Below are positions 1 to 64,000 of a DNA stretch of 64,000 nt, piece after piece; positions within the stretch are counted from its first letter, which is position 1, and the number at the start of each line of letters is the position of its first letter. The stretch is taken from positions 310,001 to 374,000 of the forward strand of contig NZ_CP054052.1 of assembly GCF_013283835.1 (NCBI RefSeq), read 5' to 3'. The notes under the pieces are model-generated. The model had not been told where the DNA came from. It searched no databases and saw nothing but the letters and a program-made list of their open reading frames with translations. A program made the translations under genes and the position numbers. This DNA is from Poseidonibacter lekithochrous. GTDB lineage: Bacteria; Campylobacterota; Campylobacteria; Campylobacterales; Arcobacteraceae.

Positions 1-897
1 TTCATCTCTTACAAATTCTTCATCTATATTAATAATATAACCTTGTGATTCAATTGCATATAATGAATCAGTATAAGCTAGTGCATTTATTTTTGAGTAT
101 TGGTATTTCTTCTTTGCTACTTCAACTAAACTTGATGTTAATTTAATAATTTGACCATCAATAGTTGCAACATATACAAACTCACCATTAATAATTACAT
201 CTCTAATTTCATACTCTTTTGCAAGAATTTCTTTTGTTGAAATAGATACAATTTTATTAGGTGTTGCTGTAATTAAAGTTTGCGAATCTTTTAAAACATC
301 TAAGAATATTATATTATTAAATTGTCCTTTAGGATCAACAGCAATATTTTTAACAGACTCATTATTTAATGATGAAACAATAATAACTTTACCATTTAAT
401 GTTGGAAATAGAATTAGATTCCCCATAAAATAAGGGTTTGTAATTCTTGAATCATTTGCCAATGAGCTTTGTAAATACTCTTTATATAAAGTTTTTTTAG
501 TATTAATATCTATTAATTCAATAGAATTATCAGAATAAACTAAAGCTAATTTTTCATCTTTAAGTGCCGCTGCTACTACAACATTTTTAACTAAGATTTC
601 ATTCTTACCAATAAGAACACTATCTTTATTATTTGTTGCAATTACATCACCTTCATTAGTAAGATTAATAAAATCAAAGTTTTCAGGTAACTTAAATTTT
701 GACACACCATATTGTGTAATAACAGTTCCATCTTCTAATGTAGCACCAATTCTGTTCATAGATTTGATACTATCAGATAGATCTTTTTTCTCAACTTTTA
801 ATTCATCATTTACATCTTCTGGTTCAAAATATTTTTTATTTGAACACCCTGTAAATAAAAAAAGAGCAGTTAATGAAATTAATAAATATTTCATCAT
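1..897 (-). CDS. BamB-like beta-propeller lipoprotein (C-terminus cut by window edge)
   Basis: The frame is open from the ATG at 895-897 to base 1, about 299 codons, so the C-terminus lies outside the window. The product starts with a lipoprotein signal: short basic N-terminus, hydrophobic stretch and the lipobox FTGC at about residues 16-19. The rest has short repeating beta-strand-like units (for example VLIGKNEILVKNV), fitting a PQQ-type beta-propeller. It lies 6 bp downstream of a YfgM-like gene on the same strand, the same pairing as yfgM-bamB in gamma-proteobacteria, where BamB is a lipoprotein of the outer-membrane protein assembly complex. The family call rests on the lipobox, repeat pattern and context. 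A second ATG at 892-894 could also be the start. Confidence 0.6.
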   Translation of the reverse strand, partial: MMKYLLISLTALFLFTGCSNKKYFEPEDVNDELKVEKKDLSDSIKSMNRIGATLEDGTVITQYGVSKFKLPENFDFINLTNEGDVIATNNKDSVLIGKNEILVKNVVVAAALKDEKLALVYSDNSIELIDINTKKTLYKEYLQSSLANDSRITNPYFMGNLILFPTLNGKVIIVSSLNNESVKNIAVDPKGQFNNIIFLDVLKDSQTLITATPNKIVSISTKEILAKEYEIRDVIINGEFVYVATIDGQIIKLTSSLVEVAKKKYQYSKINALAYTDSLYAIESQGYIINIDEEFVRDE

Positions 898-903
898 TTA
901 TCC

Positions 904-1485
904 TTATTTTGTAAGTAAGTAATGTTTTAATAAACTTGATAACTCATAAGCTTTTGAGCTTTGAGGAATTAAATTTAATGCTGTTTTTGCTTCTTTGAAT
1001 TTACCTTCATTTGCTAATAATAAAGCCTTATTAAATATTGCAAATTCTTTCAATAAGAAATCATTTTCCATTGATAAATTACCTAAATCAGTAATACTTT
1101 TTTTCTCTAAAGCTTTTTGATATAAAGCTAATTCTTTTAAGTATTTAATTTGTACATCTGCAGATTTATTCTCTTCTTTTGCTTGTAAGAAAAGTGCTAC
1201 ATTATATAAACTTTTATTAGTTTCTTTTAATGTCGCTAATGCATCTTTGTCATTTGGGTTTAAAATGATTTTATCAAAAGCAATATTTGCTTTGATTTTA
1301 TTTTCATCTTCCATATAACTATTAACACTAAACGCAATTGCAAGTACTATAACAAGCCCACCTACACCTAAAATCAGTGACTTGAATTTTTTGTAAAATC
1401 TTTCTACTTTTACGAATCCTTCAAGGAACTTTTCTTCGCTGTTTAATTCATCTTTTACAAAATTTACATTTTCTTTCATACTCAT
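904..1485 (-). CDS. YfgM-like membrane-anchored TPR protein
   Basis: 193 residues. A charged cytoplasmic N-terminus of about 36 residues is followed by one membrane segment (about 38-56, LILGVGGLVIVLAIAFSV). The periplasmic part is helical and ends with alanine-rich helical repeats (NKALLLANEGKFKEAKTAL), typical of the TPR-like YfgM family. YfgM proteins are ancillary to the Sec translocon and periplasmic chaperones. The gene is first in a minus-strand pair with the BamB-like lipoprotein. It diverges from the CtpA gene across a 113-bp AT-rich gap. Function is inferred from topology and the neighbour. Confidence 0.6.
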   Translation of the reverse strand: MSMKENVNFVKDELNSEEKFLEGFVKVERFYKKFKSLILGVGGLVIVLAIAFSVNSYMEDENKIKANIAFDKIILNPNDKDALATLKETNKSLYNVALFLQAKEENKSADVQIKYLKELALYQKALEKKSITDLGNLSMENDFLLKEFAIFNKALLLANEGKFKEAKTALNLIPQSSKAYELSSLLKHYLLTK

Positions 1486-1598
1486 TGTGATTAACCTCTT
1501 TATAAACTAGTTGATATGTTACAAAAGTTTTAATAAAATCTTACTTTTATAAACTTTTTTGTATAATATATCTTTATAAATTTTAAAGGTCATAATAA

Positions 1599-2891
1599 AT
1601 GAAGAAACTAATCCTAGCCTCGTCAATTGCGTTAGTTTTATCTCAAGGTTTGTTTGCAAAACAGATTTCTCAAGAAGAGCAACAAACTAGATTCGAATCA
1701 CTATCAAAATTAACTAAAGTAATCGGAACTGTTGAAAAGTATTATGTAGATGATATTAAATTACAAGAGATTGTTGATAAAGCTCTAAAAGGTTTAATGC
1801 AAGAGTTAGATGCTCATTCATCGTACTTAGATACTAAATCATCAAAAGAAATGAACATACAAACTAAAGGTGAATTTGGTGGTCTTGGGATTACTGTTGG
1901 ATTAAGAGACGGTGCATTAACTGTTATTTCTCCAATTGATGGTACTCCAGCTTTTAAAGCAGGTGTAAAATCTTCAGACATTATTTTAAAAATAAATGAC
2001 AAAGCTACTCTAAACATGACTTTAGATGATGCTGTCTCAATTATGAGAGGAAAACCAAAGACTGACATCACACTTACTGTTGTTAGAAAAGGTGAAACAA
2101 AACCTCTTAAAATCAAAATTACAAGAGATATTATTAAAATCCAATCAGTATTTTCTAAAAATATTGAAAAAGAAGATTTTTTATATATTAGAATTTCAAG
2201 TTTTGATTCTAAGGTAACTGAAAAATTACAAGAAGCAATTAAAAATAACAAAAATACAAAAGGTATTATTCTAGATCTTAGAAATAATCCAGGTGGTTTA
2301 TTATCTCAAGCTATTGGAGTTGTTGATGCTTTTGTAGATGATGGTGTTATTGTTTCTCAAAAAGGTAGAAGTGCCGAAGATGAAGAGAAATTTAATGCAA
2401 GTTCATTTAATACTATTTCAAAATTACCAATGGTAGTACTTGTAAATGGTGGTTCTGCATCAGCATCAGAAATTGTATCTGGGGCATTACAAGATCATAA
2501 AAGAGCTATTATCATTGGTGAAAAAACTTTTGGTAAGGGTTCAGTACAAGCAGTTCTACCTATAAACAAAGACAGAACTGAAAATATAAAGTTAACAATT
2601 GCAAAATATTATTTACCAAGTGGTAGAACAATTCAAGCCAAGGGTGTAACTCCTGACGTTATTGCTTATACTGGTAAAGTTACTGAAGAAAAAGATTCAG
2701 AGTTCAAAATTAAAGAAGCTGATCTAAAAAAACACCTTGAAGGTGAACTTGAAAAAGTTGACGGCGAAAAAGCAAAAGAAGATGCAAAAAAAGATGATAG
2801 TAAAATCATCACAAAAGAACAAATAAATAAAGATAACCAATTAAATACATCTATTGGTATCTTAAAATCATTAATAATTTTTAATAAATAA
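1599..2891 (+). CDS. ctpA: S41 family C-terminal processing protease (CtpA/Prc type)
   Basis: 430 residues with a signal peptide (about 1-20, ending LFAK), so it acts in the periplasm or at the inner membrane. An N-terminal helical region is followed by a PDZ domain (about 88-165, GGLGITVGLRDG) and the S41 catalytic core. The nucleophile serine lies in GGSASASEIVSGAL (about 285-298) and the general-base lysine in GEKTFGKGSVQ (about 307-317). The C-terminal tail is lysine- and glutamate-rich. Family members trim the C-termini of envelope proteins. A TATAAT at 1562-1567 is a plausible -10 box. purC starts 11 bp downstream, so the two may be co-transcribed. Confidence 0.93.
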   Translation: MKKLILASSIALVLSQGLFAKQISQEEQQTRFESLSKLTKVIGTVEKYYVDDIKLQEIVDKALKGLMQELDAHSSYLDTKSSKEMNIQTKGEFGGLGITVGLRDGALTVISPIDGTPAFKAGVKSSDIILKINDKATLNMTLDDAVSIMRGKPKTDITLTVVRKGETKPLKIKITRDIIKIQSVFSKNIEKEDFLYIRISSFDSKVTEKLQEAIKNNKNTKGIILDLRNNPGGLLSQAIGVVDAFVDDGVIVSQKGRSAEDEEKFNASSFNTISKLPMVVLVNGGSASASEIVSGALQDHKRAIIIGEKTFGKGSVQAVLPINKDRTENIKLTIAKYYLPSGRTIQAKGVTPDVIAYTGKVTEEKDSEFKIKEADLKKHLEGELEKVDGEKAKEDAKKDDSKIITKEQINKDNQLNTSIGILKSLIIFNK

Positions 2892-2902
2892 TAGGAGACT
2901 AA

Positions 2903-3856
2903 ATGAAAATAAGTGAAATTGTAGCACTTGGTCTTTGGCCAGAATCAAAGAAAACTACAACTCAAAAGGGTATTTCTGAGTTAGAAGACTTAGGATATAA
3001 TTTATTCTACATTGGTAAAAATGCTGATTTATATACATGTCCAGGTGACGATGCTAAAGTATTATTAGTAAGAAGTGACAGATGTTCAGTATTTGATATT
3101 CCATTAAATCTTGAAATTGAAGGAAAAGGTGTTTCTCAAACAACTATTTCTAACAATGGAGCAGCTTTTGCTAAAGAATCTGGTATTAGAACAGCAATTC
3201 TTTCTGAAAATGTTGATTCATCTTTAAGTATTGCACCTAGATGTCAAATCATGGAATTATGTAAGCCTTTAGAATCTGAAATTGATGGAGAAGTTGTTCA
3301 ATTCGAATTTATCTTCAGAAATTACTTAACAGGTTCTTTATTTGAAGCATGTAAAACAGGAAATGATCCTTATGGATTAGATTTATCTTCAGATTTAGCT
3401 CAATGGCATAAATTTGAAACACCAATTTTTACACCTACGACTAAAGGGATTAAAGATGAACCTTTAAACTCTGCAACAGTTAGAGAAGTATTCCCTGAAA
3501 TTATTTCATCTATGGAAAACTTATTCAAAGACTTTACTAAATTTGCTGAAGACAATGGAATTGTTGTTGTTGATACTAAATTTGAAATCTTTATTAATTC
3601 TAAAGGTGAATGGGTTCTTGGTGATGAAGTATTAACTCCTGAGAGTTCAAGATTTATTGCTAAAGAAGATTTTGATGCAGCTAATTATATTTCAATGGAT
3701 AAACAAATCCTAAGAGATTTTGGTAAAGCAAATGATTGGAAAGAAAAATCAAAAGCATTAAATGCTGGTGAAAAATTAGACGTAGATGTTCCAGATTCAA
3801 TTAAAAATGGAATTCTAGACGGATACAACACTATTCTTAAAAGATTAGGTAAGTAA
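2903..3856 (+). CDS. purC: Phosphoribosylaminoimidazole-succinocarboxamide synthase
   Basis: 317 residues. It catalyses the ATP-dependent condensation of CAIR with aspartate to SAICAR in purine synthesis. The sequence shows the SAICAR synthetase core: a nucleotide-binding N-terminal part (VRSDRCSVFDI), the region FEFIFRNYLTGSLFEA and the C-terminal metal/nucleotide region VVDTKFEIFINSKGEWVLGDEVLTPESSR split over about 222-250. It is well above the roughly 240 residues of the E. coli enzyme and nearer the long form of yeast and many other bacteria. An RBS (ATAGGAGA) precedes the ATG. purS and purQ follow, supporting the pathway assignment. Confidence 0.95.
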   Translation: MKISEIVALGLWPESKKTTTQKGISELEDLGYNLFYIGKNADLYTCPGDDAKVLLVRSDRCSVFDIPLNLEIEGKGVSQTTISNNGAAFAKESGIRTAILSENVDSSLSIAPRCQIMELCKPLESEIDGEVVQFEFIFRNYLTGSLFEACKTGNDPYGLDLSSDLAQWHKFETPIFTPTTKGIKDEPLNSATVREVFPEIISSMENLFKDFTKFAEDNGIVVVDTKFEIFINSKGEWVLGDEVLTPESSRFIAKEDFDAANYISMDKQILRDFGKANDWKEKSKALNAGEKLDVDVPDSIKNGILDGYNTILKRLGK

Positions 3857-3946
3857 ATAATAAAAGAAAACAGCAATGTTTTCTTTGTCTAAACTACCTA
3901 AAGGTGGTTTTAGATATAATCCCAAAAAATAAACTGAAGGTAATAA

Positions 3947-4192
3947 ATGAAAGCAATTGTAAATGTAGCATTAAAACAAGGTGTTCTTGATGATCAAGGT
4001 AAAGCGACACATCACGCTTTAGATACTTTAGGATTTAAAGAAGTAGTTAAAGACGTAAGAATTGGAAAACAAATCATTATTGAACTTAACGCATCTGATG
4101 AAGCTGCAGCTAAAGAAGAAGTTGCAAATATGTGTAAAAAATTACTTGCTAACACAGTAATTGAAGATTACGATATCGAAATAGTAGGTTAA
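3947..4192 (+). CDS. purS: Phosphoribosylformylglycinamidine synthase subunit PurS
   Basis: 81 residues, the usual size for PurS, the small subunit that bridges PurL and PurQ in the three-part FGAM synthase. The N-terminus (VNVALKQGVLDDQGKATHHAL) and the segment VVKDVRIGKQIIIEL are characteristic. It starts 90 bp after purC; the gap holds two small hairpins (about 3865-3885 and 3890-3913) and a TATAAT-like -10 at about 3915-3920, so it may have its own promoter. It ends one base before purQ, indicating translational coupling. No purL is in the window. Confidence 0.95.
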   Translation: MKAIVNVALKQGVLDDQGKATHHALDTLGFKEVVKDVRIGKQIIIELNASDEAAAKEEVANMCKKLLANTVIEDYDIEIVG

Positions 4193-4193
4193 T

Positions 4194-4865
4194 ATGAAAA
4201 TTTCAGTATTACAATTTCCAGGTACTAACTGTGAATATGATACGCAATATGCTTTTGAAAAACTTGGTGCCGAAGTAGAAATTATTTGGCATAAAGAAAA
4301 AAGTATTCCAGAAGATACTGATTTATTAGTTATCCCTGGTGGATTCTCGTATGGAGATTATTTAAGATCTGGTGCAATTGCTAGATTTGCTAATATTATG
4401 GAATCTGTTCAATCATATGCTGCTAAGGGTGGAAAAGTATTAGGAATTTGTAATGGATTCCAAATTTTACTTGAAGCTGGTTTATTACCAGGCGCAATGA
4501 AAAGAAATGATTCATTACATTTTATTTCAAAATACAATAATTTAAAAGTAATAGATAATGATAATACATTTTTATCTTTACTTAAAAAAGATGAAGTTGT
4601 AAATATCCCAGTTGCTCATCATGATGGTAACTACTTTATTGATGAAAAAGGTTTTAATGAACTTGAAGCAAATGGTCAAGTTTTATTAAAATACTGTGAT
4701 GAAGAGGGTACTACAACTAACATTAATGGTTCTGTTGCAAATATTGCTGGTATTTGTAATAAAGAGAAAAACGTATTTGGTTTAATGCCTCATCCAGAAA
4801 GAGCTATTGAAAAGCTTTTAGGTTGTGACGATGGTGTTAGAATGCTAAAAGGTTTTTTACAATAA
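4194..4865 (+). CDS. purQ: Phosphoribosylformylglycinamidine synthase subunit PurQ
   Basis: 223 residues, a class I glutamine amidotransferase subunit that supplies ammonia to PurL. The nucleophile cysteine is in GKVLGICNGFQILLEAG (about 81-97); the His and Glu of the triad are in LMPHPERAIE near the C-terminus. The N-terminal ISVLQFPGTNCEYDT is the PurQ signature. It lies 1 bp after the purS stop. A perfect hairpin followed by T residues overlaps its stop codon and ends the purine transcript. Confidence 0.96.
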   Translation: MKISVLQFPGTNCEYDTQYAFEKLGAEVEIIWHKEKSIPEDTDLLVIPGGFSYGDYLRSGAIARFANIMESVQSYAAKGGKVLGICNGFQILLEAGLLPGAMKRNDSLHFISKYNNLKVIDNDNTFLSLLKKDEVVNIPVAHHDGNYFIDEKGFNELEANGQVLLKYCDEEGTTTNINGSVANIAGICNKEKNVFGLMPHPERAIEKLLGCDDGVRMLKGFLQ

Positions 4866-4893
4866 AGAGATAGCTTAAGCTATCTCTTTTTTA
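4864..4893 (+). terminator. Rho-independent terminator after purQ
   Basis: A perfect 13-bp inverted repeat with no loop bases at the symmetry centre (left arm 4864-4876, AAAGAGATAGCTT; right arm 4877-4889) is followed by a run of T. It overlaps the purQ stop codon and lies 15 bp before the next start. Confidence 0.85.
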
Positions 4894-4907
4894 TTAACTG
4901 AGATATT

Positions 4908-5975
4908 ATGAAAAAACTACTCGTAATAATTTTAATCAACACTTTTTTATGTATAAGTGCTTACGCTGCAAAAAATCTATATGTTTCTTACAAAGATTTT
5001 CCAAAACAAGTTTATAAAAACCAGAAATTTGAAATAGTTGTTAAAGCATTAATTACAACAAAAGATTTTGAATCAATAAATACTACTTTTATTGGTGGAA
5101 AGAATATTGATGTAATTAATTCTAATTCAACTTGGGAATTAATTTCTGATAATATATATGAAAATAGATACTATTTTAAAGCCAGAAATGGAACATTTGT
5201 TTTACCTTCATTAGAAATAAATATACTTAATTCTGGAAATATTGTTGAAACAAGTTTATTATCACCTGCTAATATTTCTTATTCAAATATTGCTACAAAA
5301 GATAAACGATTTTCAAATATTATTGCAAAGGACTTAGTATTAAAAGCTTATAAAACTAAGCAATACAATAACAAAGAGTCTTTGACAATAATAGATATTG
5401 ATGCTATTGATTCAAATTTAGAAGATTTTTCTCTAGATAATATTGAAGAGCAAGGTGTATCAAATATTAAAGATGAATTCCCTAATCAGAATTTAATTTA
5501 TTACTTTGTAATGCCTGTTCATAAAAAGAAAGTAATTTTTAATTATTACAATACTTCAACTAGAAGTTTTGTTGATATTACTATTCCTTTGATTTTACAA
5601 AATGAATTAGTTAGTACACAAACAGATTTAAATCCAAATGATTCAAATTTTGAAAAATATAAAAAAATAGCAGTTGCTGTGATTTTTGTACTATTTCTTT
5701 TATTATATATATGGAAAAGAAGTAAACTATATATGTATATATCAATTGTTCTTTTTATAATAACTGCTTTATATTTAATGCCAAACAGAACAGGTATTGT
5801 TAAAAAAGATTCATTTGTTTATATTTTACCAACAAAAAATTCAACAATATTCTTCAAGTTAGAGAATAATCAAAAAGTTGAAGTTTTAAATACAAAAAAA
5901 GATTTCATTAAAGTAATGGGAATTGATAATAAATTTATAGGCTGGATAAAGGAAGAGAACTTTGGGAAGAATTAG
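4908..5975 (+). CDS. Membrane-anchored protein, BatD-like N-terminus and SH3b-like C-terminus
   Basis: 355 residues; I do not recognise a named family. A signal peptide (about 1-20, ending SAYA) is followed by a periplasmic beta-rich region of about 230 residues that resembles the oxygen-tolerance/BatD style of Ig-like folds (NQKFEIVVKALI, GTFVLPSLEI). Two hydrophobic segments follow (about 253-270, IAVAVIFVLFLLLYIW, and 275-293). The last 60 residues (FVYILPTKNSTIFFKLENN, ending GWIKEENFGKN) look like a small SH3b-type barrel. The gene overlaps plsC by 14 bp, so they are co-translated. The domain reading comes from pattern only. Confidence 0.55.
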   Translation: MKKLLVIILINTFLCISAYAAKNLYVSYKDFPKQVYKNQKFEIVVKALITTKDFESINTTFIGGKNIDVINSNSTWELISDNIYENRYYFKARNGTFVLPSLEINILNSGNIVETSLLSPANISYSNIATKDKRFSNIIAKDLVLKAYKTKQYNNKESLTIIDIDAIDSNLEDFSLDNIEEQGVSNIKDEFPNQNLIYYFVMPVHKKKVIFNYYNTSTRSFVDITIPLILQNELVSTQTDLNPNDSNFEKYKKIAVAVIFVLFLLLYIWKRSKLYMYISIVLFIITALYLMPNRTGIVKKDSFVYILPTKNSTIFFKLENNQKVEVLNTKKDFIKVMGIDNKFIGWIKEENFGKN

Positions 5976-6648
5976 AGGAATTATAATATTAATACAATTC
6001 TCAATTACGGTTGCAATTACTATTGCATTGATGTATATGTTCAGAAACCATACTCATAAGGTAATTAAAGTATGGATGAAAATACAAATGAAGTTTTTGG
6101 GAATTACTTTAGAAACTGAAGGTAAGTTAGATGATTCTTGTGACATGGTTATGTTAAATCATCAATCACTACTTGATATTATTGTAATGGAACATATTCA
6201 TCCAAAAGATTTAGCTTGGGTTGCAAAAAAAGAAATTTCTGATTTATTTTTCTTTGGGCATATTATTAAAGCACCTAGAATGATATCTATTGATAGAGAA
6301 AATAAAGCTGGAATTATGACTTTATTAAAAGAGACAAAAGATAGATTAAATAAGGGCAGACCAATTGCTATGTTTCCAGAAGGTACTAGATCTAATGGAA
6401 AAGAGATATTATCATTTAAGCCAGGTGCTAAAATGGTAGCTAATAAACATGGTTTAAAAGTTCAACCAGTTTTATTATTCAATACAAAATCTATTTTGGA
6501 TTCTCAAAAATTAATTGCAAAACCAGGAATTGTAAAAGTGATTTATTTAGACCCAGTTCAAGCTGACAAAAAAACTGATTGGTTTGAGCAAATGGAAAAA
6601 GATATGAATGAAGCTTTCCAAAAAGAAATAAAGAATCATGTCGCTTAG
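5962..6648 (+). CDS. plsC: 1-acyl-sn-glycerol-3-phosphate acyltransferase
   Basis: 228 residues. PlsC transfers an acyl chain to lysophosphatidic acid to make phosphatidic acid at the inner membrane. The HX4D motif is NHQSLLD (about 57-63), the glycerophosphate-binding motif is FPEGTRS (about 138-144), and an N-terminal membrane helix (IIILIQFSITVAITIALMYM) is present. The start is TTG at 5962, inside the previous gene; the next ATG would fall inside the helix, so TTG is preferred. It overlaps crcB by 11 bp. Confidence 0.92.
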   Translation: MGRIRGIIILIQFSITVAITIALMYMFRNHTHKVIKVWMKIQMKFLGITLETEGKLDDSCDMVMLNHQSLLDIIVMEHIHPKDLAWVAKKEISDLFFFGHIIKAPRMISIDRENKAGIMTLLKETKDRLNKGRPIAMFPEGTRSNGKEILSFKPGAKMVANKHGLKVQPVLLFNTKSILDSQKLIAKPGIVKVIYLDPVQADKKTDWFEQMEKDMNEAFQKEIKNHVA

Positions 6649-7024
6649 TTGGCAAACAATTCTAGCAATTGGAGCAGGGGGTTCCCTTGGTGCAATTGCT
6701 AGAGCTTACACTATTCACATAAGCAACAAATTTATACCTTTAGAATTTCCTGTTGGAGTTTTATTAGTAAATTTAGTTGGCTCATTTATTATAGGTATAC
6801 TTTTTGCATATTTTACTCATATTACTGTATCCGATACTTTAAAAGCATTTCTAACTACTGGTTTTCTTGGAGCTTTAACTACATATTCTACATTTGCAAT
6901 TGAATCATATTTGCTTTTTGGAACATCTCTATATTTAGCCATTACTAACATGGCTCTTAATCTTTTTGGCACAATAATAGCTGCTGGAAGTGGTTATAAA
7001 CTTCTTAATTTCTTTCTAAAATAA
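6638..7024 (+). CDS. crcB: Fluoride exporter CrcB/Fluc
   Basis: 128 residues with four hydrophobic segments, the size of the Fluc dual-topology fluoride channel. Family motifs are visible: GAGGSLGAIARAY near the N-terminus (with the conserved Arg), NLVGSFIIG (conserved Asn) and TTGFLGALTTYSTF (phenylalanine-box region). It overlaps the 3' end of plsC by 11 bp. I see no fluoride riboswitch upstream, as expected for an internal operon gene. Confidence 0.93.
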   Translation: MSLSWQTILAIGAGGSLGAIARAYTIHISNKFIPLEFPVGVLLVNLVGSFIIGILFAYFTHITVSDTLKAFLTTGFLGALTTYSTFAIESYLLFGTSLYLAITNMALNLFGTIIAAGSGYKLLNFFLK

Positions 7025-7118
7025 TAACTTTTTTCTCTTGATTCAAATCATTTGATTTAAGCATTAAATAGCTATAATATCGTTAAAATCAATAAATTTA
7101 AATTATGAAGGATATATC

Positions 7119-7349
7119 ATGGGTATGCCAGGTGGTATGGAATGGATATTAATTGCTCTAGTTGTATTATTACTATTTGGAGGTAAAAAAATCCCAGAAC
7201 TTGCAAAAGGTTTAGGTTCAGGAATTAAAAACTTCAAAAAAGCTGTAAAAGAAGATGATGAAGAAGTAGTTGATACTAAAAAAGCTGATGAAATCGAAAA
7301 GAAAGCTGAGAAGAAATCAGAAGACACTAACGAAACTAAAACAGTATAA
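7119..7349 (+). CDS. tatA: Twin-arginine translocase subunit TatA
   Basis: 76 residues. A short N-terminal membrane helix ([22 protein letters not shown]) is followed by the [14 protein letters not shown] hinge and amphipathic helix (about 21-42) and a charged tail rich in Lys, Glu and Asp, the standard TatA/E layout. TatA forms the pore for folded proteins. Upstream lies a TATAAT at about 7073-7078 and an AAGGA RBS. argS starts 9 bp after the stop, as seen in other Campylobacterota. tatB and tatC are not in the window. Confidence 0.93.
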
Positions 7350-7358
7350 GAGAACGAA

Positions 7359-8948
7359 TTGCAGAATTTAGTAAAAGATTATATTGAAAAAGTTCTAGAA
7401 ACAAATGTAGTTCTAGAAAAACCTAAAGACATTTCTTTAGGTCACTACGCAACGCCAATTGCTTTCTCTCTAGCTAAAGAGTTAAGAAAATCACCAATGA
7501 TTATTGCTGAGGACTTAGCTTCAAAGTTTGTAGACTCACCTATGTTTGAAAAAGTTGAATCAGTTAAAGGTTTTATTAACTTTAAATTATCTAATTCATT
7601 TTTAGAATCATTAGTTGATGATGCAATTGCAAATGAATCAAATTTTGCAAAAGAAGAGAAAAAAGACGAAAGAATTCTTTTAGAATATGTATCGGCTAAC
7701 CCTACAGGTCCTTTACATATTGGTCATGCAAGAGGTGCAATTGCAGGAGATGCAATTGCAAGAGTTGGTAGACATTTAGGATATGATGTTCAAACTGAAT
7801 ATTATATCAATGATGCTGGTGCTCAAATGGATTTACTTGGTTTATCTGTTTCTTTAGCGGCAAGAGATTTTATTTTTGAAGAAGAAGTAGAATATCCAGA
7901 AACTTATTATAGAGGTGATTATCTATTAGATATTGCCAAAGCTGTAATAAATAAGTTTGGAAAAGAGATCATTTATGATGATTCTAAATATAAAGAAATT
8001 GCGTTTTTTGCAAAAGATTTAGTTATGGATATTATCATTAAAGATTTAGGAGATTTAGGTGTTACTTTTGATACTTTTGTTTCTGAAAAATCTCTATATA
8101 CTTCTTGGGAAAAAACAAAATCTGTATTAGAGAACAATGGATCTTTATATACTAAAGATGATAAAGTTTATTTAAAATCAACTGATCATGGTGATGATTC
8201 GGATAGAGTTGTTGTAAGAGACAATGGTATTCCAACTTATCTTGCCGGTGATATTATTTATCATAAAGATAAATATGATAGATCTTTTGACAAATATATT
8301 AATATTTGGGGAGCTGATCATCATGGTTATATTAAAAGAGTTAAAGCTGCAATTGAATTTTTAGGTAATGATTCTGAGAAATTAGAAATCATCTTATCTC
8401 AAATGGTTCAATTATTAAAAGGTGGAGAGCCTTATAAAATGTCAAAAAGAGCTGGTAATGTGATTTTAATGTCAGATATTACTAGTGAAATTGGTGCAGA
8501 TGCTTTAAGATTTGTATTCTTAACTAAAAAGAGTGATACACATCTTGATTTTGATATTGATAGTTTAAAGAATCAAGATTCTTCTAACCCAGTATTTTAT
8601 ATTAATTATGCACATGCAAGAATTAATCAGGTTTTCAAAAAAGCTGAATTAACTATTGATGATGTGAAAAATGAAAGTTTTGCTAATTTAAATCAAGATG
8701 GTTTAAACTTAGTGTATGAATCTTTATTATTAGGTAATGTTTTAAATGAAGCATTTGCTAAAAGAGATATGCAGAAGATTACAGAATATTTAAATTCTTT
8801 AGCTTCTTCTATTCACAGATTCTATAATGACAATAAAGTTGTAGGTAGTGAAAACCAGAATGTATATTTAAAAGTTTTAAGTATGTCTGCGTTAAGCTTA
8901 CGTGTAGGTTTATCAATTTTAGGAATAACGGCTAAGGAGATTATGTAA
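7359..8948 (+). CDS. argS: Arginine-tRNA ligase
   Basis: 529 residues. Class I aminoacyl-tRNA synthetase. The HIGH motif is HIGHARGA (about 120-127) and the KMSK motif is YKMSKRAGN (about 364). The N-terminal Add1 tRNA-binding domain (about 1-90) and the C-terminal DALR anticodon domain (about 412-529, starting near YINYAHARINQVF) are present. The start is TTG at 7359 directly after the tatA stop; no better ATG lies before the conserved region. The stop overlaps the start of a 38-residue peptide. Confidence 0.95.
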   Translation: MQNLVKDYIEKVLETNVVLEKPKDISLGHYATPIAFSLAKELRKSPMIIAEDLASKFVDSPMFEKVESVKGFINFKLSNSFLESLVDDAIANESNFAKEEKKDERILLEYVSANPTGPLHIGHARGAIAGDAIARVGRHLGYDVQTEYYINDAGAQMDLLGLSVSLAARDFIFEEEVEYPETYYRGDYLLDIAKAVINKFGKEIIYDDSKYKEIAFFAKDLVMDIIIKDLGDLGVTFDTFVSEKSLYTSWEKTKSVLENNGSLYTKDDKVYLKSTDHGDDSDRVVVRDNGIPTYLAGDIIYHKDKYDRSFDKYINIWGADHHGYIKRVKAAIEFLGNDSEKLEIILSQMVQLLKGGEPYKMSKRAGNVILMSDITSEIGADALRFVFLTKKSDTHLDFDIDSLKNQDSSNPVFYINYAHARINQVFKKAELTIDDVKNESFANLNQDGLNLVYESLLLGNVLNEAFAKRDMQKITEYLNSLASSIHRFYNDNKVVGSENQNVYLKVLSMSALSLRVGLSILGITAKEIM

Positions 8949-9064
8949 TGAAATGGTTTTTGATTATATTTGCTTTAGGAATAGGAATTGCTATATATAC
9001 TGGTAATATGGGTGGCGCAAAAGATGCTACATCAAATTACGGTAAAGTAATGAGAGGAGAGTAA
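8948..9064 (+). CDS. 38-residue single-span membrane peptide downstream of argS
   Basis: This short frame starts at an ATG overlapping the argS stop (TAATG at 8946-8950) and ends at TAA 9062-9064. The product begins MKWFLIIFALGIGIAIYTGN, one hydrophobic helix, and continues with a small polar tail rich in Gly, Ala and Lys. An RBS-like GGAG lies in the argS end (8935-8940). The overlap, RBS and clean membrane helix argue for a real translated peptide. I do not recognise a family and propose no function. Confidence 0.6.
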   Translation: MKWFLIIFALGIGIAIYTGNMGGAKDATSNYGKVMRGE

Positions 9065-9077
9065 AACTCTTCTCTTA

Positions 9078-9401
9078 TTATACTTCTTTGTTATCTAATT
9101 GACTTAAGAATTCTTCTAATGAATATTTCTTTCTAGCAGATTCGCTCATTAAGTTAATAAACATATCCCCTAAATCACAAATAGTCCACTCATCATCGTC
9201 ATCAACTCTTAAAAATTCTTCACCTAGTGGTTTTAATTCAGTTTTTAAGTAGTTTAATAATGCAAAACCATGTTTAGAGTTTAATGTTGTTGCAATTACA
9301 ACATAATCAACTAAATAGTCTTTATCAGTTAAATCAATAACTTCAATATCTTCTGCTTTTTTCTCGTCTAATACTTTTTTGATTGTTTCTAATCTATTCA
9401 A
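9078..9401 (-). CDS. rsfS: Ribosomal silencing factor RsfS
   Basis: 107 residues, the RsfS/Iojap family that binds ribosomal protein uL14 and blocks subunit joining in starved cells. Motifs: IEVIDLTDKDYLVDYVVIATTLNSKH (read in two parts, about 19-45), then EWTICDLGDMFINLMSESARKKYSLE near the C-terminus (WTICDLGD and YSLE). It lies 11 bp after nadD on the same strand, the usual nadD-rsfS pairing in bacteria. Confidence 0.93.
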   Translation of the reverse strand: MNRLETIKKVLDEKKAEDIEVIDLTDKDYLVDYVVIATTLNSKHGFALLNYLKTELKPLGEEFLRVDDDDEWTICDLGDMFINLMSESARKKYSLEEFLSQLDNKEV

Positions 9402-9412
9402 AAATTTACCTT

Positions 9413-9955
9413 TTATTTTGTTTGTTGAAGCTCTAAAATGTCTTCTTTTATTTGTTTTGGTATATAGCTTAAATCTACTTTTTCTCTCAATTGTGTTGAG
9501 CTAATATCAATATTTATATCTAAAGTTTTATAATCATTTAGTTTTTTATTCTCAAATCCCAAACGTTTAAAAACAACAAATTGAGCTAGTTCTTTTAGTT
9601 CATTTATGTTATTCCATTTATCTAAATCTCTTACATTATCTTCACCAATAATTATAAAAATCTTCGATGGTTTATATAAGTTTTTCAAATAATTAACTGT
9701 TTCTATTGAGTATACAGGTCTATTCTGATTAATTTCGTAATCACAAATTTCAATTTTTGGATTATTGTTAAAAACTTTTTTTAATAGATTAAATCTAATA
9801 TTAGGTTCATAATGAAAGCTACTTTTAAAAGGATTTAAATATGTAGGAACTACAATTATTTTATCTATTTCTAGGGAATCTAATGCCTTATTTACAATAG
9901 CTTCATGTGCTATATGAATTGGGTCAAAACTTCCACCAAATATTGCTAGTTGCAC
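9413..9955 (-). CDS. nadD: Nicotinate-nucleotide adenylyltransferase
   Basis: 180 residues. NadD adenylates nicotinate mononucleotide in NAD synthesis. The nucleotidyltransferase motif GGSFDPIHIAHE (about 7-18, with the H-x-x-H pair) and the C-terminal ISSTQLREKV are diagnostic. It is transcribed with rsfS and diverges from gap across 90 bp of AT-rich DNA. The divergence suggests a shared promoter region, but I see no clear operator. Confidence 0.94.
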   Translation of the reverse strand: MQLAIFGGSFDPIHIAHEAIVNKALDSLEIDKIIVVPTYLNPFKSSFHYEPNIRFNLLKKVFNNNPKIEICDYEINQNRPVYSIETVNYLKNLYKPSKIFIIIGEDNVRDLDKWNNINELKELAQFVVFKRLGFENKKLNDYKTLDINIDISSTQLREKVDLSYIPKQIKEDILELQQTK

Positions 9956-10045
9956 CTATTTAATACCTTTATAATATACTTAAATAATATTATAGCAATA
10001 TTTGGATAAAATATCTACCAAATTAGATTTAAATAAAGGGAAAAT

Positions 10046-11041
10046 ATGGCTGTTAAAGTTGCAATTAATGGATTAGGAAGAATTGGTAGATGTGTAGCAC
10101 GAATCGTTGCTGACAGAACTGATGTTGAATTAGTAGCTGCAAATGCTAGTGGTAGCGAAGAAATGATTCAATATAATCTTAGATATGACACAGTTCATGG
10201 TAAAAGATCAGATATCAAAGTTGAAGATGGTTTTATTTACATTGGTAATGATAAAGCAAAACTTATGAGTGAAAGAGATCCTTCTAAATTAAACTTTACT
10301 GACTTTGGTGCAGAAGTTGTTTTAGAATGTACTGGTGCATTTTTAACTGAAGAATCTTGTCAAGCATATATTGACAATGGAATTAAAAAAGTAGTAATGA
10401 GCGCACCTGCAAAAGATGATACACCAACTTTTGTAATGGGAGCAAATGAAGAAACTTATGCTGGTCAAGCAATTGTTTCAAATGCTTCTTGTACTACAAA
10501 TGGTTTAGCTCCTGTTGCTAAAGTACTTGATGATAAATTTGGAATTGAAAAAGGTTTAATGACTACTATTCATTCATACACTTCTTCTCAACCAATTTTA
10601 GATGCTAAAGATAAAAAAGATCCAAGAAAAGGAAGAGCAGGGGCTACAAATTTAATTCCTGCATCAACTGGTGCTGCTAAAGCAATTGCTAAAGTAATGC
10701 CTCATTTAAAAGGGAAATTAAACGGACAAGCAATTAGAATTCCAACACCAAATGTTTCTATGGTTGATTTAACTGTTACTTTAAAAAATGATACAAACTT
10801 AGAAGAAGTTCAAGCTGCATTTAATGAAGCTTCAAATGGTAAATTAGCTGGTATCTTAGGTGTTGATGTTGAAGGTAGAGTAAGTTCTGACTTTATTGGT
10901 GAAACATTATCTACAGTAGTTCCTTTAGATACTATTCAAGTAATTGATAACAATATGGTTAAAGTTCTTTCATGGTATGACAATGAGTGGGGTTACTCTA
11001 CAAGACTTGTTGACATGGGTGTACACGTAGCAACAAACTAA
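10046..11041 (+). CDS. gap: Glyceraldehyde-3-phosphate dehydrogenase
   Basis: 331 residues. An N-terminal Rossmann motif (INGLGRIGRCVARI, about 7-20) and the catalytic SCTTNGLAPVAK (Cys at about 152) with the downstream His in IHSYTSSQ are clear, as is the C-terminal WYDNEWGYSTR. It opens the operon-like run gap-pgk-tpiA-fabI (gaps of 21, -1 and -1 bp). In organisms lacking phosphofructokinase, as many Campylobacterota do, this run works mainly in gluconeogenesis; that point comes from the lineage, not from this sequence. Confidence 0.96.
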   Translation: MAVKVAINGLGRIGRCVARIVADRTDVELVAANASGSEEMIQYNLRYDTVHGKRSDIKVEDGFIYIGNDKAKLMSERDPSKLNFTDFGAEVVLECTGAFLTEESCQAYIDNGIKKVVMSAPAKDDTPTFVMGANEETYAGQAIVSNASCTTNGLAPVAKVLDDKFGIEKGLMTTIHSYTSSQPILDAKDKKDPRKGRAGATNLIPASTGAAKAIAKVMPHLKGKLNGQAIRIPTPNVSMVDLTVTLKNDTNLEEVQAAFNEASNGKLAGILGVDVEGRVSSDFIGETLSTVVPLDTIQVIDNNMVKVLSWYDNEWGYSTRLVDMGVHVATN

Positions 11042-11062
11042 TAATATACAAGGCAAAACTGA

Positions 11063-12261
11063 ATGAAATTACAAGAAATAAAAAATATTGATATTGCAAA
11101 TAAAAAAGTATTCATTAGATGTGACTTTAACGTTCCTATGGATGAGTACAACAATATCACAGATGATAGAAGAATTAGATCTGCTTTAAATACAATTAGA
11201 TATTGTATTGATAATGATTGTTCTATTATTTTAGCATCTCATTTTGGTAGACCAAAAAATGGTTTTGAAGAAGAATTTTCTTTAAAACCAATTGCTAAAA
11301 GATTACATACTTTATTAAAACAAGAAATTAAAATGGCTCCAGGTATTGTTTGTGATGAAACAATTTCTATTGCAAAATCATTAGAAGCTGGTGAAATTTT
11401 ACTTTTAGAAAACATGAGATTTGAATCTGGTGAAACTAAAAATGATGAAGAGTTAAGTACTAAATTAGCATCTATGGCTGATGTATATATCAATGATGCT
11501 TTTGGTGTATCACATAGAGCTCATGCTTCTGTTGAAGGTATTGCACAACATTTCAATATTGATTCAAAAGCTGCTGGTTTCTTACTTGCTAAAGAAATCA
11601 AGTTTTTCCATCACATTGTAAATGAACCAAAAAGACCATTTGTATCAATCGTTGGTGGTTCTAAAGTTTCTGGTAAATTAGAAGCATTACATAACCTTGT
11701 ACCAAAAGTTGACAAAATCTTAATTGGTGGTGGAATGGCATTTACATTCCTAAAAGCCTTAGGACATGAAGTAGGAAATTCACTAGTTGAAGATGATTTA
11801 ATTCCAGAAGCTTTAAAAATCATGGATGAAGCAAAAGAGTTAGGTGTTAAATTATACTTACCAGTAGATGTTGTTGCAGCAGAAGCATTTGATGCAGAAG
11901 CATTTGCAAAACCTACAACTACTCAAGAAATTCCTAAAGGTTGGATGGGTCTAGATATTGGTCCTGCAACATCTGTGTTATTTGCACAAGCTTTAGAAGA
12001 TGCTCATACTATTCTTTGGAATGGACCAATGGGTGTTTATGAAATGGATAAATTTGCTAAAGGAAGTACAAAACTTTCTCATGCAGTTGCTTCTTCATAT
12101 GCTACAACTGTTGTTGGTGGTGGTGATACTGCTGACTTAGTTAGAGTTACTGGTGATGAAGATGAAATGACATTTATTTCAACTGGTGGTGGAGCTTCTT
12201 TAGAATTAATTGAAGGTAAAATTTTACCAGGTGTTAAAGCACTTGTACTTGAGGATAACTA

Positions 12262-12262
<1 letters not shown>
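11063..12262 (+). CDS. pgk: Phosphoglycerate kinase
   Basis: 399 residues. It interconverts 1,3-bisphosphoglycerate and 3-phosphoglycerate. Characteristic parts: [14 protein letters not shown] (about 14-27), the 3PG-binding basic residues in ASHFGRPK and [15 protein letters not shown], and the nucleotide-binding C-terminal half ([26 protein letters not shown]). It lies 21 bp after gap and its stop overlaps the tpiA start by one base. Confidence 0.96.
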
Positions 12263-13799
<1,537 letters not shown>

Positions 13800-13807
13800 T
13801 CATTAAG

Positions 13808-13927
13808 AGTAAGCTTTTGGCGAACTTCTGCGTTGTCAGGAAAATTGTAGATAGTCACTCACTTTAGTGAGCTCCTACCTCCAATTTTCCTTCCGCCTTG
13901 AATTTCACTCAAAATCTTTCACTTACT
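13808..13927. repeat. Palindromic intergenic repeat element (REP/MITE-like)
   Basis: A 120-bp nested imperfect palindrome in the 220-bp gap between fabI and lysA. Outer arms AGTAAG (13808-13813) and CTTACT (13922-13927) enclose GGAAAATTG (13839-13847) matched by CAATTTTCC (13882-13890), then TAG/CTA, then CTCACT (13858-13863) against AGTGAG (13866-13871). It is richer in GC than its surroundings and contains no reading frame of note. It has the shape of a mobile non-coding repeat; other copies are not present in this window, so the repeat status is inferred. Confidence 0.5.
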
Positions 13928-14019
13928 AACTATTTATAAATAATCATAAAGTTTTACTTTTAAATTTATTAGGGCAAATTTTAAATTAAGATTTTAGAGA
14001 ATAGGAAAATAATAAAAAA

Positions 14020-15228
14020 ATGAATATTGATTTTAAAGAATTAGCAAACAAATATCAAACACCATATTATGTGTACGATTTTGATCATATTACGGGACAA
14101 TATGAAGAATTAAAAGGTGCATTCAAAGCTAGAAAATCGCTTTTAGCATACGCTGTAAAAGCAAATTCAAATCTTTCTGTTATTAAACATTTAGCAGATT
14201 TAGGTGCAGGAGCTGATTGTGTATCAATTGGTGAAGTAAAAAGAGCATTAAAAGTTGGTATTGCACCATATAAAATCATTTTTTCTGGGGTTGGAAAAAT
14301 TGATTCAGAAATCAAAGAAGCATTAGAACTTGGTATTTTAATGATTAATGTTGAGAGTGCTGCGGAACTTGATAGAGTTGAGATTATTGCAAGTGAATTA
14401 AATGTAGTTGCTAGAATTTCTATTAGAGTAAATCCTAATATTGATCCTCAAACACATCCTTATATTTCAACTGGTTTACATGAAAATAAATTTGGTGTAG
14501 ATATTGATACAGCTAAAAGAATGTATATCCAATGTAAAAATTCTAAATCACTAGAACCAACTGGAATTCATTGTCATATTGGATCTCAATTAACACAATT
14601 AGAGCCAATTAAAGAATCAGTTAAAATTGTTGCAGATTTAGTAAATAATCTTTCTGCTATTAAAATTGACTTATCTTTCTTTGATGTTGGTGGTGGATTA
14701 GGTATTGTTTATGATGATGAAACACTAATTGATACTAATGAGTATGCACAATCAATTTTAGAGTGTTTATTTGGTCTTGATATTACTATTGTATGTGAGC
14801 CAGGTAGATTCTTAGTTGGAAACTCAGGAGTATTTGTATCTAAAGTACTTTATGAGAAAGTAAATGGTAGCAAAAGATTTGTTATTGTTGATGGAGCTAT
14901 GAATGATTTAATCAGACCAGCTTTATATGATGCTTACCATAAAGTAGAAGTATTAAATGACAATAAAGAATTAAGTGATTGTAACTTAGTAGGTCCAGTA
15001 TGTGAAAGTGGAGATTTCTTTGCTAAAAATATTGATTTACCACAAACTGAACATAATGACTTAGTAGCTATTTATTCTGCGGGAGCTTATTGTTTTACAA
15101 TGGCATCTAATTATAATACTAGAAATAAAGTAGCAGAAATCGCTGTGGAAAATGGGCAAGACAGACTTATTCGAAAAAGAGAAACTTTTGAAGATTTAAT
15201 TGCTTTAGAAGAAGAATACTTAAAATAA
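14020..15228 (+). CDS. lysA: Diaminopimelate decarboxylase
   Basis: 402 residues. A fold-III PLP enzyme that makes lysine from meso-diaminopimelate. The PLP lysine is in AYAVKANSN (Lys47). HCHIGSQL, FFDVGGGLGI and CEPGRFLVG bind the cofactor phosphate; the active-site Cys of the second subunit is in VGPVCESGDF. Downstream lie pheA, hisC and dxs in the same direction with short gaps, forming an amino-acid synthesis run. Confidence 0.96.
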   Translation: MNIDFKELANKYQTPYYVYDFDHITGQYEELKGAFKARKSLLAYAVKANSNLSVIKHLADLGAGADCVSIGEVKRALKVGIAPYKIIFSGVGKIDSEIKEALELGILMINVESAAELDRVEIIASELNVVARISIRVNPNIDPQTHPYISTGLHENKFGVDIDTAKRMYIQCKNSKSLEPTGIHCHIGSQLTQLEPIKESVKIVADLVNNLSAIKIDLSFFDVGGGLGIVYDDETLIDTNEYAQSILECLFGLDITIVCEPGRFLVGNSGVFVSKVLYEKVNGSKRFVIVDGAMNDLIRPALYDAYHKVEVLNDNKELSDCNLVGPVCESGDFFAKNIDLPQTEHNDLVAIYSAGAYCFTMASNYNTRNKVAEIAVENGQDRLIRKRETFEDLIALEEEYLK

Positions 15229-15264
15229 TCAATTATTTGATTGCATAAACACAAAGGGCACAAA

Positions 15265-16332
15265 GTGAGTGAAGCAGGATTATTAGATTTAAGAAATAAA
15301 CTTGATAACATTGATGATCAGTTATTAAAGCTTATAAATGAGAGAATGGAAGTAGTTCATGAAGTTGGTGTTTTAAAAGCGCACAGTGGTGGAGCTATTT
15401 ATAGACCAGAGAGAGAAAAAGCTATTATTGATAGATTAGAGTCTTTAAATAATGGTAAATTAAATAGAGCAGCAATTGAAGCTCTATTTTTAGAAATTTT
15501 CGCAATCTCTAGAAATTTAGAATTACCAGAAAATGTAGCATATCTTGGACCTGAGGGTTCTTTTACTCATCAAGCAGCAGAAGGTAGATTTGGTGCTATG
15601 AGTTCATATGTATCAATCTCTTCTATTAAAGGTATTTTCAGAGAAGTAGATACTAAGAAAGCTAGATTTGGGGTAGTTCCTATTGAAAACTCTTCTAATG
15701 GTATTGTTACAGATACTATTAATTGTTTAAATAGATATAACCTTAAAATTATTGCAGAAGTAGTACTTGATATTCATCATACTTTAGCAACTACTTGTGA
15801 TAAGATTGAAGATATTAAAAGAATTTACTCAAAAGATATAGCTTTTGAACAATGTAGAAAATTCTTAGCAAACTTTGGACTTGATGAGGTTGAACAAATT
15901 CCAATTGAATCAACAACTAAAGCTGCAAAAATTGCTGCAAAAGAGCCAGGTACTGCTGCAATTTGTCCACATGTTGGAGCAAAATTACATAATCTTCCAA
16001 TTTTATTTGAAAACATTGAAGATAAAGACAACAACAAAACTAGATTCTTTATTATTAGTGACTTTGAAAATACTCAAAGTGGAAATGATAAAACATCAAT
16101 TTTAGTTGAGTTACCAGATAAGCAAGGATCTTTAGTTGAATTCTTAACAGATTTTAATGCTGCTGGAATTAACTTCACAAAAATTAAATCACATATTGTT
16201 CAAGGTAACTCAATCTTCTTTATTGATTTTGATGGTCACCAAGATGATGATAATGTAGCACCAATATTAAAAAAACATAAAGACACAGTAAAAATACTAG
16301 GGTCTTACGTAAAAGAAATTCACGATATATAG
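15265..16332 (+). CDS. pheA: Bifunctional chorismate mutase/prephenate dehydratase
   Basis: Three domains in order: AroQ-type chorismate mutase (about 1-85, LRNKLDNIDDQLLKLINERM), prephenate dehydratase (about 90-270, from YLGPEGSFTHQAA to the NKTRFFIIS motif with the catalytic Thr) and a C-terminal ACT domain for phenylalanine feedback (KTSILVELPDKQGSL). I chose GTG at 15265 because AAAGGG sits 6 bases upstream and the chorismate mutase starts directly after; an in-frame TTG at 15241 would add eight residues without an RBS. hisC follows after 9 bp. Confidence 0.93.
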   Translation: MSEAGLLDLRNKLDNIDDQLLKLINERMEVVHEVGVLKAHSGGAIYRPEREKAIIDRLESLNNGKLNRAAIEALFLEIFAISRNLELPENVAYLGPEGSFTHQAAEGRFGAMSSYVSISSIKGIFREVDTKKARFGVVPIENSSNGIVTDTINCLNRYNLKIIAEVVLDIHHTLATTCDKIEDIKRIYSKDIAFEQCRKFLANFGLDEVEQIPIESTTKAAKIAAKEPGTAAICPHVGAKLHNLPILFENIEDKDNNKTRFFIISDFENTQSGNDKTSILVELPDKQGSLVEFLTDFNAAGINFTKIKSHIVQGNSIFFIDFDGHQDDDNVAPILKKHKDTVKILGSYVKEIHDI

Positions 16333-16341
16333 GAATTATAA

Positions 16342-17448
16342 ATGAAATTTAATAGTGTATTAGAAAATGTAACAACTTATGAAGCAGGTAAACCAATTGA
16401 GTTAGTTGTACGAGAATATGGGGTAAATCCAGAAGATGTAATTAAACTTGCATCTAATGAAAACCCATACGGTACATCTCCTATGGTTACAGAAAAGATT
16501 CAGGAATTAGCAAAAAATATGTTTATTTATCCTGATGATTCAATGTATGAATTAAAAGAAGCATTAGCAAATAAATTTGATGTAAATGACAAAAATATTG
16601 TTATAGGTTCAGGATCTGATCAAATTTTAGAATTTTGTGTACATTCAAAATGTAATAATGATTCTAAAATCTTAATGTCTAAAACTACATTTGCAATGTA
16701 TGAAATCTATGGAAAACAAACTGGTGCAACAATATTAAAAACACCAGATGATGAACATAATTTAGAACAGTTCTCTACTATGTATAAAGAACATGGAGCA
16801 GATGTAATTTTCTTATGTTTACCAAACAATCCATTAGGTGAGTGTTTAGATAAAGAAGATGTATATAATTTCTTAAGTGAAGTACATGAAGATACTTTAG
16901 TAGTAGTTGATGGTGCTTACCAAGAATATGCTACATTTAAAGATGAGAAAAAAGCTATTGATGCTAAAGACTTAATTACTAAGTTCCCTAATTGTATCTA
17001 TTTAGGTACTTTCTCTAAAGCTTATGCCTTAGGTGGGATGAGAGTTGGATATGGTATTGCACAAGAAGATATTATTAAAACTTTATATAAATTAAGAGCT
17101 CCATTTAATATTACTACTTTATCTTTAGCTGCTGCTATTGAAGCACTTAAAGATGAAAAGTTTGTTCAAGATTCAATTGCTAAGAACTTTGAAGAGATGA
17201 AAAGATATGAAGATTATGCAAAAGTAAAAGGTTTTGATTACATTGATTCATATACAAACTTTATTACTATTAAATTTGAAGATTTATACTCTTCAAAAGC
17301 AGTAGCTCAAGAATTACTTCAAAGAGGAGTAATTGTAAGAGATCTTACTGGATATGGTGTAAATGCTATTAGAATTACAATTGGTTCTAATGAGCAGAAT
17401 ACAAAAGTATTTAAAGTATTAGACGAAGTTTTAGAAAAATTAAAATAG
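16342..17448 (+). CDS. hisC: Histidinol-phosphate aminotransferase
   Basis: 368 residues, a class I/II PLP aminotransferase. The motifs [10 protein letters not shown] (about 37-46), [11 protein letters not shown], and the PLP lysine segment [15 protein letters not shown] (Lys at about 221) place it in the HisC group. Its position after pheA suggests it may also transaminate phenylpyruvate, a side activity known for HisC enzymes; that is inference. dxs starts 16 bp downstream. Confidence 0.93.
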
Positions 17449-17464
17449 ATTTTAAGAAGAAACT

Positions 17465-19267
17465 ATGGATATAAAAAATAAATCACTAGAAGAATTAGAA
17501 GTAGTATCACAAGATATTAGAGATAGAATTATTGATGTTGTATCACGAAAAGGTGGACACTTCTCTTCTACTTTAGGTGCTGTGGAATTAACTGTAGGAA
17601 TGCATTATGTGTTTAATCCATTTCAAGATCCAATAATTTTTGATGTATCACACCAGTGTTACCCACATAAATTATTAACTGGAAGATGGGATGAGTTTGA
17701 AACAATCAGGCAATTTGGAGGTCTTAGTGGCTTTACCAAACCAAATGAGAGTGATGCTGACTATTTTGTAGCAGGACATAGTTCTACTTCTATTTCATTA
17801 GCTGTTGGGGCTGCAAAGTCTATTAAACTAAAAGGTGAAGATAGAATTCCTGTTGTAATGATAGGAGATGGTTCTATGACTGCTGGTATGGTTTATGAAG
17901 CACTTAATGAACTAGGTGATTTAAAACTTCCCGTTGTGATTATTCTAAATGATAATGAAATGTCTATTGCTAAACCAATAGGTGCTATATCAAAACACTT
18001 ATCAAAACTACTTGCTGGTAAAACTTATCAAGGTTTTAAAGGTAGAGTTGATAGCTTCATTAAGAAAAATATGCCAGAGGGAACAACATATATTGCTAAA
18101 CGTATGGAAGAAGCAATGAAGTTAATTACTCCTGGAATTTTATTTGAAGAGATGGGTATTGATTATATTGGACCAATTGATGGTCATAACATAGAAGAAG
18201 TAATTGATACTTTACAAATTGCAAAAGAGATGAATAAACCTGTTATTGTTCATGCAAGAACAGTAAAAGGAAAGGGTTATAAAATTGCTGAGGGTCAACA
18301 TGAACATTGGCACGGAGTAGGACCTTTTAATGTGGAAGATGGTGCTTTTGTTAAGAAAGCTGCACCAAAAGCTGCAACTGCTGTATTTGCTGATGCATTA
18401 ACACAACTTGCCTGTAAACATGAAAACGTTGTAGGAGTTACTGCTGCAATGCCTAGTGGAACAGGTATTAATAAATTAATGGATAAATTCCCCGATAGAT
18501 TCTGGGATGTAGCTATTGCTGAACAACATGCTGTAACTTCAATGGCGGCTATGGCAAAAGAAGGTTTCAAACCTTTTATTACAATTTATTCTACTTTCTT
18601 ACAAAGAGGATTTGATCAAATTATTCATGACGTTTGTCTTATGGATTTACCTGTAGTATTTGCTATTGATAGAGCTGGTATTGTTGGTAATGATGGAGAA
18701 ACACATCAAGGAACATTTGATATTTCATATTTAAGATTTATTCCTAATATGGTTTTATTTGCTCCTAGAGATAATAGAACTTTAGAACTTGGACTTGATT
18801 TTGCTTATTCTTTAGATAAACCATGTGCAATTAGATACCCAAGAGGAGCATATACTCCTGTATCTTATGAATCAACACCTTTTGAATTAGGTAAATCTGA
18901 GTTATTAAAAGAAGGTAGTACTAATAAACTATTTATTGGTTATGGTGCTTCAGTAGGACGTGCATGTGAAACTGAGAAGTTACATGATGAAGATATTGCA
19001 GTTCTTGATTTAAGATTTGTAAAACCTTTAGATACACAAACTTTAACTGCTTTAGCTTCTAAATATGATGATTGGTATGTATTCTCTGATTCACAAAAAC
19101 AAGGTGGAGTTGGATCTGCTATTTTAGAATTCTTAAATGATTCAAAAATATGTGTATCTTTAACAACATTTGAATATGAAGATGATTTTATAGATCATGG
19201 TGATACAAAAGTAGTAGAAGAATCATTAGGTTTATTACCTGAACAATTAGTAAAAAGAGTTAAATAA
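17465..19267 (+). CDS. dxs: 1-deoxy-D-xylulose-5-phosphate synthase
   Basis: 600 residues. A thiamine-diphosphate enzyme that joins pyruvate and glyceraldehyde 3-phosphate in the MEP isoprenoid pathway. The ThDP motif runs from VMIGDGSMTAGMVYEALN to ILNDNEMSIAKP (about 135-165); the central domain has DVAIAEQHAVTSMAAMA and AIDRAGIVGNDGETHQG, the usual DXS signature. It is near the short end of the family (around 610-630). It shares one base with the next gene. Confidence 0.95.
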   Translation: MDIKNKSLEELEVVSQDIRDRIIDVVSRKGGHFSSTLGAVELTVGMHYVFNPFQDPIIFDVSHQCYPHKLLTGRWDEFETIRQFGGLSGFTKPNESDADYFVAGHSSTSISLAVGAAKSIKLKGEDRIPVVMIGDGSMTAGMVYEALNELGDLKLPVVIILNDNEMSIAKPIGAISKHLSKLLAGKTYQGFKGRVDSFIKKNMPEGTTYIAKRMEEAMKLITPGILFEEMGIDYIGPIDGHNIEEVIDTLQIAKEMNKPVIVHARTVKGKGYKIAEGQHEHWHGVGPFNVEDGAFVKKAAPKAATAVFADALTQLACKHENVVGVTAAMPSGTGINKLMDKFPDRFWDVAIAEQHAVTSMAAMAKEGFKPFITIYSTFLQRGFDQIIHDVCLMDLPVVFAIDRAGIVGNDGETHQGTFDISYLRFIPNMVLFAPRDNRTLELGLDFAYSLDKPCAIRYPRGAYTPVSYESTPFELGKSELLKEGSTNKLFIGYGASVGRACETEKLHDEDIAVLDLRFVKPLDTQTLTALASKYDDWYVFSDSQKQGGVGSAILEFLNDSKICVSLTTFEYEDDFIDHGDTKVVEESLGLLPEQLVKRVK

Positions 19268-19734
19268 TGAAAACGTTAAATGAACTATTAGTAAATTCTT
19301 CAAGAGAAGAGATTTTAGAGTTATATACTATTGCTTTAGATAAAAGTGAAGAAGAAGATTTCTGGAAAGAAAAAATACTTCCTTATGTGGATGCAATATT
19401 ATCTGTACTTTTACCATTAAGAGATCAAAAACTACTATTTACACCAGAAGGTAGAAAAGTTGAGAGTTTAGATGAAGAGTTCTTCTTTAGATGGGCTGAT
19501 CTTATGTGTTTAAGAACTATGGCATTTATACTTGAAGAATCAAATACAAAATCTTCTTTATGTAGAACAGATTATAAAGATGCAAATTATGAACAAATTG
19601 ATTTACAAACATTAGGTGAATACCTAAGTTTATATAGAGTAAATTTAGATGATGAAGAGAGTTTAGATTTCCCTGTATCAAATTATAATTTACATACTGG
19701 AATGTTAACTACAATTAAAACACTTATAAAATAA
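19267..19734 (+). CDS. Helical protein of unknown function after dxs
   Basis: 155 residues, no family recognised. It is acidic and predicted mostly helical (SREEILELYTIALDKSEEED; LSVLLPLRDQKLLFTPEGRK), with no signal peptide or membrane segment, so it is likely cytoplasmic. Its ATG overlaps the last base of the dxs stop, which implies co-translation. An inverted repeat follows its stop. No function is proposed. Confidence 0.7.
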   Translation: MKTLNELLVNSSREEILELYTIALDKSEEEDFWKEKILPYVDAILSVLLPLRDQKLLFTPEGRKVESLDEEFFFRWADLMCLRTMAFILEESNTKSSLCRTDYKDANYEQIDLQTLGEYLSLYRVNLDDEESLDFPVSNYNLHTGMLTTIKTLIK

Positions 19735-19735
19735 A

Positions 19736-19760
19736 TATTAGCTCTTCCAAAGAGCTAATA
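19736..19760. terminator. Hairpin after the lysA-dxs operon
   Basis: An 11-bp perfect inverted repeat (TATTAGCTCTT, 3-base loop, AAGAGCTAATA) sits directly after the stop at 19734. It lacks a clean T tract (ACTTCCCTTTAT follows), so termination is likely but not textbook. Confidence 0.55.
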
Positions 19761-19853
19761 ACTTCCCTTTATAGTTACAGTTATGTGACTATTTACTTAA
19801 TTAAATACATATTTCCCCCAGTTATAATAGCAATATTTTAAAAGGATATTTCT

Positions 19854-20492
19854 ATGAATATAACAGAAGAAGAAAAAGAAGCAGTATATAAAACAATATA
19901 TAATAGAAGAGATACTAGAGGTGAGTTTTTACCTGATGAAATTTCTGATGAGGTAATAAATAGAATATTAGATGCAGCACATCACTCACCTAGCGTTGGA
20001 TTTATGCAACCTTGGGATTTTATTGTAATTAAAGATAAAGATGTTAAACAAGATATTAAAAATGCTTTTGTTGTAGCACATGATGAAGCAAAAGAGATGT
20101 TTGATGATGAAAAGAAAAACATATATTCTAAACTAAAATTAGAAGGAATTACAGAAGCTCCAATTGGAATATGTATTACATGTGATAGAAATAGAACTGG
20201 TGATACTGTAATTGGAAGAACTGCTAATTTAGAAATGGATTTATATAGTTCAGTATGTGCAGTTCAGACATTATGGTTAGCAGCAAGGGCTGAGAATCTT
20301 GGAGTTGGATGGGTTAGTATAATTCACCATGAAGAATTAAAAGAGGTTCTAGATATTCCTTCACATATTACTCCTATTGCATATTTATGTATAGGAAAGG
20401 TAAGTCATTTTCATGATAAACCAGAATTAGAAAAAGCAGGTTGGCTACCAAGGCTTCCTTTAGAAAATCTAGTTCATCATGACAAATGGTAG
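19854..20492 (+). CDS. bluB: 5,6-Dimethylbenzimidazole synthase (BluB)
   Basis: 212 residues, a nitroreductase-fold flavoprotein. BluB cleaves reduced FMN with oxygen to yield 5,6-dimethylbenzimidazole, the lower ligand of cobalamin. The N-terminus IYNRRDTRGEFLPDEIS and the segment HHSPSVGFMQPWDFIVI are typical of BluB, as is the C-terminal GWLPRLPLENLVHHDKW. An AAAGGATA RBS precedes the start. No other cobalamin genes are nearby. Confidence 0.88.
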   Translation: MNITEEEKEAVYKTIYNRRDTRGEFLPDEISDEVINRILDAAHHSPSVGFMQPWDFIVIKDKDVKQDIKNAFVVAHDEAKEMFDDEKKNIYSKLKLEGITEAPIGICITCDRNRTGDTVIGRTANLEMDLYSSVCAVQTLWLAARAENLGVGWVSIIHHEELKEVLDIPSHITPIAYLCIGKVSHFHDKPELEKAGWLPRLPLENLVHHDKW

Positions 20493-20517
20493 AATATAAG
20501 TGAAATATTCACTTATA

Positions 20518-21381
20518 TTAAACGGCTTTTTTGGACTTTATAAGATATATAGAGTTCAATAATAAAGTTACAAGAATTATACTTCCTCCAAGAAAAGTAC
20601 TACTTGAAGGAACTTCTTTTAAAACAATCCATACCCAAACAGGAGCCATCAAGGTTTCTATAATCAGTAAAATACTAACTTCACTTGCAGGAAGACTTTT
20701 TGTTCCAATACCCATAAGTAACCTTGAAATAGGAGATACTAGTACTCCTGCTAGAAGAAGTATCATTAATGTTCTATTATCTATTATAAAACTATCAACA
20801 AAAGTAAATGAAATAATAGTAATTGAAAAACCTGCAAATGCAGTAATTGCAAGTCTATTTGCTTTTTTATATTTTGAAAGAATTACAAAAGATAAAGCAA
20901 ATAAATTAACACAAGCTAAAGCAAAAAGGTTTCCTATTAAATCTCCTCCACCAATTTGTGATGAGAATATTATAAATAAACCAAGAAAAATAAAAAATGA
21001 AGCTATGTAAATATTTTTTTTACTTTTTTCTTTATAAAGTAAGTAGGCATATAAAGATGAAAATAATGGAGCTGATGCAAAAATCATTACAGTATTTGCA
21101 ACACTTGTATTTTTAATAGCACTAATAAAAAAGATATTTGATATTCCAAATAATATACCACATATTATGATAGGTTTTAATGACTCTTTGTAAACACTTA
21201 CAATCTTTTTTTGTTTAGTAGAGAATAGAATAATATTTATACTAAGAAACATAAAAAGCCCAACATAAAATGAAAAAGTTAAGGCTTGAATTGATGTTAA
21301 TTTTATTAATAATGATTCAAAACTCATTAGTAGAACCCCAAGTGATGTAATAATAATGGCTTTAAAGTGCGAATTTTCCAT
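20518..21381 (-). CDS. EamA-family (DMT) membrane transporter
   Basis: 287 residues with about ten hydrophobic segments and the internal duplication of the drug/metabolite superfamily. Small-residue-rich helices such as SVANTVMIFASAPLFSSLYAYLLYKE (read as two parts near 95-120) and its echo near 210-240 are typical of the two EamA repeats. Substrate cannot be read from sequence. It diverges from a GntR-type regulator; the shared 153-bp gap contains the 21-bp AT-rich palindrome found before other genes of the region, so it is probably under the same control. Confidence 0.85.
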   Translation of the reverse strand: MENSHFKAIIITSLGVLLMSFESLLIKLTSIQALTFSFYVGLFMFLSINIILFSTKQKKIVSVYKESLKPIIICGILFGISNIFFISAIKNTSVANTVMIFASAPLFSSLYAYLLYKEKSKKNIYIASFFIFLGLFIIFSSQIGGGDLIGNLFALACVNLFALSFVILSKYKKANRLAITAFAGFSITIISFTFVDSFIIDNRTLMILLLAGVLVSPISRLLMGIGTKSLPASEVSILLIIETLMAPVWVWIVLKEVPSSSTFLGGSIILVTLLLNSIYLIKSKKAV

Positions 21382-21406
21382 TTTTCCTCCATAATAAATA
21401 TATTTT

Positions 21407-21427
21407 AAATATATTTGAAGTATATTT
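21407..21427. promoter_or_regulatory. AT-rich palindromic operator, copy 1 (EamA / GntR-1 divergent promoter)
   Basis: The sequence is AAATATA-N7-TATATTT with the centre TTTGAAG. Nearly the same 21-bp site occurs before the second GntR gene (34543-34563) and before dctP (35390-35410). A further half-site lies at 21396-21406. It sits about 25 bases upstream of the minus-strand EamA start. Binding by one of the two GntR proteins is inferred. Confidence 0.5.
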
Positions 21428-21534
21428 AAAATAATATTTGTTTTATATTAATTATAGAGAGTAAATATTATTTCATTTATTCTAATCTTATTGTAAACCT
21501 AATATAATACGATAACAAATAAATAGGTTAGTAA

Positions 21535-22179
21535 ATGCAACAAAACAAAATCAAAAAATCTAAAACTCAAACAATTACAGAACAAGTATATGAACAACTA
21601 GAACATAAAATTGTATTCTGTGAAATTGAGCCTGGTAGTATTCTTACAGAAAAAGAAATTTGTACAATGATAGGTGCAGGTAGAACTCCTGTACATGAAG
21701 CATTATTACTATTATCAAGAAGATTTTTAGTTAACTTTTCAAAAGTAGGTATTATGATACCTGATATGAACTCTTCTGTTCAATTACAACTTTTAGAGAT
21801 GAGAAGACCAATTTTAAAAACATGTGTCGAGTGTGCTATTCAAAGACTAACACAAGTTGATAAAGACAATATAGAAGAGTTATTGGTTGATGTTGATGAT
21901 TTAGATGACCATGAATTCCTAAACTGGCTAGAGCTTAGACAAGAAGTTTTATCAAAAGCTTCAAAGAACTTCTTTATATATGAAGAACTTAGAAATGTAC
22001 AAGGATTATCAAGAAGATTCTGGCATTACTATGCAAAAAAAGAAGACAATATAGTTGTTAGAGAATTACATAAAAAGATTTTACAAGCTGTTTTTGATGA
22101 GAACAAAAATGATGCAGTAAAATATGTTGATGAAATTATTGACTATATTGAAAATTTTGTAAAAAAATACTCAATTTAA
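21535..22179 (+). CDS. GntR-family transcriptional regulator 1 (His in recognition helix)
   Basis: 214 residues. An N-terminal winged helix (about 12-75: TITEQVYEQLEHKIV, LTEKEICTMIGAGRTPVHEAL) is followed by a helical effector domain of the FCD type (about 90-214, with YEELRNVQGLSRRFWHYYA). It is clearly paralogous to the regulator at 34601, yet where GntR proteins and the paralogue have PVREAL it has PVHEAL (His54), at an Arg that contacts DNA in this family. It stands at the head of the porin-ridA block. Confidence 0.85.
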   Translation: MQQNKIKKSKTQTITEQVYEQLEHKIVFCEIEPGSILTEKEICTMIGAGRTPVHEALLLLSRRFLVNFSKVGIMIPDMNSSVQLQLLEMRRPILKTCVECAIQRLTQVDKDNIEELLVDVDDLDDHEFLNWLELRQEVLSKASKNFFIYEELRNVQGLSRRFWHYYAKKEDNIVVRELHKKILQAVFDENKNDAVKYVDEIIDYIENFVKKYSI

Positions 22180-22199
22180 AAAGAATTGCTAAATTTATA

Positions 22200-22234
22200 A
22201 ACTAAGAAAATATTAAGAATAATTTTTCTTAGTT
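22200..22234. terminator. Hairpin after GntR regulator 1
   Basis: An 11-bp perfect inverted repeat (AACTAAGAAAA at 22200-22210, TTTTCTTAGTT at 22224-22234) follows the stop by 20 bases. There is no long T tract after it, so strength is uncertain. Confidence 0.45.
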
Positions 22235-22315
22235 ACTAATACTTAAACAAAACCCCCAAAAAAAGACACTTCACTAGAAAAAAATAGTTAATAAATATTT
22301 TTTATTCGTTATTTT

Positions 22316-22357
22316 ACTTAGTGTAAACTTATAATATATATTAAGTTTACACTAAGT
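22316..22357. promoter_or_regulatory. Long inverted-repeat operator over the porin -10 box
   Basis: Perfect 15-bp arms ACTTAGTGTAAACTT (22316-22330) and its complement (22343-22357) flank a 12-base AT spacer. A TATAAT (22330-22335) lies at the left arm-spacer border, so a protein bound here would cover the -10 region. The porin ATG is 46 bases downstream. An almost identical palindrome precedes ridA at 23851-23898. Confidence 0.7.
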
Positions 22358-22402
22358 ATTCATAAGATAGAATTTTTTTATATTTAACTTAAGGAGAGAA
22401 AA

Positions 22403-23545
22403 GTGAATAAATTTAGTCTTAGTATAGTAGCAGCATTAGCAGTTTTTAATACAGCAAATGCAAGCAGTTTATCGGAAGCATTTTCAAATGGAAAAGTATC
22501 AGGTGAGTTAAAATCACAATTTTATCAAAAAGAAAGCAATAGTTCACAAACAGTGAATATTTGGACAAATGGTTTAAACCTTTCATATAATACAGCTGAT
22601 TATAATGGTTTAACTGCTGGAATAACATTTCAAGGTGCCTCAGTAACTTCTGAAGATTTAGGAGAAAATCCTACTGCATATAATGCAGACCAAAATGTTA
22701 GTGGGTCAGTTTTATCTCAAGCATTTATTGAATATAAAAAAGATAATACTACAGTGAAAGCAGGTAGACAATACTTAGCAACTCCATTAATTGCATCTTC
22801 TGGATCAAGAATCTTTAAAGAATCTTTTGAAGCAGCATCTGTAACAAATACTGATATAGCAGATACTTCAATTTCATTAATGTATGTAACTAAGTATCAA
22901 GGAAGAACTGATGGAAAAGAGGGTGCTCCTTCTTTTGAAAAATTAGGTGATGGAGTATTTTCTATTTACGCAACTAATAAATCAGTTAAAAACTTAAGTT
23001 TAGCAGCACAATATGTTAATGCTAAAAATTTAGTATCTAATAATACTAAAGATGTAAGTATTTATTACCTAAATGCAGAATATGATTTTAACGCATTTAA
23101 ATTAGGTGCACAATATTATGGTTCTGATGATGATGGTGCAGCTAACAATGATGGAAATGCATATGCTGTTAAAGCTTCAACAAAAATTGCAGACATATCT
23201 TTAGCTGCTTCATATAGTGAAGTTTCAAAAGATGGTGGAGTTGATGCCTGGCATTTAGGAAATGGTGCTGACTACATTTATACATGGAGTTGGTATGAAG
23301 GGTCTAGATATTCAGCAGATATGAAAGCAACAAAATTTGAAGCTGGTTATAAGTTCACAGATAAGTTATCTGCTAATGTTATGCATATAAGCTGGAAAAC
23401 AAGTACAAGTGATACTACTAAAGAAACAGACTATCTTGTAGATTATAAAGCTACTAAAGATCTTTCTTTTAGATTATTACATGGTCAATTTGATAATTCT
23501 GGTAACGAATACAGATCAAGATTATACGCATCTTATAAATTCTAA
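22403..23545 (+). CDS. Outer-membrane porin (Campylobacterota OprD-like type)
   Basis: 380 residues. A signal peptide (about 1-20, ending NTANA) is followed by a short segment SSLSEAFSNGKVSGELKSQF, the usual start of Campylobacterota porins, then alternating amphipathic strands. The chain ends in SYKF with a terminal Phe, the outer-membrane assembly signal. GAGAG RBS-like bases precede the start (written GTG at 22403). Its promoter carries the long palindromic operator, so it is probably the regulated entry route for the substrate of block A. The substrate cannot be read. Confidence 0.85.
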   Translation: MNKFSLSIVAALAVFNTANASSLSEAFSNGKVSGELKSQFYQKESNSSQTVNIWTNGLNLSYNTADYNGLTAGITFQGASVTSEDLGENPTAYNADQNVSGSVLSQAFIEYKKDNTTVKAGRQYLATPLIASSGSRIFKESFEAASVTNTDIADTSISLMYVTKYQGRTDGKEGAPSFEKLGDGVFSIYATNKSVKNLSLAAQYVNAKNLVSNNTKDVSIYYLNAEYDFNAFKLGAQYYGSDDDGAANNDGNAYAVKASTKIADISLAASYSEVSKDGGVDAWHLGNGADYIYTWSWYEGSRYSADMKATKFEAGYKFTDKLSANVMHISWKTSTSDTTKETDYLVDYKATKDLSFRLLHGQFDNSGNEYRSRLYASYKF

Positions 23546-23546
23546 A

Positions 23547-23574
23547 TATTAATTCCTCTTTTGAGGAATTAATA
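23547..23574. terminator. Hairpin after the porin gene
   Basis: A 12-bp perfect stem (TATTAATTCCTC, 4-T loop, GAGGAATTAATA) starts right after the porin stop. A second, longer hairpin follows at 23584-23634. Confidence 0.65.
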
Positions 23575-23583
23575 AAAATTTAC

Positions 23584-23634
23584 AAGATAAAACTATCATA
23601 TGTTCTCCAAAACCTAAAATGATAGTTTTGTCTT
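23584..23634. terminator. Second hairpin in the porin-ridA gap
   Basis: Arms AAGATAAAACTATCAT (23584-23599) and ATGATAGTTTTGTCTT (23619-23634) pair over 16 positions with one G-U type mismatch. The 417-bp porin-ridA gap (23546-23962) thus contains two hairpins, about 210 bases of AT-rich DNA with no frame of note, and the operator at 23851-23898. Confidence 0.5.
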
Positions 23635-23850
23635 CTAAGTTTTTACCTCCCCCTTCTATACTTTAAAAATCACAACAATTATACACCTTAAATAGACTAT
23701 ATTTATTTACTTTAAAAATTTACTAAAAACTTAAAAAAAACTCAAATTACTAAGAAATATTCTTAAAAAGATCTTCTTCAAAAAAATAAAAAAATTATTT
23801 ATAATGCTAAAAGTTCGACTTTATGGTACTTGTAGAGTGTTTTGTAAATA

Positions 23851-23898
23851 TTTACTTAGTGTAAACTTATAATATATCTTAAGTTTACACTAAGTAAA
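23851..23898. promoter_or_regulatory. Long inverted-repeat operator over the ridA promoter
   Basis: Perfect 19-bp arms TTTACTTAGTGTAAACTTA (23851-23869) and its complement (23880-23898) flank a 10-base spacer. A TATAAT occurs at 23868-23873. The core of 27 bases around TTAGTGTAAACTT matches the operator before the porin, so the porin and the ridA operon are likely co-regulated. Confidence 0.7.
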
Positions 23899-23962
23899 CA
23901 TAGAGTAAGATTTTCATATATCATTTATAAATAGATGAAGATAATAAGTTAAAGGGAAATTC

Positions 23963-24349
23963 ATGAGTAATACAAAAACACCAATTAAAACAGAATTATT
24001 TGCTTCTAAAGCACCATTAGAGTGGGCAATTACTGCCAACAATACTTTATACACTGCACAAATACCAATCGATGAGACTGGAAAAGTAGTTGAGGGTGGA
24101 ATTGAAGCTCAAACTAGAAAAACTTTTGAGAACTTAGTTCATACTTTAGAGTGTGCTGGAGTTTCTACAAATGAAGTATTACAAGTATTAATTTATGTTA
24201 CTGATAGGGAATATTTAGCTACAGTAAATAAAGTATATGCTGAGTATTTTGAAGCTCCATATCCAAATAGAGCAGCAGTTATAGTTGCAGGACTTGCAAG
24301 AGAAGAGATGCTTGTTGAGTTTGTTGTTTACGCGCAAGCTAGCAAATAA
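23963..24349 (+). CDS. RidA-family (YjgF/YER057c) enamine/imine deaminase-like protein
   Basis: 128 residues, the size of the trimeric Rid family. RidA enzymes hydrolyse reactive enamine/imine intermediates released by PLP or flavin enzymes. The key substrate Arg is present in PYPNRAAVIV (Arg103) and the end VEFVVYAQ is standard. Between 23944 and 23962 there is an AAAGGGAAA RBS. It is first in the run ridA-dehydrogenase-M19-BCCT, behind a strong palindromic operator. In catabolic clusters such Rid proteins often act on ring-opened or deaminated nitrogen compounds. Confidence 0.88.
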   Translation: MSNTKTPIKTELFASKAPLEWAITANNTLYTAQIPIDETGKVVEGGIEAQTRKTFENLVHTLECAGVSTNEVLQVLIYVTDREYLATVNKVYAEYFEAPYPNRAAVIVAGLAREEMLVEFVVYAQASK

Positions 24350-24383
24350 TTAAATATAAATATAAATAAAAAAGGAAGAATAG

Positions 24384-25832
24384 ATGACTTATAATTATGA
24401 AGAAGGTTTATACATTAACGGTTCATGGGCAAAAGGTGTTTCTACAATTGAAAATATCAACCCATCTGATATTTCAGAAAATATTGGAAACGTAGCACAA
24501 GCAAGTGTTGAGCAAGTAAATGAAGCAATCGCTGCTGCAAAAACTGCACAACCAGAATGGGAAAAAACTCCTTTAGAGCATAAAGTTAACGTACTTCAAG
24601 CAATTGGTGATGAACTAATTGAAAGATGTGTTGAACTTGGTGAGTTATTAGCTAGAGAAGAAGGTAAGTCAAAAGCAGAAGGTAAAGGTGAAATTTACAG
24701 ATCTGGTCAATTCTTCCAATATTATGCAGCTGAGGTTTTAAGACAAATTGGTGAAAATGCAGCATCTGTTAGACCTGGTATTGATATTGATGTTACTAGA
24801 GAAGCAGTTGGTGTTGTTGGTATTATCTCACCTTGGAATTTCCCTACTGCAACAGCAGCATGGAAAATTGCTCCTGCTTTAGCATTTGGTAATGCAGTAA
24901 TTTGGAAACCAGCTAATTTAACACCAGCATCTGCTGTTGCTTTAACTGAAATTATTCATAGACAAGGACTTCCAGCAGGTACATTTAACTTAGTATTAGG
25001 TTCTGGTGGAACAGTTGGTGATACATTAATTAACTCAAAAGAAATTAATGCAATTTCATTTACAGGTTCTGTTGAAACTGGTAGAAAAATTGCAGTAGCA
25101 ACTTCTGCAAACTTTGTTAAATGTCAGTTAGAAATGGGAAGTAAGAACTCACTAGTTGTTGCTTGCGATGCTGATATCTCTGTTGCTGTTGAAGCTGCAA
25201 TTGCTGGATCTTTTTCAGGTACTGGTCAAAAATGTACAGCATCTTCAAGATTAATTGTTATGGAATCTATCCATGATGAATTTGTAGAAGCACTAGTAAA
25301 AAGAATGGCTGAATTAAAAGTTGGACATTGTTTAGAAGATGGAATCTTTATGGGACCTGTTTCTGATAAAGCACAATTTGATTCAAACTTCAGATGGATT
25401 GAAAGAGCAAAAGAGCTTGGTGGTAAGTTAGCATTTGGTGGTGAGAAATTATCAATGGAAAAAGAAGGTTACTACATGAGCCCTACATTATTTGTTGATA
25501 CAAAAAATGATTGGGATGTTAACCAAGAAGAAGTATTTGCACCAATGGCTTGTGTAATTAAAGTTAAAGATTTAGAAGAAGCAATTGCAACTGCAAATGA
25601 TACAAGATTTGGATTAACAGCTGGAATTATTACTCAAAGTTTAAAAACTGCAGCTATTTTCAAAAAAGAAGCTCAAAGTGGTTGTGTTATGGTTAACCTT
25701 CCAACAGCAGGAACTGATTACCACGTTCCATTTGGTGGAAGAAAAGAATCAAGCTTTGGACCAAGAGAACAAGGTTCGTATGCAAAAGAGTTCTACACAA
25801 TTGTAAAAACAGCATACCAAAAACCTTACTAA
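24384..25832 (+). CDS. Aldehyde dehydrogenase, resembling 2-oxoglutarate semialdehyde dehydrogenase
   Basis: 482 residues, NAD(P)-dependent aldehyde dehydrogenase superfamily. The catalytic Cys is Cys284 in GQKCTASSR and the general base is Glu250 in QLEMGSKN. The segments ASVRPGIDIDVTREAVGVVG, ISPWNFPTATAAWKIAPALA and IWKPANLTPAS look most like the 2,5-dioxopentanoate (alpha-ketoglutarate semialdehyde) dehydrogenases, which would feed 2-oxoglutarate into the TCA cycle. Assignment below family level is tentative. It lies 34 bp after ridA with a GGAAGAA RBS. Confidence 0.9.
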   Translation: MTYNYEEGLYINGSWAKGVSTIENINPSDISENIGNVAQASVEQVNEAIAAAKTAQPEWEKTPLEHKVNVLQAIGDELIERCVELGELLAREEGKSKAEGKGEIYRSGQFFQYYAAEVLRQIGENAASVRPGIDIDVTREAVGVVGIISPWNFPTATAAWKIAPALAFGNAVIWKPANLTPASAVALTEIIHRQGLPAGTFNLVLGSGGTVGDTLINSKEINAISFTGSVETGRKIAVATSANFVKCQLEMGSKNSLVVACDADISVAVEAAIAGSFSGTGQKCTASSRLIVMESIHDEFVEALVKRMAELKVGHCLEDGIFMGPVSDKAQFDSNFRWIERAKELGGKLAFGGEKLSMEKEGYYMSPTLFVDTKNDWDVNQEEVFAPMACVIKVKDLEEAIATANDTRFGLTAGIITQSLKTAAIFKKEAQSGCVMVNLPTAGTDYHVPFGGRKESSFGPREQGSYAKEFYTIVKTAYQKPY

Positions 25833-25840
25833 GGAAAGAC

Positions 25841-26830
25841 ATGTATAAAGATCAAATTATTATTGATGGTTTACAATATTGTAAATGGGATAGAGAATAT
25901 TTCCTTTCTCTAAGAAAGAGTGGAATAACTGCTGTTCACGTTACACTTGTTTACCATGAAATGGCAAGAGAAACTTTAACACAGTTTGCACAGTGGAATA
26001 AACTTTTTGAATTAAATAGTGATTTGATCATGCCAGTAATGAATATGGCAGATGTTCAATTAGCTAAATCTACTGGCAAAGTAGGAATCTTCTTTGGAGC
26101 GCAAAACTGCTCTCCAATAGATGATGAAATCGGATTAATTGAGGTAATGAGAAAACAAGGTTTACTTATTATGCAATTAACATATAACAATCAAAGTTTC
26201 TTAGCAACTGGGTGTTATGAAAAGAACGATAGTGGAATTACTAGATTTGGTAAACAAGCTATTGCTGAAATGAATAGAGTTGGAATGATTATTGATATGT
26301 CTCATAGTGCAGAGCAATCTACACTTGAAGCTATTGATTTATCATCTAGACCTATTTGTATTTCACATGCAAATCCAATTTTTGCACATGATGCATTAAG
26401 AAATAAGTCAAACGAAGTGATTAAAGCATTAACTGCAAGAGGTGGGTTATTAGGATTCTCATTATATCCTTTCCATTTACCAAATGGTTCAGCTTGTACA
26501 TTAGATGATTTTTGTGAGATGATTGCAAAAACAGCTGATTTAGTAGGTGTTGATCATTTAGGAATTGGTAGTGATTTATGTCTGAATCAACCACAAGAAG
26601 TTTTAGAGTGGATGAGAAATGGAAAATGGTCAAAAGCTATGGACTATGGAGAAGGTTCTTCTTCAAATTCTGGATGGCCGGATGACTTACCTTGGTTCAA
26701 AGATGAGCATGGTATGGAAAATATTTATAATGGTTTAATTAAGTATGGATTTCAAGAGAAAGAAGCTAATCAAATTCTTGGCGGGAACTGGTTTAACTTC
26801 TTAAGCGACGGTTTAGAACCTAAAAATTAA
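25841..26830 (+). CDS. Membrane-dipeptidase (M19) homologue with incomplete metal site
   Basis: 329 residues of the renal dipeptidase/M19 fold, without signal peptide, so cytoplasmic. In M19 enzymes the first zinc is bound by His-x-Asp at the N-terminus (DGHxD) and a bridging Glu. Here the N-terminal motif reads DGLQY (Leu11, Tyr13) and the Glu region reads FFGAQN (about residue 87). The other ligands remain: His155 (DMSHS), His176 (ISHAN) and Asp245 (GIGSDL). This subfamily occurs beside betaine and N-methyl amino-acid catabolism genes in other bacteria, for example near dgcA in Pseudomonas, as I recall. It is probably not an ordinary dipeptidase. It starts 8 bp after the dehydrogenase. Confidence 0.85.
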   Translation: MYKDQIIIDGLQYCKWDREYFLSLRKSGITAVHVTLVYHEMARETLTQFAQWNKLFELNSDLIMPVMNMADVQLAKSTGKVGIFFGAQNCSPIDDEIGLIEVMRKQGLLIMQLTYNNQSFLATGCYEKNDSGITRFGKQAIAEMNRVGMIIDMSHSAEQSTLEAIDLSSRPICISHANPIFAHDALRNKSNEVIKALTARGGLLGFSLYPFHLPNGSACTLDDFCEMIAKTADLVGVDHLGIGSDLCLNQPQEVLEWMRNGKWSKAMDYGEGSSSNSGWPDDLPWFKDEHGMENIYNGLIKYGFQEKEANQILGGNWFNFLSDGLEPKN

Positions 26831-26894
26831 TCTTAAGAAATTAAGAATAACTTTTGGGTGATATTATCAAAAATATCATAAAAAGGATATGAAG

Positions 26895-28454
26895 ATGGAA
26901 ATATCTGACATTATAGAAAAAGAAGATACTTTAAAAGAGCAAAATCAAAAAGAACAAAAAGTTGATAAGTTAACTTTAGTTCTTAGTAGTGGTTTTTTAA
27001 TGGCATTCGTTGTTTTAGCATTAGTGGATACAAAGCTATTAAGCACTGTTGTAAATGGTGGATTTGGCTGGGCGACTAAATTTTTTGGTGCTTATTGGCA
27101 ATTCTTATTATTAGCAACTTTCCTAATCGGTATTGGACTTACTTTAGGAAGAACTGGTTCTGTTGTACTAGGTAATTCAGAGAAAACTGAAATGAGTACT
27201 TTCCAATGGATTGCAATTATCATGTGTACACTACTAGCAGGTGGTGGAGTTTTCTGGGCAGCTGGTGAACCTATTGCACACTTTGTTTCTCCTCCTCCAT
27301 TATATGGGGCTGAAACTGATTTATTCCAAAAAGCAGTAAATTCATTATCTCAATCATTTATGCACTGGGGATTCTTAGCTTGGGCAATTTTAGGTACTTT
27401 AACTGCAATTGTATTATCTCATTTGCATTATGATAAAGGTTTACCTTTAAAACCTAGAACTTTACTTTATCCTGTATTTGGAGATAAAGTTATTCATGGA
27501 CCATTAGGTTCTATTGTTGATGCATTTTGTATTGTTGCTGTTGCTGCTGGTACTATTGGGCCAATTGGTTTCTTAGGGTTACAAATTTCATATGCTTTAA
27601 ATGCATTATTTGGAATTGCAGATGGTTTTACAACACAAATGACTATTATTGTAATAGCAATTATAATTTATACAATATCTGCCTTAAGTGGATTAACAAG
27701 AGGTATTCAGATTTTATCTAGATGGAATATTATTTTAGCAATTGGTTTAATGCTTTTCATCTTTATTTTCGGACCAACAGCATTTATTATTGATGCGTAT
27801 ATTCAAGGTGTAGGTACATCAATCCAAAACTTCCTTCCAATGGCAACATTTAGAGGTGATACTGGATGGTTAAGTTGGTGGACAGTGTTCTTCTGGGGAT
27901 GGTTCTTAGGATATGGTCCTTTAATGGCTATTTTCATTGCAAGAATCTCAAGAGGAAGAACAATTAGAATGTTAATTTTAGCAGTGAGTATTTTCGCACC
28001 ACTAATTACAATGTTCTGGTTTACAATCGTTGGTGGTGCTGGATTATCATTTGAAATTGCACAACCAGGTGTTATTAGTGAAGCATTCAAAGGGTTTAAT
28101 TTACCTGCATCATTATTAGCTATTACACAATCATTACCATTCCCATTAATTACTTCAATATTATTCTTAATATTGACTACAGTATTTATTGTAACAACGG
28201 GAGATTCAATGACATATACAATGAGTGTTGTTGTAAGTGGTAGTACTGAGCCTAGTCCATACTTAAGAATGTTCTGGGGAGTATTAATGGGTGTATTAGC
28301 AATTATATTAATATCAATTGGATCAGGTGGTATCTCGGCATTACAATCATTTATTGTAATTACAGCTGTGCCAGTGTCACTTGTATTATTACCAGCACTA
28401 TGGAGTGCACCACAAATAGCTATTAAAATGGCAGACGAACAAGGTTTAAAGTAG
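26895..28454 (+). CDS. BCCT-family betaine/carnitine/choline-type transporter
   Basis: About 519 residues with twelve hydrophobic segments. BCCT carriers import trimethylammonium and related solutes with Na+ or H+. The family motifs are GGGVFWAAGEPIAHF (around 117) and the tryptophan-rich TM8 box LSWWTVFFWGWFLGYGP (around 327). There is no long charged C-terminal osmosensor tail, so a catabolic uptake role fits better than osmoprotection. I chose the second ATG (26895) since AAGG lies 8 bases upstream; the ATG at 26889 would leave only 2. A terminator follows. Confidence 0.9.
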   Translation: MEISDIIEKEDTLKEQNQKEQKVDKLTLVLSSGFLMAFVVLALVDTKLLSTVVNGGFGWATKFFGAYWQFLLLATFLIGIGLTLGRTGSVVLGNSEKTEMSTFQWIAIIMCTLLAGGGVFWAAGEPIAHFVSPPPLYGAETDLFQKAVNSLSQSFMHWGFLAWAILGTLTAIVLSHLHYDKGLPLKPRTLLYPVFGDKVIHGPLGSIVDAFCIVAVAAGTIGPIGFLGLQISYALNALFGIADGFTTQMTIIVIAIIIYTISALSGLTRGIQILSRWNIILAIGLMLFIFIFGPTAFIIDAYIQGVGTSIQNFLPMATFRGDTGWLSWWTVFFWGWFLGYGPLMAIFIARISRGRTIRMLILAVSIFAPLITMFWFTIVGGAGLSFEIAQPGVISEAFKGFNLPASLLAITQSLPFPLITSILFLILTTVFIVTTGDSMTYTMSVVVSGSTEPSPYLRMFWGVLMGVLAIILISIGSGGISALQSFIVITAVPVSLVLLPALWSAPQIAIKMADEQGLK

Positions 28455-28470
28455 TAGTAAACTAAAAATA

Positions 28471-28499
28471 AAAAAGAAGTAGAAATACTTCTTTTTTTT
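28471..28499 (+). terminator. Rho-independent terminator after the BCCT gene
   Basis: An 11-bp stem (AAAAAGAAGTA at 28471-28481, GAAA loop, TACTTCTTTTT at 28486-28496) runs into a T tract. It separates the ridA-BCCT transcript from the next gene, although read-through is possible. Confidence 0.8.
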
Positions 28500-28519
28500 A
28501 AAAATTTCAGGAGAGAGAA

Positions 28520-30934
28520 ATGAGTAAAAATATTAATACAATCGAAAATTCACAATTAAGAGATTCAAGTGTGGTAATGGATTTAAAAAGAATGGGTGCA
28601 ATGCATCAATCTAGAATCAGTTTCACTAGAACTTTAATAAGAAAAATGGCAAATGAAAATTGGACTGTTACTAAATCTAAATGGGATTTATGTAAAGACG
28701 GTTATGGTACAGCTATTTACGAATTAAAAACACCAAACAATACATATAATGTAGTAATCTTTTCTAATCATATTGAAGATGATGAAAGAAATGATAGAGT
28801 TATTGCTGAAAAGTGGGATACAACATTTACATTAATTGATGGAGATGTAAGTGACACTTTATTAGATGCTCTAAGAAATAATGTACCACTTCAAGAAGCA
28901 GGAAGAAACTCAAATAGAGCTTTAGTACTTGCTCGTGCTAATAAATCTGTTAGAGTTTTCTCTCATGTAATTGACTCATTAGCTAAAGGTGAACAACCAA
29001 GCATTGAAGAAGTTTCAAAAGTTGGTTATATCCTAAGAACTACTGCTGTTTACGGTAGTGGTAAATTTGGAATTAATGATTATGCTGCACTAGGAAAAAA
29101 CCCAGACTTCTCTCAGTCTTTTTCTGCAGAAATGTGTGCTGTATATATCTTAAGACAATTCTCACTTGATTGGGCAAACTTTATTGCTAAAAATAAAGGT
29201 GGAGATAAAGCAGTATCTTTAGATAAAGATATTCAAAGATTCTTAGGAGTTGGTAATGCAACTGGTTTAGGAATGGCTCCATATTTAATTAGACACCCAA
29301 AAGTTGTTGATAATTGGTTATACCAAAGAGAATTAGCTTTAAGTAAAGTATCATTAGAAGAGATTACAAAAGAAAAATCAAAAGAATTAATTGCTTATTT
29401 AAATAGAGCAATTACACATTTAGAAGATGTAGTAACAATAAATGAACACCAAAAAGAATTAAATGTAAAAGCAGCTTTAGAGATTCCAAGTATTATTGAA
29501 TCAACAAATGAACTTCTTGGTAAAACATACAAAGAATTAATTCAAAGTACAACTAGTCTTTCTTTCGAAGCACAAGAAGTTCTTATTTCTTCAATTATTG
29601 AATTATATCCGCAACTTGTTGATTGTCATGAAAGTGAAATGAGAGTTGATGAACAACCATTAGAATTATCTGGGGTTACAATAGAAGCTTTAAAAGCTAA
29701 AATTCAATCTCATTATTCTTGGGCTTTAAAATATGATTTCTCAAAAGAGAAAAGTAATTATTGGTTCTGGTATGTATCAGAAGATAAAGGTGAACCAAGA
29801 TTAGGAATTAGAAATGTAGATAAGGGTGCTGAATTAGAATTGCCTTTAGATATAGCTAGACAAGTATCTAAATTAAATAAAATTTTAGTAGATATTTCAA
29901 ATGAAGAAGCAGTAACTAAGTTCTTATTAGAAAACCCTCAATACTCATCTATTATTAGAAGAATTTGGACTATGGGTGCTTGTAAAATGGGTGAAATTCA
30001 AGCTAATGTAATTGATGAAGAATTTTTACCAATGGATTTATTAAGAGCTAAACTTGCTATGTTTGGAGCAACTAAATTTGATCCAAGATCAGATAGATGG
30101 GTTCAAGTTACTTTCTTCCAAAGTGCGCCACTAGTTGATGAGGTTCATAATGGTGAGTGGTTATTCCCTCAAATTCCAAAAAGTAAAGATGATAGATTAA
30201 ATGTAGAAAGTGGAAAAATTTCTGTTTCAAGAACAGAGTTAGCAACTATGTGTAATAACGCATTTAATGGTCTTAAAAGAGATTCAGGAGAAGCAGATTT
30301 AATTTCTAAAATGGTTGTTGATTTAGAGATGGTTGGATTAAATGGAGTTAAACATTTTGCAAATGCATTAAAGTATTTAAAAAATTCTAATAACTTATCA
30401 TTAAATATTTCATCAGAAGGTTCTCATATTACTGCTGATTTAAATAATGACACAATTTTAGGACATATTCAAATTTTAGTAGCTTACGCATTAGAATCAG
30501 TTCCTAATTATGAAACTGTAACTTTAGAGATTAAAAATTGTCACAATAGATGGTTAGTATTCTCTCAAGCACTAAGAATTGCTAAAAAAGGTCTAAATGC
30601 TAGATTCTCTTGGAATAATTCATCAGATAATGGGAAAATCTCATACTGCATAAATGCTAATGATGATTTACCAACAGTTTGTAACAGTACAACTGATAGT
30701 TCAGATGTTAGATCTTTAACAATTGAAATTAGTAAAAACAAAATAGAAAGTACTTGTGATAGTGCTGAAGTTATTAGCTCTCAAACTTTACAAAAGTCAT
30801 TTAATAATGCAGTTGAAAATGGTTTAGTTATCAATTTAAATGATTGGAATGATTTAAAAGAAGTTGCAAAAGCTATTTATGTTGCATCAAGTGAAACTTC
30901 ACGAAATGATGCTGGTGGAGTAGTAGAGAAATAA
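28520..30934 (+). CDS. 804-residue protein of unknown function, partner of YdeP-like oxidoreductase
   Basis: I cannot assign this to a characterised family. It has no signal peptide and no membrane segment, so it is probably cytoplasmic. Conserved-looking blocks are the N-terminal HQSRISFTRTLIRKMANENW (about 29-48), QRFLGVGNATGLGMAPYLIR (about 240-259), YSWALKYDFSKEKSNYWFWY (about 393-412), and a region around 485-545 rich in Arg, Trp and Pro (IWTMGACKMGEIQ, DRWVQVTFFQSAP). A GGAGAGAG RBS precedes the ATG. It ends 2 bp before the molybdopterin oxidoreductase, so the two are almost certainly co-translated and probably work together. Similar blocks occur, as far as I recall, in uncharacterised proteobacterial proteins. 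Confidence 0.75.
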   Translation: MSKNINTIENSQLRDSSVVMDLKRMGAMHQSRISFTRTLIRKMANENWTVTKSKWDLCKDGYGTAIYELKTPNNTYNVVIFSNHIEDDERNDRVIAEKWDTTFTLIDGDVSDTLLDALRNNVPLQEAGRNSNRALVLARANKSVRVFSHVIDSLAKGEQPSIEEVSKVGYILRTTAVYGSGKFGINDYAALGKNPDFSQSFSAEMCAVYILRQFSLDWANFIAKNKGGDKAVSLDKDIQRFLGVGNATGLGMAPYLIRHPKVVDNWLYQRELALSKVSLEEITKEKSKELIAYLNRAITHLEDVVTINEHQKELNVKAALEIPSIIESTNELLGKTYKELIQSTTSLSFEAQEVLISSIIELYPQLVDCHESEMRVDEQPLELSGVTIEALKAKIQSHYSWALKYDFSKEKSNYWFWYVSEDKGEPRLGIRNVDKGAELELPLDIARQVSKLNKILVDISNEEAVTKFLLENPQYSSIIRRIWTMGACKMGEIQANVIDEEFLPMDLLRAKLAMFGATKFDPRSDRWVQVTFFQSAPLVDEVHNGEWLFPQIPKSKDDRLNVESGKISVSRTELATMCNNAFNGLKRDSGEADLISKMVVDLEMVGLNGVKHFANALKYLKNSNNLSLNISSEGSHITADLNNDTILGHIQILVAYALESVPNYETVTLEIKNCHNRWLVFSQALRIAKKGLNARFSWNNSSDNGKISYCINANDDLPTVCNSTTDSSDVRSLTIEISKNKIESTCDSAEVISSQTLQKSFNNAVENGLVINLNDWNDLKEVAKAIYVASSETSRNDAGGVVEK

Positions 30935-30936
30935 CA

Positions 30937-33180
30937 ATGGAAAATCAACATCTAAACGTTAAATCAGCTGGTGGATGGGGTGCATTAATATCATCTGGAA
31001 AATTCTTAATGAGAGAGGGCTTTTTAAAAGGCTCTCAAACATTATTTAGACTAAATCAAGTTGAAGGATTTGATTGTCCAGGTTGTGCATGGCCAGACCC
31101 AGAAGATAGTGAACGATCAATGACTGAGTTTTGTGAAAATGGAGTAAAAGCAATTGCTTTTGAAACTACAAATAAAAGAGCTTCTAGTGAGCTTTTTTCA
31201 CAAAAAACAGTGTCAGAACTAAATGAACTTGATGTTTATTCAATAACAAATCAGGGGCGTTTAACTGAGCCTTTTTATTACAATAGAGCTAAAGATAAAT
31301 ATGAACCTATTTCTTGGGATAGCGCTTTTGAAGTAGTATCTAAACATTTAAAAAGTTTAGAAAAACCTGATGATGCAATTTTTTATACATCAGGTAGAAC
31401 ATCTAATGAAGCAGCATTTTTATACCAACTAATGGGAAGAATGTTAGGGACAAACAATTTCCCTGATTGTTCAAACATGTGTCATGAAAGCTCTGGTGTT
31501 GGAATGGGTGAATCAGTTGGAATTGGAAAAGGAACAGTATCTTTAGAAGATTTTGATAAAGCTGAGTTAATTATGATTTTTGGGCAAAACCCAGGAACAA
31601 ATCACCCTAGAATGTTAAGTGAATTACAAAAAGCTAATAAAAGAGGTGCGAAGATAGTATCTATCAACCCTTTAAAAGAAGCTGGTTTAGTATCTTTTGT
31701 TCATCCACAAGACGTGGGTCAAATGCTTACTAATAAAGCAACACCTATTAGTACAAATTATTACCAAGTAAAACTAGGTAGTGATATGGCTTTAGTTCAA
31801 GCAATTGTGAAATATATTTTAGAAAACTATTCAATAACTTTAGATTTAGAGTTTATAGAAAAACACACTGCTGGATTTGAAGAGTATAAAAAACAGATTC
31901 TTTCAAAAGATTGGAATGAATTAGTAAAACAAACTTCTTTAAGCAAAGAAGAGATTATAGAAATAGCTGAACTTTATGTTGAGTCAGATAAAACTATTTG
32001 TTGTTGGGCTATGGGATTAACACAACATGAACACGGTGTTGCAACAATTGAAGAAGTAATGAATCTATTATTACTAAAAGGTAATATTGGAAAAGAAGGA
32101 GCTGGTGCTTGTCCTGTAAGAGGTCATAGTAATGTACAAGGTGATAGAACTGTAGGAATTTCAGAAGCTCCAAAAGAAGATTTCTTACAAAAAATTGATA
32201 GTGTATTTAACTTTAAAAGTCCAAGATCTCATGGTTATGATGTGGTTCATGCTATTAAAGCAATGCATAAAGAGAAAAATAAAGTATTTATAGGTCTTGG
32301 TGGTAATTTTGCCGATGCTGCACCTGATACAAAAATTACATATGAGGCTTTAGAGTCTTGTAATTTAACTGTACATATTTCTACGCATTTAAATAAAAGT
32401 CATTTAATATGTGGAAAAGAAGCACTGATTTTACCATGTCTTGGAAGAACAGAGTTAGATATCCAACAAAATGGTGTACAAAGTGTTACTGTTGAGGATT
32501 CAATGAGTATGGTTCATCCTTCAAAAGGAAGAAATACTCCAGCCTCTAGAGATTTAAAATCAGAACCTGCAATTATTGCAGGAATTGCCGATGCAACATT
32601 TGGTAAAGAAAAAGTTGATTTTATAGATTTAATTAGTGATTACAATAAAATTAGAGAAAAGATTGAAGAAGTATTGCCAACTTTTACATCTTATAATGCC
32701 TCAATGGAGAGTAAAACTGGACTTGAGTTATATAACTCTGCAAGAAATAGAGTTTGGGAAACAGAAACGAAAAAAGCTAATTTCCTTGTAAATATTGCTC
32801 CTGATTTAACTCTAGATGAAAATCACTTGTCTTTAATGACTATGAGATCTCATGACCAGTTTAATACAACTGTATATGATACAAATGATAGATATCGTGG
32901 AATAAAGAATAAAAGAAAAATTATCTTCTTAAATGAGAAAGATATTAAAAAACTCGGACTTAAAAATGGGGAGTTTGTAAATATTCAATCTCACAGTAAA
33001 GATGAAATAAAAAGAGAAGTTTTAAATTTTGAAGTAGTAGCTTATGATATTAAAGAAGGATGTGCTGGGGCTTATTTCCCAGAAGCAACACCTTTAGTTT
33101 CAATTAATCATTTTGATAAAAAGAGTTTCACTCCTTCATATAAATTTATTGATATTACTTTAGAGAAAGTGAATAAATAA
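30937..33180 (+). CDS. FdhF/YdeP-family molybdopterin oxidoreductase
   Basis: 747 residues, DMSO-reductase superfamily. The N-terminus has the YdeP-type motif FDCPGCAWPDP with Cys47 and Cys50, and Cys66 in EFCENGVKA. The probable metal ligand Cys is in DCSNMCHESSG (about 190). Molybdopterin-binding stretches are GQNPGTNHPRM and MGLTQHEHGVAT, and the C-terminal domain has SHDQFNTTVYD. No Tat signal is present, so the protein is cytoplasmic. YdeP relatives have no firm physiological reaction; formate is a possible substrate by relation to FdhF. It follows the 804-residue protein by 2 bp and precedes a winged-helix gene by 9 bp. Confidence 0.85.
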   Translation: MENQHLNVKSAGGWGALISSGKFLMREGFLKGSQTLFRLNQVEGFDCPGCAWPDPEDSERSMTEFCENGVKAIAFETTNKRASSELFSQKTVSELNELDVYSITNQGRLTEPFYYNRAKDKYEPISWDSAFEVVSKHLKSLEKPDDAIFYTSGRTSNEAAFLYQLMGRMLGTNNFPDCSNMCHESSGVGMGESVGIGKGTVSLEDFDKAELIMIFGQNPGTNHPRMLSELQKANKRGAKIVSINPLKEAGLVSFVHPQDVGQMLTNKATPISTNYYQVKLGSDMALVQAIVKYILENYSITLDLEFIEKHTAGFEEYKKQILSKDWNELVKQTSLSKEEIIEIAELYVESDKTICCWAMGLTQHEHGVATIEEVMNLLLLKGNIGKEGAGACPVRGHSNVQGDRTVGISEAPKEDFLQKIDSVFNFKSPRSHGYDVVHAIKAMHKEKNKVFIGLGGNFADAAPDTKITYEALESCNLTVHISTHLNKSHLICGKEALILPCLGRTELDIQQNGVQSVTVEDSMSMVHPSKGRNTPASRDLKSEPAIIAGIADATFGKEKVDFIDLISDYNKIREKIEEVLPTFTSYNASMESKTGLELYNSARNRVWETETKKANFLVNIAPDLTLDENHLSLMTMRSHDQFNTTVYDTNDRYRGIKNKRKIIFLNEKDIKKLGLKNGEFVNIQSHSKDEIKREVLNFEVVAYDIKEGCAGAYFPEATPLVSINHFDKKSFTPSYKFIDITLEKVNK

Positions 33181-33189
33181 GGAAATAAA

Positions 33190-33609
33190 GTGAGTGTTTT
33201 AAATTCAAGAATTGACGGATTGGAGTATATTAAAAATATTGAAGAAAAATTTATTAATATTAAAATCCCTCTTTCTCTTGAAAATCAGTTAATTATTGAA
33301 AACTTTTTTAATGAACTTCAAGAAGTTAATTTAAAAGAGTTAGTTAGTAATTGGTTTATTGATGAAAAGAACTGTGCTGTAATTAGTCCTGATAAAACTT
33401 ATTATTTAACTAAAAGAGAGTTGGTTTTTACACAACTATTATTAAAAAATAGAATTGTTACTTATGAACAGATGTCATACTATATCTGGGAGTGTAAATC
33501 AAATATAACTCAAAATGCTATTAAGAGTTTTGTAAAAAATTTTAAGAAGAAGATGCCCCCGTCAATTCTTAAAAATGTTAATGGTATAGGGTATAGGTTC
33601 TTAGCCTAA
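33190..33609 (+). CDS. Winged-helix (OmpR/PhoB-type) DNA-binding protein without receiver
   Basis: 139 residues. The C-terminal 75 residues have the OmpR-type winged helix: YYLTKRELVFTQLLLKNRIV, MSYYIWECKSNITQNAIKSF, then NVNGIGYRFLA at the end. The first 60 residues are not a receiver domain: there is no phospho-acceptor Asp pocket and the region is too short. The start is GTG with a GGAAATAA spacer. It sits between the YdeP-like enzyme and a solute-binding protein. It may be a local regulator that answers a ligand or partner protein instead of a kinase. Confidence 0.7.
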   Translation: MSVLNSRIDGLEYIKNIEEKFINIKIPLSLENQLIIENFFNELQEVNLKELVSNWFIDEKNCAVISPDKTYYLTKRELVFTQLLLKNRIVTYEQMSYYIWECKSNITQNAIKSFVKNFKKKMPPSILKNVNGIGYRFLA

Positions 33610-33619
33610 AAGGAATAAA

Positions 33620-34357
33620 ATGAAAAAGGTATTTTTAGCAGGTTTAGCACTACTTACAACAGTAGTGTCTTCTTCTGCAAATGAAGTGATTAAAATTACA
33701 ACAGGAGAGTGGGCACCATATACTATTGAAAAGAGTAAAAGTGGTGGAGTTCTTCAAAAAATTGTAAATGAAGCATTAAAATTAGAAAATATAGATGTTA
33801 AATATGAATTCCATTCATGGGAAAAAGCCTACTCTCTTGCAAAAGAAGTTACAGCAGATGCTACAATTCCATGGTTTAAAACAAAAGATAGAGAGAAAGA
33901 TTTTCTTTATTCAAAAAATGCAATTCTTAGAACAAAAACTGTTTTCTTCCATTTAAAAAGTTTAGACTTTAAATGGCAAAAATATGAAGACCTTAAAAAT
34001 TATAGAGTTGGTGAGACATCTGGTTTTAAAACTGAAAAGCTTTTAAGAGAAAAAGGTGTTGATGTTGAAATGGCTATTAGTGAGAAAGAGAACTTTCAAA
34101 AACTATTAGATGGAAAAATTGATGTAACTTCTTCAAGTTATCTTGTGGGATATAACATCATCAAAAATTCATTTACAGCAGAAGAATCTGCAAAGTTTAC
34201 TAATGATTCAAAAAAGGTATATCCAGCAACTGGTGTTTACTTTTTAGTTTCAAAGAAACATCCAAAAGCACAAGAGTTAATTAATAAATTTGATGCAGGA
34301 CTTAAAAAATTAATTAGATCTGGGAGGTATATTAAACTTATTAAAGAAGCAATTTAA
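33620..34357 (+). CDS. Periplasmic solute-binding protein, family 3 type
   Basis: 245 residues with a signal peptide (about 1-20, ending SSSA). The core follows the family 3 extracellular solute-binding fold: ITTGEWAPYTIEKSKSGGVL, LDGKIDVTSSSYLVGYNIIK and VYFLVSKKHPKAQELINKF. No permease or ATPase gene is adjacent, so it may feed a distant ABC transporter or act as a sensing protein. It is 10 bp after the winged-helix gene. A similar stand-alone protein occurs at 49604. Confidence 0.8.
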   Translation: MKKVFLAGLALLTTVVSSSANEVIKITTGEWAPYTIEKSKSGGVLQKIVNEALKLENIDVKYEFHSWEKAYSLAKEVTADATIPWFKTKDREKDFLYSKNAILRTKTVFFHLKSLDFKWQKYEDLKNYRVGETSGFKTEKLLREKGVDVEMAISEKENFQKLLDGKIDVTSSSYLVGYNIIKNSFTAEESAKFTNDSKKVYPATGVYFLVSKKHPKAQELINKFDAGLKKLIRSGRYIKLIKEAI

Positions 34358-34542
34358 TTAAATAGAAACTCATAATCATTTCAGATTAAGGCAATTATTT
34401 AAAAGTTTAGTATTCTTCAGGTGTAAGAGTTGGAATAAAATATTAAGAAAAAAACCCTCCCTTTTTTCTTAATAATGTTAACTTCTCTTACCCATTGATT
34501 ATTTGAAAAGCCTTTAACAACAAAGCTATAGTAAAAAACAGA

Positions 34543-34563
34543 ATATATATTTAAGATATATTT
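34543..34563. promoter_or_regulatory. AT-rich palindromic operator, copy 2 (before GntR-2)
   Basis: The 21-bp stretch, read as its complement, matches the site before dctP with two mismatches (core TTAAGATATATTT). It lies 38 bases before the ATG of the second GntR regulator, suggesting autoregulation. The 243-bp gap 34358-34600 contains nothing else that I can support. Confidence 0.45.
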
Positions 34564-34600
34564 AAATATAATTTCTAAAATACGTAGTTAGGTATGTTAA

Positions 34601-35242
34601 ATGAAGAATAAACTAAAACGAGAAAAAAATAAAACAATGACAGAACAAGTTTATGAAAAACTTGAAGATCTTATTGTATTTTGTGAAATAGAACCAGGAA
34701 CGGTTTTAACAGAAGCTGAGATATCTGAAATGGTTGGAGCTGGTAGAACACCTGTTCGAGAAGCTTTACGATTATTAGCAAATGAATCTTTAGTTAATAT
34801 CTCTAGAATTGGGGTATTAATTCCTGAAATGAGTGGCTCTACTCAACTTCAATTATTAGAAGTAAGACGAGCAATACTACAACTATGCGTAAAATCTGCA
34901 ATTGATAGACTAACAGAATTAGATAAAAAAAGCCTACAAGAATTAGTAAATATTGTTGATGAACAAGATGATGTTGAATTTTTACATTGGTTAAAAGAGA
35001 GACATAGAATCTTAGCTAAATGTTCAAAAAATCAATTTATATATGAAGAATTACGAAATGTACAAGGTCTATCTCATAGATTCTGGTATTACTATGCTAA
35101 AAAAGATGACCATCAAAAAGGTAAAGTTTTACATAAAAAAATTCTAGAAGCTGTAATTGATCAAGATAAAGAATCTGCTGCAAAATATGTAGATGATTTA
35201 ATTGATTACTTAGAAGCATTTGTAAGAAGTCATGCTATTTAA
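34601..35242 (+). CDS. GntR-family transcriptional regulator 2
   Basis: 213 residues, paralogue of the regulator at 21535. Winged helix (about 11-75: TMTEQVYEKLEDLIV, ISEMVGAGRTPVREALRLL, with the standard Arg53) and an FCD-like helical effector domain (YEELRNVQGLSHRFWYYYA, LHKKILEAVIDQDKESA). The strong conservation of YEELRNVQGLS and FWxYYAKK between the paralogues suggests related effectors. It precedes the TRAP operon, and the same 21-bp operator occurs before both, so control of that operon is likely. Confidence 0.88.
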   Translation: MKNKLKREKNKTMTEQVYEKLEDLIVFCEIEPGTVLTEAEISEMVGAGRTPVREALRLLANESLVNISRIGVLIPEMSGSTQLQLLEVRRAILQLCVKSAIDRLTELDKKSLQELVNIVDEQDDVEFLHWLKERHRILAKCSKNQFIYEELRNVQGLSHRFWYYYAKKDDHQKGKVLHKKILEAVIDQDKESAAKYVDDLIDYLEAFVRSHAI

Positions 35243-35268
35243 AGAGTAAACATATAAGTTTGCTCTTT
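35241..35268. terminator. Terminator after GntR regulator 2
   Basis: An 11-bp stem (AAAGAGTAAAC at 35241-35251, GTTTGCTCTTT at 35258-35268, one G-U pair) overlaps the stop codon. It is followed by a short T-containing stretch. Confidence 0.6.
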
Positions 35269-35389
35269 ATACTTTCTAATTAAAACTAAACAAAAAATCT
35301 ATAAAAATTCATATTTGAGCTTATTTAAGCCAATAAAATATTAAAATAACATATATAACTATTTCTAGTATATTTTTTGTATATATTCT

Positions 35390-35410
35390 AAATATATCTT
35401 AAGTATATTT
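35390..35410. promoter_or_regulatory. AT-rich palindromic operator, copy 3 (before dctP)
   Basis: AAATATA-N7-TATATTT with the centre TCTTAAG, 50 bases before the dctP ATG. It differs from copy 1 at two central positions only. Related half-sites lie just upstream (35370-35386). Probable binding site of GntR regulator 2. Confidence 0.5.
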
Positions 35411-35460
35411 TAAGTTAATGAGGCGTATACTGACATTATATAAACTATAAAGGAAGAGAT

Positions 35461-36513
35461 ATGTTTAGAAACAAATTACTAGGAACAGCGTGTGCGTTAT
35501 TATTAGGTGCGGTATCATTAAGTGCAGAGACTTGGAAGTTTGCCAGTGAAGAGGCAAAAAAAGATGTTCAAGATATCTATGCTCAAGAATTTGCAAAAGT
35601 AGTAAAAAAAGAGTCTAATGGAAAAATTAAAGTTAGAATCTATTATTACGGACAACTTGGTGGTGAAAATGACATTGTTGAATTAACTTCAAATGGTTCA
35701 ATCAACTTTGTATCTGTAGGAACTGGTCACTTAGGTTCATACGTACCTGAAGTTCAATCAATTTCAATTCCATACGTATTAACTAATAATGAAGATGCAG
35801 CTTACGAAGTATTAACTACAAGTAAAACTATCTATAATGATTTAGCTCCAAAATTCAAAAAAGCTAATTTAAAACTTTTATCAATGATTTCTGAGGGTGA
35901 AATGGCATGGGGTGCAAATAAACCTATTAGAACTCCAGAAGATTTCGCAGGACAAAAAATCAGAACATTTACATCTACAATTCCAGTAGAAACATACAAA
36001 GCATTCGGTGCAGTTCCAACTCCATTATCATGGGGAGAAGTTTACTCTTCTTTACAATTAGGAACAGTTGATGGTATGGTAAATCCAATGTACTTCATTT
36101 ACAATGCTAAATGGCACATGGTTCAAAAATACATTATGTTCCCAGGTCAACAACCATATATTGGAACAATTTCAACAAATGCAAAATGGTTTGCTAAACA
36201 AACTCCAGAAAAACAAGCAATTATTAATAAGGCTATCAAAGCAGCAAATAAAGCAGCATTTGAATACCAAAAGAAAATTAACAAAGAAAATACAGCAAAA
36301 ATGTTAGAAGAAAACAAAGAGTTAAAACTTATTACTTTAACTGAAGCTGAGAGAGCAAAATTTAAAGATATTAGTAAATCTTTACATGGAACATTCTTAG
36401 ATGTAGTAGCTAAAGCTTATCCAGATGATAAAAAAGAACAAGCTAAATCAGACGCTAAAAAAATCTTAAATAACTTAATTCAAGAAGTAAAAGACGCTGA
36501 AAGCAGACACTAA
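35461..36513 (+). CDS. dctP: TRAP transporter solute-binding protein (DctP family)
   Basis: 350 residues with a signal peptide (about 1-22, ending LSAE). DctP proteins bind small acids or zwitterions in the periplasm and pass them to DctQM. The family Arg that holds the ligand carboxylate is in KIRTFTSTIPVETYKAFGA (about 160), and the signature PLSWGEVYSSLQLGTVDGMV (about 183-202) is clear. A GGAAGAGAT RBS precedes the ATG. The membrane subunits follow after one intervening gene. In ectoine clusters the equivalent gene is uehA/teaA. Confidence 0.93.
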   Translation: MFRNKLLGTACALLLGAVSLSAETWKFASEEAKKDVQDIYAQEFAKVVKKESNGKIKVRIYYYGQLGGENDIVELTSNGSINFVSVGTGHLGSYVPEVQSISIPYVLTNNEDAAYEVLTTSKTIYNDLAPKFKKANLKLLSMISEGEMAWGANKPIRTPEDFAGQKIRTFTSTIPVETYKAFGAVPTPLSWGEVYSSLQLGTVDGMVNPMYFIYNAKWHMVQKYIMFPGQQPYIGTISTNAKWFAKQTPEKQAIINKAIKAANKAAFEYQKKINKENTAKMLEENKELKLITLTEAERAKFKDISKSLHGTFLDVVAKAYPDDKKEQAKSDAKKILNNLIQEVKDAESRH

Positions 36514-36515
36514 AT

Positions 36516-36539
36516 AAAAGCCCCTCTCGGGGTTTTTTT
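36516..36539 (+). terminator. Terminator/attenuator between dctP and the EutA-like gene
   Basis: A GC-rich stem CCCC-TCTC-GGGG (36521-36532), extended by A-T pairs, is followed by seven T. It lies inside the presumed operon and would let the abundant binding protein be made in excess over the membrane subunits. Confidence 0.8.
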
Positions 36540-36547
36540 AAGGAAAA

Positions 36548-37318
36548 ATGATGGAAATAAAAGTAATAAATAGCGAACTTAAGAATACAATTTCTCACAA
36601 TGGAAAAATAGGTTTAATACTTCTTGCAACAGATCAAATCACATTATATGAATTTGAAGCAATTTTAAAAGACACTGGAGTTTTATGTTTCCCTTCACGG
36701 GTAATGATGGATTCAGTTGAATTAACACCAGAAGTTTTAATGGCAATAAAAAATGAATTAGCAAGTGCAACTAATACTATCCTTCCCGGACTGACTTTAG
36801 ATGTGGTAGCACTTTCATGTACTTCTGCTTCTATGACAATTGGAGAAGATGAAGTTGCAAGAATTATTAAACAAAGTGATACAAAAAGAGAAATAAAAGA
36901 AGTAACAAATCCGTACACAGCAATTAAAAATGCTTGTGAGTTTTTAAATGTAAATGAGTTAGGAGTAATTACTCCATACAGCATAGAAGTTACACAAGGT
37001 ATTTTAGATGGAATGGAACCTAATATTAAAACTATTAGTGCTGCAACATTTAATAACCCAAATGACAATTTAGTTCCAAGTATTACTCCTGAGTCTATAA
37101 AAGATGCAGTAATTCAAATGGCAAAAGATGAAAATATTAAAACAATTTTTGTTTCTTGTACAAATTTAAATATCTGTAGATATATAGATGAATTAGAAGA
37201 AATTACTGGGAAGAGAATCTTAACAAGTAACCAAGTTATGGCTTGGGACATTTTAAGATTAGCAAATTATAAAAAACCAATTTTAGGTTTTGGTTCACTT
37301 TTTAAGGAAGAAAGATAA
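36548..37318 (+). CDS. EutA/maleate-isomerase-like enzyme (Asp/Glu racemase superfamily)
   Basis: 256 residues. The paired catalytic cysteines of the Asp/Glu racemase superfamily are present: Cys91 in ALSCTSASM and Cys204 in FVSCTNLN. The N-terminal GKIGLILLATDQITLYEFE is the pattern of maleate isomerases, arylmalonate decarboxylases and the EutA protein of ectoine clusters. Its place inside a TRAP operon with an M24 hydrolase and a fold-II PLP enzyme is like ectoine-utilisation clusters, so I favour the EutA-like reading. A second ATG at 36551 has better RBS spacing. Confidence 0.75.
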   Translation: MMEIKVINSELKNTISHNGKIGLILLATDQITLYEFEAILKDTGVLCFPSRVMMDSVELTPEVLMAIKNELASATNTILPGLTLDVVALSCTSASMTIGEDEVARIIKQSDTKREIKEVTNPYTAIKNACEFLNVNELGVITPYSIEVTQGILDGMEPNIKTISAATFNNPNDNLVPSITPESIKDAVIQMAKDENIKTIFVSCTNLNICRYIDELEEITGKRILTSNQVMAWDILRLANYKKPILGFGSLFKEER

Positions 37319-37319
37319 T

Positions 37320-37871
37320 ATGAAAAATGTATTGGCAAGAGTAAATTCCATTACTGCAAAAGTAGAAAAGGTAATTTTATCTTTATCTATTTTGCTAATG
37401 ATGATTAATACAACTGCAAATGCTTTAGGAAGATATATCTTCAACCAAAGTATATATTTTTCTGAGGAATTAAATCAGTTTTTAATGGTATCCGTGACAT
37501 TTGTTGGTTTAGCTTATGCAGTAAGAAATGGTAGAAATATCAGAATGACTGCTATTTATGACGCGTTAAGTCATAAAAAGAAAAAGTTCTTAATGATTAT
37601 TATTGCAATTTCTACATCAATGTTGATGTTTTTATTAGCTTATGAAGCTTATAACTATGTAATGCAATTAAAAGAGATAAACAGATTAAGTCCAGCACTT
37701 CAAATAGAAGTTTATTTAGTATATATGATTGTACCTATTGGATTTTTTATGTCGGGAGTTCAGTTCTTCATTAGGTTTATTCAAAACCTGTTACATGATG
37801 AGATTTATCTTTCTTATGATGTTATTGAAGAGAAAGATTGTGATTCAAATATAGGAGATCAAGCATGTTAG
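37320..37871 (+). CDS. dctQ: TRAP transporter small membrane subunit (DctQ family)
   Basis: About 183 residues with four membrane segments (near 20-38, 50-65, 90-110 and 130-150) and the DctQ motif FNQSIYFSEELNQFLMVSVTFVG (read in two parts; the Glu pair is typical). I start it at ATG 37320 since AAGGAAG lies 8 bases upstream; an in-frame TTG at 37290 inside the previous gene is less likely. It overlaps dctM by 7 bp. Confidence 0.9.
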   Translation: MKNVLARVNSITAKVEKVILSLSILLMMINTTANALGRYIFNQSIYFSEELNQFLMVSVTFVGLAYAVRNGRNIRMTAIYDALSHKKKKFLMIIIAISTSMLMFLLAYEAYNYVMQLKEINRLSPALQIEVYLVYMIVPIGFFMSGVQFFIRFIQNLLHDEIYLSYDVIEEKDCDSNIGDQAC

Positions 37872-39202
37872 AATTTTTACAAAATGTGTTAAATGGCGAG
37901 CTTGATGTATATGTTATTACTTTTGCCCTATTAGCAGTAATGGTAGTACTTCTATTTTTAAGTTTCCCAATGGTTGTTCCTTTAACGGTTGCAACAATGG
38001 TAGGGTTTTTACATTTTTCAGATTTACCTCTGCAAAATATAATTCAGCAAATGATTACAGGTATTACACCAAATGCACTAATAGCAATTCCAATGTTTAT
38101 TTTTGCGGCAGATATTATGACCAGGGGTCATACGGCTACAAGATTACTAGATTTAATTGAAGTATTTATTGGTCACTACAGAGGTGGATTACCAATTACA
38201 ACTTGTATTTCATGTACATTATTTGGTTCAGTTTCAGGTTCTACTCAAGCAACAGTTGTATCTGTTGGTTCAATTATGAGACCTAAACTTTTAAAAGCTG
38301 GATATAAAGATAATTTTATTCTTGGACTTATAATTAATGCAAGTGATATTGCTTGGTTAATTCCACCAAGTATTGGTCTTATTTTATATGGAGTTTTAGC
38401 AAATGCAAATATTGCTGAATTGTTCATTGCAGGAATTGGTCCAGGTCTTATTTTAACAGGTCTATTTTCAGTTTATTGTTACATTTATTCTGTAATGCAT
38501 CAAGATGAAATTACATTAGCACCAAAAAAAGATTGGTCTGCTAGATTTCAAGCAGTTAAAAAATCAATTTTACCAATGGGATTCCCAGTACTAATTGTAG
38601 GTGGGATTTACTCAGGAGCATTTACTCCAACAGAAGCAGCAGCCTTCTCAGTATTGTATGCAATTATATTAGAAGTTGTAATTTATAGGAAATTAGGACT
38701 ATCTGATTTAATTGATTCATCATTAAGTACAGGGCTTATTACAGCAGTTGTATTTATCCTTGTTGGTGCGGGTCAAGCCTTCTCTTGGTATATCTCATTT
38801 GAGATGATTCCTCAAGAGTTACTTGGAGCACTTGATTTAGAAAATGCAAGTCCTGAGTTTATACTATTTGTTATCTCAGTAGCATTTGTTGTTGGATGTA
38901 TGTTTGTTGATTCAATTGTTGTATTACTGATTTTAACACCAGTATTTATGCCAATTATTGATTCATCAGGAATTGATCCAGTTTTAGTTGGAGTTGTAAT
39001 TACTTTACAAATGGCAATTGGTTCGGCAACGCCACCATTTGGATGTGATATTTTTACTGCCATTGCGGTATTTAAAAAATCATATATGCAAGTAATTTCT
39101 GGAATATTGCCATTCTTCTTAATACTAATGTTGATGTCAGCGATTTTAATATTCTTCCCTGATTCAGCTCTGTTCTTAAGAGATATAGCATTCGATAAGT
39201 AA
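37865..39202 (+). CDS. dctM: TRAP transporter large membrane subunit (DctM family)
   Basis: 445 residues with about twelve membrane segments. DctM forms the Na+-coupled transport core. Family signatures: IPMFIFAADIMTRG, TCTLF-like ISCTLFGSVSGSTQATVVSVG, PPSIGLILYGVLA and SATPPFGCDIFTA. It overlaps dctQ by 7 bp and ends 38 bp before the PLP enzyme gene. Together with dctP it is a complete tripartite carrier. Confidence 0.94.
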   Translation: MLEFLQNVLNGELDVYVITFALLAVMVVLLFLSFPMVVPLTVATMVGFLHFSDLPLQNIIQQMITGITPNALIAIPMFIFAADIMTRGHTATRLLDLIEVFIGHYRGGLPITTCISCTLFGSVSGSTQATVVSVGSIMRPKLLKAGYKDNFILGLIINASDIAWLIPPSIGLILYGVLANANIAELFIAGIGPGLILTGLFSVYCYIYSVMHQDEITLAPKKDWSARFQAVKKSILPMGFPVLIVGGIYSGAFTPTEAAAFSVLYAIILEVVIYRKLGLSDLIDSSLSTGLITAVVFILVGAGQAFSWYISFEMIPQELLGALDLENASPEFILFVISVAFVVGCMFVDSIVVLLILTPVFMPIIDSSGIDPVLVGVVITLQMAIGSATPPFGCDIFTAIAVFKKSYMQVISGILPFFLILMLMSAILIFFPDSALFLRDIAFDK

Positions 39203-39240
39203 AAAAATAAAATAAAAATAAAAAGTTAAGGAATAACATC

Positions 39241-40452
39241 ATGATAAACAATTTTAAACAATATTTAAACAATACAGAATTTTTCGATAATACATCAAAT
39301 ACAGTAGTAGGTAAGTACGAACACCAAGATATTTTAAGTCTAGAAGGTTTTGAGAAAGCATCAAAAGAGATTACTTCTTGGGATGAATACGCAGTTACTC
39401 CACTTGTGAGTCTAGATGAATTAGCAGAACAAACAGGTGTTTCAAAACTATATTACAAAAATGAGCACTTTAGATTCTCTCTTAAAAGTTTTAAAGCTTT
39501 AGGTGGAGCATACGCAGTTGCAAATTTATTAATTGGAAAATTAAAAGAGCAAGGTATTGATGCAAATTCAAATGATTTATTAGCAGGAACATACAAAGAT
39601 ATTACAAACAAGATTACAGTTTCGTGTGCAACAGATGGAAATCACGGTAAATCAGTAGCATGGGGAGCATCAAACTTTGGTTGTAATTGTGAAATTTTTA
39701 TTCATTCACATGTAAGTGTAAGTAGAGAAAATGAAATTGCAAAATATGGTGCAAAAGTAAATAGAATTGATGGTAACTACGATGATTCAGTTCATATTGC
39801 TGATAAAACAGCAGAAGAGAAAGGTTACTTTACAGTTTCTGATACTTCATATGAAGGTTATACAGAAGTACCAAAAGATGTAATGCAAGGTTATACAATT
39901 ATGGTTGATGAAGCATTAAAACAAATGGGTGAAAAACCAACACATGTATTCTTACAAGGTGGAGTTGGTGGAATGGCAGCAGCTGTTGCATCATTTATTT
40001 TAGAAACTTACCAAGAAGAATCACCAATTTTTGTAATGATTGAACCAACTAATGCAGATTGTTTATTACAAAGTGCAAAAAATGGAACTCCTACAGTTGT
40101 TCATGGAGATTTAGACACAGTAATGGCTGGTCTTTCTTGTGGAGAGATTTCACTATTAGCATGGAAGATTTTAGAAAATAAAACAAAAGCATTCTTCTCA
40201 ATTCCTGATGAACCAATTGCAGAAGTTATGAAATACTTATCAGAATTACCAGAGCCAGTAGTTGCAGGTGAATCAGCAGTTGCAGGACTTGCAGGTTATA
40301 TGATTACTCAACATAGCGAAGAGTATAGAGCTGCATTACAAATTGATGAAAATTCAAAAATTCTTTTCTTAGGAACAGAAGGTGATACTGATGCAGTTGT
40401 ATACGAAAAAATGGTAGGGAAAAGCTCTGCTGAGGTTCTAAAAAAGGCTTAA
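39241..40452 (+). CDS. Diaminopropionate ammonia-lyase-like PLP enzyme (YgeX type)
   Basis: 403 residues, fold-II PLP enzyme. The PLP lysine is Lys85 in RFSLKSFKALGGAYAV, which is the pattern of 2,3-diaminopropionate ammonia-lyases; other family parts are ATDGNHGKSVAWGAS, FLQGGVGGMAAAVA and the C-terminal FLGTEGDTDAVVYEKM. DAL converts 2,3-diaminopropionate to pyruvate and two ammonia. The next gene is YgeY-like, as in the E. coli ygeX-ygeY pair. A threonine/serine dehydratase role like EutB of ectoine clusters is the main alternative. Confidence 0.82.
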   Translation: MINNFKQYLNNTEFFDNTSNTVVGKYEHQDILSLEGFEKASKEITSWDEYAVTPLVSLDELAEQTGVSKLYYKNEHFRFSLKSFKALGGAYAVANLLIGKLKEQGIDANSNDLLAGTYKDITNKITVSCATDGNHGKSVAWGASNFGCNCEIFIHSHVSVSRENEIAKYGAKVNRIDGNYDDSVHIADKTAEEKGYFTVSDTSYEGYTEVPKDVMQGYTIMVDEALKQMGEKPTHVFLQGGVGGMAAAVASFILETYQEESPIFVMIEPTNADCLLQSAKNGTPTVVHGDLDTVMAGLSCGEISLLAWKILENKTKAFFSIPDEPIAEVMKYLSELPEPVVAGESAVAGLAGYMITQHSEEYRAALQIDENSKILFLGTEGDTDAVVYEKMVGKSSAEVLKKA

Positions 40453-41684
40453 TGATGGAAAAAATATTTGAAGGTATTCCTTTTGAGGAAATAAAACAAA
40501 GAGCTGAGTTTTATAAAGAAGATATTTATAAATTTACAAGAGATTTAGTTAGATGTCCAGGAGGTTCAGGTGATGAATCTCTTGCAGCAACTTGTACTAT
40601 TGCAGAGATGCAAAAACTTGGATTTAATAAAATAGATATTGACCCTATGGGAAATATTTTAGCTTATATAGGTACGGGTTCTCATCTTATTGCAATGGAT
40701 GGTCACTTAGATGTTGTAGGTGCTGGAAACCTTGATAACTGGAACTATGATCCTTATGAAGGTTTTGAAGACGAAAATAGAATTATAGGTCGAGGAACAA
40801 CAGATATGAAAGGTGCAATTGCATCTATTGTATATGCTGCGAAGATTATTACGGATTTAGATATTCAAGATGATTTTACACTTCTAGTTTCTGCTTCTGT
40901 TGCAGAAGAAGATTGTGATGGATTATCTTGGAAATATATGATTGAAGAGCAAAATATTAGACCTGAATTTGTATTACTTGCGGAACCAAGTGATGGAAAG
41001 ATTTGTAGAGCACAAAAAGGACGAATGGAAATTTCTGTAAGTACTTATGGAACATCTGCTCATGGATCAATTCCTCATACTGGTGATAATGCTATTTATA
41101 AAATGTCAGGAATTTTAACTGAACTTAGAGCTTTAAATGAAAATTTATTAGTTGATGATTTACTTGGAAAAGGGTGTTTAACTGTTTCTGAGATTAGCTC
41201 AACTTCTCCATCAAGATGTGCGGTATCTGATTCTTGTACTATCTCAATTGATAGACGATTAACTTGGGGTGAAAAACCTGAGGATGCATTACAAGAGATT
41301 AGAAATTTACCAGCTGTTAAAATGGCAGATGCTGAAGTTAGTATTTATAACTATGACGAACCATCATATACAGGTTTAGAGTATGGACAAGAGTGTTCAT
41401 TTAAACCATGGAAAATGGAAGAAAAACATGATGTTACGCAAAGTGTAGCAAATGCTTATAAAGAGTTATTCAAAAAAGATGCAGTAATTGATATTTGGCC
41501 ATTTTCAACAAATGGTGTATCTATTATGGGTGAACATAATATTCCAGTAATTGGATATGGACCAGGTGAACTGAAATTTGCCCATGCACCAAATGAAGAA
41601 GTAAAAAAAGCAGACTTAATTTTATGTGCTGCTTTATATGCTGCTATTCCATCAGTATATGTGAGAATGTTAAAAGGAAATTAA
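40452..41684 (+). CDS. YgeY-like M20 family metallohydrolase
   Basis: 410 residues. The M20 zinc ligands are visible: MDGHLDVVG (His-x-Asp), GRGTTDMKGA (bridging Asp), SVAEEDCDG (catalytic Glu pair), LAEPSD and KFAHAPNEE (last His). The pattern GRGTTDMKGAIASIVYAAKI fits the YgeY branch. M20 enzymes hydrolyse N-acyl amino acids or dipeptides, so removal of an acyl group before the ammonia-lyase is a fair proposal. The ATG overlaps the last base of the previous gene; the M24 gene follows after 1 bp. Confidence 0.85.
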   Translation: MMEKIFEGIPFEEIKQRAEFYKEDIYKFTRDLVRCPGGSGDESLAATCTIAEMQKLGFNKIDIDPMGNILAYIGTGSHLIAMDGHLDVVGAGNLDNWNYDPYEGFEDENRIIGRGTTDMKGAIASIVYAAKIITDLDIQDDFTLLVSASVAEEDCDGLSWKYMIEEQNIRPEFVLLAEPSDGKICRAQKGRMEISVSTYGTSAHGSIPHTGDNAIYKMSGILTELRALNENLLVDDLLGKGCLTVSEISSTSPSRCAVSDSCTISIDRRLTWGEKPEDALQEIRNLPAVKMADAEVSIYNYDEPSYTGLEYGQECSFKPWKMEEKHDVTQSVANAYKELFKKDAVIDIWPFSTNGVSIMGEHNIPVIGYGPGELKFAHAPNEEVKKADLILCAALYAAIPSVYVRMLKGN

Positions 41685-41685
41685 G

Positions 41686-42852
41686 ATGATACAAGTACCA
41701 CAAAGAGGATTTTTACAAGCTGAGTATGAAAATAGACTCTCTAAAATCCAGAAACTTATGTTTGATGAGGGTATGGACGCTATTTTATTAACAACGCAAG
41801 TAGATATTGAGTATTACACTGGGTTTAAATCTCAATTTTTTGAGAGTCCAACAAGACCATGGTTTGTTCTAATTCCTTTAGATGATAAACCAAAAGCAAT
41901 AATTCCAGTAATTGGTGAGAGTGGAATGAGAGGAACATGGATTGATGATATTCAAACTTGGGTATCACCTAATCCAGAGGATGAAGGAATTTCCTTATTA
42001 ACAACATCTATTAATGCTTTAATGAAAAGATTTAAGTGTTTAGGAATTCCTCAAGGTCATGAAAGTAGTCTTAGGATGCCATTAGGGGATTATAATAAAT
42101 TAATCTCTAATTTAGATGGTTTACAGATTAAGGATGCTACTAATATTTTAAGATATGTAAGATATGTAAAATCACATGCAGAGATTGAAAAAATATCTTA
42201 TATTTGTCAAGTGGCATCTCAAGGTTTTGAAGACTTACCAAGCTTACTAAAAGTAGGTGAGAGTGAAAGAGCTAATTGTCAGAGATTTAAGAATCATTTA
42301 TTAACTTTAGGTGTAGATGATTTTCCTTATTTAATATCTGGATCAGGTCAAGGTGGCTATGGTTCGATTATTATGGGACCAAGTGAAAGGATTTTAGAAA
42401 ATGGAGATATTTTTATCATTGACACAGGCTGTGTTTTTGATAGTTACTTCTGTGATTTTGACAGAAATTACGCTTTTTCTTATGCAAGCGATGAAGCAAA
42501 AAAAGCTTATGAAGTAGTATTTAATGCTACTGATGCTGGATTTGAAGCTTGTCAAGTAGGAAATACGACATCTGATGTATTTCATGCTATGAATAAAGTA
42601 ATGCAAAAAGGTGGAGCTTTAGGAAATTCAGTTGGAAGATTAGGTCATGGACTTGGAATGCAACTAACTGAGTGGCCATCTAATACTGTTAATGATAATA
42701 CTCCTTTAGAAGAGGGTGTTGTATTAACATTAGAGCCTGGAATGGAATATCTAGCAGGTAAAGAGATGGTACATGAAGAAAATGTACTTATTACAAAAGA
42801 TGGACCAATATGGTTATCTAGAAGAGCCCAAAAAGAATTACCAATTATATAA
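41686..42852 (+). CDS. M24 family metallohydrolase, ectoine hydrolase (DoeA/EutD)-like
   Basis: 388 residues. A creatinase-type N-terminal domain (about 1-155) precedes the pita-bread M24 domain. The dinuclear metal ligands are intact: Asp246 and Asp257 (IDTGCVFDSYFCDFD), His321 (LGHGLGMQ), Glu350 (LEPGMEY) and Glu364/365 (VHEENVLIT). The family covers proline peptidases, creatinases and the ring-opening ectoine hydrolases DoeA/EutD. The TRAP carrier, EutA-like enzyme and acyl hydrolase beside it favour a cyclic or N-acylated diamino acid as substrate over peptides. Substrate is inferred. Confidence 0.82.
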   Translation: MIQVPQRGFLQAEYENRLSKIQKLMFDEGMDAILLTTQVDIEYYTGFKSQFFESPTRPWFVLIPLDDKPKAIIPVIGESGMRGTWIDDIQTWVSPNPEDEGISLLTTSINALMKRFKCLGIPQGHESSLRMPLGDYNKLISNLDGLQIKDATNILRYVRYVKSHAEIEKISYICQVASQGFEDLPSLLKVGESERANCQRFKNHLLTLGVDDFPYLISGSGQGGYGSIIMGPSERILENGDIFIIDTGCVFDSYFCDFDRNYAFSYASDEAKKAYEVVFNATDAGFEACQVGNTTSDVFHAMNKVMQKGGALGNSVGRLGHGLGMQLTEWPSNTVNDNTPLEEGVVLTLEPGMEYLAGKEMVHEENVLITKDGPIWLSRRAQKELPII

Positions 42853-42883
42853 ATAAAAACAAGTAATCTACTTGTTTTTATTT
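42851..42883. terminator. Bidirectional terminator between M24 gene and pilin-like gene
   Basis: Perfect 15-bp arms (AAATAAAAACAAGTA at 42851-42865 and complement at 42869-42883) with a 3-base loop. It is T-rich on both sides and lies between convergent genes, overlapping the last bases of both. Confidence 0.85.
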
Positions 42884-43069
42884 AAGTTCAGTTTTGACAT
42901 TGGACATTTTTTGTGTTGCTGATGTTCTCATACCTTCTTCTTCTGTATTAAACCAAGAAGAGATAGCAATTAGGGCACCTACCCCAACTATTACCAAAAA
43001 TAAAGTAACCAAAACACTTTCTGTTGCTCCAGTTTGGTTTTTTAGTCTTCTTTTAAAAAAATCTAACAT
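42878..43069 (-). CDS. Small pilin-like single-span protein
   Basis: 63 residues. A basic N-terminus (FFKRRLKNQTG) runs into ATES and a 22-residue hydrophobic helix (VLVTLFLVIVGVGALIAISS), followed by a polar tail. A Gly followed closely by Glu at the head of the helix is the layout of type IV pilin-like, Flp and TadE-type precursors cleaved by a prepilin peptidase. Here the Glu is at +3 after Gly, not +5, so the match is loose. A GGGAGG RBS 6 bases upstream supports translation. It stands alone with no pilus genes beside it. Confidence 0.6.
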   Translation of the reverse strand: MLDFFKRRLKNQTGATESVLVTLFLVIVGVGALIAISSWFNTEEEGMRTSATQKMSNVKTELK

Positions 43070-43112
43070 GAAAAACCTCCCAAGAAGGATTTTTATTTAT
43101 TATAAAATAATA

Positions 43113-44117
43113 TTAATTATAAAAACTTTTAAAAGCAAGTATAGTTTTTTTAACATCTTCTTTTTTAATATCTCTATGAATAACAAGTCTTAATTCACCA
43201 TATCCAGAAATTAATATATTATTTTTTTCTAAATGTTTTTTTAATTTATCTTCATCATCTACTTGAATGAACATCATATTTGTATGGTTTGATACTACAG
43301 TGACTTTCTCTATTTTTCTTAATTCATCTGCTAAATACTTAGCTAATTTATGGTCTTTTTTAAGGTCTTGAATATGGTTATCTAAAGCATATATTCCAGC
43401 ACTTGCTAAAATTCCTGCTTGTCTAAGACCACCACCTATCATTTTTCTATAATGTCTAGCTTCTTTAATAAACTCTTTACTTCCAACTAATACAGAACCA
43501 GCAGGAGTTCCTAAACCTTTTGATAAACATAAAGAAGCCGAATCAAAGTGTTTTGTAATATCACTAAGCTTAACATTTAAATCAACAACAGCATTAAATA
43601 CTCTTGCTCCATCTAGGTGTAATAATAGATTGTTTTTCTTTGCAAATTTATTTGCTTTTTTTAAATAATCCATACTTAAAACTTGTCCATGATGAGTGTT
43701 TTCTAAACATAGAAGTTTTGTTCTTGCAAAATGATTATCTTTTGGTTTGATTTTCTCTTTTACTTTTTTTAAATCTAAAGTAGCATCTTTTTCAAACTCT
43801 ATTGGCTGAGGTTGAATACTACCAACAACAGCACCACCACCTGCTTCATATTTGTATATATGTGCATCTTGACCACATATATATTCATCTGCTCTATTAC
43901 AATGTGATAATAAAGCTAGTAGGTTCGATTGTGTTCCTGATGTTACAAATAAACCAGCTTCTTTTTTTGTAAGTTTTGCTACTTTTTCTTCTAAAGCATT
44001 TACACTTGGGTCTTCTCCATATACATCATCACCCAATGGGGCTTTGAACATAAATTCTTTCATTTCTTTTGAGGGTTTTGTAAATGTATCACTTCTTAAA
44101 TCAATTATTTTATTCAT
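43113..44117 (-). CDS. ltaE: Low-specificity L-threonine aldolase
   Basis: 334 residues, fold-I PLP enzyme. It splits L-threonine or allo-threonine into glycine and acetaldehyde. Motifs: IIDLRSDTFTKPSKEM at the N-terminus, PLGDDVYGEDPSVNALE (about 29-45), HLDGARVFNA (PLP Asp/Arg) and the PLP lysine in SLCLSKGLGTPAGSVL (about 200). The C-terminal domain ends in LRLVIHRDI. A GGAGA RBS precedes the start. It is 43 bp after the pilin-like gene's start on the same strand, probably unrelated in function. Confidence 0.93.
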   Translation of the reverse strand: MNKIIDLRSDTFTKPSKEMKEFMFKAPLGDDVYGEDPSVNALEEKVAKLTKKEAGLFVTSGTQSNLLALLSHCNRADEYICGQDAHIYKYEAGGGAVVGSIQPQPIEFEKDATLDLKKVKEKIKPKDNHFARTKLLCLENTHHGQVLSMDYLKKANKFAKKNNLLLHLDGARVFNAVVDLNVKLSDITKHFDSASLCLSKGLGTPAGSVLVGSKEFIKEARHYRKMIGGGLRQAGILASAGIYALDNHIQDLKKDHKLAKYLADELRKIEKVTVVSNHTNMMFIQVDDEDKLKKHLEKNNILISGYGELRLVIHRDIKKEDVKKTILAFKSFYN

Positions 44118-44268
44118 AATATCTCCTATAATTGTAAGTATATATTTTTTTGTATTTTTAAATATAGTAAAATATTGCTAATAAGAACTTTTTATGGAAT
44201 AAATTTTTATATATATTTATATTCTACCTTGAAGTAGTATTTAAAGTTCAATTGAATATAATCACCTT

Positions 44269-44841
44269 ATGAATACAAAAATAGATAAATACCCTCCTGG
44301 AGATTTTGGTATATGGCTTATTATTTATATAGAACTAATTACCTTTGGTGGTTTGTTTCTTGGATATGCTTTTACTAGGTCAAAAGATGTGGAACTTTTC
44401 AATAACTCACAAGATTTATTAAATCAAAACTTTGGACTAGTTAATACTGTACTTTTATTAACTAGTAGTTATTTTGTAGTAAAAGCTGTTCATTTTGTAA
44501 AAAATGGCTTATCAACTAAAAAAAGTTCAAAATATTTATTATTTGCAATTGCTTTAGGTATTGGATTTTTAATATTAAAAGCTTTAGAGTTTTTTGTGAA
44601 ATATAATGAAGGTATTTCAATAGGAACAAATACATTTTTTATGTTTTATTATATTCTTACAATATTTCATTTTTTACATGTATTATTGGGAATAGCTATT
44701 TTATTTCTTACTTATAAAAATATGAAAAAGAATAAATATACAAGTAGTAATTGTATAGGTTTAGAAACATCAGCTTCTTACTGGCATATGGTTGATTTAT
44801 TATGGATAATTCTGTTTCCATTGATTTATATAATAAGGTAA
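44269..44841 (+). CDS. norE: Cytochrome c oxidase subunit III-like protein (NorE type)
   Basis: 190 residues with five membrane segments and the short N-terminus of NorE, which lacks the first two helices of true subunit III. Family signs: PPGDFGIWLIIYIELITFGGLF at the start, FHFLHVLLGIAILF and TSASYWHMVDLLWIILFPLIY. NorE is an accessory to nitric oxide reductase in denitrifiers. A NorF-like gene follows after 3 bp. No norCB or nitrite reductase genes are in the window, so the substrate oxidoreductase must lie elsewhere. Confidence 0.8.
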   Translation: MNTKIDKYPPGDFGIWLIIYIELITFGGLFLGYAFTRSKDVELFNNSQDLLNQNFGLVNTVLLLTSSYFVVKAVHFVKNGLSTKKSSKYLLFAIALGIGFLILKALEFFVKYNEGISIGTNTFFMFYYILTIFHFLHVLLGIAILFLTYKNMKKNKYTSSNCIGLETSASYWHMVDLLWIILFPLIYIIR

Positions 44842-44844
44842 TTT

Positions 44845-45102
44845 ATGAAAAATAGAATAAAACTTGTTTATTTAACTCTTATTTTTTTAACTATAATTTC
44901 TTATATTTTAGGGCTTTTTGACTTAATGAATTATACTTTTGTAAGTATGGTATTAGTTCTTACTTTTATAAAAGGTAAGTTAATTATTGACCATTTTATG
45001 GAGCTTAAAACTTGTGCAAAACCTTATGTATTAATTCCTACAATTTGGCTTGCAATAGTTTTAATTTTAATAGGTTTTGCTTATTATATCCCTTATTTAT
45101 AG
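44845..45102 (+). CDS. norF: Small cytochrome c oxidase subunit IV-like protein (NorF type)
   Basis: 85 residues with three hydrophobic segments (about 6-22, 28-45 and 65-83) and the middle motif FIKGKLIIDHFMELK, typical of the prokaryotic cytochrome c oxidase subunit IV/NorF group. It follows norE with a 3-bp gap, the common norEF arrangement. Function is accessory to nitric oxide reductase or a haem-copper oxidase; the sequence does not decide which. Confidence 0.75.
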   Translation: MKNRIKLVYLTLIFLTIISYILGLFDLMNYTFVSMVLVLTFIKGKLIIDHFMELKTCAKPYVLIPTIWLAIVLILIGFAYYIPYL

Positions 45103-45113
45103 GGATACAATTC

Positions 45114-45665
45114 TTATTCTTCTAAAAAAGGAATAAGTTTTTGGGCACATAATCCCATAGCTGTACTTTCATATCCTATCACATTTTTGATATATGGTTT
45201 GCAAAAACCTTCTACCATAATTGCACCTGCTTTTCCAAAACACTCTCCTGATTTTATATACTCTTCTAGGTGTGTTTTATCAAACTTTTCAAACTCATAA
45301 GTAGTAATAGAAATATCGATTAACTCTTTTGTTTTAGATTTATATATCATACAAGTTATTACAGAAGTTTCAGATTCACTTTGAAGTTCTAGCATTCTTC
45401 TTGCGTCATTTTCATCTTTTGCTTTTCTAAGTAACTCTCCATGTGAAGTAACCACAGAATCAGATACTAATAATGGCATGTCTTCAACGCCATATTTAGA
45501 ATATAACTCATTGAATTTTCCTCTTGTTGCTTCATAACAAAAAGATTTAGGATTAGTAGTTAGTATTGAATCTTCATCAAAAGAACCGCCATTTTGAGTA
45601 AATTCAATACCAAAATTATTAAGTATTAATGCACGTGTAGGAGAATTTGAACCAAGTCTTATCAC
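45114..45665 (-). CDS. maf: Maf-family nucleotide pyrophosphatase
   Basis: 183 residues. Maf enzymes hydrolyse non-canonical nucleoside triphosphates. The N-terminal signature IRLGSNSPTRALILNNFGI and the central VSDSVVTSHGELLRKAKD (catalytic Asp region) and C-terminal GKAGAIMVEGF fit the Campylobacterota Maf branch. It converges on norF with an 11-bp gap and diverges from the ketopantoate-reductase-like gene. Confidence 0.88.
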   Translation of the reverse strand: MIRLGSNSPTRALILNNFGIEFTQNGGSFDEDSILTTNPKSFCYEATRGKFNELYSKYGVEDMPLLVSDSVVTSHGELLRKAKDENDARRMLELQSESETSVITCMIYKSKTKELIDISITTYEFEKFDKTHLEEYIKSGECFGKAGAIMVEGFCKPYIKNVIGYESTAMGLCAQKLIPFLEE

Positions 45666-45747
45666 AATAGGCCTTTTTTAGTTGGATTATACTCAATTTG
45701 TATATAATATCTTTTAAAAACATATGAATTTAATTTAGGAATAAAAT

Positions 45748-46701
45748 ATGAATATAGTAGTAATTGGTGCTGGTGGAATTGGAGCATATTATGGAATGAT
45801 ATTACATGAAGTAGGGTGTAATATTACTTTTGTAGCTAGAGGTGAAAATCTAAAGTATCTAAAAGAAAATAAGATGAAAATGACTCATCCAAATTATGTA
45901 ATAGAAGATAAAATTAATACATTAAGTATTGAAGAATTAGTTCAGAAAAATCCAGAAGATTATGATGCTGTGATTATTGCTACAAAAGCTATGAGTACGG
46001 AATCTATCTCTAAATCTTTATCATCTTGGGTAAAAGGTAGCTCTTTTATACCTTATTATATTTCACTACAAAATGGTGTTGAAAATGAAGATATTATGGA
46101 AGAGTATTATTCTAAAGATTATGTAATAGGTGGACTTACACGTCTTATTGTTTCACATACTATTTCTATTGGTCATGTTCATTGTTCAGGGGAAGTTCAA
46201 ACTCTAATAGGGGCTTTAAATCATACAGATAAAAATGCTAAATTCTTAGATGAATTAAATACTATTTTAGCTAAAACACAAACTACTACATTTATATGTG
46301 AAGATATAAGATTAGAGCTTTGGAATAAGCTTATTATTAACAACGGAGTAAATGCTATTTGTGCTTTATTAGAAGAGCGAACTAGACCTTTACTTACAGA
46401 TGAAAAAACTTCAAAAATCATATATGGACTTATGAGTGAAACAGCCCTTGCGGCAAAAGCTGTAGGAGTTGAAATATCTCAAGAAGGTGTTGATAAAATG
46501 TTTGAACTTATAAAAGGTTTTGAGAATCTAAAACCTTCTATGTATATAGATAGAGAAAACAACAGACCCCTAGAGCTTGAAGAAATTTGTGGCGTTGTTG
46601 TAAAAAACTGTGAAAAACAAGGTCTAGATGCTCCTTATACTAGAACTATTTCTACAGTTTTAGAGTTTCAATATGAAAGAAAAAGAAAATCAAATGGATA
46701 A
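45748..46701 (+). CDS. 2-dehydropantoate 2-reductase family protein
   Basis: 317 residues of the ketopantoate reductase (PanE/ApbA) family. The N-terminal NAD(P) motif is VVIGAGGIGAYYG (about 4-16), the catalytic Lys is in IATKAMST (about 79) or near LWNKLIINNGVNAICAL (about 193-209), where KLxxNxxxN is the family signature. PanE makes pantoate for coenzyme A, but family members near other catabolic genes may reduce other 2-oxo acids. It overlaps the following prephenate dehydratase gene. Confidence 0.82.
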   Translation: MNIVVIGAGGIGAYYGMILHEVGCNITFVARGENLKYLKENKMKMTHPNYVIEDKINTLSIEELVQKNPEDYDAVIIATKAMSTESISKSLSSWVKGSSFIPYYISLQNGVENEDIMEEYYSKDYVIGGLTRLIVSHTISIGHVHCSGEVQTLIGALNHTDKNAKFLDELNTILAKTQTTTFICEDIRLELWNKLIINNGVNAICALLEERTRPLLTDEKTSKIIYGLMSETALAAKAVGVEISQEGVDKMFELIKGFENLKPSMYIDRENNRPLELEEICGVVVKNCEKQGLDAPYTRTISTVLEFQYERKRKSNG

Positions 46702-47548
46702 AACAGTTGTATATCAAGGAGTTGAGGGTGCTTATTCACATTTAGCATCATCACAAATTTTCCCAAATTCAAAACTAATAGCTTCTGATTCTTTTTTAGA
46801 ATCAATGCAAATGGTTGAAAATGGTCAAGCAGACTTTGGAGTAATTCCTATTGAAAATTCATCAGCAGGAAGAGTTGAAGAGATTCATAGATTAATTCCA
46901 AAGATGCAGTTAAATATTATTCAAGAATATTTTCATCCAATAAAACATGCATTATTAGCAATAAAAGGTTTCAAAAAAGAAGATTTAAAAACAGTTTCTT
47001 CTCATCCTCAAGCCCTAGCACAGTGTGCGAATAATATCAAGAAGTTTAATTTAGAAGCTATTTCAGAGTTTGATACAGCAGGTTCTGCTATGAAATTAGA
47101 GAAAACCAATGATAAAACTCATGCAGTAATTGCTTCAACACTAGCCGCTGATATTTATAATCTAGAGATTGTAGAAGAGAAGTTTTTTGATTATGTAGGA
47201 AATGTAACTAGATTTATAATACTTTCAAAAAAAGCTGATTTCCCTTCTTATGATACTTCTAAATCATATATTACATCTTTAATTTTCTCTGTACGAAATA
47301 TTCCAGCAGCTTTATATAAAGCCTTAGGTGGATTTGCAACTAATGGAATAGATTTAATAAAAATTGAGAGTTATTCTGGAATTGGAAGTATGTATTCAAC
47401 TCAGTTCCATGTGGATTTATATGGACATATTGATGAAAAAAGATTGCAACTTGCATTAGATGAATTGAAATTTTTTGTAGAAGAGCTGAAAATCATAGGT
47501 GTTTATGAAAGACATGAATATCGTGATCAAATGTGTGAGTTATCATAA
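46694..47548 (+). CDS. Second prephenate dehydratase with ACT domain
   Basis: About 284 residues. The prephenate dehydratase domain starts at VVYQGVEGAYSHLASSQIF and runs to GNVTRFIILSK, the TRF motif with the catalytic Thr. An ACT domain follows (SLIFSVRNIPAALYKALGGF, then IESYSG). Unlike the pheA at 15265 it has no chorismate mutase. I chose ATG 46694, which puts the conserved core at residue 4 and gives an 8-bp overlap with the previous gene; ATG 46673 would add seven charged residues. The cell thus has two prephenate dehydratases. Confidence 0.87.
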   Translation: MDKTVVYQGVEGAYSHLASSQIFPNSKLIASDSFLESMQMVENGQADFGVIPIENSSAGRVEEIHRLIPKMQLNIIQEYFHPIKHALLAIKGFKKEDLKTVSSHPQALAQCANNIKKFNLEAISEFDTAGSAMKLEKTNDKTHAVIASTLAADIYNLEIVEEKFFDYVGNVTRFIILSKKADFPSYDTSKSYITSLIFSVRNIPAALYKALGGFATNGIDLIKIESYSGIGSMYSTQFHVDLYGHIDEKRLQLALDELKFFVEELKIIGVYERHEYRDQMCELS

Positions 47549-47562
47549 TTATACTAAAACAA

Positions 47563-47590
47563 AAAGAGAGAAGCTAAGGCTTCACTCTTT
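47563..47590. terminator. Hairpin between convergent prephenate dehydratase and leuB
   Basis: Arms AAAGAGAGAAGC (47563-47574) and GCTTCACTCTTT (47579-47590) pair with one mismatch around a TAAG loop. It serves both converging genes and runs into T/A-rich sequence. Confidence 0.7.
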
Positions 47591-47597
47591 CTAATCT

Positions 47598-48668
47598 TTA
47601 ATCTCTTAGTGCATATTGTGTAATAATATCACCCATAGCTTGTGTATCTAAAACTTCTTTAGCATCAAAAGCACTTAAGTCTTTTGTTCTATATCCATCT
47701 TTTAAAACATCTTTAATAGCATCTTGTATTATAATAGAAGCTTCTTCTTCTCCTAGTGAATATTTTAACATCATAGCAGCAGATTCAATTGTAGCAATTG
47801 GATTTGCAATTCCTAAGCCTGCAATATCAGGAGCAGAACCGTGAATTGGTTCATAAACAGAAGTTTTATCTCCACTTGAAGCAGATGGTAATAATCCAAT
47901 AGATCCCACAACCATAGAAGCAGTATCAGATAAAATATCCCCAAAAATATTACCAGTTACAATAACATCAAATTGTTTTGGGTTTCTTACTAATTGCATA
48001 GCTGCATTGTCAACGTACATATGAGTTAATTCAACATCTGGATAATCTTCTGATAATTCAATCATAGTAGCTCTCCATAATTGAGATACTTCTAATACAT
48101 TTGATTTATCAACAGAACAAAGTCTTTTATCTCTTTTTTGTGCTAATTCAAAAGCTTGTCTTCCAATTCTTACAATTTCAGGTTTTGAGTAAACCATAGT
48201 ATTAAAAGCAGTTTTGCCATTATTTTCTCTAGGTTCTCCAAAGTAAATACCACCAATTAACTCTCGTACAACCATAATGTCACAACCTTCAATAACTTCA
48301 GGTTTAAGAGTAGAAGCATTTGTAAGTTCATCATAAACAATTGCAGGTCGTAAGTTTGCATATACTCCAAGAGCTTCTCTAAATTTTAAAAGTCCTGTTT
48401 CTGGTTTTAGCTCCCTTGGTAATGAATCCCATTTTTCACCACCAATTGCACCAAATAAACATGCATCAGAGTTTAAAACCCCATCAACTGTTTGTTGAGG
48501 TAGGGGATGTCCTGTTTCATCTATTGCAATTCCACCCATTAAATATTCATTATATTCAAGTTTAAAATCACACTTTGTTGCAACTGCATTTAATACTTTA
48601 ACCGCTTCATCTACAATCTCTACACCAATTCCATCACCTTTTATTAGTGAAATATTATAAGTATTCAT
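47598..48668 (-). CDS. leuB: 3-Isopropylmalate dehydrogenase
   Basis: 356 residues. LeuB oxidatively decarboxylates 3-isopropylmalate in leucine synthesis. Signatures: [20 protein letters not shown] at the start, [30 protein letters not shown], the metal site region [17 protein letters not shown] and [18 protein letters not shown]. It lies 11 bp downstream of an SDR gene on the same strand. leuA, leuC and leuD are not in the window. Confidence 0.95.
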
Positions 48669-48679
48669 TTTTTTCCTTT

Positions 48680-49474
48680 TTATATTGCTGCTTGGACTAC
48701 ACCAGCATCTGCTCTTAAAACTGCACCATTACTTGCACTTGATAAAGTACTTGAAGTATAAACTATTAGATTTGCTATCTCTTCAACATCTGTAAATCTT
48801 TGTAATAAGGAAGTAGGTCTTACACTTTGGAAGAACTCTTTTTCCATTTCTTCAAAAGTAATATTTTGACTTTTTGCATAATCATCTAAAAATGTAGTAA
48901 CACCCTCAGAGTTTGAAGGTCCAAGAATAATAGAATTAGAAGTAACATTTGTACCTCTTGTAAGTTCTGCAATTCCTCTAGCTACTGCTAATTGAGCTGT
49001 TTTAGTCATTCCATAATGAATCATCTCTTTTGGTATTTGATATGCTGATTCACTTGAAATAAAAATAATTCTACCCCAGTTATTCTCTAACATCTTAGGA
49101 AAATATGCTCTAGATAATCTAACTCCACTCATTACATTTGTATTAAACATAATAAGCCAGTCTTCATCAGTGATTTGTGTGAATTCTTTTGGTTCAAAGA
49201 TTCCAAGATTGTTTATTAGAATATCTACGTAAGGTAGTTCTTGAAGTAATTTATCACAACCTTCTTTTGTTGATAAATCTGCAACTACTCCAAAAACAAG
49301 TGCTTCTGGATTTTCATCTTTTATTTTTTTTATTGCTTTATCAACATTAGTTTTATTCCGTGAGTTAATATAAACTTTTGCACCTTCATTTGCTAGTTTC
49401 TTAGCTGTTGCGAAACCAACTCCTAATGAAGAGCCAGTAACTAGTGCGATTTTGTTTTGAATTTTTAAATCCAT
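48680..49474 (-). CDS. Short-chain dehydrogenase/reductase
   Basis: 264 residues, classical SDR. The nucleotide motif is [16 protein letters not shown] (about 14-29), followed by NNLG (about 88-91), catalytic Ser in [24 protein letters not shown] (read in two parts; Tyr at about 159 and Lys at about 163). The Lys after Arg/Asn at the end of strand 2 (NSRNKTN) suggests NADPH. Substrate is unknown; the neighbour leuB does not identify it. It diverges from a solute-binding protein gene. Confidence 0.88.
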
Positions 49475-49525
49475 ATTATGCCTTCTTAAATAAAAGAGAT
49501 AATAGTAGAAATAAATCGTTTTTAA

Positions 49526-49579
49526 ATCGCGGTTTTTAGAAAAGTTCGCGATTATTCCGCGATAAGTGCTCGTTATAAT
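49526..49579 (+). promoter_or_regulatory. CG-rich repeated motif and -10 box before solute-binding gene
   Basis: In an otherwise AT-rich 129-bp divergent gap, ATCGCGG (49526-49532) is mirrored by CCGCGAT (49557-49563), with a central palindrome TCGCGA (49546-49551). A TATAAT follows at 49574-49579, 24 bases before the start codon region. The three CGCG units look like an operator for a specific regulator. Confidence 0.45.
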
Positions 49580-49603
49580 AATTTCAATTTATAAGGAGTA
49601 TAA

Positions 49604-50323
49604 ATGAATAAAATTAAAAAAATGATCTTAAGTATAGTTTTAATACTTAGTTCAACAATTGTTTACGCAGCTGATTATAATGCAACACTTGGAAATATGC
49701 CAGTATATGCAGAATCAAAAGATAAAGGTGTCTTAGTAGACTTAGTAAAAGAGATACAAAAAGAAAGTGGAAATAGTATAAATATAAAAGTTCTTCCTTT
49801 TGCTAGTTCTTTATATATGGTTCAAAAGAATCGTTCTGATTTTCATATTCCACTAATAAAAAATGATATTGTAGATGAGAATAAATTGCCTTTTACATAT
49901 TCAAGTGAAACAATATTTCATGTGAATTTTGTGATTTATTCACTAAAGAATAAAAAGATTGATATAAATAATTTATCACAATATAAAATAGAAACTGATA
50001 GAGCGCATGTGGCTTATTTTCCATTTAAAACAAGTGCTAGTAACTCTATATCGGGAAGTTTATCAAAAATAAATGATGGTAAAATTGATGCTTTTATTTT
50101 TGCAGATTTTGCAACAGATCCATATTTGAAAGAATCAAAATTCAAAAATTTAAGTAGAGAATTATATAAAGTATTTGATGTAAAAATGGTATTGCCAAAG
50201 AGTGCAAAAGCAAAACAAATTGATACTATGTTAAGTACTTCTATTTCAAATTTAAAACAAAGTGGTAAATACCAAGAGATTATGGGAAAGATTGATTTAG
50301 CCTATAGTAATTGGCAACCATAA
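49604..50323 (+). CDS. Periplasmic solute-binding protein, family 3 type
   Basis: 239 residues with a signal peptide (about 1-22, ending IVYA). The fold follows family 3 binding proteins: LVDLVKEIQKESGNSINIKV, LYMVQKNRSDFHIPLI and KIDAFIFADFATDPYLKES, ending with ISNLKQSGKYQEIMGKI. There is no transporter gene beside it. It resembles the protein at 33620 in size and layout. An AAGGAGT RBS precedes the ATG. Confidence 0.78.
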   Translation: MNKIKKMILSIVLILSSTIVYAADYNATLGNMPVYAESKDKGVLVDLVKEIQKESGNSINIKVLPFASSLYMVQKNRSDFHIPLIKNDIVDENKLPFTYSSETIFHVNFVIYSLKNKKIDINNLSQYKIETDRAHVAYFPFKTSASNSISGSLSKINDGKIDAFIFADFATDPYLKESKFKNLSRELYKVFDVKMVLPKSAKAKQIDTMLSTSISNLKQSGKYQEIMGKIDLAYSNWQP

Positions 50324-50467
50324 GAGTTTAGAATTTTGTATAAGTTCCATAAATTACAGGTTATTTTTTCAAAACAAGTTATGAGGGAGTGAAAAGAGAA
50401 AAATAATTGTTAAGATTTTTATCTGATATCTAATTAGTTATAATTACGAAAAATTTGTGGAGAATAT

Positions 50468-50728
50468 ATGAAAAATATAAAAGAAGAACTTAAAAATGTA
50501 ATACTAGATGTAATGTTACCTGAAACAGAAACTTACTTAGAAGAGTTAAATAAAGCAATAGATAACAAAAGTGCAAGTGAAGATGAAATTAATGCAAGAG
50601 AAGATATAGTATCTTTTATTGAGGAATTAAAAACTATTCTTGAAGTTATTTCAGAAGATAAGCTTTCAGATGAAGATGCAAAAAATGTATATGAAAAAAT
50701 AACTACAATGCTTGAAGAGCATGAATAA
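50468..50728 (+). CDS. Small acidic helical protein of unknown function
   Basis: 86 residues, strongly acidic and predicted helical throughout (NIKEELKNVILDVMLPETET, EDEINAREDIVSFIEELKTI), without signal or membrane segments. A GGAG RBS precedes the ATG and a terminator follows the stop, so it is a single-gene transcript. No family is recognised. The upstream 144 bp contain a plausible TATAAT-like box but no clear operator. Confidence 0.65.
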   Translation: MKNIKEELKNVILDVMLPETETYLEELNKAIDNKSASEDEINAREDIVSFIEELKTILEVISEDKLSDEDAKNVYEKITTMLEEHE

Positions 50729-50736
50729 TAAATACC

Positions 50737-50770
50737 AAGGTTGTCGATTTTAGATATCAACAACCTTTTT
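50737..50770 (+). terminator. Terminator after the small acidic protein
   Basis: AAGGTTGT (50737-50744) and ACAACCTT (50760-50767) form an 8-bp stem followed by a run of five T. Confidence 0.65.
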
Positions 50771-50840
50771 CCATCTGCCATAATCTACTCCTTTGATTTC
50801 TTAACACAATTAGGTCATATGTATTTATTGTTTAAACTAC

Positions 50841-50904
50841 TGCGACTAAGTTGCATTTAAATAACTTATATTATAATTCCTAAATTAAATGCGACAAAGT
50901 TGCA
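50841..50904 (+). promoter_or_regulatory. Two palindromic operators flanking the DUF1826 gene promoter
   Basis: TGCGACTAAGTTGCA (50841-50855) and TGCGACAAAGTTGCA (50890-50904) are 15-bp near-palindromes that differ only at one central base. A TATAAT (50872-50877) lies between them, so the first covers the -35 region and the second the transcription start. This is the layout of a tightly repressed promoter. The motif does not recur elsewhere in the window. Confidence 0.65.
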
Positions 50905-50915
50905 CAAAGGGAAAA

Positions 50916-51611
50916 ATGATGCTGAATGAAAAGAATCTCAATTTTGCTGGTCAATCTATTAGCCCCAAACCTTTTACGACAAGGCCTGTAACTTATCGAC
51001 ATAAGGCGCAGGATAGTCATCCAACGGTTTTCGCTGATATTTATCAATCAGAAATCAATATAGCCATTTGGCAGCGTAAGTTAGCTACGACTTTGCAAGA
51101 TTCAGTGAAAGCATTTTTGGCATTGAATCCTACATTTCAAACAAAAATGATCTTAACACCAGAAGATGCACTTTCGCGTGTTAGCGAATCTTTTAATAAC
51201 AATATGGCTGAAGTGAGCGAAGATATTGCTGAGCTTGTAGATATGTTTTGTTATTTATTTGAACGTAAAGAAGCAGCCCTACGCTTGAAAGTCTTAGATC
51301 AAGCGATGTGCCCTAAATTTCATGTGGATAGAGTACCTTGCCGCCTTGTGACGACTTATCAGAGTATAGCCTCGCAATGGCTGCCACACGAGGTGCTTAA
51401 TTATACAAAACTGGGATGGGGTAGTAATGGATTGCCTGACAGTGAATCCGGCCTTTACCAAAGTGAAAGTGATATTCAGCAACTGGGTTGTGGTGATGTT
51501 GCATTGCTCAAAGGTACACTTTGGGAAGGGAATGAAAACGCGGGCTTAGTCCACCGTTCACCAGTGGTGCCAGCCAATGAAAAGCGTTTGGTACTAACTT
51601 TGGATTTTTAA
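50916..51611 (+). CDS. DUF1826-like protein, probably acquired
   Basis: About 231 residues. The sequence looks like the DUF1826 family: VFADIYQSEINIAIWQRKL near the N-terminus and the middle HVDRVPCRLVTTY, then CGDVALLKGTLWEG and GLVHRSPVVPANEKRLVLTLDF split near the C-terminus. In gamma-proteobacteria such genes accompany zinc-related COG0523 GTPases. Codon use (GCG, CGT, CTG, CGC) and GC content differ sharply from neighbours, which points to transfer. I start at ATG 50916, 6 bases after AAAGGG; the ATG at 50889 lies inside the operator. Confidence 0.75.
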   Translation: MMLNEKNLNFAGQSISPKPFTTRPVTYRHKAQDSHPTVFADIYQSEINIAIWQRKLATTLQDSVKAFLALNPTFQTKMILTPEDALSRVSESFNNNMAEVSEDIAELVDMFCYLFERKEAALRLKVLDQAMCPKFHVDRVPCRLVTTYQSIASQWLPHEVLNYTKLGWGSNGLPDSESGLYQSESDIQQLGCGDVALLKGTLWEGNENAGLVHRSPVVPANEKRLVLTLDF

Positions 51612-51641
51612 TTAAATGCTGTGGCTTCGAATAATAAATAG

Positions 51642-52337
51642 CTATAGTGATTTTAACTGTCTCAATTTTCTTTTAAACAAGTATATAAGACCAAATGAAG
51701 AAACGATAACTAGTATAGCTGTCATATAAAACTTGAATCCAATATCGCCATTACCTGTGATAAGGGCTTCTAATAGGTTTTGTGCAGCACTGCCTAACCA
51801 TACAAAAAGTATAGTTCTAGGCAGCATACCTAAAGTGCCTGCTGTGATAAACTCTTTTACCTTAACTCCAAATGCAGGTAAAAGAAGATTCATCAATCCA
51901 AAAGGCAAAATGGGCGATATTCTACATAATATTACAAACCAAAATGGATTTGACTCAACTGTATTTTTCAAAAGTTCTTTATTATCCATATCTACCATAG
52001 ATTTAAGTAGCCTTCCTTTGTCCAAGTGCCGACCAAAGATATACCCTAACAATGAAGCTAAGAGATATGCAGGTACAACATAAACTAAAGAGCTAAGACC
52101 AAACAAAAATCCACTAAGTGATGCTATAAAGGTTGTAGGAGTCAAAAGGATGGCCATTGTAAATGCTGTTCCTGTAAAAAACAGGATAGAATGATCTTTT
52201 ATCCACTCCGTTATCTCTGGATAGGAAAAGATGATATATAAACTCAAAAGGCTTCCTAAAATAGGCAATACAATAGCAATAAGCGAAACAAAAAACGAAT
52301 GACGATTTGTACGTAAGAATTTAATGGTTTTTTTCAT
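51642..52337 (-). CDS. TVP38/DedA-like (SNARE-associated Golgi domain) membrane protein
   Basis: 231 residues with about six hydrophobic segments. The family block is visible: LSGFLFGLSSLVYVVPAYLLASLLGYIFGRHL (in parts, about 77-108), then FVILCRISPILPFGLMNLLLPAFGV with the conserved Arg and Pro. DedA/TVP38 proteins are linked to lipid scrambling and envelope stability. It converges on the DUF1826-like gene with a 30-bp gap, and may have arrived with it, although its composition is nearer that of the host. Confidence 0.85.
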   Translation of the reverse strand: MKKTIKFLRTNRHSFFVSLIAIVLPILGSLLSLYIIFSYPEITEWIKDHSILFFTGTAFTMAILLTPTTFIASLSGFLFGLSSLVYVVPAYLLASLLGYIFGRHLDKGRLLKSMVDMDNKELLKNTVESNPFWFVILCRISPILPFGLMNLLLPAFGVKVKEFITAGTLGMLPRTILFVWLGSAAQNLLEALITGNGDIGFKFYMTAILVIVSSFGLIYLFKRKLRQLKSL

Positions 52338-52780
52338 AATGAGACTTTTTTACTATCTACGATAGATTTTTTTAAGAGGAATTATACTGAATCAATCTTT
52401 AGAAAAATCTCATAAAACATATAAGTATATTTTAGATTTAAGTTTAGCTTCTATTAGTATGAAATATTTTATTTTAATTCAATTTTAGGAGCCGATAATC
52501 CAGAAAGAATGATTGAAGTTTATGACTAGTTAGTATATAATTTAATTTTTGAACAAGTTCTAGAACTTACAGGTTGTGGGACTTATTTTTATAACTCACT
52601 TTTCTTTGGTATAAATTCTCGTATTAATCCATTTGTATGTTTATTTAACGAAGTCTCTTTTCTTTACTATGTTTCGATTAATTAAAAAATAATAAAAGAT
52701 ATTTATTTAAATATAAATAAATAATTTTTTTAGTATGAATATACTAATATAAGAATAAACAATACAAGGATAATATTACT
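52338..52780. other. 443-bp non-coding gap before the autotransporter
   Basis: No gene of note. It holds a perfect 14-bp palindrome AAGTTCTAGAACTT (52555-52568), and near the autotransporter start two more inverted repeats: ATTTATTTA/TAAATAAAT (52701-52709 and 52714-52722) and TAGTAT-GAAT-ATACTA (52731-52746). The last two probably belong to the autotransporter promoter. A 22-codon open stretch near 52490-52525 is too short to call a remnant. Confidence 0.5.
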
Positions 52781-55735
52781 ATGAAAACAAAAAAAATTAT
52801 TATTTCATCAATTATTATTTCATCAACTCTATTCGCACAAAGTTTTGATGCATCAAATTATGGATTGCAAAATGATTTATTATATGGATTAACAAATACT
52901 CTAACTAAACCCATAGATTCAAATATTGACACTTTATTGTTTAAGAATGGAGGCTCTAATGATTTCTTTTATTTTAAACGCAATACAGAAGGTAGTGTCG
53001 CGCCTGACACTTTAACTGCATTTGAAGAGAATAGAGCTTATCAAAATCTAATATTTGAGAACACTTCTACTTCTAATACTTGGACTCTTGGTTCTCAAAA
53101 TTCACAGGCTTCTTGTAACCCATGTAACGAAAACCATGTTTTTGTTTCTACAAAATCACTTACCTTAAATAATACAGCTTTAGAATTTATCAAATTAAAA
53201 TCCCCAGATGTAGATCCAAATGCAAATAGATACGATTGGATTGAAGATTTTGTTTTCCAAAATTCGCAAGATTATGCAAGATTAAATTTAAATAATGGGC
53301 ATTTATTATTGGATAATAACTTTGGTTCAGGTGCTTTAATAAGTTTTAGAAACAATACTATATTTGATATAAATGGAAAAGATAATGTTATAAAAGGAGC
53401 AAGTGGAGCTTTTGGTCGTTCTTTGCATGAATTATATTTAAATATAAATAAAAATAGTTCCCTTATTATAAATGGTACAACTAATTTACAAGCATTGGAA
53501 TATGGACATATAAATATGCAAGAAGGTAGTTCTCTTCTTGTAAAAGATAGCAGACTTCAATTAACAAGTGATGGTACAAACTCAAAGTATTTTTCTACTT
53601 TTGATAATGCATCAGTTTCTGTAAGTGGGGTTTTTGGAAGCACTCCCTCAAGTCTTGAGATAACAAATCCAACTTTTACAAATAGTAATATATCCTTAGG
53701 TAACAATACCAAAATTAGAAGTGTAAAAAGAGTTAATTCAAGCTTTTTATCTGGAGATTTCTTTTTTGAAGGAAATAATGACTTAGTTTTAAATTCAGGT
53801 TCAAAACTTACAGGAAATGAATCCCTAGGAAATGATACATCAACAGGATTTAACTTTTCAAATGGTACTACAAATATAAGTGGAGCAGGTACATTAGATG
53901 CTTTAGATATGCATTTAAATAATGCAAAAGTTGAATATAGTGGTAATAACATATCTACTAATCTTAAATCCTTATATTTAAATAATGGTAGTGAATTAAA
54001 AACATCTAAATCAACAAGTGATGATTTTAATAAATTATTAGTTTTAAATATTAATGACTCTACTCTAAATGGAAATAATAGTTATGGATTAAGTGCTGTA
54101 TTGAGAGCTCAGATTGAGAATTCAACGTTAAAGATTGATACAGCTAACAGAACATCAGGAATGACTTTTCACTTAGCAGGAATTAATGATCCAAGCATAG
54201 ATGGATATATAAAATTTGATGGTAATAATAAGTTTATTAGTAGAATTGACCCATCAGGTAAAGATATTGGTGCGGGTATTAAAAATTATGCAGACGCAAT
54301 ATACTTTAAAAGAAGAGATCTTGGTAGTTTTACCTCAGATACTGTACTGGGTCTATCAAATTTAGACGTAGAATTAGAAGCCTTCTCTTCTTCTCCTTCT
54401 TCAACTGATTATTCAAGTGGTGGAGAAAATAGTGATGGTATTTATGATGTTATGGTTTTCCAGTCAACTGCTACTGCAGATAGTGATAATGTAGATTTTA
54501 TTTTAGGTGGAAGTATGCCTGCTCTTTTAAAAGCTACACAAGTTAAAACACCAAGTGCAGATAATCTAGTTTCAGTAAAACTTGAAACACAAACTCTTTC
54601 TTCGTTAACTTCACACCCAACTATTACAACATCAAATCAACAAAATGGATTAAACTTATTACTTAATGGTGCAAATTCTGGAAATACTAATATTAATAAT
54701 GCATTACAATCTATAACTAATTCTCAATTACAAACTCATACAGATAGTATACATGCTGAACCATATTCATCATATATGACTATTTCCTTAGAACATACAG
54801 ATATGATAATGAATAGTGTTTTGAATAATACTGCTTTAAATATGAATATAAGTAGTGGAAAATTAGATAAAAAAATAGACCATAATAAAAAGAAATTTTG
54901 GATGGATATTAGTCATTCAAAAGGTGATATAGATGGGAGTTCAGGATTAGGAAGTTTTGATTATACTTTAAACACAGTAACTTTTGGAAATGATTTTATT
55001 TCTGATGAAAATAAACGTGCTGGAATGTTTATTTCTTTTGGAACACAAAAAATGGATGAACACGATAGTGTTAATCAAGATTTCAATAGTGATAACTACT
55101 ATGTTGGAGGATATATAAACCAAAATATTTCAAATAATTGGAATATAGGAAGTGTATTCGGATATGGATATGGAAAACATAAGTCAACAAGAACTGTACA
55201 ATTGTCAAATCTAAATGGAAATAGTAACGGTAATTTTCATAGTCATAGTATTTATGGAGCTATTAATATCTCAAAAAACATCTTTTCCAATGATTTAGTT
55301 TCCCTAAGACCAGAAGCAGGTTTTGATTATGCATATTATAAACAAGAAGAAATAAAAGAATCTGGAGATAGTAATTTTAATCTAATAATTGATAAAACTG
55401 ATGCTCAATCAATAGTTGGAAGTATTGGAATAAATGCTAAATTTAAAAGTATTTCAGATACAAACAAAATCTATCCTCTTGCTTTTGTAAAATATGAACA
55501 TGATTTTTATGCGAATAGAAATAATGCACATAAAGTTAATGCGGCATTAAGCTCAAATTCAAATTATAAACAAGAGTTTGAAGGCCAAAATAGAGGTGAA
55601 AACTCTATATTAACTGGTATAGGTTTAGCTAGCGATATAAATAATTCTTTACAAATAAATGGAGGTTTTGTTTATAGTAGACATTCTCATGGAAAAGAAG
55701 TTGGCGCTGGGATAAGTTTAAAATATAAATTTTGA
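52781..55735 (+). CDS. Autotransporter (type Va) surface protein
   Basis: 984 residues. A signal peptide (about 1-19, ending LFAQ) precedes a long Asn/Ser/Thr/Gly-rich passenger with repeated beta-helix-like units (NNGSELKTSKSTSDDFN, GSGALISFRNNT), and a C-terminal beta-barrel of about 270 residues (from about 710; KKFWMDISHSKGDIDGSSGL) ending in the outer-membrane signal LKYKF. The passenger has four Cys only near residues 112-120 (CNPC). No protease or lipase motif is visible; adhesion is likely. An AAGGATAA RBS precedes the ATG. The HD-GYP gene follows after 24 bp. Confidence 0.88.
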   Translation: MKTKKIIISSIIISSTLFAQSFDASNYGLQNDLLYGLTNTLTKPIDSNIDTLLFKNGGSNDFFYFKRNTEGSVAPDTLTAFEENRAYQNLIFENTSTSNTWTLGSQNSQASCNPCNENHVFVSTKSLTLNNTALEFIKLKSPDVDPNANRYDWIEDFVFQNSQDYARLNLNNGHLLLDNNFGSGALISFRNNTIFDINGKDNVIKGASGAFGRSLHELYLNINKNSSLIINGTTNLQALEYGHINMQEGSSLLVKDSRLQLTSDGTNSKYFSTFDNASVSVSGVFGSTPSSLEITNPTFTNSNISLGNNTKIRSVKRVNSSFLSGDFFFEGNNDLVLNSGSKLTGNESLGNDTSTGFNFSNGTTNISGAGTLDALDMHLNNAKVEYSGNNISTNLKSLYLNNGSELKTSKSTSDDFNKLLVLNINDSTLNGNNSYGLSAVLRAQIENSTLKIDTANRTSGMTFHLAGINDPSIDGYIKFDGNNKFISRIDPSGKDIGAGIKNYADAIYFKRRDLGSFTSDTVLGLSNLDVELEAFSSSPSSTDYSSGGENSDGIYDVMVFQSTATADSDNVDFILGGSMPALLKATQVKTPSADNLVSVKLETQTLSSLTSHPTITTSNQQNGLNLLLNGANSGNTNINNALQSITNSQLQTHTDSIHAEPYSSYMTISLEHTDMIMNSVLNNTALNMNISSGKLDKKIDHNKKKFWMDISHSKGDIDGSSGLGSFDYTLNTVTFGNDFISDENKRAGMFISFGTQKMDEHDSVNQDFNSDNYYVGGYINQNISNNWNIGSVFGYGYGKHKSTRTVQLSNLNGNSNGNFHSHSIYGAINISKNIFSNDLVSLRPEAGFDYAYYKQEEIKESGDSNFNLIIDKTDAQSIVGSIGINAKFKSISDTNKIYPLAFVKYEHDFYANRNNAHKVNAALSSNSNYKQEFEGQNRGENSILTGIGLASDINNSLQINGGFVYSRHSHGKEVGAGISLKYKF

Positions 55736-55759
55736 TTAATGATATAAAAAGGTTCAATT

Positions 55760-58093
55760 ATGAGTTTAAATAATTTTTCTATAAAAATAAAACCTACAAT
55801 TTTAGGTTTATTTTTTACAGTTACTGCTATTGTAGTTAGTGTCATGTTATTAATGCAATATAATTTAAGTAAAAAAATTGCATTAGAAAGTACACAAGAA
55901 TCATTTAAACAATTATCTACAAACTTAAAACAAGAAACTAGTAACTATATTAAAAATAGTGAATCTTTTATTCGATTAATTGAAAATATTCCTTATCTAA
56001 CTGAAAAACCAATTCCAAATGTTAGACATAAGGTTTTAGATCTTTTTGTTTCTGATATAAAAAGCAATAACTATATTTATTCAATATATGTAGGTCATAA
56101 AGATGGTACATATTATGAACTTATAAATCTTAATGAAGAATATAAAAGTAGTTTTGATGCACCTAAAAATGCCTCTTGGTTAATAATTAAAATCCTTGAT
56201 AATATTGAGTATAAAGAATATTTAGATAAAAATTTAAATCAAATAAAATCTATAAAAAATGATACAAAATATAAAGTTACTCAAAGACCTTGGTATAAAG
56301 AAGCTATATCTTCCACAAGTTCAATAAAAACCGAACCATATTTGTTTAAGTTCTTAAATAAATATGGTATTAGTTATGCAAAAGAAATAAAAAATAGCGA
56401 TGATATTGTTATTGGAATTGATGTAACACTAAACAATATAGATAAATTAATAAGTAAACAAAAACTAGTTGAAGATAGTGAAGTTTTCTTATTTGATACT
56501 AATGGTAAAATTATTACTTATAACAAAGTATCAAAAGGTAAGATTAGTAATAATAAAAGTTCATTAAATCAAAATACACTTGATGAAAAATTGACTGATA
56601 ATCAGTTCTTTTATAATAAGTTTTCACTTTTTGATAATAGTGAATCTTTATATATAATCTCTCCAATTGAAAATATAATGGAACCATATATAAAAGAAAT
56701 TTATTGGTTTATTTTAGTTTCTTTTATAGTATTTTTAATTATTGCCATACCCCTTATTATTTTGAGTTCAAGTTTGATTATAAATCCTTTACATAGAATC
56801 GTAAAAGAGAATGAGAAAATTCAAAAAAGAAAATTTGATAAAGTTAAAAATATTTCTTCTTATATAAAAGAGATTCATGATGTTTCTGATTCTTTATGGA
56901 AAATGTCAGTTTCAATAAAAGCTTATGAAGAGAATCAAAAAGAACTTATGGATTCTTTCATAAAACTAATAGCCACTGCAATTGATGAAAAATCAAAATA
57001 TACAGGTGGTCATTGTAATAGAGTTCCCAAACTTGCACTTATGATTATAGATGAAGCAAATAAATGTGAAGATGGTATTTTTAAAGACTTTAAAATAAAT
57101 AGTGAAGATGAATATAGAGAGATAAGTATTTCTGCATGGTTACATGATTGTGGAAAGGTTACAACGCCTGAGTATGTTGTTGATAAAGCAACAAAGCTAG
57201 AAACAATCTATAATAGAATACATGAAATAAGAACAAGATTTGAAGTTATCTATAGAGATTTAATAATTGAGTCTTATAAAAAAGAGTTAAATGGTGAGAA
57301 TAAACAAGAGATTGACTCTTGGCTTAAAAATGAACAAAATGAACTAAAAGAAGATTTTGAGTTCATTGCTAAAATGAACTTAGGTGGAGAATTTTTAAAA
57401 GAAGAGTATAAAGAAAGAATTAAAGTTATAGCGTCAAGGACTTGGTTAAGAAATTTTGATAACAAAGCAGGTTTATCAAGAGAAGAAAGAATCAGATTTG
57501 AAAATAAAGATGAAAGTTTACCTATATTAGAGAACTTATTGTCAGATAAAAGCTGGCATATAATCAAGAGAGAAGAATCAATTAATGATGATGTTAAATA
57601 TGGATTTAAAACAGAAGTTCCAAAGAATCTATATAATCAAGGTGAAATTTATAACTTAACGATTTCAAAGGGAACTTTAACCGAAGAAGAGAGATATAAA
57701 ATACAAGATCATATCAAAATGACAATAAAAATGTTAGAACAATTGCCACTACCCGAAAACCTAAAAAATGTGCCACTATATGCAGGGGCTCATCATGAAA
57801 CACTAATAGGTACAGGGTACCCTAAGAAATTAACAAAAGATGAAATGCCAATACCCTCAAGAGTTTTAGCCCTAGCTGATGTTTTTGAAGCATTAACTGC
57901 ATCAGATAGACCATATAAAGATAGCAAAACTTTATCAGAGTCAATAAAAATACTTAGCTTTATGGTAAAAGACCAACATCTTGATAAAGATATTTTTGAG
58001 CTATTCTTAAAAACAGAAGTATATAAAAGATATGGGAAAGAGTATTTGTTAGATGAACAAATTGATGAGATACTGATAGGTGATTATTTATGA
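55760..58093 (+). CDS. Membrane-bound HD-GYP-type c-di-GMP phosphodiesterase with Cache sensor
   Basis: 777 residues. An N-terminal membrane helix (about 13-32), a periplasmic Cache-like sensor (about 35-310, with RPWYKEAI), a second helix (about 315-340), a HAMP-like linker and a C-terminal HD domain. The metal site starts with GGHCNRVPKLA and the HD pair in LHDCGK (about 460); the GYP part is HHETLIGTGYP (about 677), then ALADVFEALTASDRPYK. About 200 residues separate HD and HHE, far more than the usual 60, because of an insertion. It probably cleaves cyclic di-GMP in answer to a periplasmic ligand and may control the adjacent autotransporter. Confidence 0.88.
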   Translation: MSLNNFSIKIKPTILGLFFTVTAIVVSVMLLMQYNLSKKIALESTQESFKQLSTNLKQETSNYIKNSESFIRLIENIPYLTEKPIPNVRHKVLDLFVSDIKSNNYIYSIYVGHKDGTYYELINLNEEYKSSFDAPKNASWLIIKILDNIEYKEYLDKNLNQIKSIKNDTKYKVTQRPWYKEAISSTSSIKTEPYLFKFLNKYGISYAKEIKNSDDIVIGIDVTLNNIDKLISKQKLVEDSEVFLFDTNGKIITYNKVSKGKISNNKSSLNQNTLDEKLTDNQFFYNKFSLFDNSESLYIISPIENIMEPYIKEIYWFILVSFIVFLIIAIPLIILSSSLIINPLHRIVKENEKIQKRKFDKVKNISSYIKEIHDVSDSLWKMSVSIKAYEENQKELMDSFIKLIATAIDEKSKYTGGHCNRVPKLALMIIDEANKCEDGIFKDFKINSEDEYREISISAWLHDCGKVTTPEYVVDKATKLETIYNRIHEIRTRFEVIYRDLIIESYKKELNGENKQEIDSWLKNEQNELKEDFEFIAKMNLGGEFLKEEYKERIKVIASRTWLRNFDNKAGLSREERIRFENKDESLPILENLLSDKSWHIIKREESINDDVKYGFKTEVPKNLYNQGEIYNLTISKGTLTEEERYKIQDHIKMTIKMLEQLPLPENLKNVPLYAGAHHETLIGTGYPKKLTKDEMPIPSRVLALADVFEALTASDRPYKDSKTLSESIKILSFMVKDQHLDKDIFELFLKTEVYKRYGKEYLLDEQIDEILIGDYL

Positions 58094-58417
58094 TTGATGT
58101 TATATACAACAATAACTGTACATACAACACTTAGAAAGATATTTTAATATATTATCTGTTAAAAGAGATACTAGAAAATAGATGAATAATATTGACTATC
58201 TGATCTTAGGAGCAGAAGTAAATCCTCTATGAAGTTAAGCATTTCAAAACCTCTAATTTATGGAACAAAAAGCAATCTAATATGTTTCCCATGTTCCATA
58301 ATATGTTCAAAAAGTAAAAACTACAAAGTTCCACAAATATTAAGGAATTATAGAACAAATAAAGAGACCTTCTATTTCTATTTATCTGAGAAGTCAGATG
58401 AGATTATACCACTCTCT
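58094..58417. other. Non-coding stretch after the HD-GYP gene
   Basis: A 324-bp AT-rich stretch with no supported gene. A frame from 58229 continues into the stranded response-regulator fragment, but its protein is of low complexity and its last third reads the fragment backwards, so I do not call it. Confidence 0.5.
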
Positions 58418-58514
58418 TTTATTAGAATAATTCTATGTTATACCCTTCATTATTTTGATTTACAATCAGGTCTTTATGAACCTTATTTCTAAGTCTAAAT
58501 AGTACAGACCTAAA
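58418..58514 (-). pseudogene. Stranded 3' end of a response-regulator gene (direct repeat, left copy)
   Basis: This 97-bp stretch matches 60039-60135, the 3' end of the intact response-regulator gene, at 88 of 97 positions by my alignment and in the same orientation. Read on the minus strand it encodes FRSVLFRLRNKVHKDLIVNQ followed by NNEGYNIELF and a stop (TAA at 58422-58424), versus NNAGYKIELF in the intact gene. Upstream of FRS the similarity ends and the frame meets a stop. Most differences are conservative in the protein, so the fragment came from a related gene, not a fresh copy. It bounds the toxin-antitoxin module on the left. Confidence 0.85.
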
Positions 58515-58657
58515 TGTGGTCAACACTCTTGCTTTGATCAATATTCATAATAAATCCTTTGTATTGAACTTACTATTTATCTCATATATTAGAATGATTG
58601 TAAAGTAATGTCTATCTTCTGTTAACCTATCAGTATAAACTAGAAGTATCATATAAA

Positions 58658-58686
58658 TTGACAAAATTACGGTATTCATATATAAT
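58658..58686 (+). promoter_or_regulatory. Consensus sigma-70 promoter of the toxin-antitoxin module
   Basis: TTGACA (58658-58663), a 17-base spacer and TATAAT (58681-58686): a perfect consensus. The start codon is 23 bases further on, behind a GAAAGGATAT RBS. The rest of the gap from 58515 holds nothing else I can support. Confidence 0.8.
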
Positions 58687-58708
58687 GTAGTTATAGAAAG
58701 GATATGAA

Positions 58709-59230
58709 ATGACTCAAGCACAAATTAGTAAATATTTAGATATACCATTTGCAACACTTAATGATTGGAAAAAAGAAGATAGTAATAGAAATAAATTATA
58801 TCAGCTTCTAATCAATCTTGATGAAAAAGAAGTTCAAAATAAATTAAGTAAAAAAACTAATCATAGATTTTTTCATATCCTAAATAGAAATATTGATAAT
58901 TACTCAAAGTTTACAAGTGATGATATTAGAAAAGCTTTTGATAAAAAAGATTATCATGAAGCAACACTTAGAGAACAAAGTATATATGCAAAGTTTTTTA
59001 AAGAACTTGAACCAAATGAATTAGATGAATTTATCATAACTTTTAATGTATCAAAAAGAAATATAAAGAGTCTATATATTTCTTCTCCTTTTAGAACTTT
59101 AAAGGGTGTTTCAAAGACTTGGGATAGAAGATTCAGACTAAAACATATTGATTCAAATACAGAAAATAAAAAATCTGTACCATCTGTATTACAAAATATT
59201 CTAAATAGAAAAAACTTATCTCATGTATGA
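58709..59230 (+). CDS. Helix-turn-helix protein, probable antitoxin of AbiE-like pair
   Basis: 173 residues. The N-terminus (TQAQISKYLDIPFATLNDWK, about 2-21) is a helix-turn-helix of the kind that binds operator DNA; the rest is charged and helical with RRFRLKHIDSNTENKKS near the end. It overlaps by 8 bp the following nucleotidyltransferase gene. In AbiE-like systems the first gene encodes an antitoxin that represses the operon, which fits size and order, although the N-terminal wing typical of AbiEi is not seen. The role is inferred from context. Confidence 0.65.
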   Translation: MTQAQISKYLDIPFATLNDWKKEDSNRNKLYQLLINLDEKEVQNKLSKKTNHRFFHILNRNIDNYSKFTSDDIRKAFDKKDYHEATLREQSIYAKFFKELEPNELDEFIITFNVSKRNIKSLYISSPFRTLKGVSKTWDRRFRLKHIDSNTENKKSVPSVLQNILNRKNLSHV

Positions 59231-59978
59231 TTTCTCAAAACAAAAAGCTATGCTTGAAGCTACACTTCTACTTTTAGAAGAGAATAACTTAAGTGAAGTA
59301 TCAACACTTGGTGGAGGTACAGCCTTAGCTTCTTATTATTGGAATCATAGATATTCTACTGATATTGATATTTTTATTTATGATGAAGAGGATAAAAAAC
59401 ATCTAGTCAAAGAATCTAATTGGAGCGAAGAAGTAAAAACTACAATGGAATCAATTGGATATAAAGGTAACTTTAGAAGTCATCCAATTTACTCTGAAAT
59501 AGTTATAGATGAAGATTGTAAGATTCAGTTTTTTGATGTTGTCAAAAAATCACATAATCCATATCAAAAAGTTAATTTATGGGGTTATGAACTTTTAATT
59601 GATACAGTAGAAGAAATTATTGCTAAGAAGATTTATTATAGAGCTGATAAAGGTAATTCAAGAGATTTATTTGATATTGCAATTGCATTTAATAAAAAGC
59701 CTGATATTTTAACAAAAACACTTCTAAAAAAAGACAAAGTCATTACTCTTTTTGAAACGGTATCAAACATTTATAGTAACCAAGAATTAAAAGATTTATA
59801 CCTTGAAGAGATAGAACAAATGAATCCAAATAAAGAGTATAAATTCTTAGCTCTTAACACTATAGAATACCTATACAATTTACTTGAAAATATCTGTGGA
59901 GCTTATGACATACCTTATGAGTTATCAAGTGAAGAGTATATTGAGATAGAAAGCTATGTCTATACTTCATTAACTTGA
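59223..59978 (+). CDS. AbiEii/AbiGii-like nucleotidyltransferase toxin
   Basis: 251 residues. The nucleotidyltransferase motif is complete: GGGTALASYYWNHRYSTDID with Asp47 and Asp49, and the third acidic residue in IQFFDVV (Asp105). The later motif EEIIAKKIYYRADKGNSRDL (about 137-156) is the Lys/Arg/Asp signature of the AbiEii branch. AbiEii proteins act as type IV toxins that halt growth, some during phage infection. The ATG lies inside the antitoxin gene (8-bp overlap), a translational coupling seen in such pairs. Confidence 0.82.
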   Translation: MYDFSKQKAMLEATLLLLEENNLSEVSTLGGGTALASYYWNHRYSTDIDIFIYDEEDKKHLVKESNWSEEVKTTMESIGYKGNFRSHPIYSEIVIDEDCKIQFFDVVKKSHNPYQKVNLWGYELLIDTVEEIIAKKIYYRADKGNSRDLFDIAIAFNKKPDILTKTLLKKDKVITLFETVSNIYSNQELKDLYLEEIEQMNPNKEYKFLALNTIEYLYNLLENICGAYDIPYELSSEEYIEIESYVYTSLT

Positions 59979-60042
59979 TAGAGGATATAGTAAATGTTTC
60001 TCTATGAATAAGAAATAGAATACAAAATATTGAACAGCTTTA

Positions 60043-60801
60043 TTAGAATAATTCTATTTTATAACCTGCATTATTTTGATTTACAATCAGGTCTTTATGT
60101 ACTTTATTTCTAAGTCTAAAAAGCACTGATCTAAACGCTGCATAACCTGCTGGTTCATCTTGCCATATTGCATACTCTATTTGTTCTTGAGATACAAACT
60201 GTCCCGCTGTATTACATAGTAGTTCAATAATCTTTTTTTCTTTAGAAGTAAGCTTAATAGGCTCATCCCCATAATATAAAGTACTTGACTCTTTATCATA
60301 AAGGTAACCATATTTTAATTGAATAGTTCTATGTTTTCTATCATTAGTTATACTTAGTTGATGTTCTAGTGTTTTATTTATATTTTCAATTGCATCTAGT
60401 TTTTTAAACTTTTTATTATCTTCTTGGGCTTTTGATAAGGCAACTTCTATTGTTGCATGTAAACTTTGTTTTTTATATGGTTTTAGTATATATCCATATG
60501 GAGAAGTTTTCGAAGCTTCTTTTATTGTAATACTCTCAGAATTTGCTGTTAAGAATATAATAGGAACCTCAGGCATTGTAACTTTAAGCTCTTCTGCTAA
60601 TTCAATTCCAGTAGTAGGTCCTTTTAAATATATATCCATTAATATCAAATCAGGAACTACTCCTTTTTCTAATATCTTCATTGTTCTACATTTGTTTGGT
60701 GCAATTCCACAACATTCATAACCTAACTCTTTTAGTGTCTCTTTTAGATTCATTGCAATGATTGTTTCATCTTCAACTATTAAAATTTTTGTACTACTCA
60801 T
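60043..60801 (-). CDS. Response regulator, receiver plus winged helix
   Basis: 252 residues. Receiver (about 1-120): acidic pocket EDE at 10-12, phospho-acceptor Asp56 (LILMDIYLKG), Lys in ILKPYKK. A linker of about 50 residues leads to an OmpR-type winged helix (about 165-252: YYGDEPIKLTSKEKKIIELL, then AAFRSVLFRLRNKVH). It overlaps the histidine kinase gene by 8 bp. The last 97 bp are duplicated at 58418. It diverges from the phenol hydroxylase operon, of which it is the likely activator. Confidence 0.9.
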   Translation of the reverse strand: MSSTKILIVEDETIIAMNLKETLKELGYECCGIAPNKCRTMKILEKGVVPDLILMDIYLKGPTTGIELAEELKVTMPEVPIIFLTANSESITIKEASKTSPYGYILKPYKKQSLHATIEVALSKAQEDNKKFKKLDAIENINKTLEHQLSITNDRKHRTIQLKYGYLYDKESSTLYYGDEPIKLTSKEKKIIELLCNTAGQFVSQEQIEYAIWQDEPAGYAAFRSVLFRLRNKVHKDLIVNQNNAGYKIELF

Positions 60802-62092
60802 CTTCTTCCTTCTTAGGGAACTTAATATTACACTCTAATCCATCATTGTTTCTAAACTCTATTTCTCCATCAAGTTGATCTTGAACGATTGAAAATATAA
60901 GTTGAGTTCCAATAGAATCTGCGCAATCTAAGTCATCAATTGATGATATTCCCTCTCCATTATCTCTAAGTTTTAGCTCAATTAAATCATCTTTTGTTTT
61001 AATATGAAGTAATAATTTATTATCTCTATTTTCTTTAAAGGCGTATTTAAGAGAGTTAACACATAACTCATGTAATATCATTCCTATTTGAATACATCTA
61101 TTAGTTGAGAATATTAATCTTTCAATTTTTAAATCCACTTCTAAGCTTGTATTTTGTGAACAATATAAGTCTTTGATATCATCTAATAATCTTTTAATAT
61201 AATTAGGCAAATTAATGAAAGCCAAGTTTTCACCTAAATATAAAAACTCATGTACCAATGCCATAGTATGAATTCTACTTCTACTTTGTTGTAAAATATA
61301 AATCATCTCTTGGTCTTTAGTCCGTCTCTCTTGCATATTTAATAAAGAAGAAATTATCTCCATATTGTTTTTTACTCTATGGTGAATTTCTTTTAATAAA
61401 ATATCTTTTTCTTCTACAGACTTTTGTAGTTCTTGATTCATTTTAGTAATTTTAGTTCTATACTCTTGCTTTTGAGTCATATCCCTAGCAAAAGCACATA
61501 CATACTCAGTTCCATTATGCATAAAGCCATGACCAGATACTTCAACTGGAAATATTGTTCCATCTTTTTTTATTTGTGTAGTTTCTAATCTCCAGTTTTT
61601 ATGATTATAAATATTAATCATACACTCTTTAGCTGTTTGCCTATCAAAGTTAGGATCCATATCTTCTAAGTGCATCTCTTCTAAGAACTCTTCTTTTGTT
61701 CTTCCTACCATTTGGCAAGCTGCTTCATTTACATAAACAAACTTTCCATCTAAAGTAAACCAATAAATAGCATCAATAGAGTTATTAAGTGCAAACTCAT
61801 ACGGTACTAATCTTTCTTTATCTTTATCTTTTAACTCTCTATATGAATTATCAATTCTTTGTATTACTTTTTGCATATGATTTAGCATTATAAAAAGAAT
61901 AATTCCTGTTGATAATAAAAACAATATACCAAAGGTAAGTGGCCCTTGCTCCATTATAGAGTTGTATTTGAAAAACTCTGAAATCAATTTATCTAAGAAC
62001 ACAATACCTAATACACCAATTAATACATAAGAGATGGAAAATTTAGTGGGAATTGATTTGTTATCAAAAAAATATTGCTTTAGATTACCCAT
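60794..62092 (-). CDS. Sensor histidine kinase with PAS domain (HisKA_2 type)
   Basis: 432 residues. Two membrane segments (about 20-37 and 49-68) are followed by a PAS domain (about 97-205, NSIDAIYWFTLDGKFVYVNE), a phospho-acceptor helix of the HisKA_2 type (LLKEIHHRVKNNMEIISSLL, His near 238) and an ATPase domain (LHELCVNSLKYAFKENRD; LRDNGEGIS). The short periplasmic loop and cytoplasmic PAS suggest sensing inside the cell or in the membrane. It starts 139 bp from the phenol hydroxylase operon, on the opposite strand. Confidence 0.9.
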   Translation of the reverse strand: MGNLKQYFFDNKSIPTKFSISYVLIGVLGIVFLDKLISEFFKYNSIMEQGPLTFGILFLLSTGIILFIMLNHMQKVIQRIDNSYRELKDKDKERLVPYEFALNNSIDAIYWFTLDGKFVYVNEAACQMVGRTKEEFLEEMHLEDMDPNFDRQTAKECMINIYNHKNWRLETTQIKKDGTIFPVEVSGHGFMHNGTEYVCAFARDMTQKQEYRTKITKMNQELQKSVEEKDILLKEIHHRVKNNMEIISSLLNMQERRTKDQEMIYILQQSRSRIHTMALVHEFLYLGENLAFINLPNYIKRLLDDIKDLYCSQNTSLEVDLKIERLIFSTNRCIQIGMILHELCVNSLKYAFKENRDNKLLLHIKTKDDLIELKLRDNGEGISSIDDLDCADSIGTQLIFSIVQDQLDGEIEFRNNDGLECNIKFPKKEEDE

Positions 62093-62155
62093 TATATAAG
62101 CCTTTGAACTGTTATTTAGAAAATTATATCATAAAAAAAAACTTTAGATAACTAG

Positions 62156-62171
62156 TGCGATACTTTTGCGA
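62156..62171. promoter_or_regulatory. TGCGA direct repeat in the kinase / phenol hydroxylase gap
   Basis: TGCGA occurs at 62156-62160 and again at 62167-62171, 11 bases apart, about one helical turn. OmpR/PhoB-type regulators bind such direct repeats. It is 61 bases before the operon start codon. The assignment is weak; no good -24/-12 promoter was seen. Confidence 0.3.
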
Positions 62172-62231
62172 GTTTTTTCTATTAAACTGATTTTTGAGAT
62201 AAAAGTTTGACAATTAGATGGAGTAATTATT

Positions 62232-62480
62232 ATGAGTAAAGTGTCACCATTTAAAAAAAAATATGTACATATCACAGATGAAAAAGCAAACGGATTAATT
62301 GAGTTTGATTTTGCAATTGGTGATCCTTGTATGTATGTAGAACTTGCTTTACCAAAAGAGCAGTTTGAAAAATTTTGTATTAACAATACAGTTGAACATC
62401 TAAGTAGGGAACAAATCATAGATGTTGAAAATGACAAATACAAATGGCAGTACGGAGTAATTGGTACATTAACAAAATAA
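62232..62480 (+). CDS. dmpK: Phenol hydroxylase assembly protein P0 (DmpK type)
   Basis: 82 residues, matching the DmpK/PhK/TomA0 group: FKKKYVHITDEKANGLIEFD, then LSREQIIDVENDKYKWQYGV. P0 is not part of the active oxygenase; it helps assemble the apo-oxygenase, in particular iron loading. An ATTAGATGGAG RBS region precedes the ATG. The next gene, P1, starts 13 bp downstream, the standard order of dmpKLMNOP operons. Confidence 0.88.
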   Translation: MSKVSPFKKKYVHITDEKANGLIEFDFAIGDPCMYVELALPKEQFEKFCINNTVEHLSREQIIDVENDKYKWQYGVIGTLTK

Positions 62481-62493
62481 GGAGTGAGAGAAT

Positions 62494-63489
62494 ATGTCTT
62501 TAGATATTAAAAGTATAGATATTAAGCCAAAAAGAGAAACGTTTGGTCATGTTGAAAGAAGAATTGGTGAAGGTAAAATGGCTTCAAGATATGAAGAAGC
62601 AACATTTGATATTCAACCAACTGATAATTTTCATTATAGACCTTTAGCAGATGCAACATATGAATTATATGATGTAGCAAAAACAGCAGTAAAGATGGAA
62701 GATTGGTATAAGTTTTTAGATCCAAGACAATATCACTATGCTTCTTATGTAACAGCTAGAGCTAAACAACAAGAAGTAGCAGAACAAAATTTTGTTTTTG
62801 TTGAAAAAAGAAATATGTTAGATGTAATGCCTGAAGATATTAAAGAGTTGATTTTATCTTATGTATTACCACTTAGACATTATGAGTGGGGTGCAAATAT
62901 GAATAACCTTCAATTATGTTCTGAAGGTTATGGTGCTGCTATTACTAATGCTTACATGTTCCATGCAGAAGATAGATTGGGTAATGCTCAATATCTTACA
63001 AGAATTGGTCTTTTATTAGGTGAGAATGAGTCAATTGTTTTAGATAATGCAAAAGACAAATGGTTAAATGATGAAGCATGGCAACCACTTAGAAAAGCAA
63101 TGGAAGATTCTTTTGTACTTAAAGATTGGTTTGAATTACATATTGCTCAAAATGTAATATTTGATGCATTTATTCATCCTTTATATTTCAATTTAATGGA
63201 ACAAGAATTAAATGTAAGAGGTGGTTCTGCTCAAGTTATGATGACTGAGTTTATTACTTCTTGGAATGAAGAGTGTGCAAGATGGATTGATATGACGGTT
63301 AAAGTAGCTAGCGCTGAGAGTGAAGAGAATAAAGAATTATTAAATACTTGGTGTAAAAAGTATATTGATATTGCTTTCCATGCTGTATTACCATTAGCAC
63401 AAAAAGTACATTCAAATCCTGAAGTAGCTATGAATATGATTAAAGATGAGTTAGTTGTAAGACTTAATAAAAATGGTTTAAACCTTTAG
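62494..63489 (+). CDS. dmpL: Phenol hydroxylase beta subunit P1 (DmpL type)
   Basis: 331 residues, the usual length. DmpL is the non-catalytic beta subunit of the (alpha-beta-gamma)2 oxygenase. Characteristic parts: RRIGEGKMASRYEEATFDIQ, FLDPRQYHYASYVTARAKQQ and LPLRHYEWGANMNNLQLCSE, the ferritin-like fold that lost iron ligands. It lies between P0 and P2 with gaps of 13 and 10 bp and an AAGGAGTGAG RBS. Confidence 0.93.
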   Translation: MSLDIKSIDIKPKRETFGHVERRIGEGKMASRYEEATFDIQPTDNFHYRPLADATYELYDVAKTAVKMEDWYKFLDPRQYHYASYVTARAKQQEVAEQNFVFVEKRNMLDVMPEDIKELILSYVLPLRHYEWGANMNNLQLCSEGYGAAITNAYMFHAEDRLGNAQYLTRIGLLLGENESIVLDNAKDKWLNDEAWQPLRKAMEDSFVLKDWFELHIAQNVIFDAFIHPLYFNLMEQELNVRGGSAQVMMTEFITSWNEECARWIDMTVKVASAESEENKELLNTWCKKYIDIAFHAVLPLAQKVHSNPEVAMNMIKDELVVRLNKNGLNL

Positions 63490-63499
63490 GAGAATTAGT

Positions 63500-63769
63500 A
63501 TGTCAAAAGTATTTTTAGCACTACAAGCAGTAGAAGAAACAAGAGCAATTATTGAAGCAATTAAAGAAGACAATCCTCACGCTGAGGTTGAAAACCAACC
63601 AGCAATGGTAAAAATTGCAGCTGAGGGAAAACTTCAAATAAAAGCAGAAACTGTATCAACTCATATTGGTAGAGATTGGGATCCACAAGAGCTACAATTA
63701 GTTTTAGTTTCATTAGCAGGAAATGTTGATGAAGATTATGATCATTTCACAATTTATTGGGATAACTAG
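63500..63769 (+). CDS. dmpM: Phenol hydroxylase effector protein P2 (DmpM type)
   Basis: 89 residues, as for DmpM, the small coupling/effector protein without cofactor that binds the oxygenase near the diiron site. The sequence VFLALQAVEETRAIIEAIKE and the end DEDYDHFTIYWDN match the family. GGAGAA precedes the ATG by 7 bases. Confidence 0.93.
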   Translation: MSKVFLALQAVEETRAIIEAIKEDNPHAEVENQPAMVKIAAEGKLQIKAETVSTHIGRDWDPQELQLVLVSLAGNVDEDYDHFTIYWDN

Positions 63770-63781
63770 GAGGAAAACATT

Positions 63782-64000
63782 ATGACTATGCAAACACAAA
63801 AGAGAAAAAAACGTTTAAATATGAAAGACAAGTACAAGTATATGACAAGACTTGGATGGGATACTACATATCAAAATATGGATGATGTTTTTCCAAAAGA
63901 TAAATTTGAAGGTATCAAAATTCATGATTGGGAAGCATGGGAAGATCCATTTAGAATGACTATGGATTCTTACTGGAAATACCAAGGTGAAAAAGATAAA
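63782..64000 (+). CDS. dmpN: Phenol hydroxylase alpha subunit P3 (DmpN type), cut by window edge
   Basis: 73 codons are visible from ATG 63782 (AGGAGG RBS 8 bases upstream; a second ATG lies 6 bases on). The N-terminus KYKYMTRLGWDTTYQNMDDV, then KFEGIKIHDWEAWEDPFRMT and SYWKYQGEKDK, is the classic start of the catalytic alpha subunit, which carries the diiron site that turns phenol into catechol. The metal-ligand motifs lie beyond the window. Confidence 0.95.
   Translation, partial: MTMQTQKRKKRLNMKDKYKYMTRLGWDTTYQNMDDVFPKDKFEGIKIHDWEAWEDPFRMTMDSYWKYQGEKDK

Follow-up and report, generated by a model that had tools for sequence, protein, structure and literature searches.

The 804-residue protein encoded at positions 28520-30934 (+) of the window (the whole 64,000-nucleotide stretch of Poseidonibacter lekithochrous DNA that was analysed) is a natural fusion of two proteins that are usually separate and that together make up a widespread module; the pathway to which this module belongs has probably been reported already. 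The explanation I favour for the operon as a whole, with somewhat better than even confidence, is the catabolism of homarine, through uptake, opening of the ring, release of formate, an exit by way of RidA, and oxidation of the formate. The computational observations on which I draw are the fusion itself, two predicted folds, a conserved gene cluster, the mutual exclusion of RidA and Ldh/Mgd genes, a genome with neither Ldh_2 nor a close MgdB, and an active site like that of formate dehydrogenases (FDHs).

The Operon and Its Surroundings

The window sits in a genome of 3.57 Mb on a single contig. A first-pass annotation had placed the 804-residue open reading frame 2 bp ahead of a 747-residue frame for an oxidoreductase (30937-33180, +), with genes for RidA, a semialdehyde-type dehydrogenase and a BCCT carrier nearby. 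The coordinates were confirmed, and Pfam confirms the families, all encoded upstream on the same strand along with an M19 protein that the annotation had not mentioned. In order, the genes encode a RidA-family imine/enamine hydrolase (23963-24349, +), found in the same position in all five Campylobacterota loci; an aldehyde dehydrogenase (ALDH; 24384-25832, +), whose nearest curated models are 2-oxoglutarate-semialdehyde dehydrogenase types, with scores below their cut-offs; a "membrane dipeptidase"-like amidohydrolase of family M19 (25841-26830, +; nearest solved chain 2i5g); and a betaine-type carrier of the BCCT family (26889-28454, +).

A GntR-family regulator (21535-22179, +), with an ortholog upstream of RidA in L019, L020 and L022 and none seen in L021, likely controls the operon. 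Between regulator and operon lies a gene for an Opr-family porin (22403-23545, +), present in L022 too. Directly after the oxidoreductase gene comes one for a stand-alone winged-helix protein (33190-33609, +) that has a Trans_reg_C domain and no receiver domain, possibly the last gene of the operon; an ortholog (73%) follows the corresponding oxidoreductase gene in L022, and none was found when sought in L019. Among the matches listed, the named organism whose operon comes closest is Poseidonibacter ostreae (L022), with identities to the window of 83% for the 804-residue protein, 79.7% for the oxidoreductase and 96% for RidA.

The M19 protein starts IIIDGLQYCKWD, where 2i5g has VIDGLIIAKWN. 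M19 dipeptidases carry a His-x-Asp metal motif at this position. In the window's protein the metal centre may be altered, and the reaction may be another one.

A second catabolic cluster, at 34601-42852, appears to serve the utilisation of a diamino compound or of one resembling ectoine. It encodes a paralog of the GntR regulator (sharing about 60% identity with it), a TRAP carrier, an EutA/arylmalonate-decarboxylase-like protein, a diaminopropionate ammonia-lyase, a YgeY-type hydrolase (600 bits against a cut-off of 321.5) and a creatinase-like protein of family M24 with distant similarity to ectoine hydrolase. It is present in P. ostreae too, up to the YgeY-type gene, where the sequence of that locus ends.

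Two Proteins in One Frame

Relatives of the protein were collected in 144 loci: 80 from a genome scan, 40 and 14 from two even draws within classes, six from plasmids, and four from Campylobacterota (the window included). The genome scan kept the best 80 of at least 582 relatives (on at least 591 stretches) and is therefore biased in favour of the window's nearer relatives. The first draw gave 40 regions from 38 of 53 matching genomes, and the second 14 of 16. A separate DUF3726 gene lies directly beside the long gene in 127 of the loci, the two are fused in six (five Campylobacterota loci and one Rhodoferax metagenome-assembled genome, L082), and no DUF3726 was detected in 11. Of 168 plasmid records with a relative, six were examined, and in these it appears as a "hypothetical protein" of about 560 aa with an adjacent DUF3726 protein. 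Within the window, residues 1-555 (28520-30184, +; hereafter the long part) correspond to the separate gene of about 560 codons in most relatives, and residues 556-804 (30185-30934, +) to the DUF3726 gene. The Rhodoferax gene (L082:8386-10746) joins the same two proteins and on the tree is distant from Campylobacterota.

The first-pass annotation could name no family for the protein. That stands for residues 1 to about 560, which have no significant Pfam match in the window's protein or in 50 relatives scanned and no significant match in the PDB. It does not stand for residues 569-633, which match DUF3726 (PF12525; E 5.1e-13, 49.1 bits against a gathering score of 22.1), the only family Pfam finds in the protein. 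Searches at E ≤ 0.1 gave no match of the whole protein to NCBIfam and none to PF02615 (Ldh_2). The block that had been singled out as conserved-looking, QRFLGVGNATGLGMAPYLIR, proves real: G243, G245, N246, T248-P254 and H259 are invariant in an alignment of 51 sequences. Profile search and structure prediction, the checks proposed at that stage, gave the DUF3726 part an Ldh_2-like fold and left the long part without a convincing fold match. A mixed alignment of both parts was dropped, the short genes having been misaligned onto the long part, and the two were folded separately.

The model of the DUF3726 part (pLDDT 90.4) matches 1wtj_B with a Foldseek E of 8.7e-9, with 27 matches at E ≤ 0.001. 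VIA Z values are 14.4-18.6 for 15 entries of Ldh_2 fold, and the next best is 4.7. By this model, the part is predicted to fold like the type-2 malate/lactate dehydrogenases (Ldh_2). An hhalign comparison of the DUF3726 profile with three Ldh sequences (probability 2%) speaks against kinship in sequence, but it is outweighed by a weak match of the profile to YiaK (E 0.002) together with the fold matches. The catalytic Ser-His-Gly (SHG) motif of Ldh_2 is lost: in 41 aligned sequences, the column of its His, the catalytic residue of YiaK, holds N in 15, D in 11, H in four and G in four. No paper on DUF3726 turned up in the literature library searched.

The long part, folded with 51 sequences, gave a model with pLDDT 89.8 and pTM 0.90. 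Its best matches to solved structures have a Foldseek E of 0.18 and a VIA-align Z of 4.8, with the whole part as query; a missing match is not proof of a new fold. Kinase-like Foldseek matches (E about 1-5, TM about 0.1) were set aside as noise, as were the 11 matches from a profile search of solved structures, ten of which are T-cell-receptor chains (best E 0.15). Among the nearly invariant polar and aromatic residues of the long part, Arg, Trp, Tyr, Asp, Glu, Asn, Gln, Ser and Thr predominate; there is a single His, and Cys is absent. Since these conserved residues contain no recognisable flavin, haem or metal motif, it is stoichiometry alone that would make the long part an oxygenase.

Homologues of the long part are present in 53 of 385 genomes drawn from the class of one alphaproteobacterial genome and in four of 298 sampled from the phylum Campylobacterota, the window's own included. 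On a tree of the long part, the five Campylobacterota form one clade (support 99), nested in a clade (support 100) that otherwise consists of Vibrionaceae, Shewanella, Moritella and Psychrobacter. This rarity and this nesting make transfer between Campylobacterota and those groups likely, in either direction. A distant relative of the long part (29%) lies at L141:7399-10922, near ABC-carrier-like genes. It is accompanied by an M19 gene (39%) and by a neighbour of 254 aa that was not recognised as DUF3726, and may belong to a sister system acting on a different substrate.

Neighbours of the Relatives

Neighbouring genes were detected by BLAST against 34 seed sequences, and divergent ones are therefore missed, as in the loci where DUF3726 was not detected. 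They were counted within 7 kb in the 117 loci that have flanks of 5.5 kb or more in both directions (the full-flank loci). M19 is near in 113 of these, DUF3726 in 109, ALDH in 80, BCCT in 66, RidA in 54, Ldh in 22, Mgd-like genes in 13 and a gene like that of the oxidoreductase in three. A LysR gene lies near the cluster in 70 of the 113 full-flank loci outside Campylobacterota. Vibrio sp. THAF190c provides an example: a divergent LysR gene is followed by RidA-ALDH-M19-BCCT-long-DUF3726, the same order as in the window.

The Mgd-like (sarcosine-oxidase-like) genes adjoin the cluster in Ruegeria sp. TM1040, Phaeobacter and Roseateles, where they are annotated as "sarcosine oxidase" subunits, and also in SAR11-like single-cell genomes and Halieaceae. 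TM1040 and Phaeobacter have a gene for an HTH regulator between the mgd-like genes and the cluster. In many strains, R. pomeroyi among them, a homologue of tmaR (AraC-type) adjoins the mgd operon, according to passages of PMC13390433.

RidA and Ldh/Mgd genes are never found together in the full-flank loci at identity cut-offs to the seeds of 60% for RidA, 34% for Ldh and 34-40% for Mgd: 54 loci have RidA only, 30 Ldh/Mgd only, and 33 neither. When the cut-offs are relaxed, both appear within 7 kb in two loci (L016 and L065, RidA plus a generic match of 23-26%) and over whole loci in four (L015, L016, L039 and L065, all from matches of 23-29%). Because the loci are related, changes of label were also counted on a tree of 97 rows (60 RidA and 37 Ldh/Mgd, including short-flank loci, with identical rows for L079 and L135). 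Seven changes are needed, six of them forced by starred branches. Examples of such swaps are L105, with RidA among loci of the TM1040/Phaeobacter type, and L086, with Ldh among RidA-type Oceanospirillaceae.

For a comparison at the level of genomes, 37 of the 80 scanned loci were chosen and L084 was left out. A homologue of MgdB/sarcosine-oxidase beta (E ≤ 1e-60), a query that cannot separate N-methylglutamate dehydrogenase from sarcosine oxidase, is missing in 17 of 29 RidA-type genomes and in none of seven others (Fisher p 0.008). The 12 RidA-type genomes that do carry one may use it for other substrates. The genome of the window has no match to Ldh_2 at E ≤ 0.001, and its best match to MgdB has 24% identity.

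That they do not occur together at the cut-offs given suggests that RidA and Ldh/Mgd offer two different exits from a single imino intermediate. Most simply, 2-(methylimino)glutarate would be the compound that each of them disposes of, with RidA hydrolysing it to 2-oxoglutarate and methylamine. If this is right, RidA is the only exit left to the genome of the window, in which neither Ldh_2 nor a close MgdB was found.

A Proposed Route for Homarine

The assignment to homarine comes from the Mgd-like neighbours in Roseobacters, SAR11-like cells and Halieaceae. Mgd takes part in homarine catabolism according to a passage of PMC13390433 (citing Ferrer-Gonzalez et al. 2026), and homarine is described in PMC12817926 as occurring in diatoms and being drawn down quickly by R. 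pomeroyi. Passages of these two papers, PMC9723723 and PMC9038784 name no homarine genes besides Mgd, and a search of the same literature library on homarine genes gave no paper describing them in its title or the start of its abstract.

I infer the substrate, each reaction and the order of the steps from gene content and a count of carbons. To pass from homarine to the skeleton of N-methylglutamate, ring carbon C6 must be lost. Cleavage between C5 and C6 leaves a formyl group on the nitrogen and an aldehyde at C5, which provides jobs for both ALDH and M19 and produces formate. The BCCT carrier would thus take up homarine (N-methylpicolinate), and the 804-residue fusion of two ring-attacking proteins would cleave the C5-C6 bond with O2 and reducing equivalents to give an N-formyl-N-methylamino semialdehyde. 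ALDH would oxidise C5. Deformylation by the M19 amidohydrolase would release formate and yield 2-(methylamino)pent-2-enedioate/2-(methylimino)glutarate, which RidA would hydrolyse as above. Elsewhere in bacteria, Ldh would reduce the same compound to N-methylglutamate for Mgd. The oxidoreductase would oxidise the formate to CO2. The first-pass annotation had suggested an uncharacterised enzyme system, perhaps with formate or a one-carbon group split off. Such a system, catabolic and including a protein of unknown fold, is supported, and formate is plausible as its by-product.

The first step might instead be reductive, with the DUF3726 part binding NAD(P)H as in Ldh_2 and the long part dearomatising the N-methylpyridinium ring before hydrolysis. 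The strong fold matches of DUF3726 to Ldh_2 and the want of a recognised metal or flavin signature among the conserved residues of the long part would suit such a step. However, the column of the Ldh_2 catalytic His is not conserved (H in four of 41), and reduction plus hydrolysis would presumably keep C6, giving a six-carbon (2-aminoadipate-type) skeleton that fits poorly with Mgd-like neighbours. I regard a reductive opening as rather unlikely.

Many alphaproteobacterial loci have the long gene, mostly accompanied by M19 and DUF3726, and no nearby ALDH of the type in the window (it is near in 10 of 36 with full flanks). Other substrates besides homarine are therefore conceivable for the core, and the 33 full-flank loci with neither RidA nor Ldh/Mgd near also weigh against the homarine route. 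Rieske-type oxygenase genes lie close by in some loci, and the carrier beside the core differs from locus to locus, being BCCT, OpuABC-type or none recognised. Such variety would be expected if the architecture and the role of formate were as proposed and the substrate of this operon were another betaine-type or N-methylated cyclic compound, homarine being one of several for the core module. I find this distinctly doubtful for the window, given that the ALDH-M19-BCCT-RidA block is kept whole from Vibrio to Campylobacterota and that the Mgd-like neighbours elsewhere fit a product with the N-methylglutamate skeleton.

If homarine is the substrate, then a widespread protein with no known fold match opens its ring; Vibrio, Psychrobacter, Marinobacter and Arcobacteraceae would be expected to give off methylamine and formate when they degrade it; and in Roseobacters and SAR11-like cells the nitrogen would stay in N-methylglutamate. 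A bolder form of the proposal, which I advance tentatively and would not yet bet on, is that the long part represents a new fold class that opens the N-methylpyridinium ring with a partner derived from Ldh_2, the partner having lost its own chemistry and serving as a nicotinamide or structural subunit. Homarine catabolism would then have two interchangeable ends, a reductive one that leads to glutamate through Ldh and Mgd and a hydrolytic one in which RidA yields 2-oxoglutarate and free methylamine, and lineages would repeatedly have exchanged the one for the other. The fold of the long part and the pattern of two exits are the parts most worth following.

The Molybdopterin Oxidoreductase and Formate

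The 747-residue protein passes the FdhF/YdeP model TIGR01701 (919.7 bits, cut-off 582.15, residues 11-743) and misses NF007406, the narrow equivalog of E. coli YdeP (764.7 against 1473 bits). Aligned to 1aa6 (formate dehydrogenase H, FdhF), it reads NMCHESSG against ARV(Sec)HGPS and PVRGHSNVQG against PVRGQNNVQG, placing its Cys-His with the Sec-His of FdhF and keeping the Arg of PVRGxxNVQG. The Sec/Cys, His and Arg are active-site residues of formate dehydrogenases, and the aligned site is compatible with that activity.

In Pseudomonas putida, deletion of PP_0256-57 strongly lowers formate tolerance, an effect that was complemented, and deletion of PP_4596 lowers it mildly; passages of the same report call PP_0256 and PP_4596, both of the FdhF/YdeP family, FDHs (PMC10308882). 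The initial statement that YdeP-type enzymes have no firm physiological reaction was therefore too strong. The FDH-like site and these family members make formate oxidation the most likely role of the window's enzyme, which is probably a formate dehydrogenase burning the formate of the pathway. The operon would then supply a specific setting in which an FdhF/YdeP-type enzyme acts in that capacity.

The enzyme is a lineage-specific addition to the operon. Its gene occurs within 7 kb in three of the 144 loci, all three full-flank and Arcobacteraceae-like: the window, L019 and L022. L020 has an operon that is otherwise complete, which makes the gene dispensable, and L021 ends at a contig edge. 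The genomes of both give only partial matches of 29-30% at E ≤ 1e-20, in a frame with one in-frame TGA that is selenocysteine-molybdoenzyme-like. The first-pass annotation had taken the 804-residue protein and the oxidoreductase for a dedicated pair and had proposed counting how often their genes are neighbours; homologues mostly stand apart from the oxidoreductase gene, an outcome that the annotation itself had named as refuting, and a dedicated pair is not supported by the count. That the two form one dedicated enzyme complex, as their spacing might suggest (2 bp in the window, 13 bp in L019, 64 bp in L022), is accordingly very improbable, with just three of 117 full-flank loci having both and with operons lacking the oxidoreductase gene in L020 and in Vibrio sp. 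THAF190c, where none occurs across 20 kb around the operon.

FDH-like genes lie near the cluster in eight of the 144 loci, in four lineages, which is not clearly above a rough, guessed background, and no enrichment beyond Campylobacterota is claimed. FDH alpha subunits in L051, L061 and L080 exceed the cut-off of TIGR01591, and the FDH-like proteins of L053 and L066 fall below it (482.8 and 473.5 of 666.25). Another molybdopterin oxidoreductase in the window's own genome (L002, C1:1377873-1379225; open frame of 946 aa, one in-frame TGA) looks like a selenocysteine formate dehydrogenase.

Comparison with Known Systems

The oxidoreductase resembles the FDHs of the FdhF/YdeP family (P. putida PP_0256 and PP_4596, M. 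extorquens Fdh4A) in scoring above the TIGR01701 cut-off and in the aligned Cys-His and Arg. It differs in that its activity is predicted, in falling below the E. coli YdeP equivalog cut-off and in belonging to a betaine-type catabolic operon. The DUF3726 part shares a predicted fold with Ldh_2 enzymes such as YiaK and DpkA, but it has about 250 residues where they have about 340, and it has lost the SHG motif.

In the trigonelline degradation system of Acinetobacter baylyi, tgnABCDE, a flavin two-component oxygenase opens the ring of an N-methylpyridinium carboxylate. The logic is the same as that proposed here (opening of the ring, an N-formyl intermediate, an aldehyde dehydrogenase, release of formate and methylamine), and the use of a flavin two-component oxygenase is a difference. 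The two systems are not known to have a ring-attack protein in common.

A six-gene homarine operon of marine bacteria, homABCDER, is said to have been described by Ferrer-Gonzalez et al. in Nat Microbiol in 2026. Its reported five enzymes and one regulator fit in number the LysR, ALDH, M19, 560-aa (approximately), DUF3726 and Ldh genes of TM1040 and Phaeobacter. The clusters of the relatives resemble it further in their Rhodobacterales and SAR11-like hosts and, in 13 of the 117 full-flank loci, in a link to Mgd-like genes that is not seen in the window. The operon of the window, in a genome with no Ldh_2 match or close MgdB homologue, differs in having the ring-attack genes fused, RidA present, a GntR rather than a LysR regulator, and an added enzyme of the FdhF/YdeP type.
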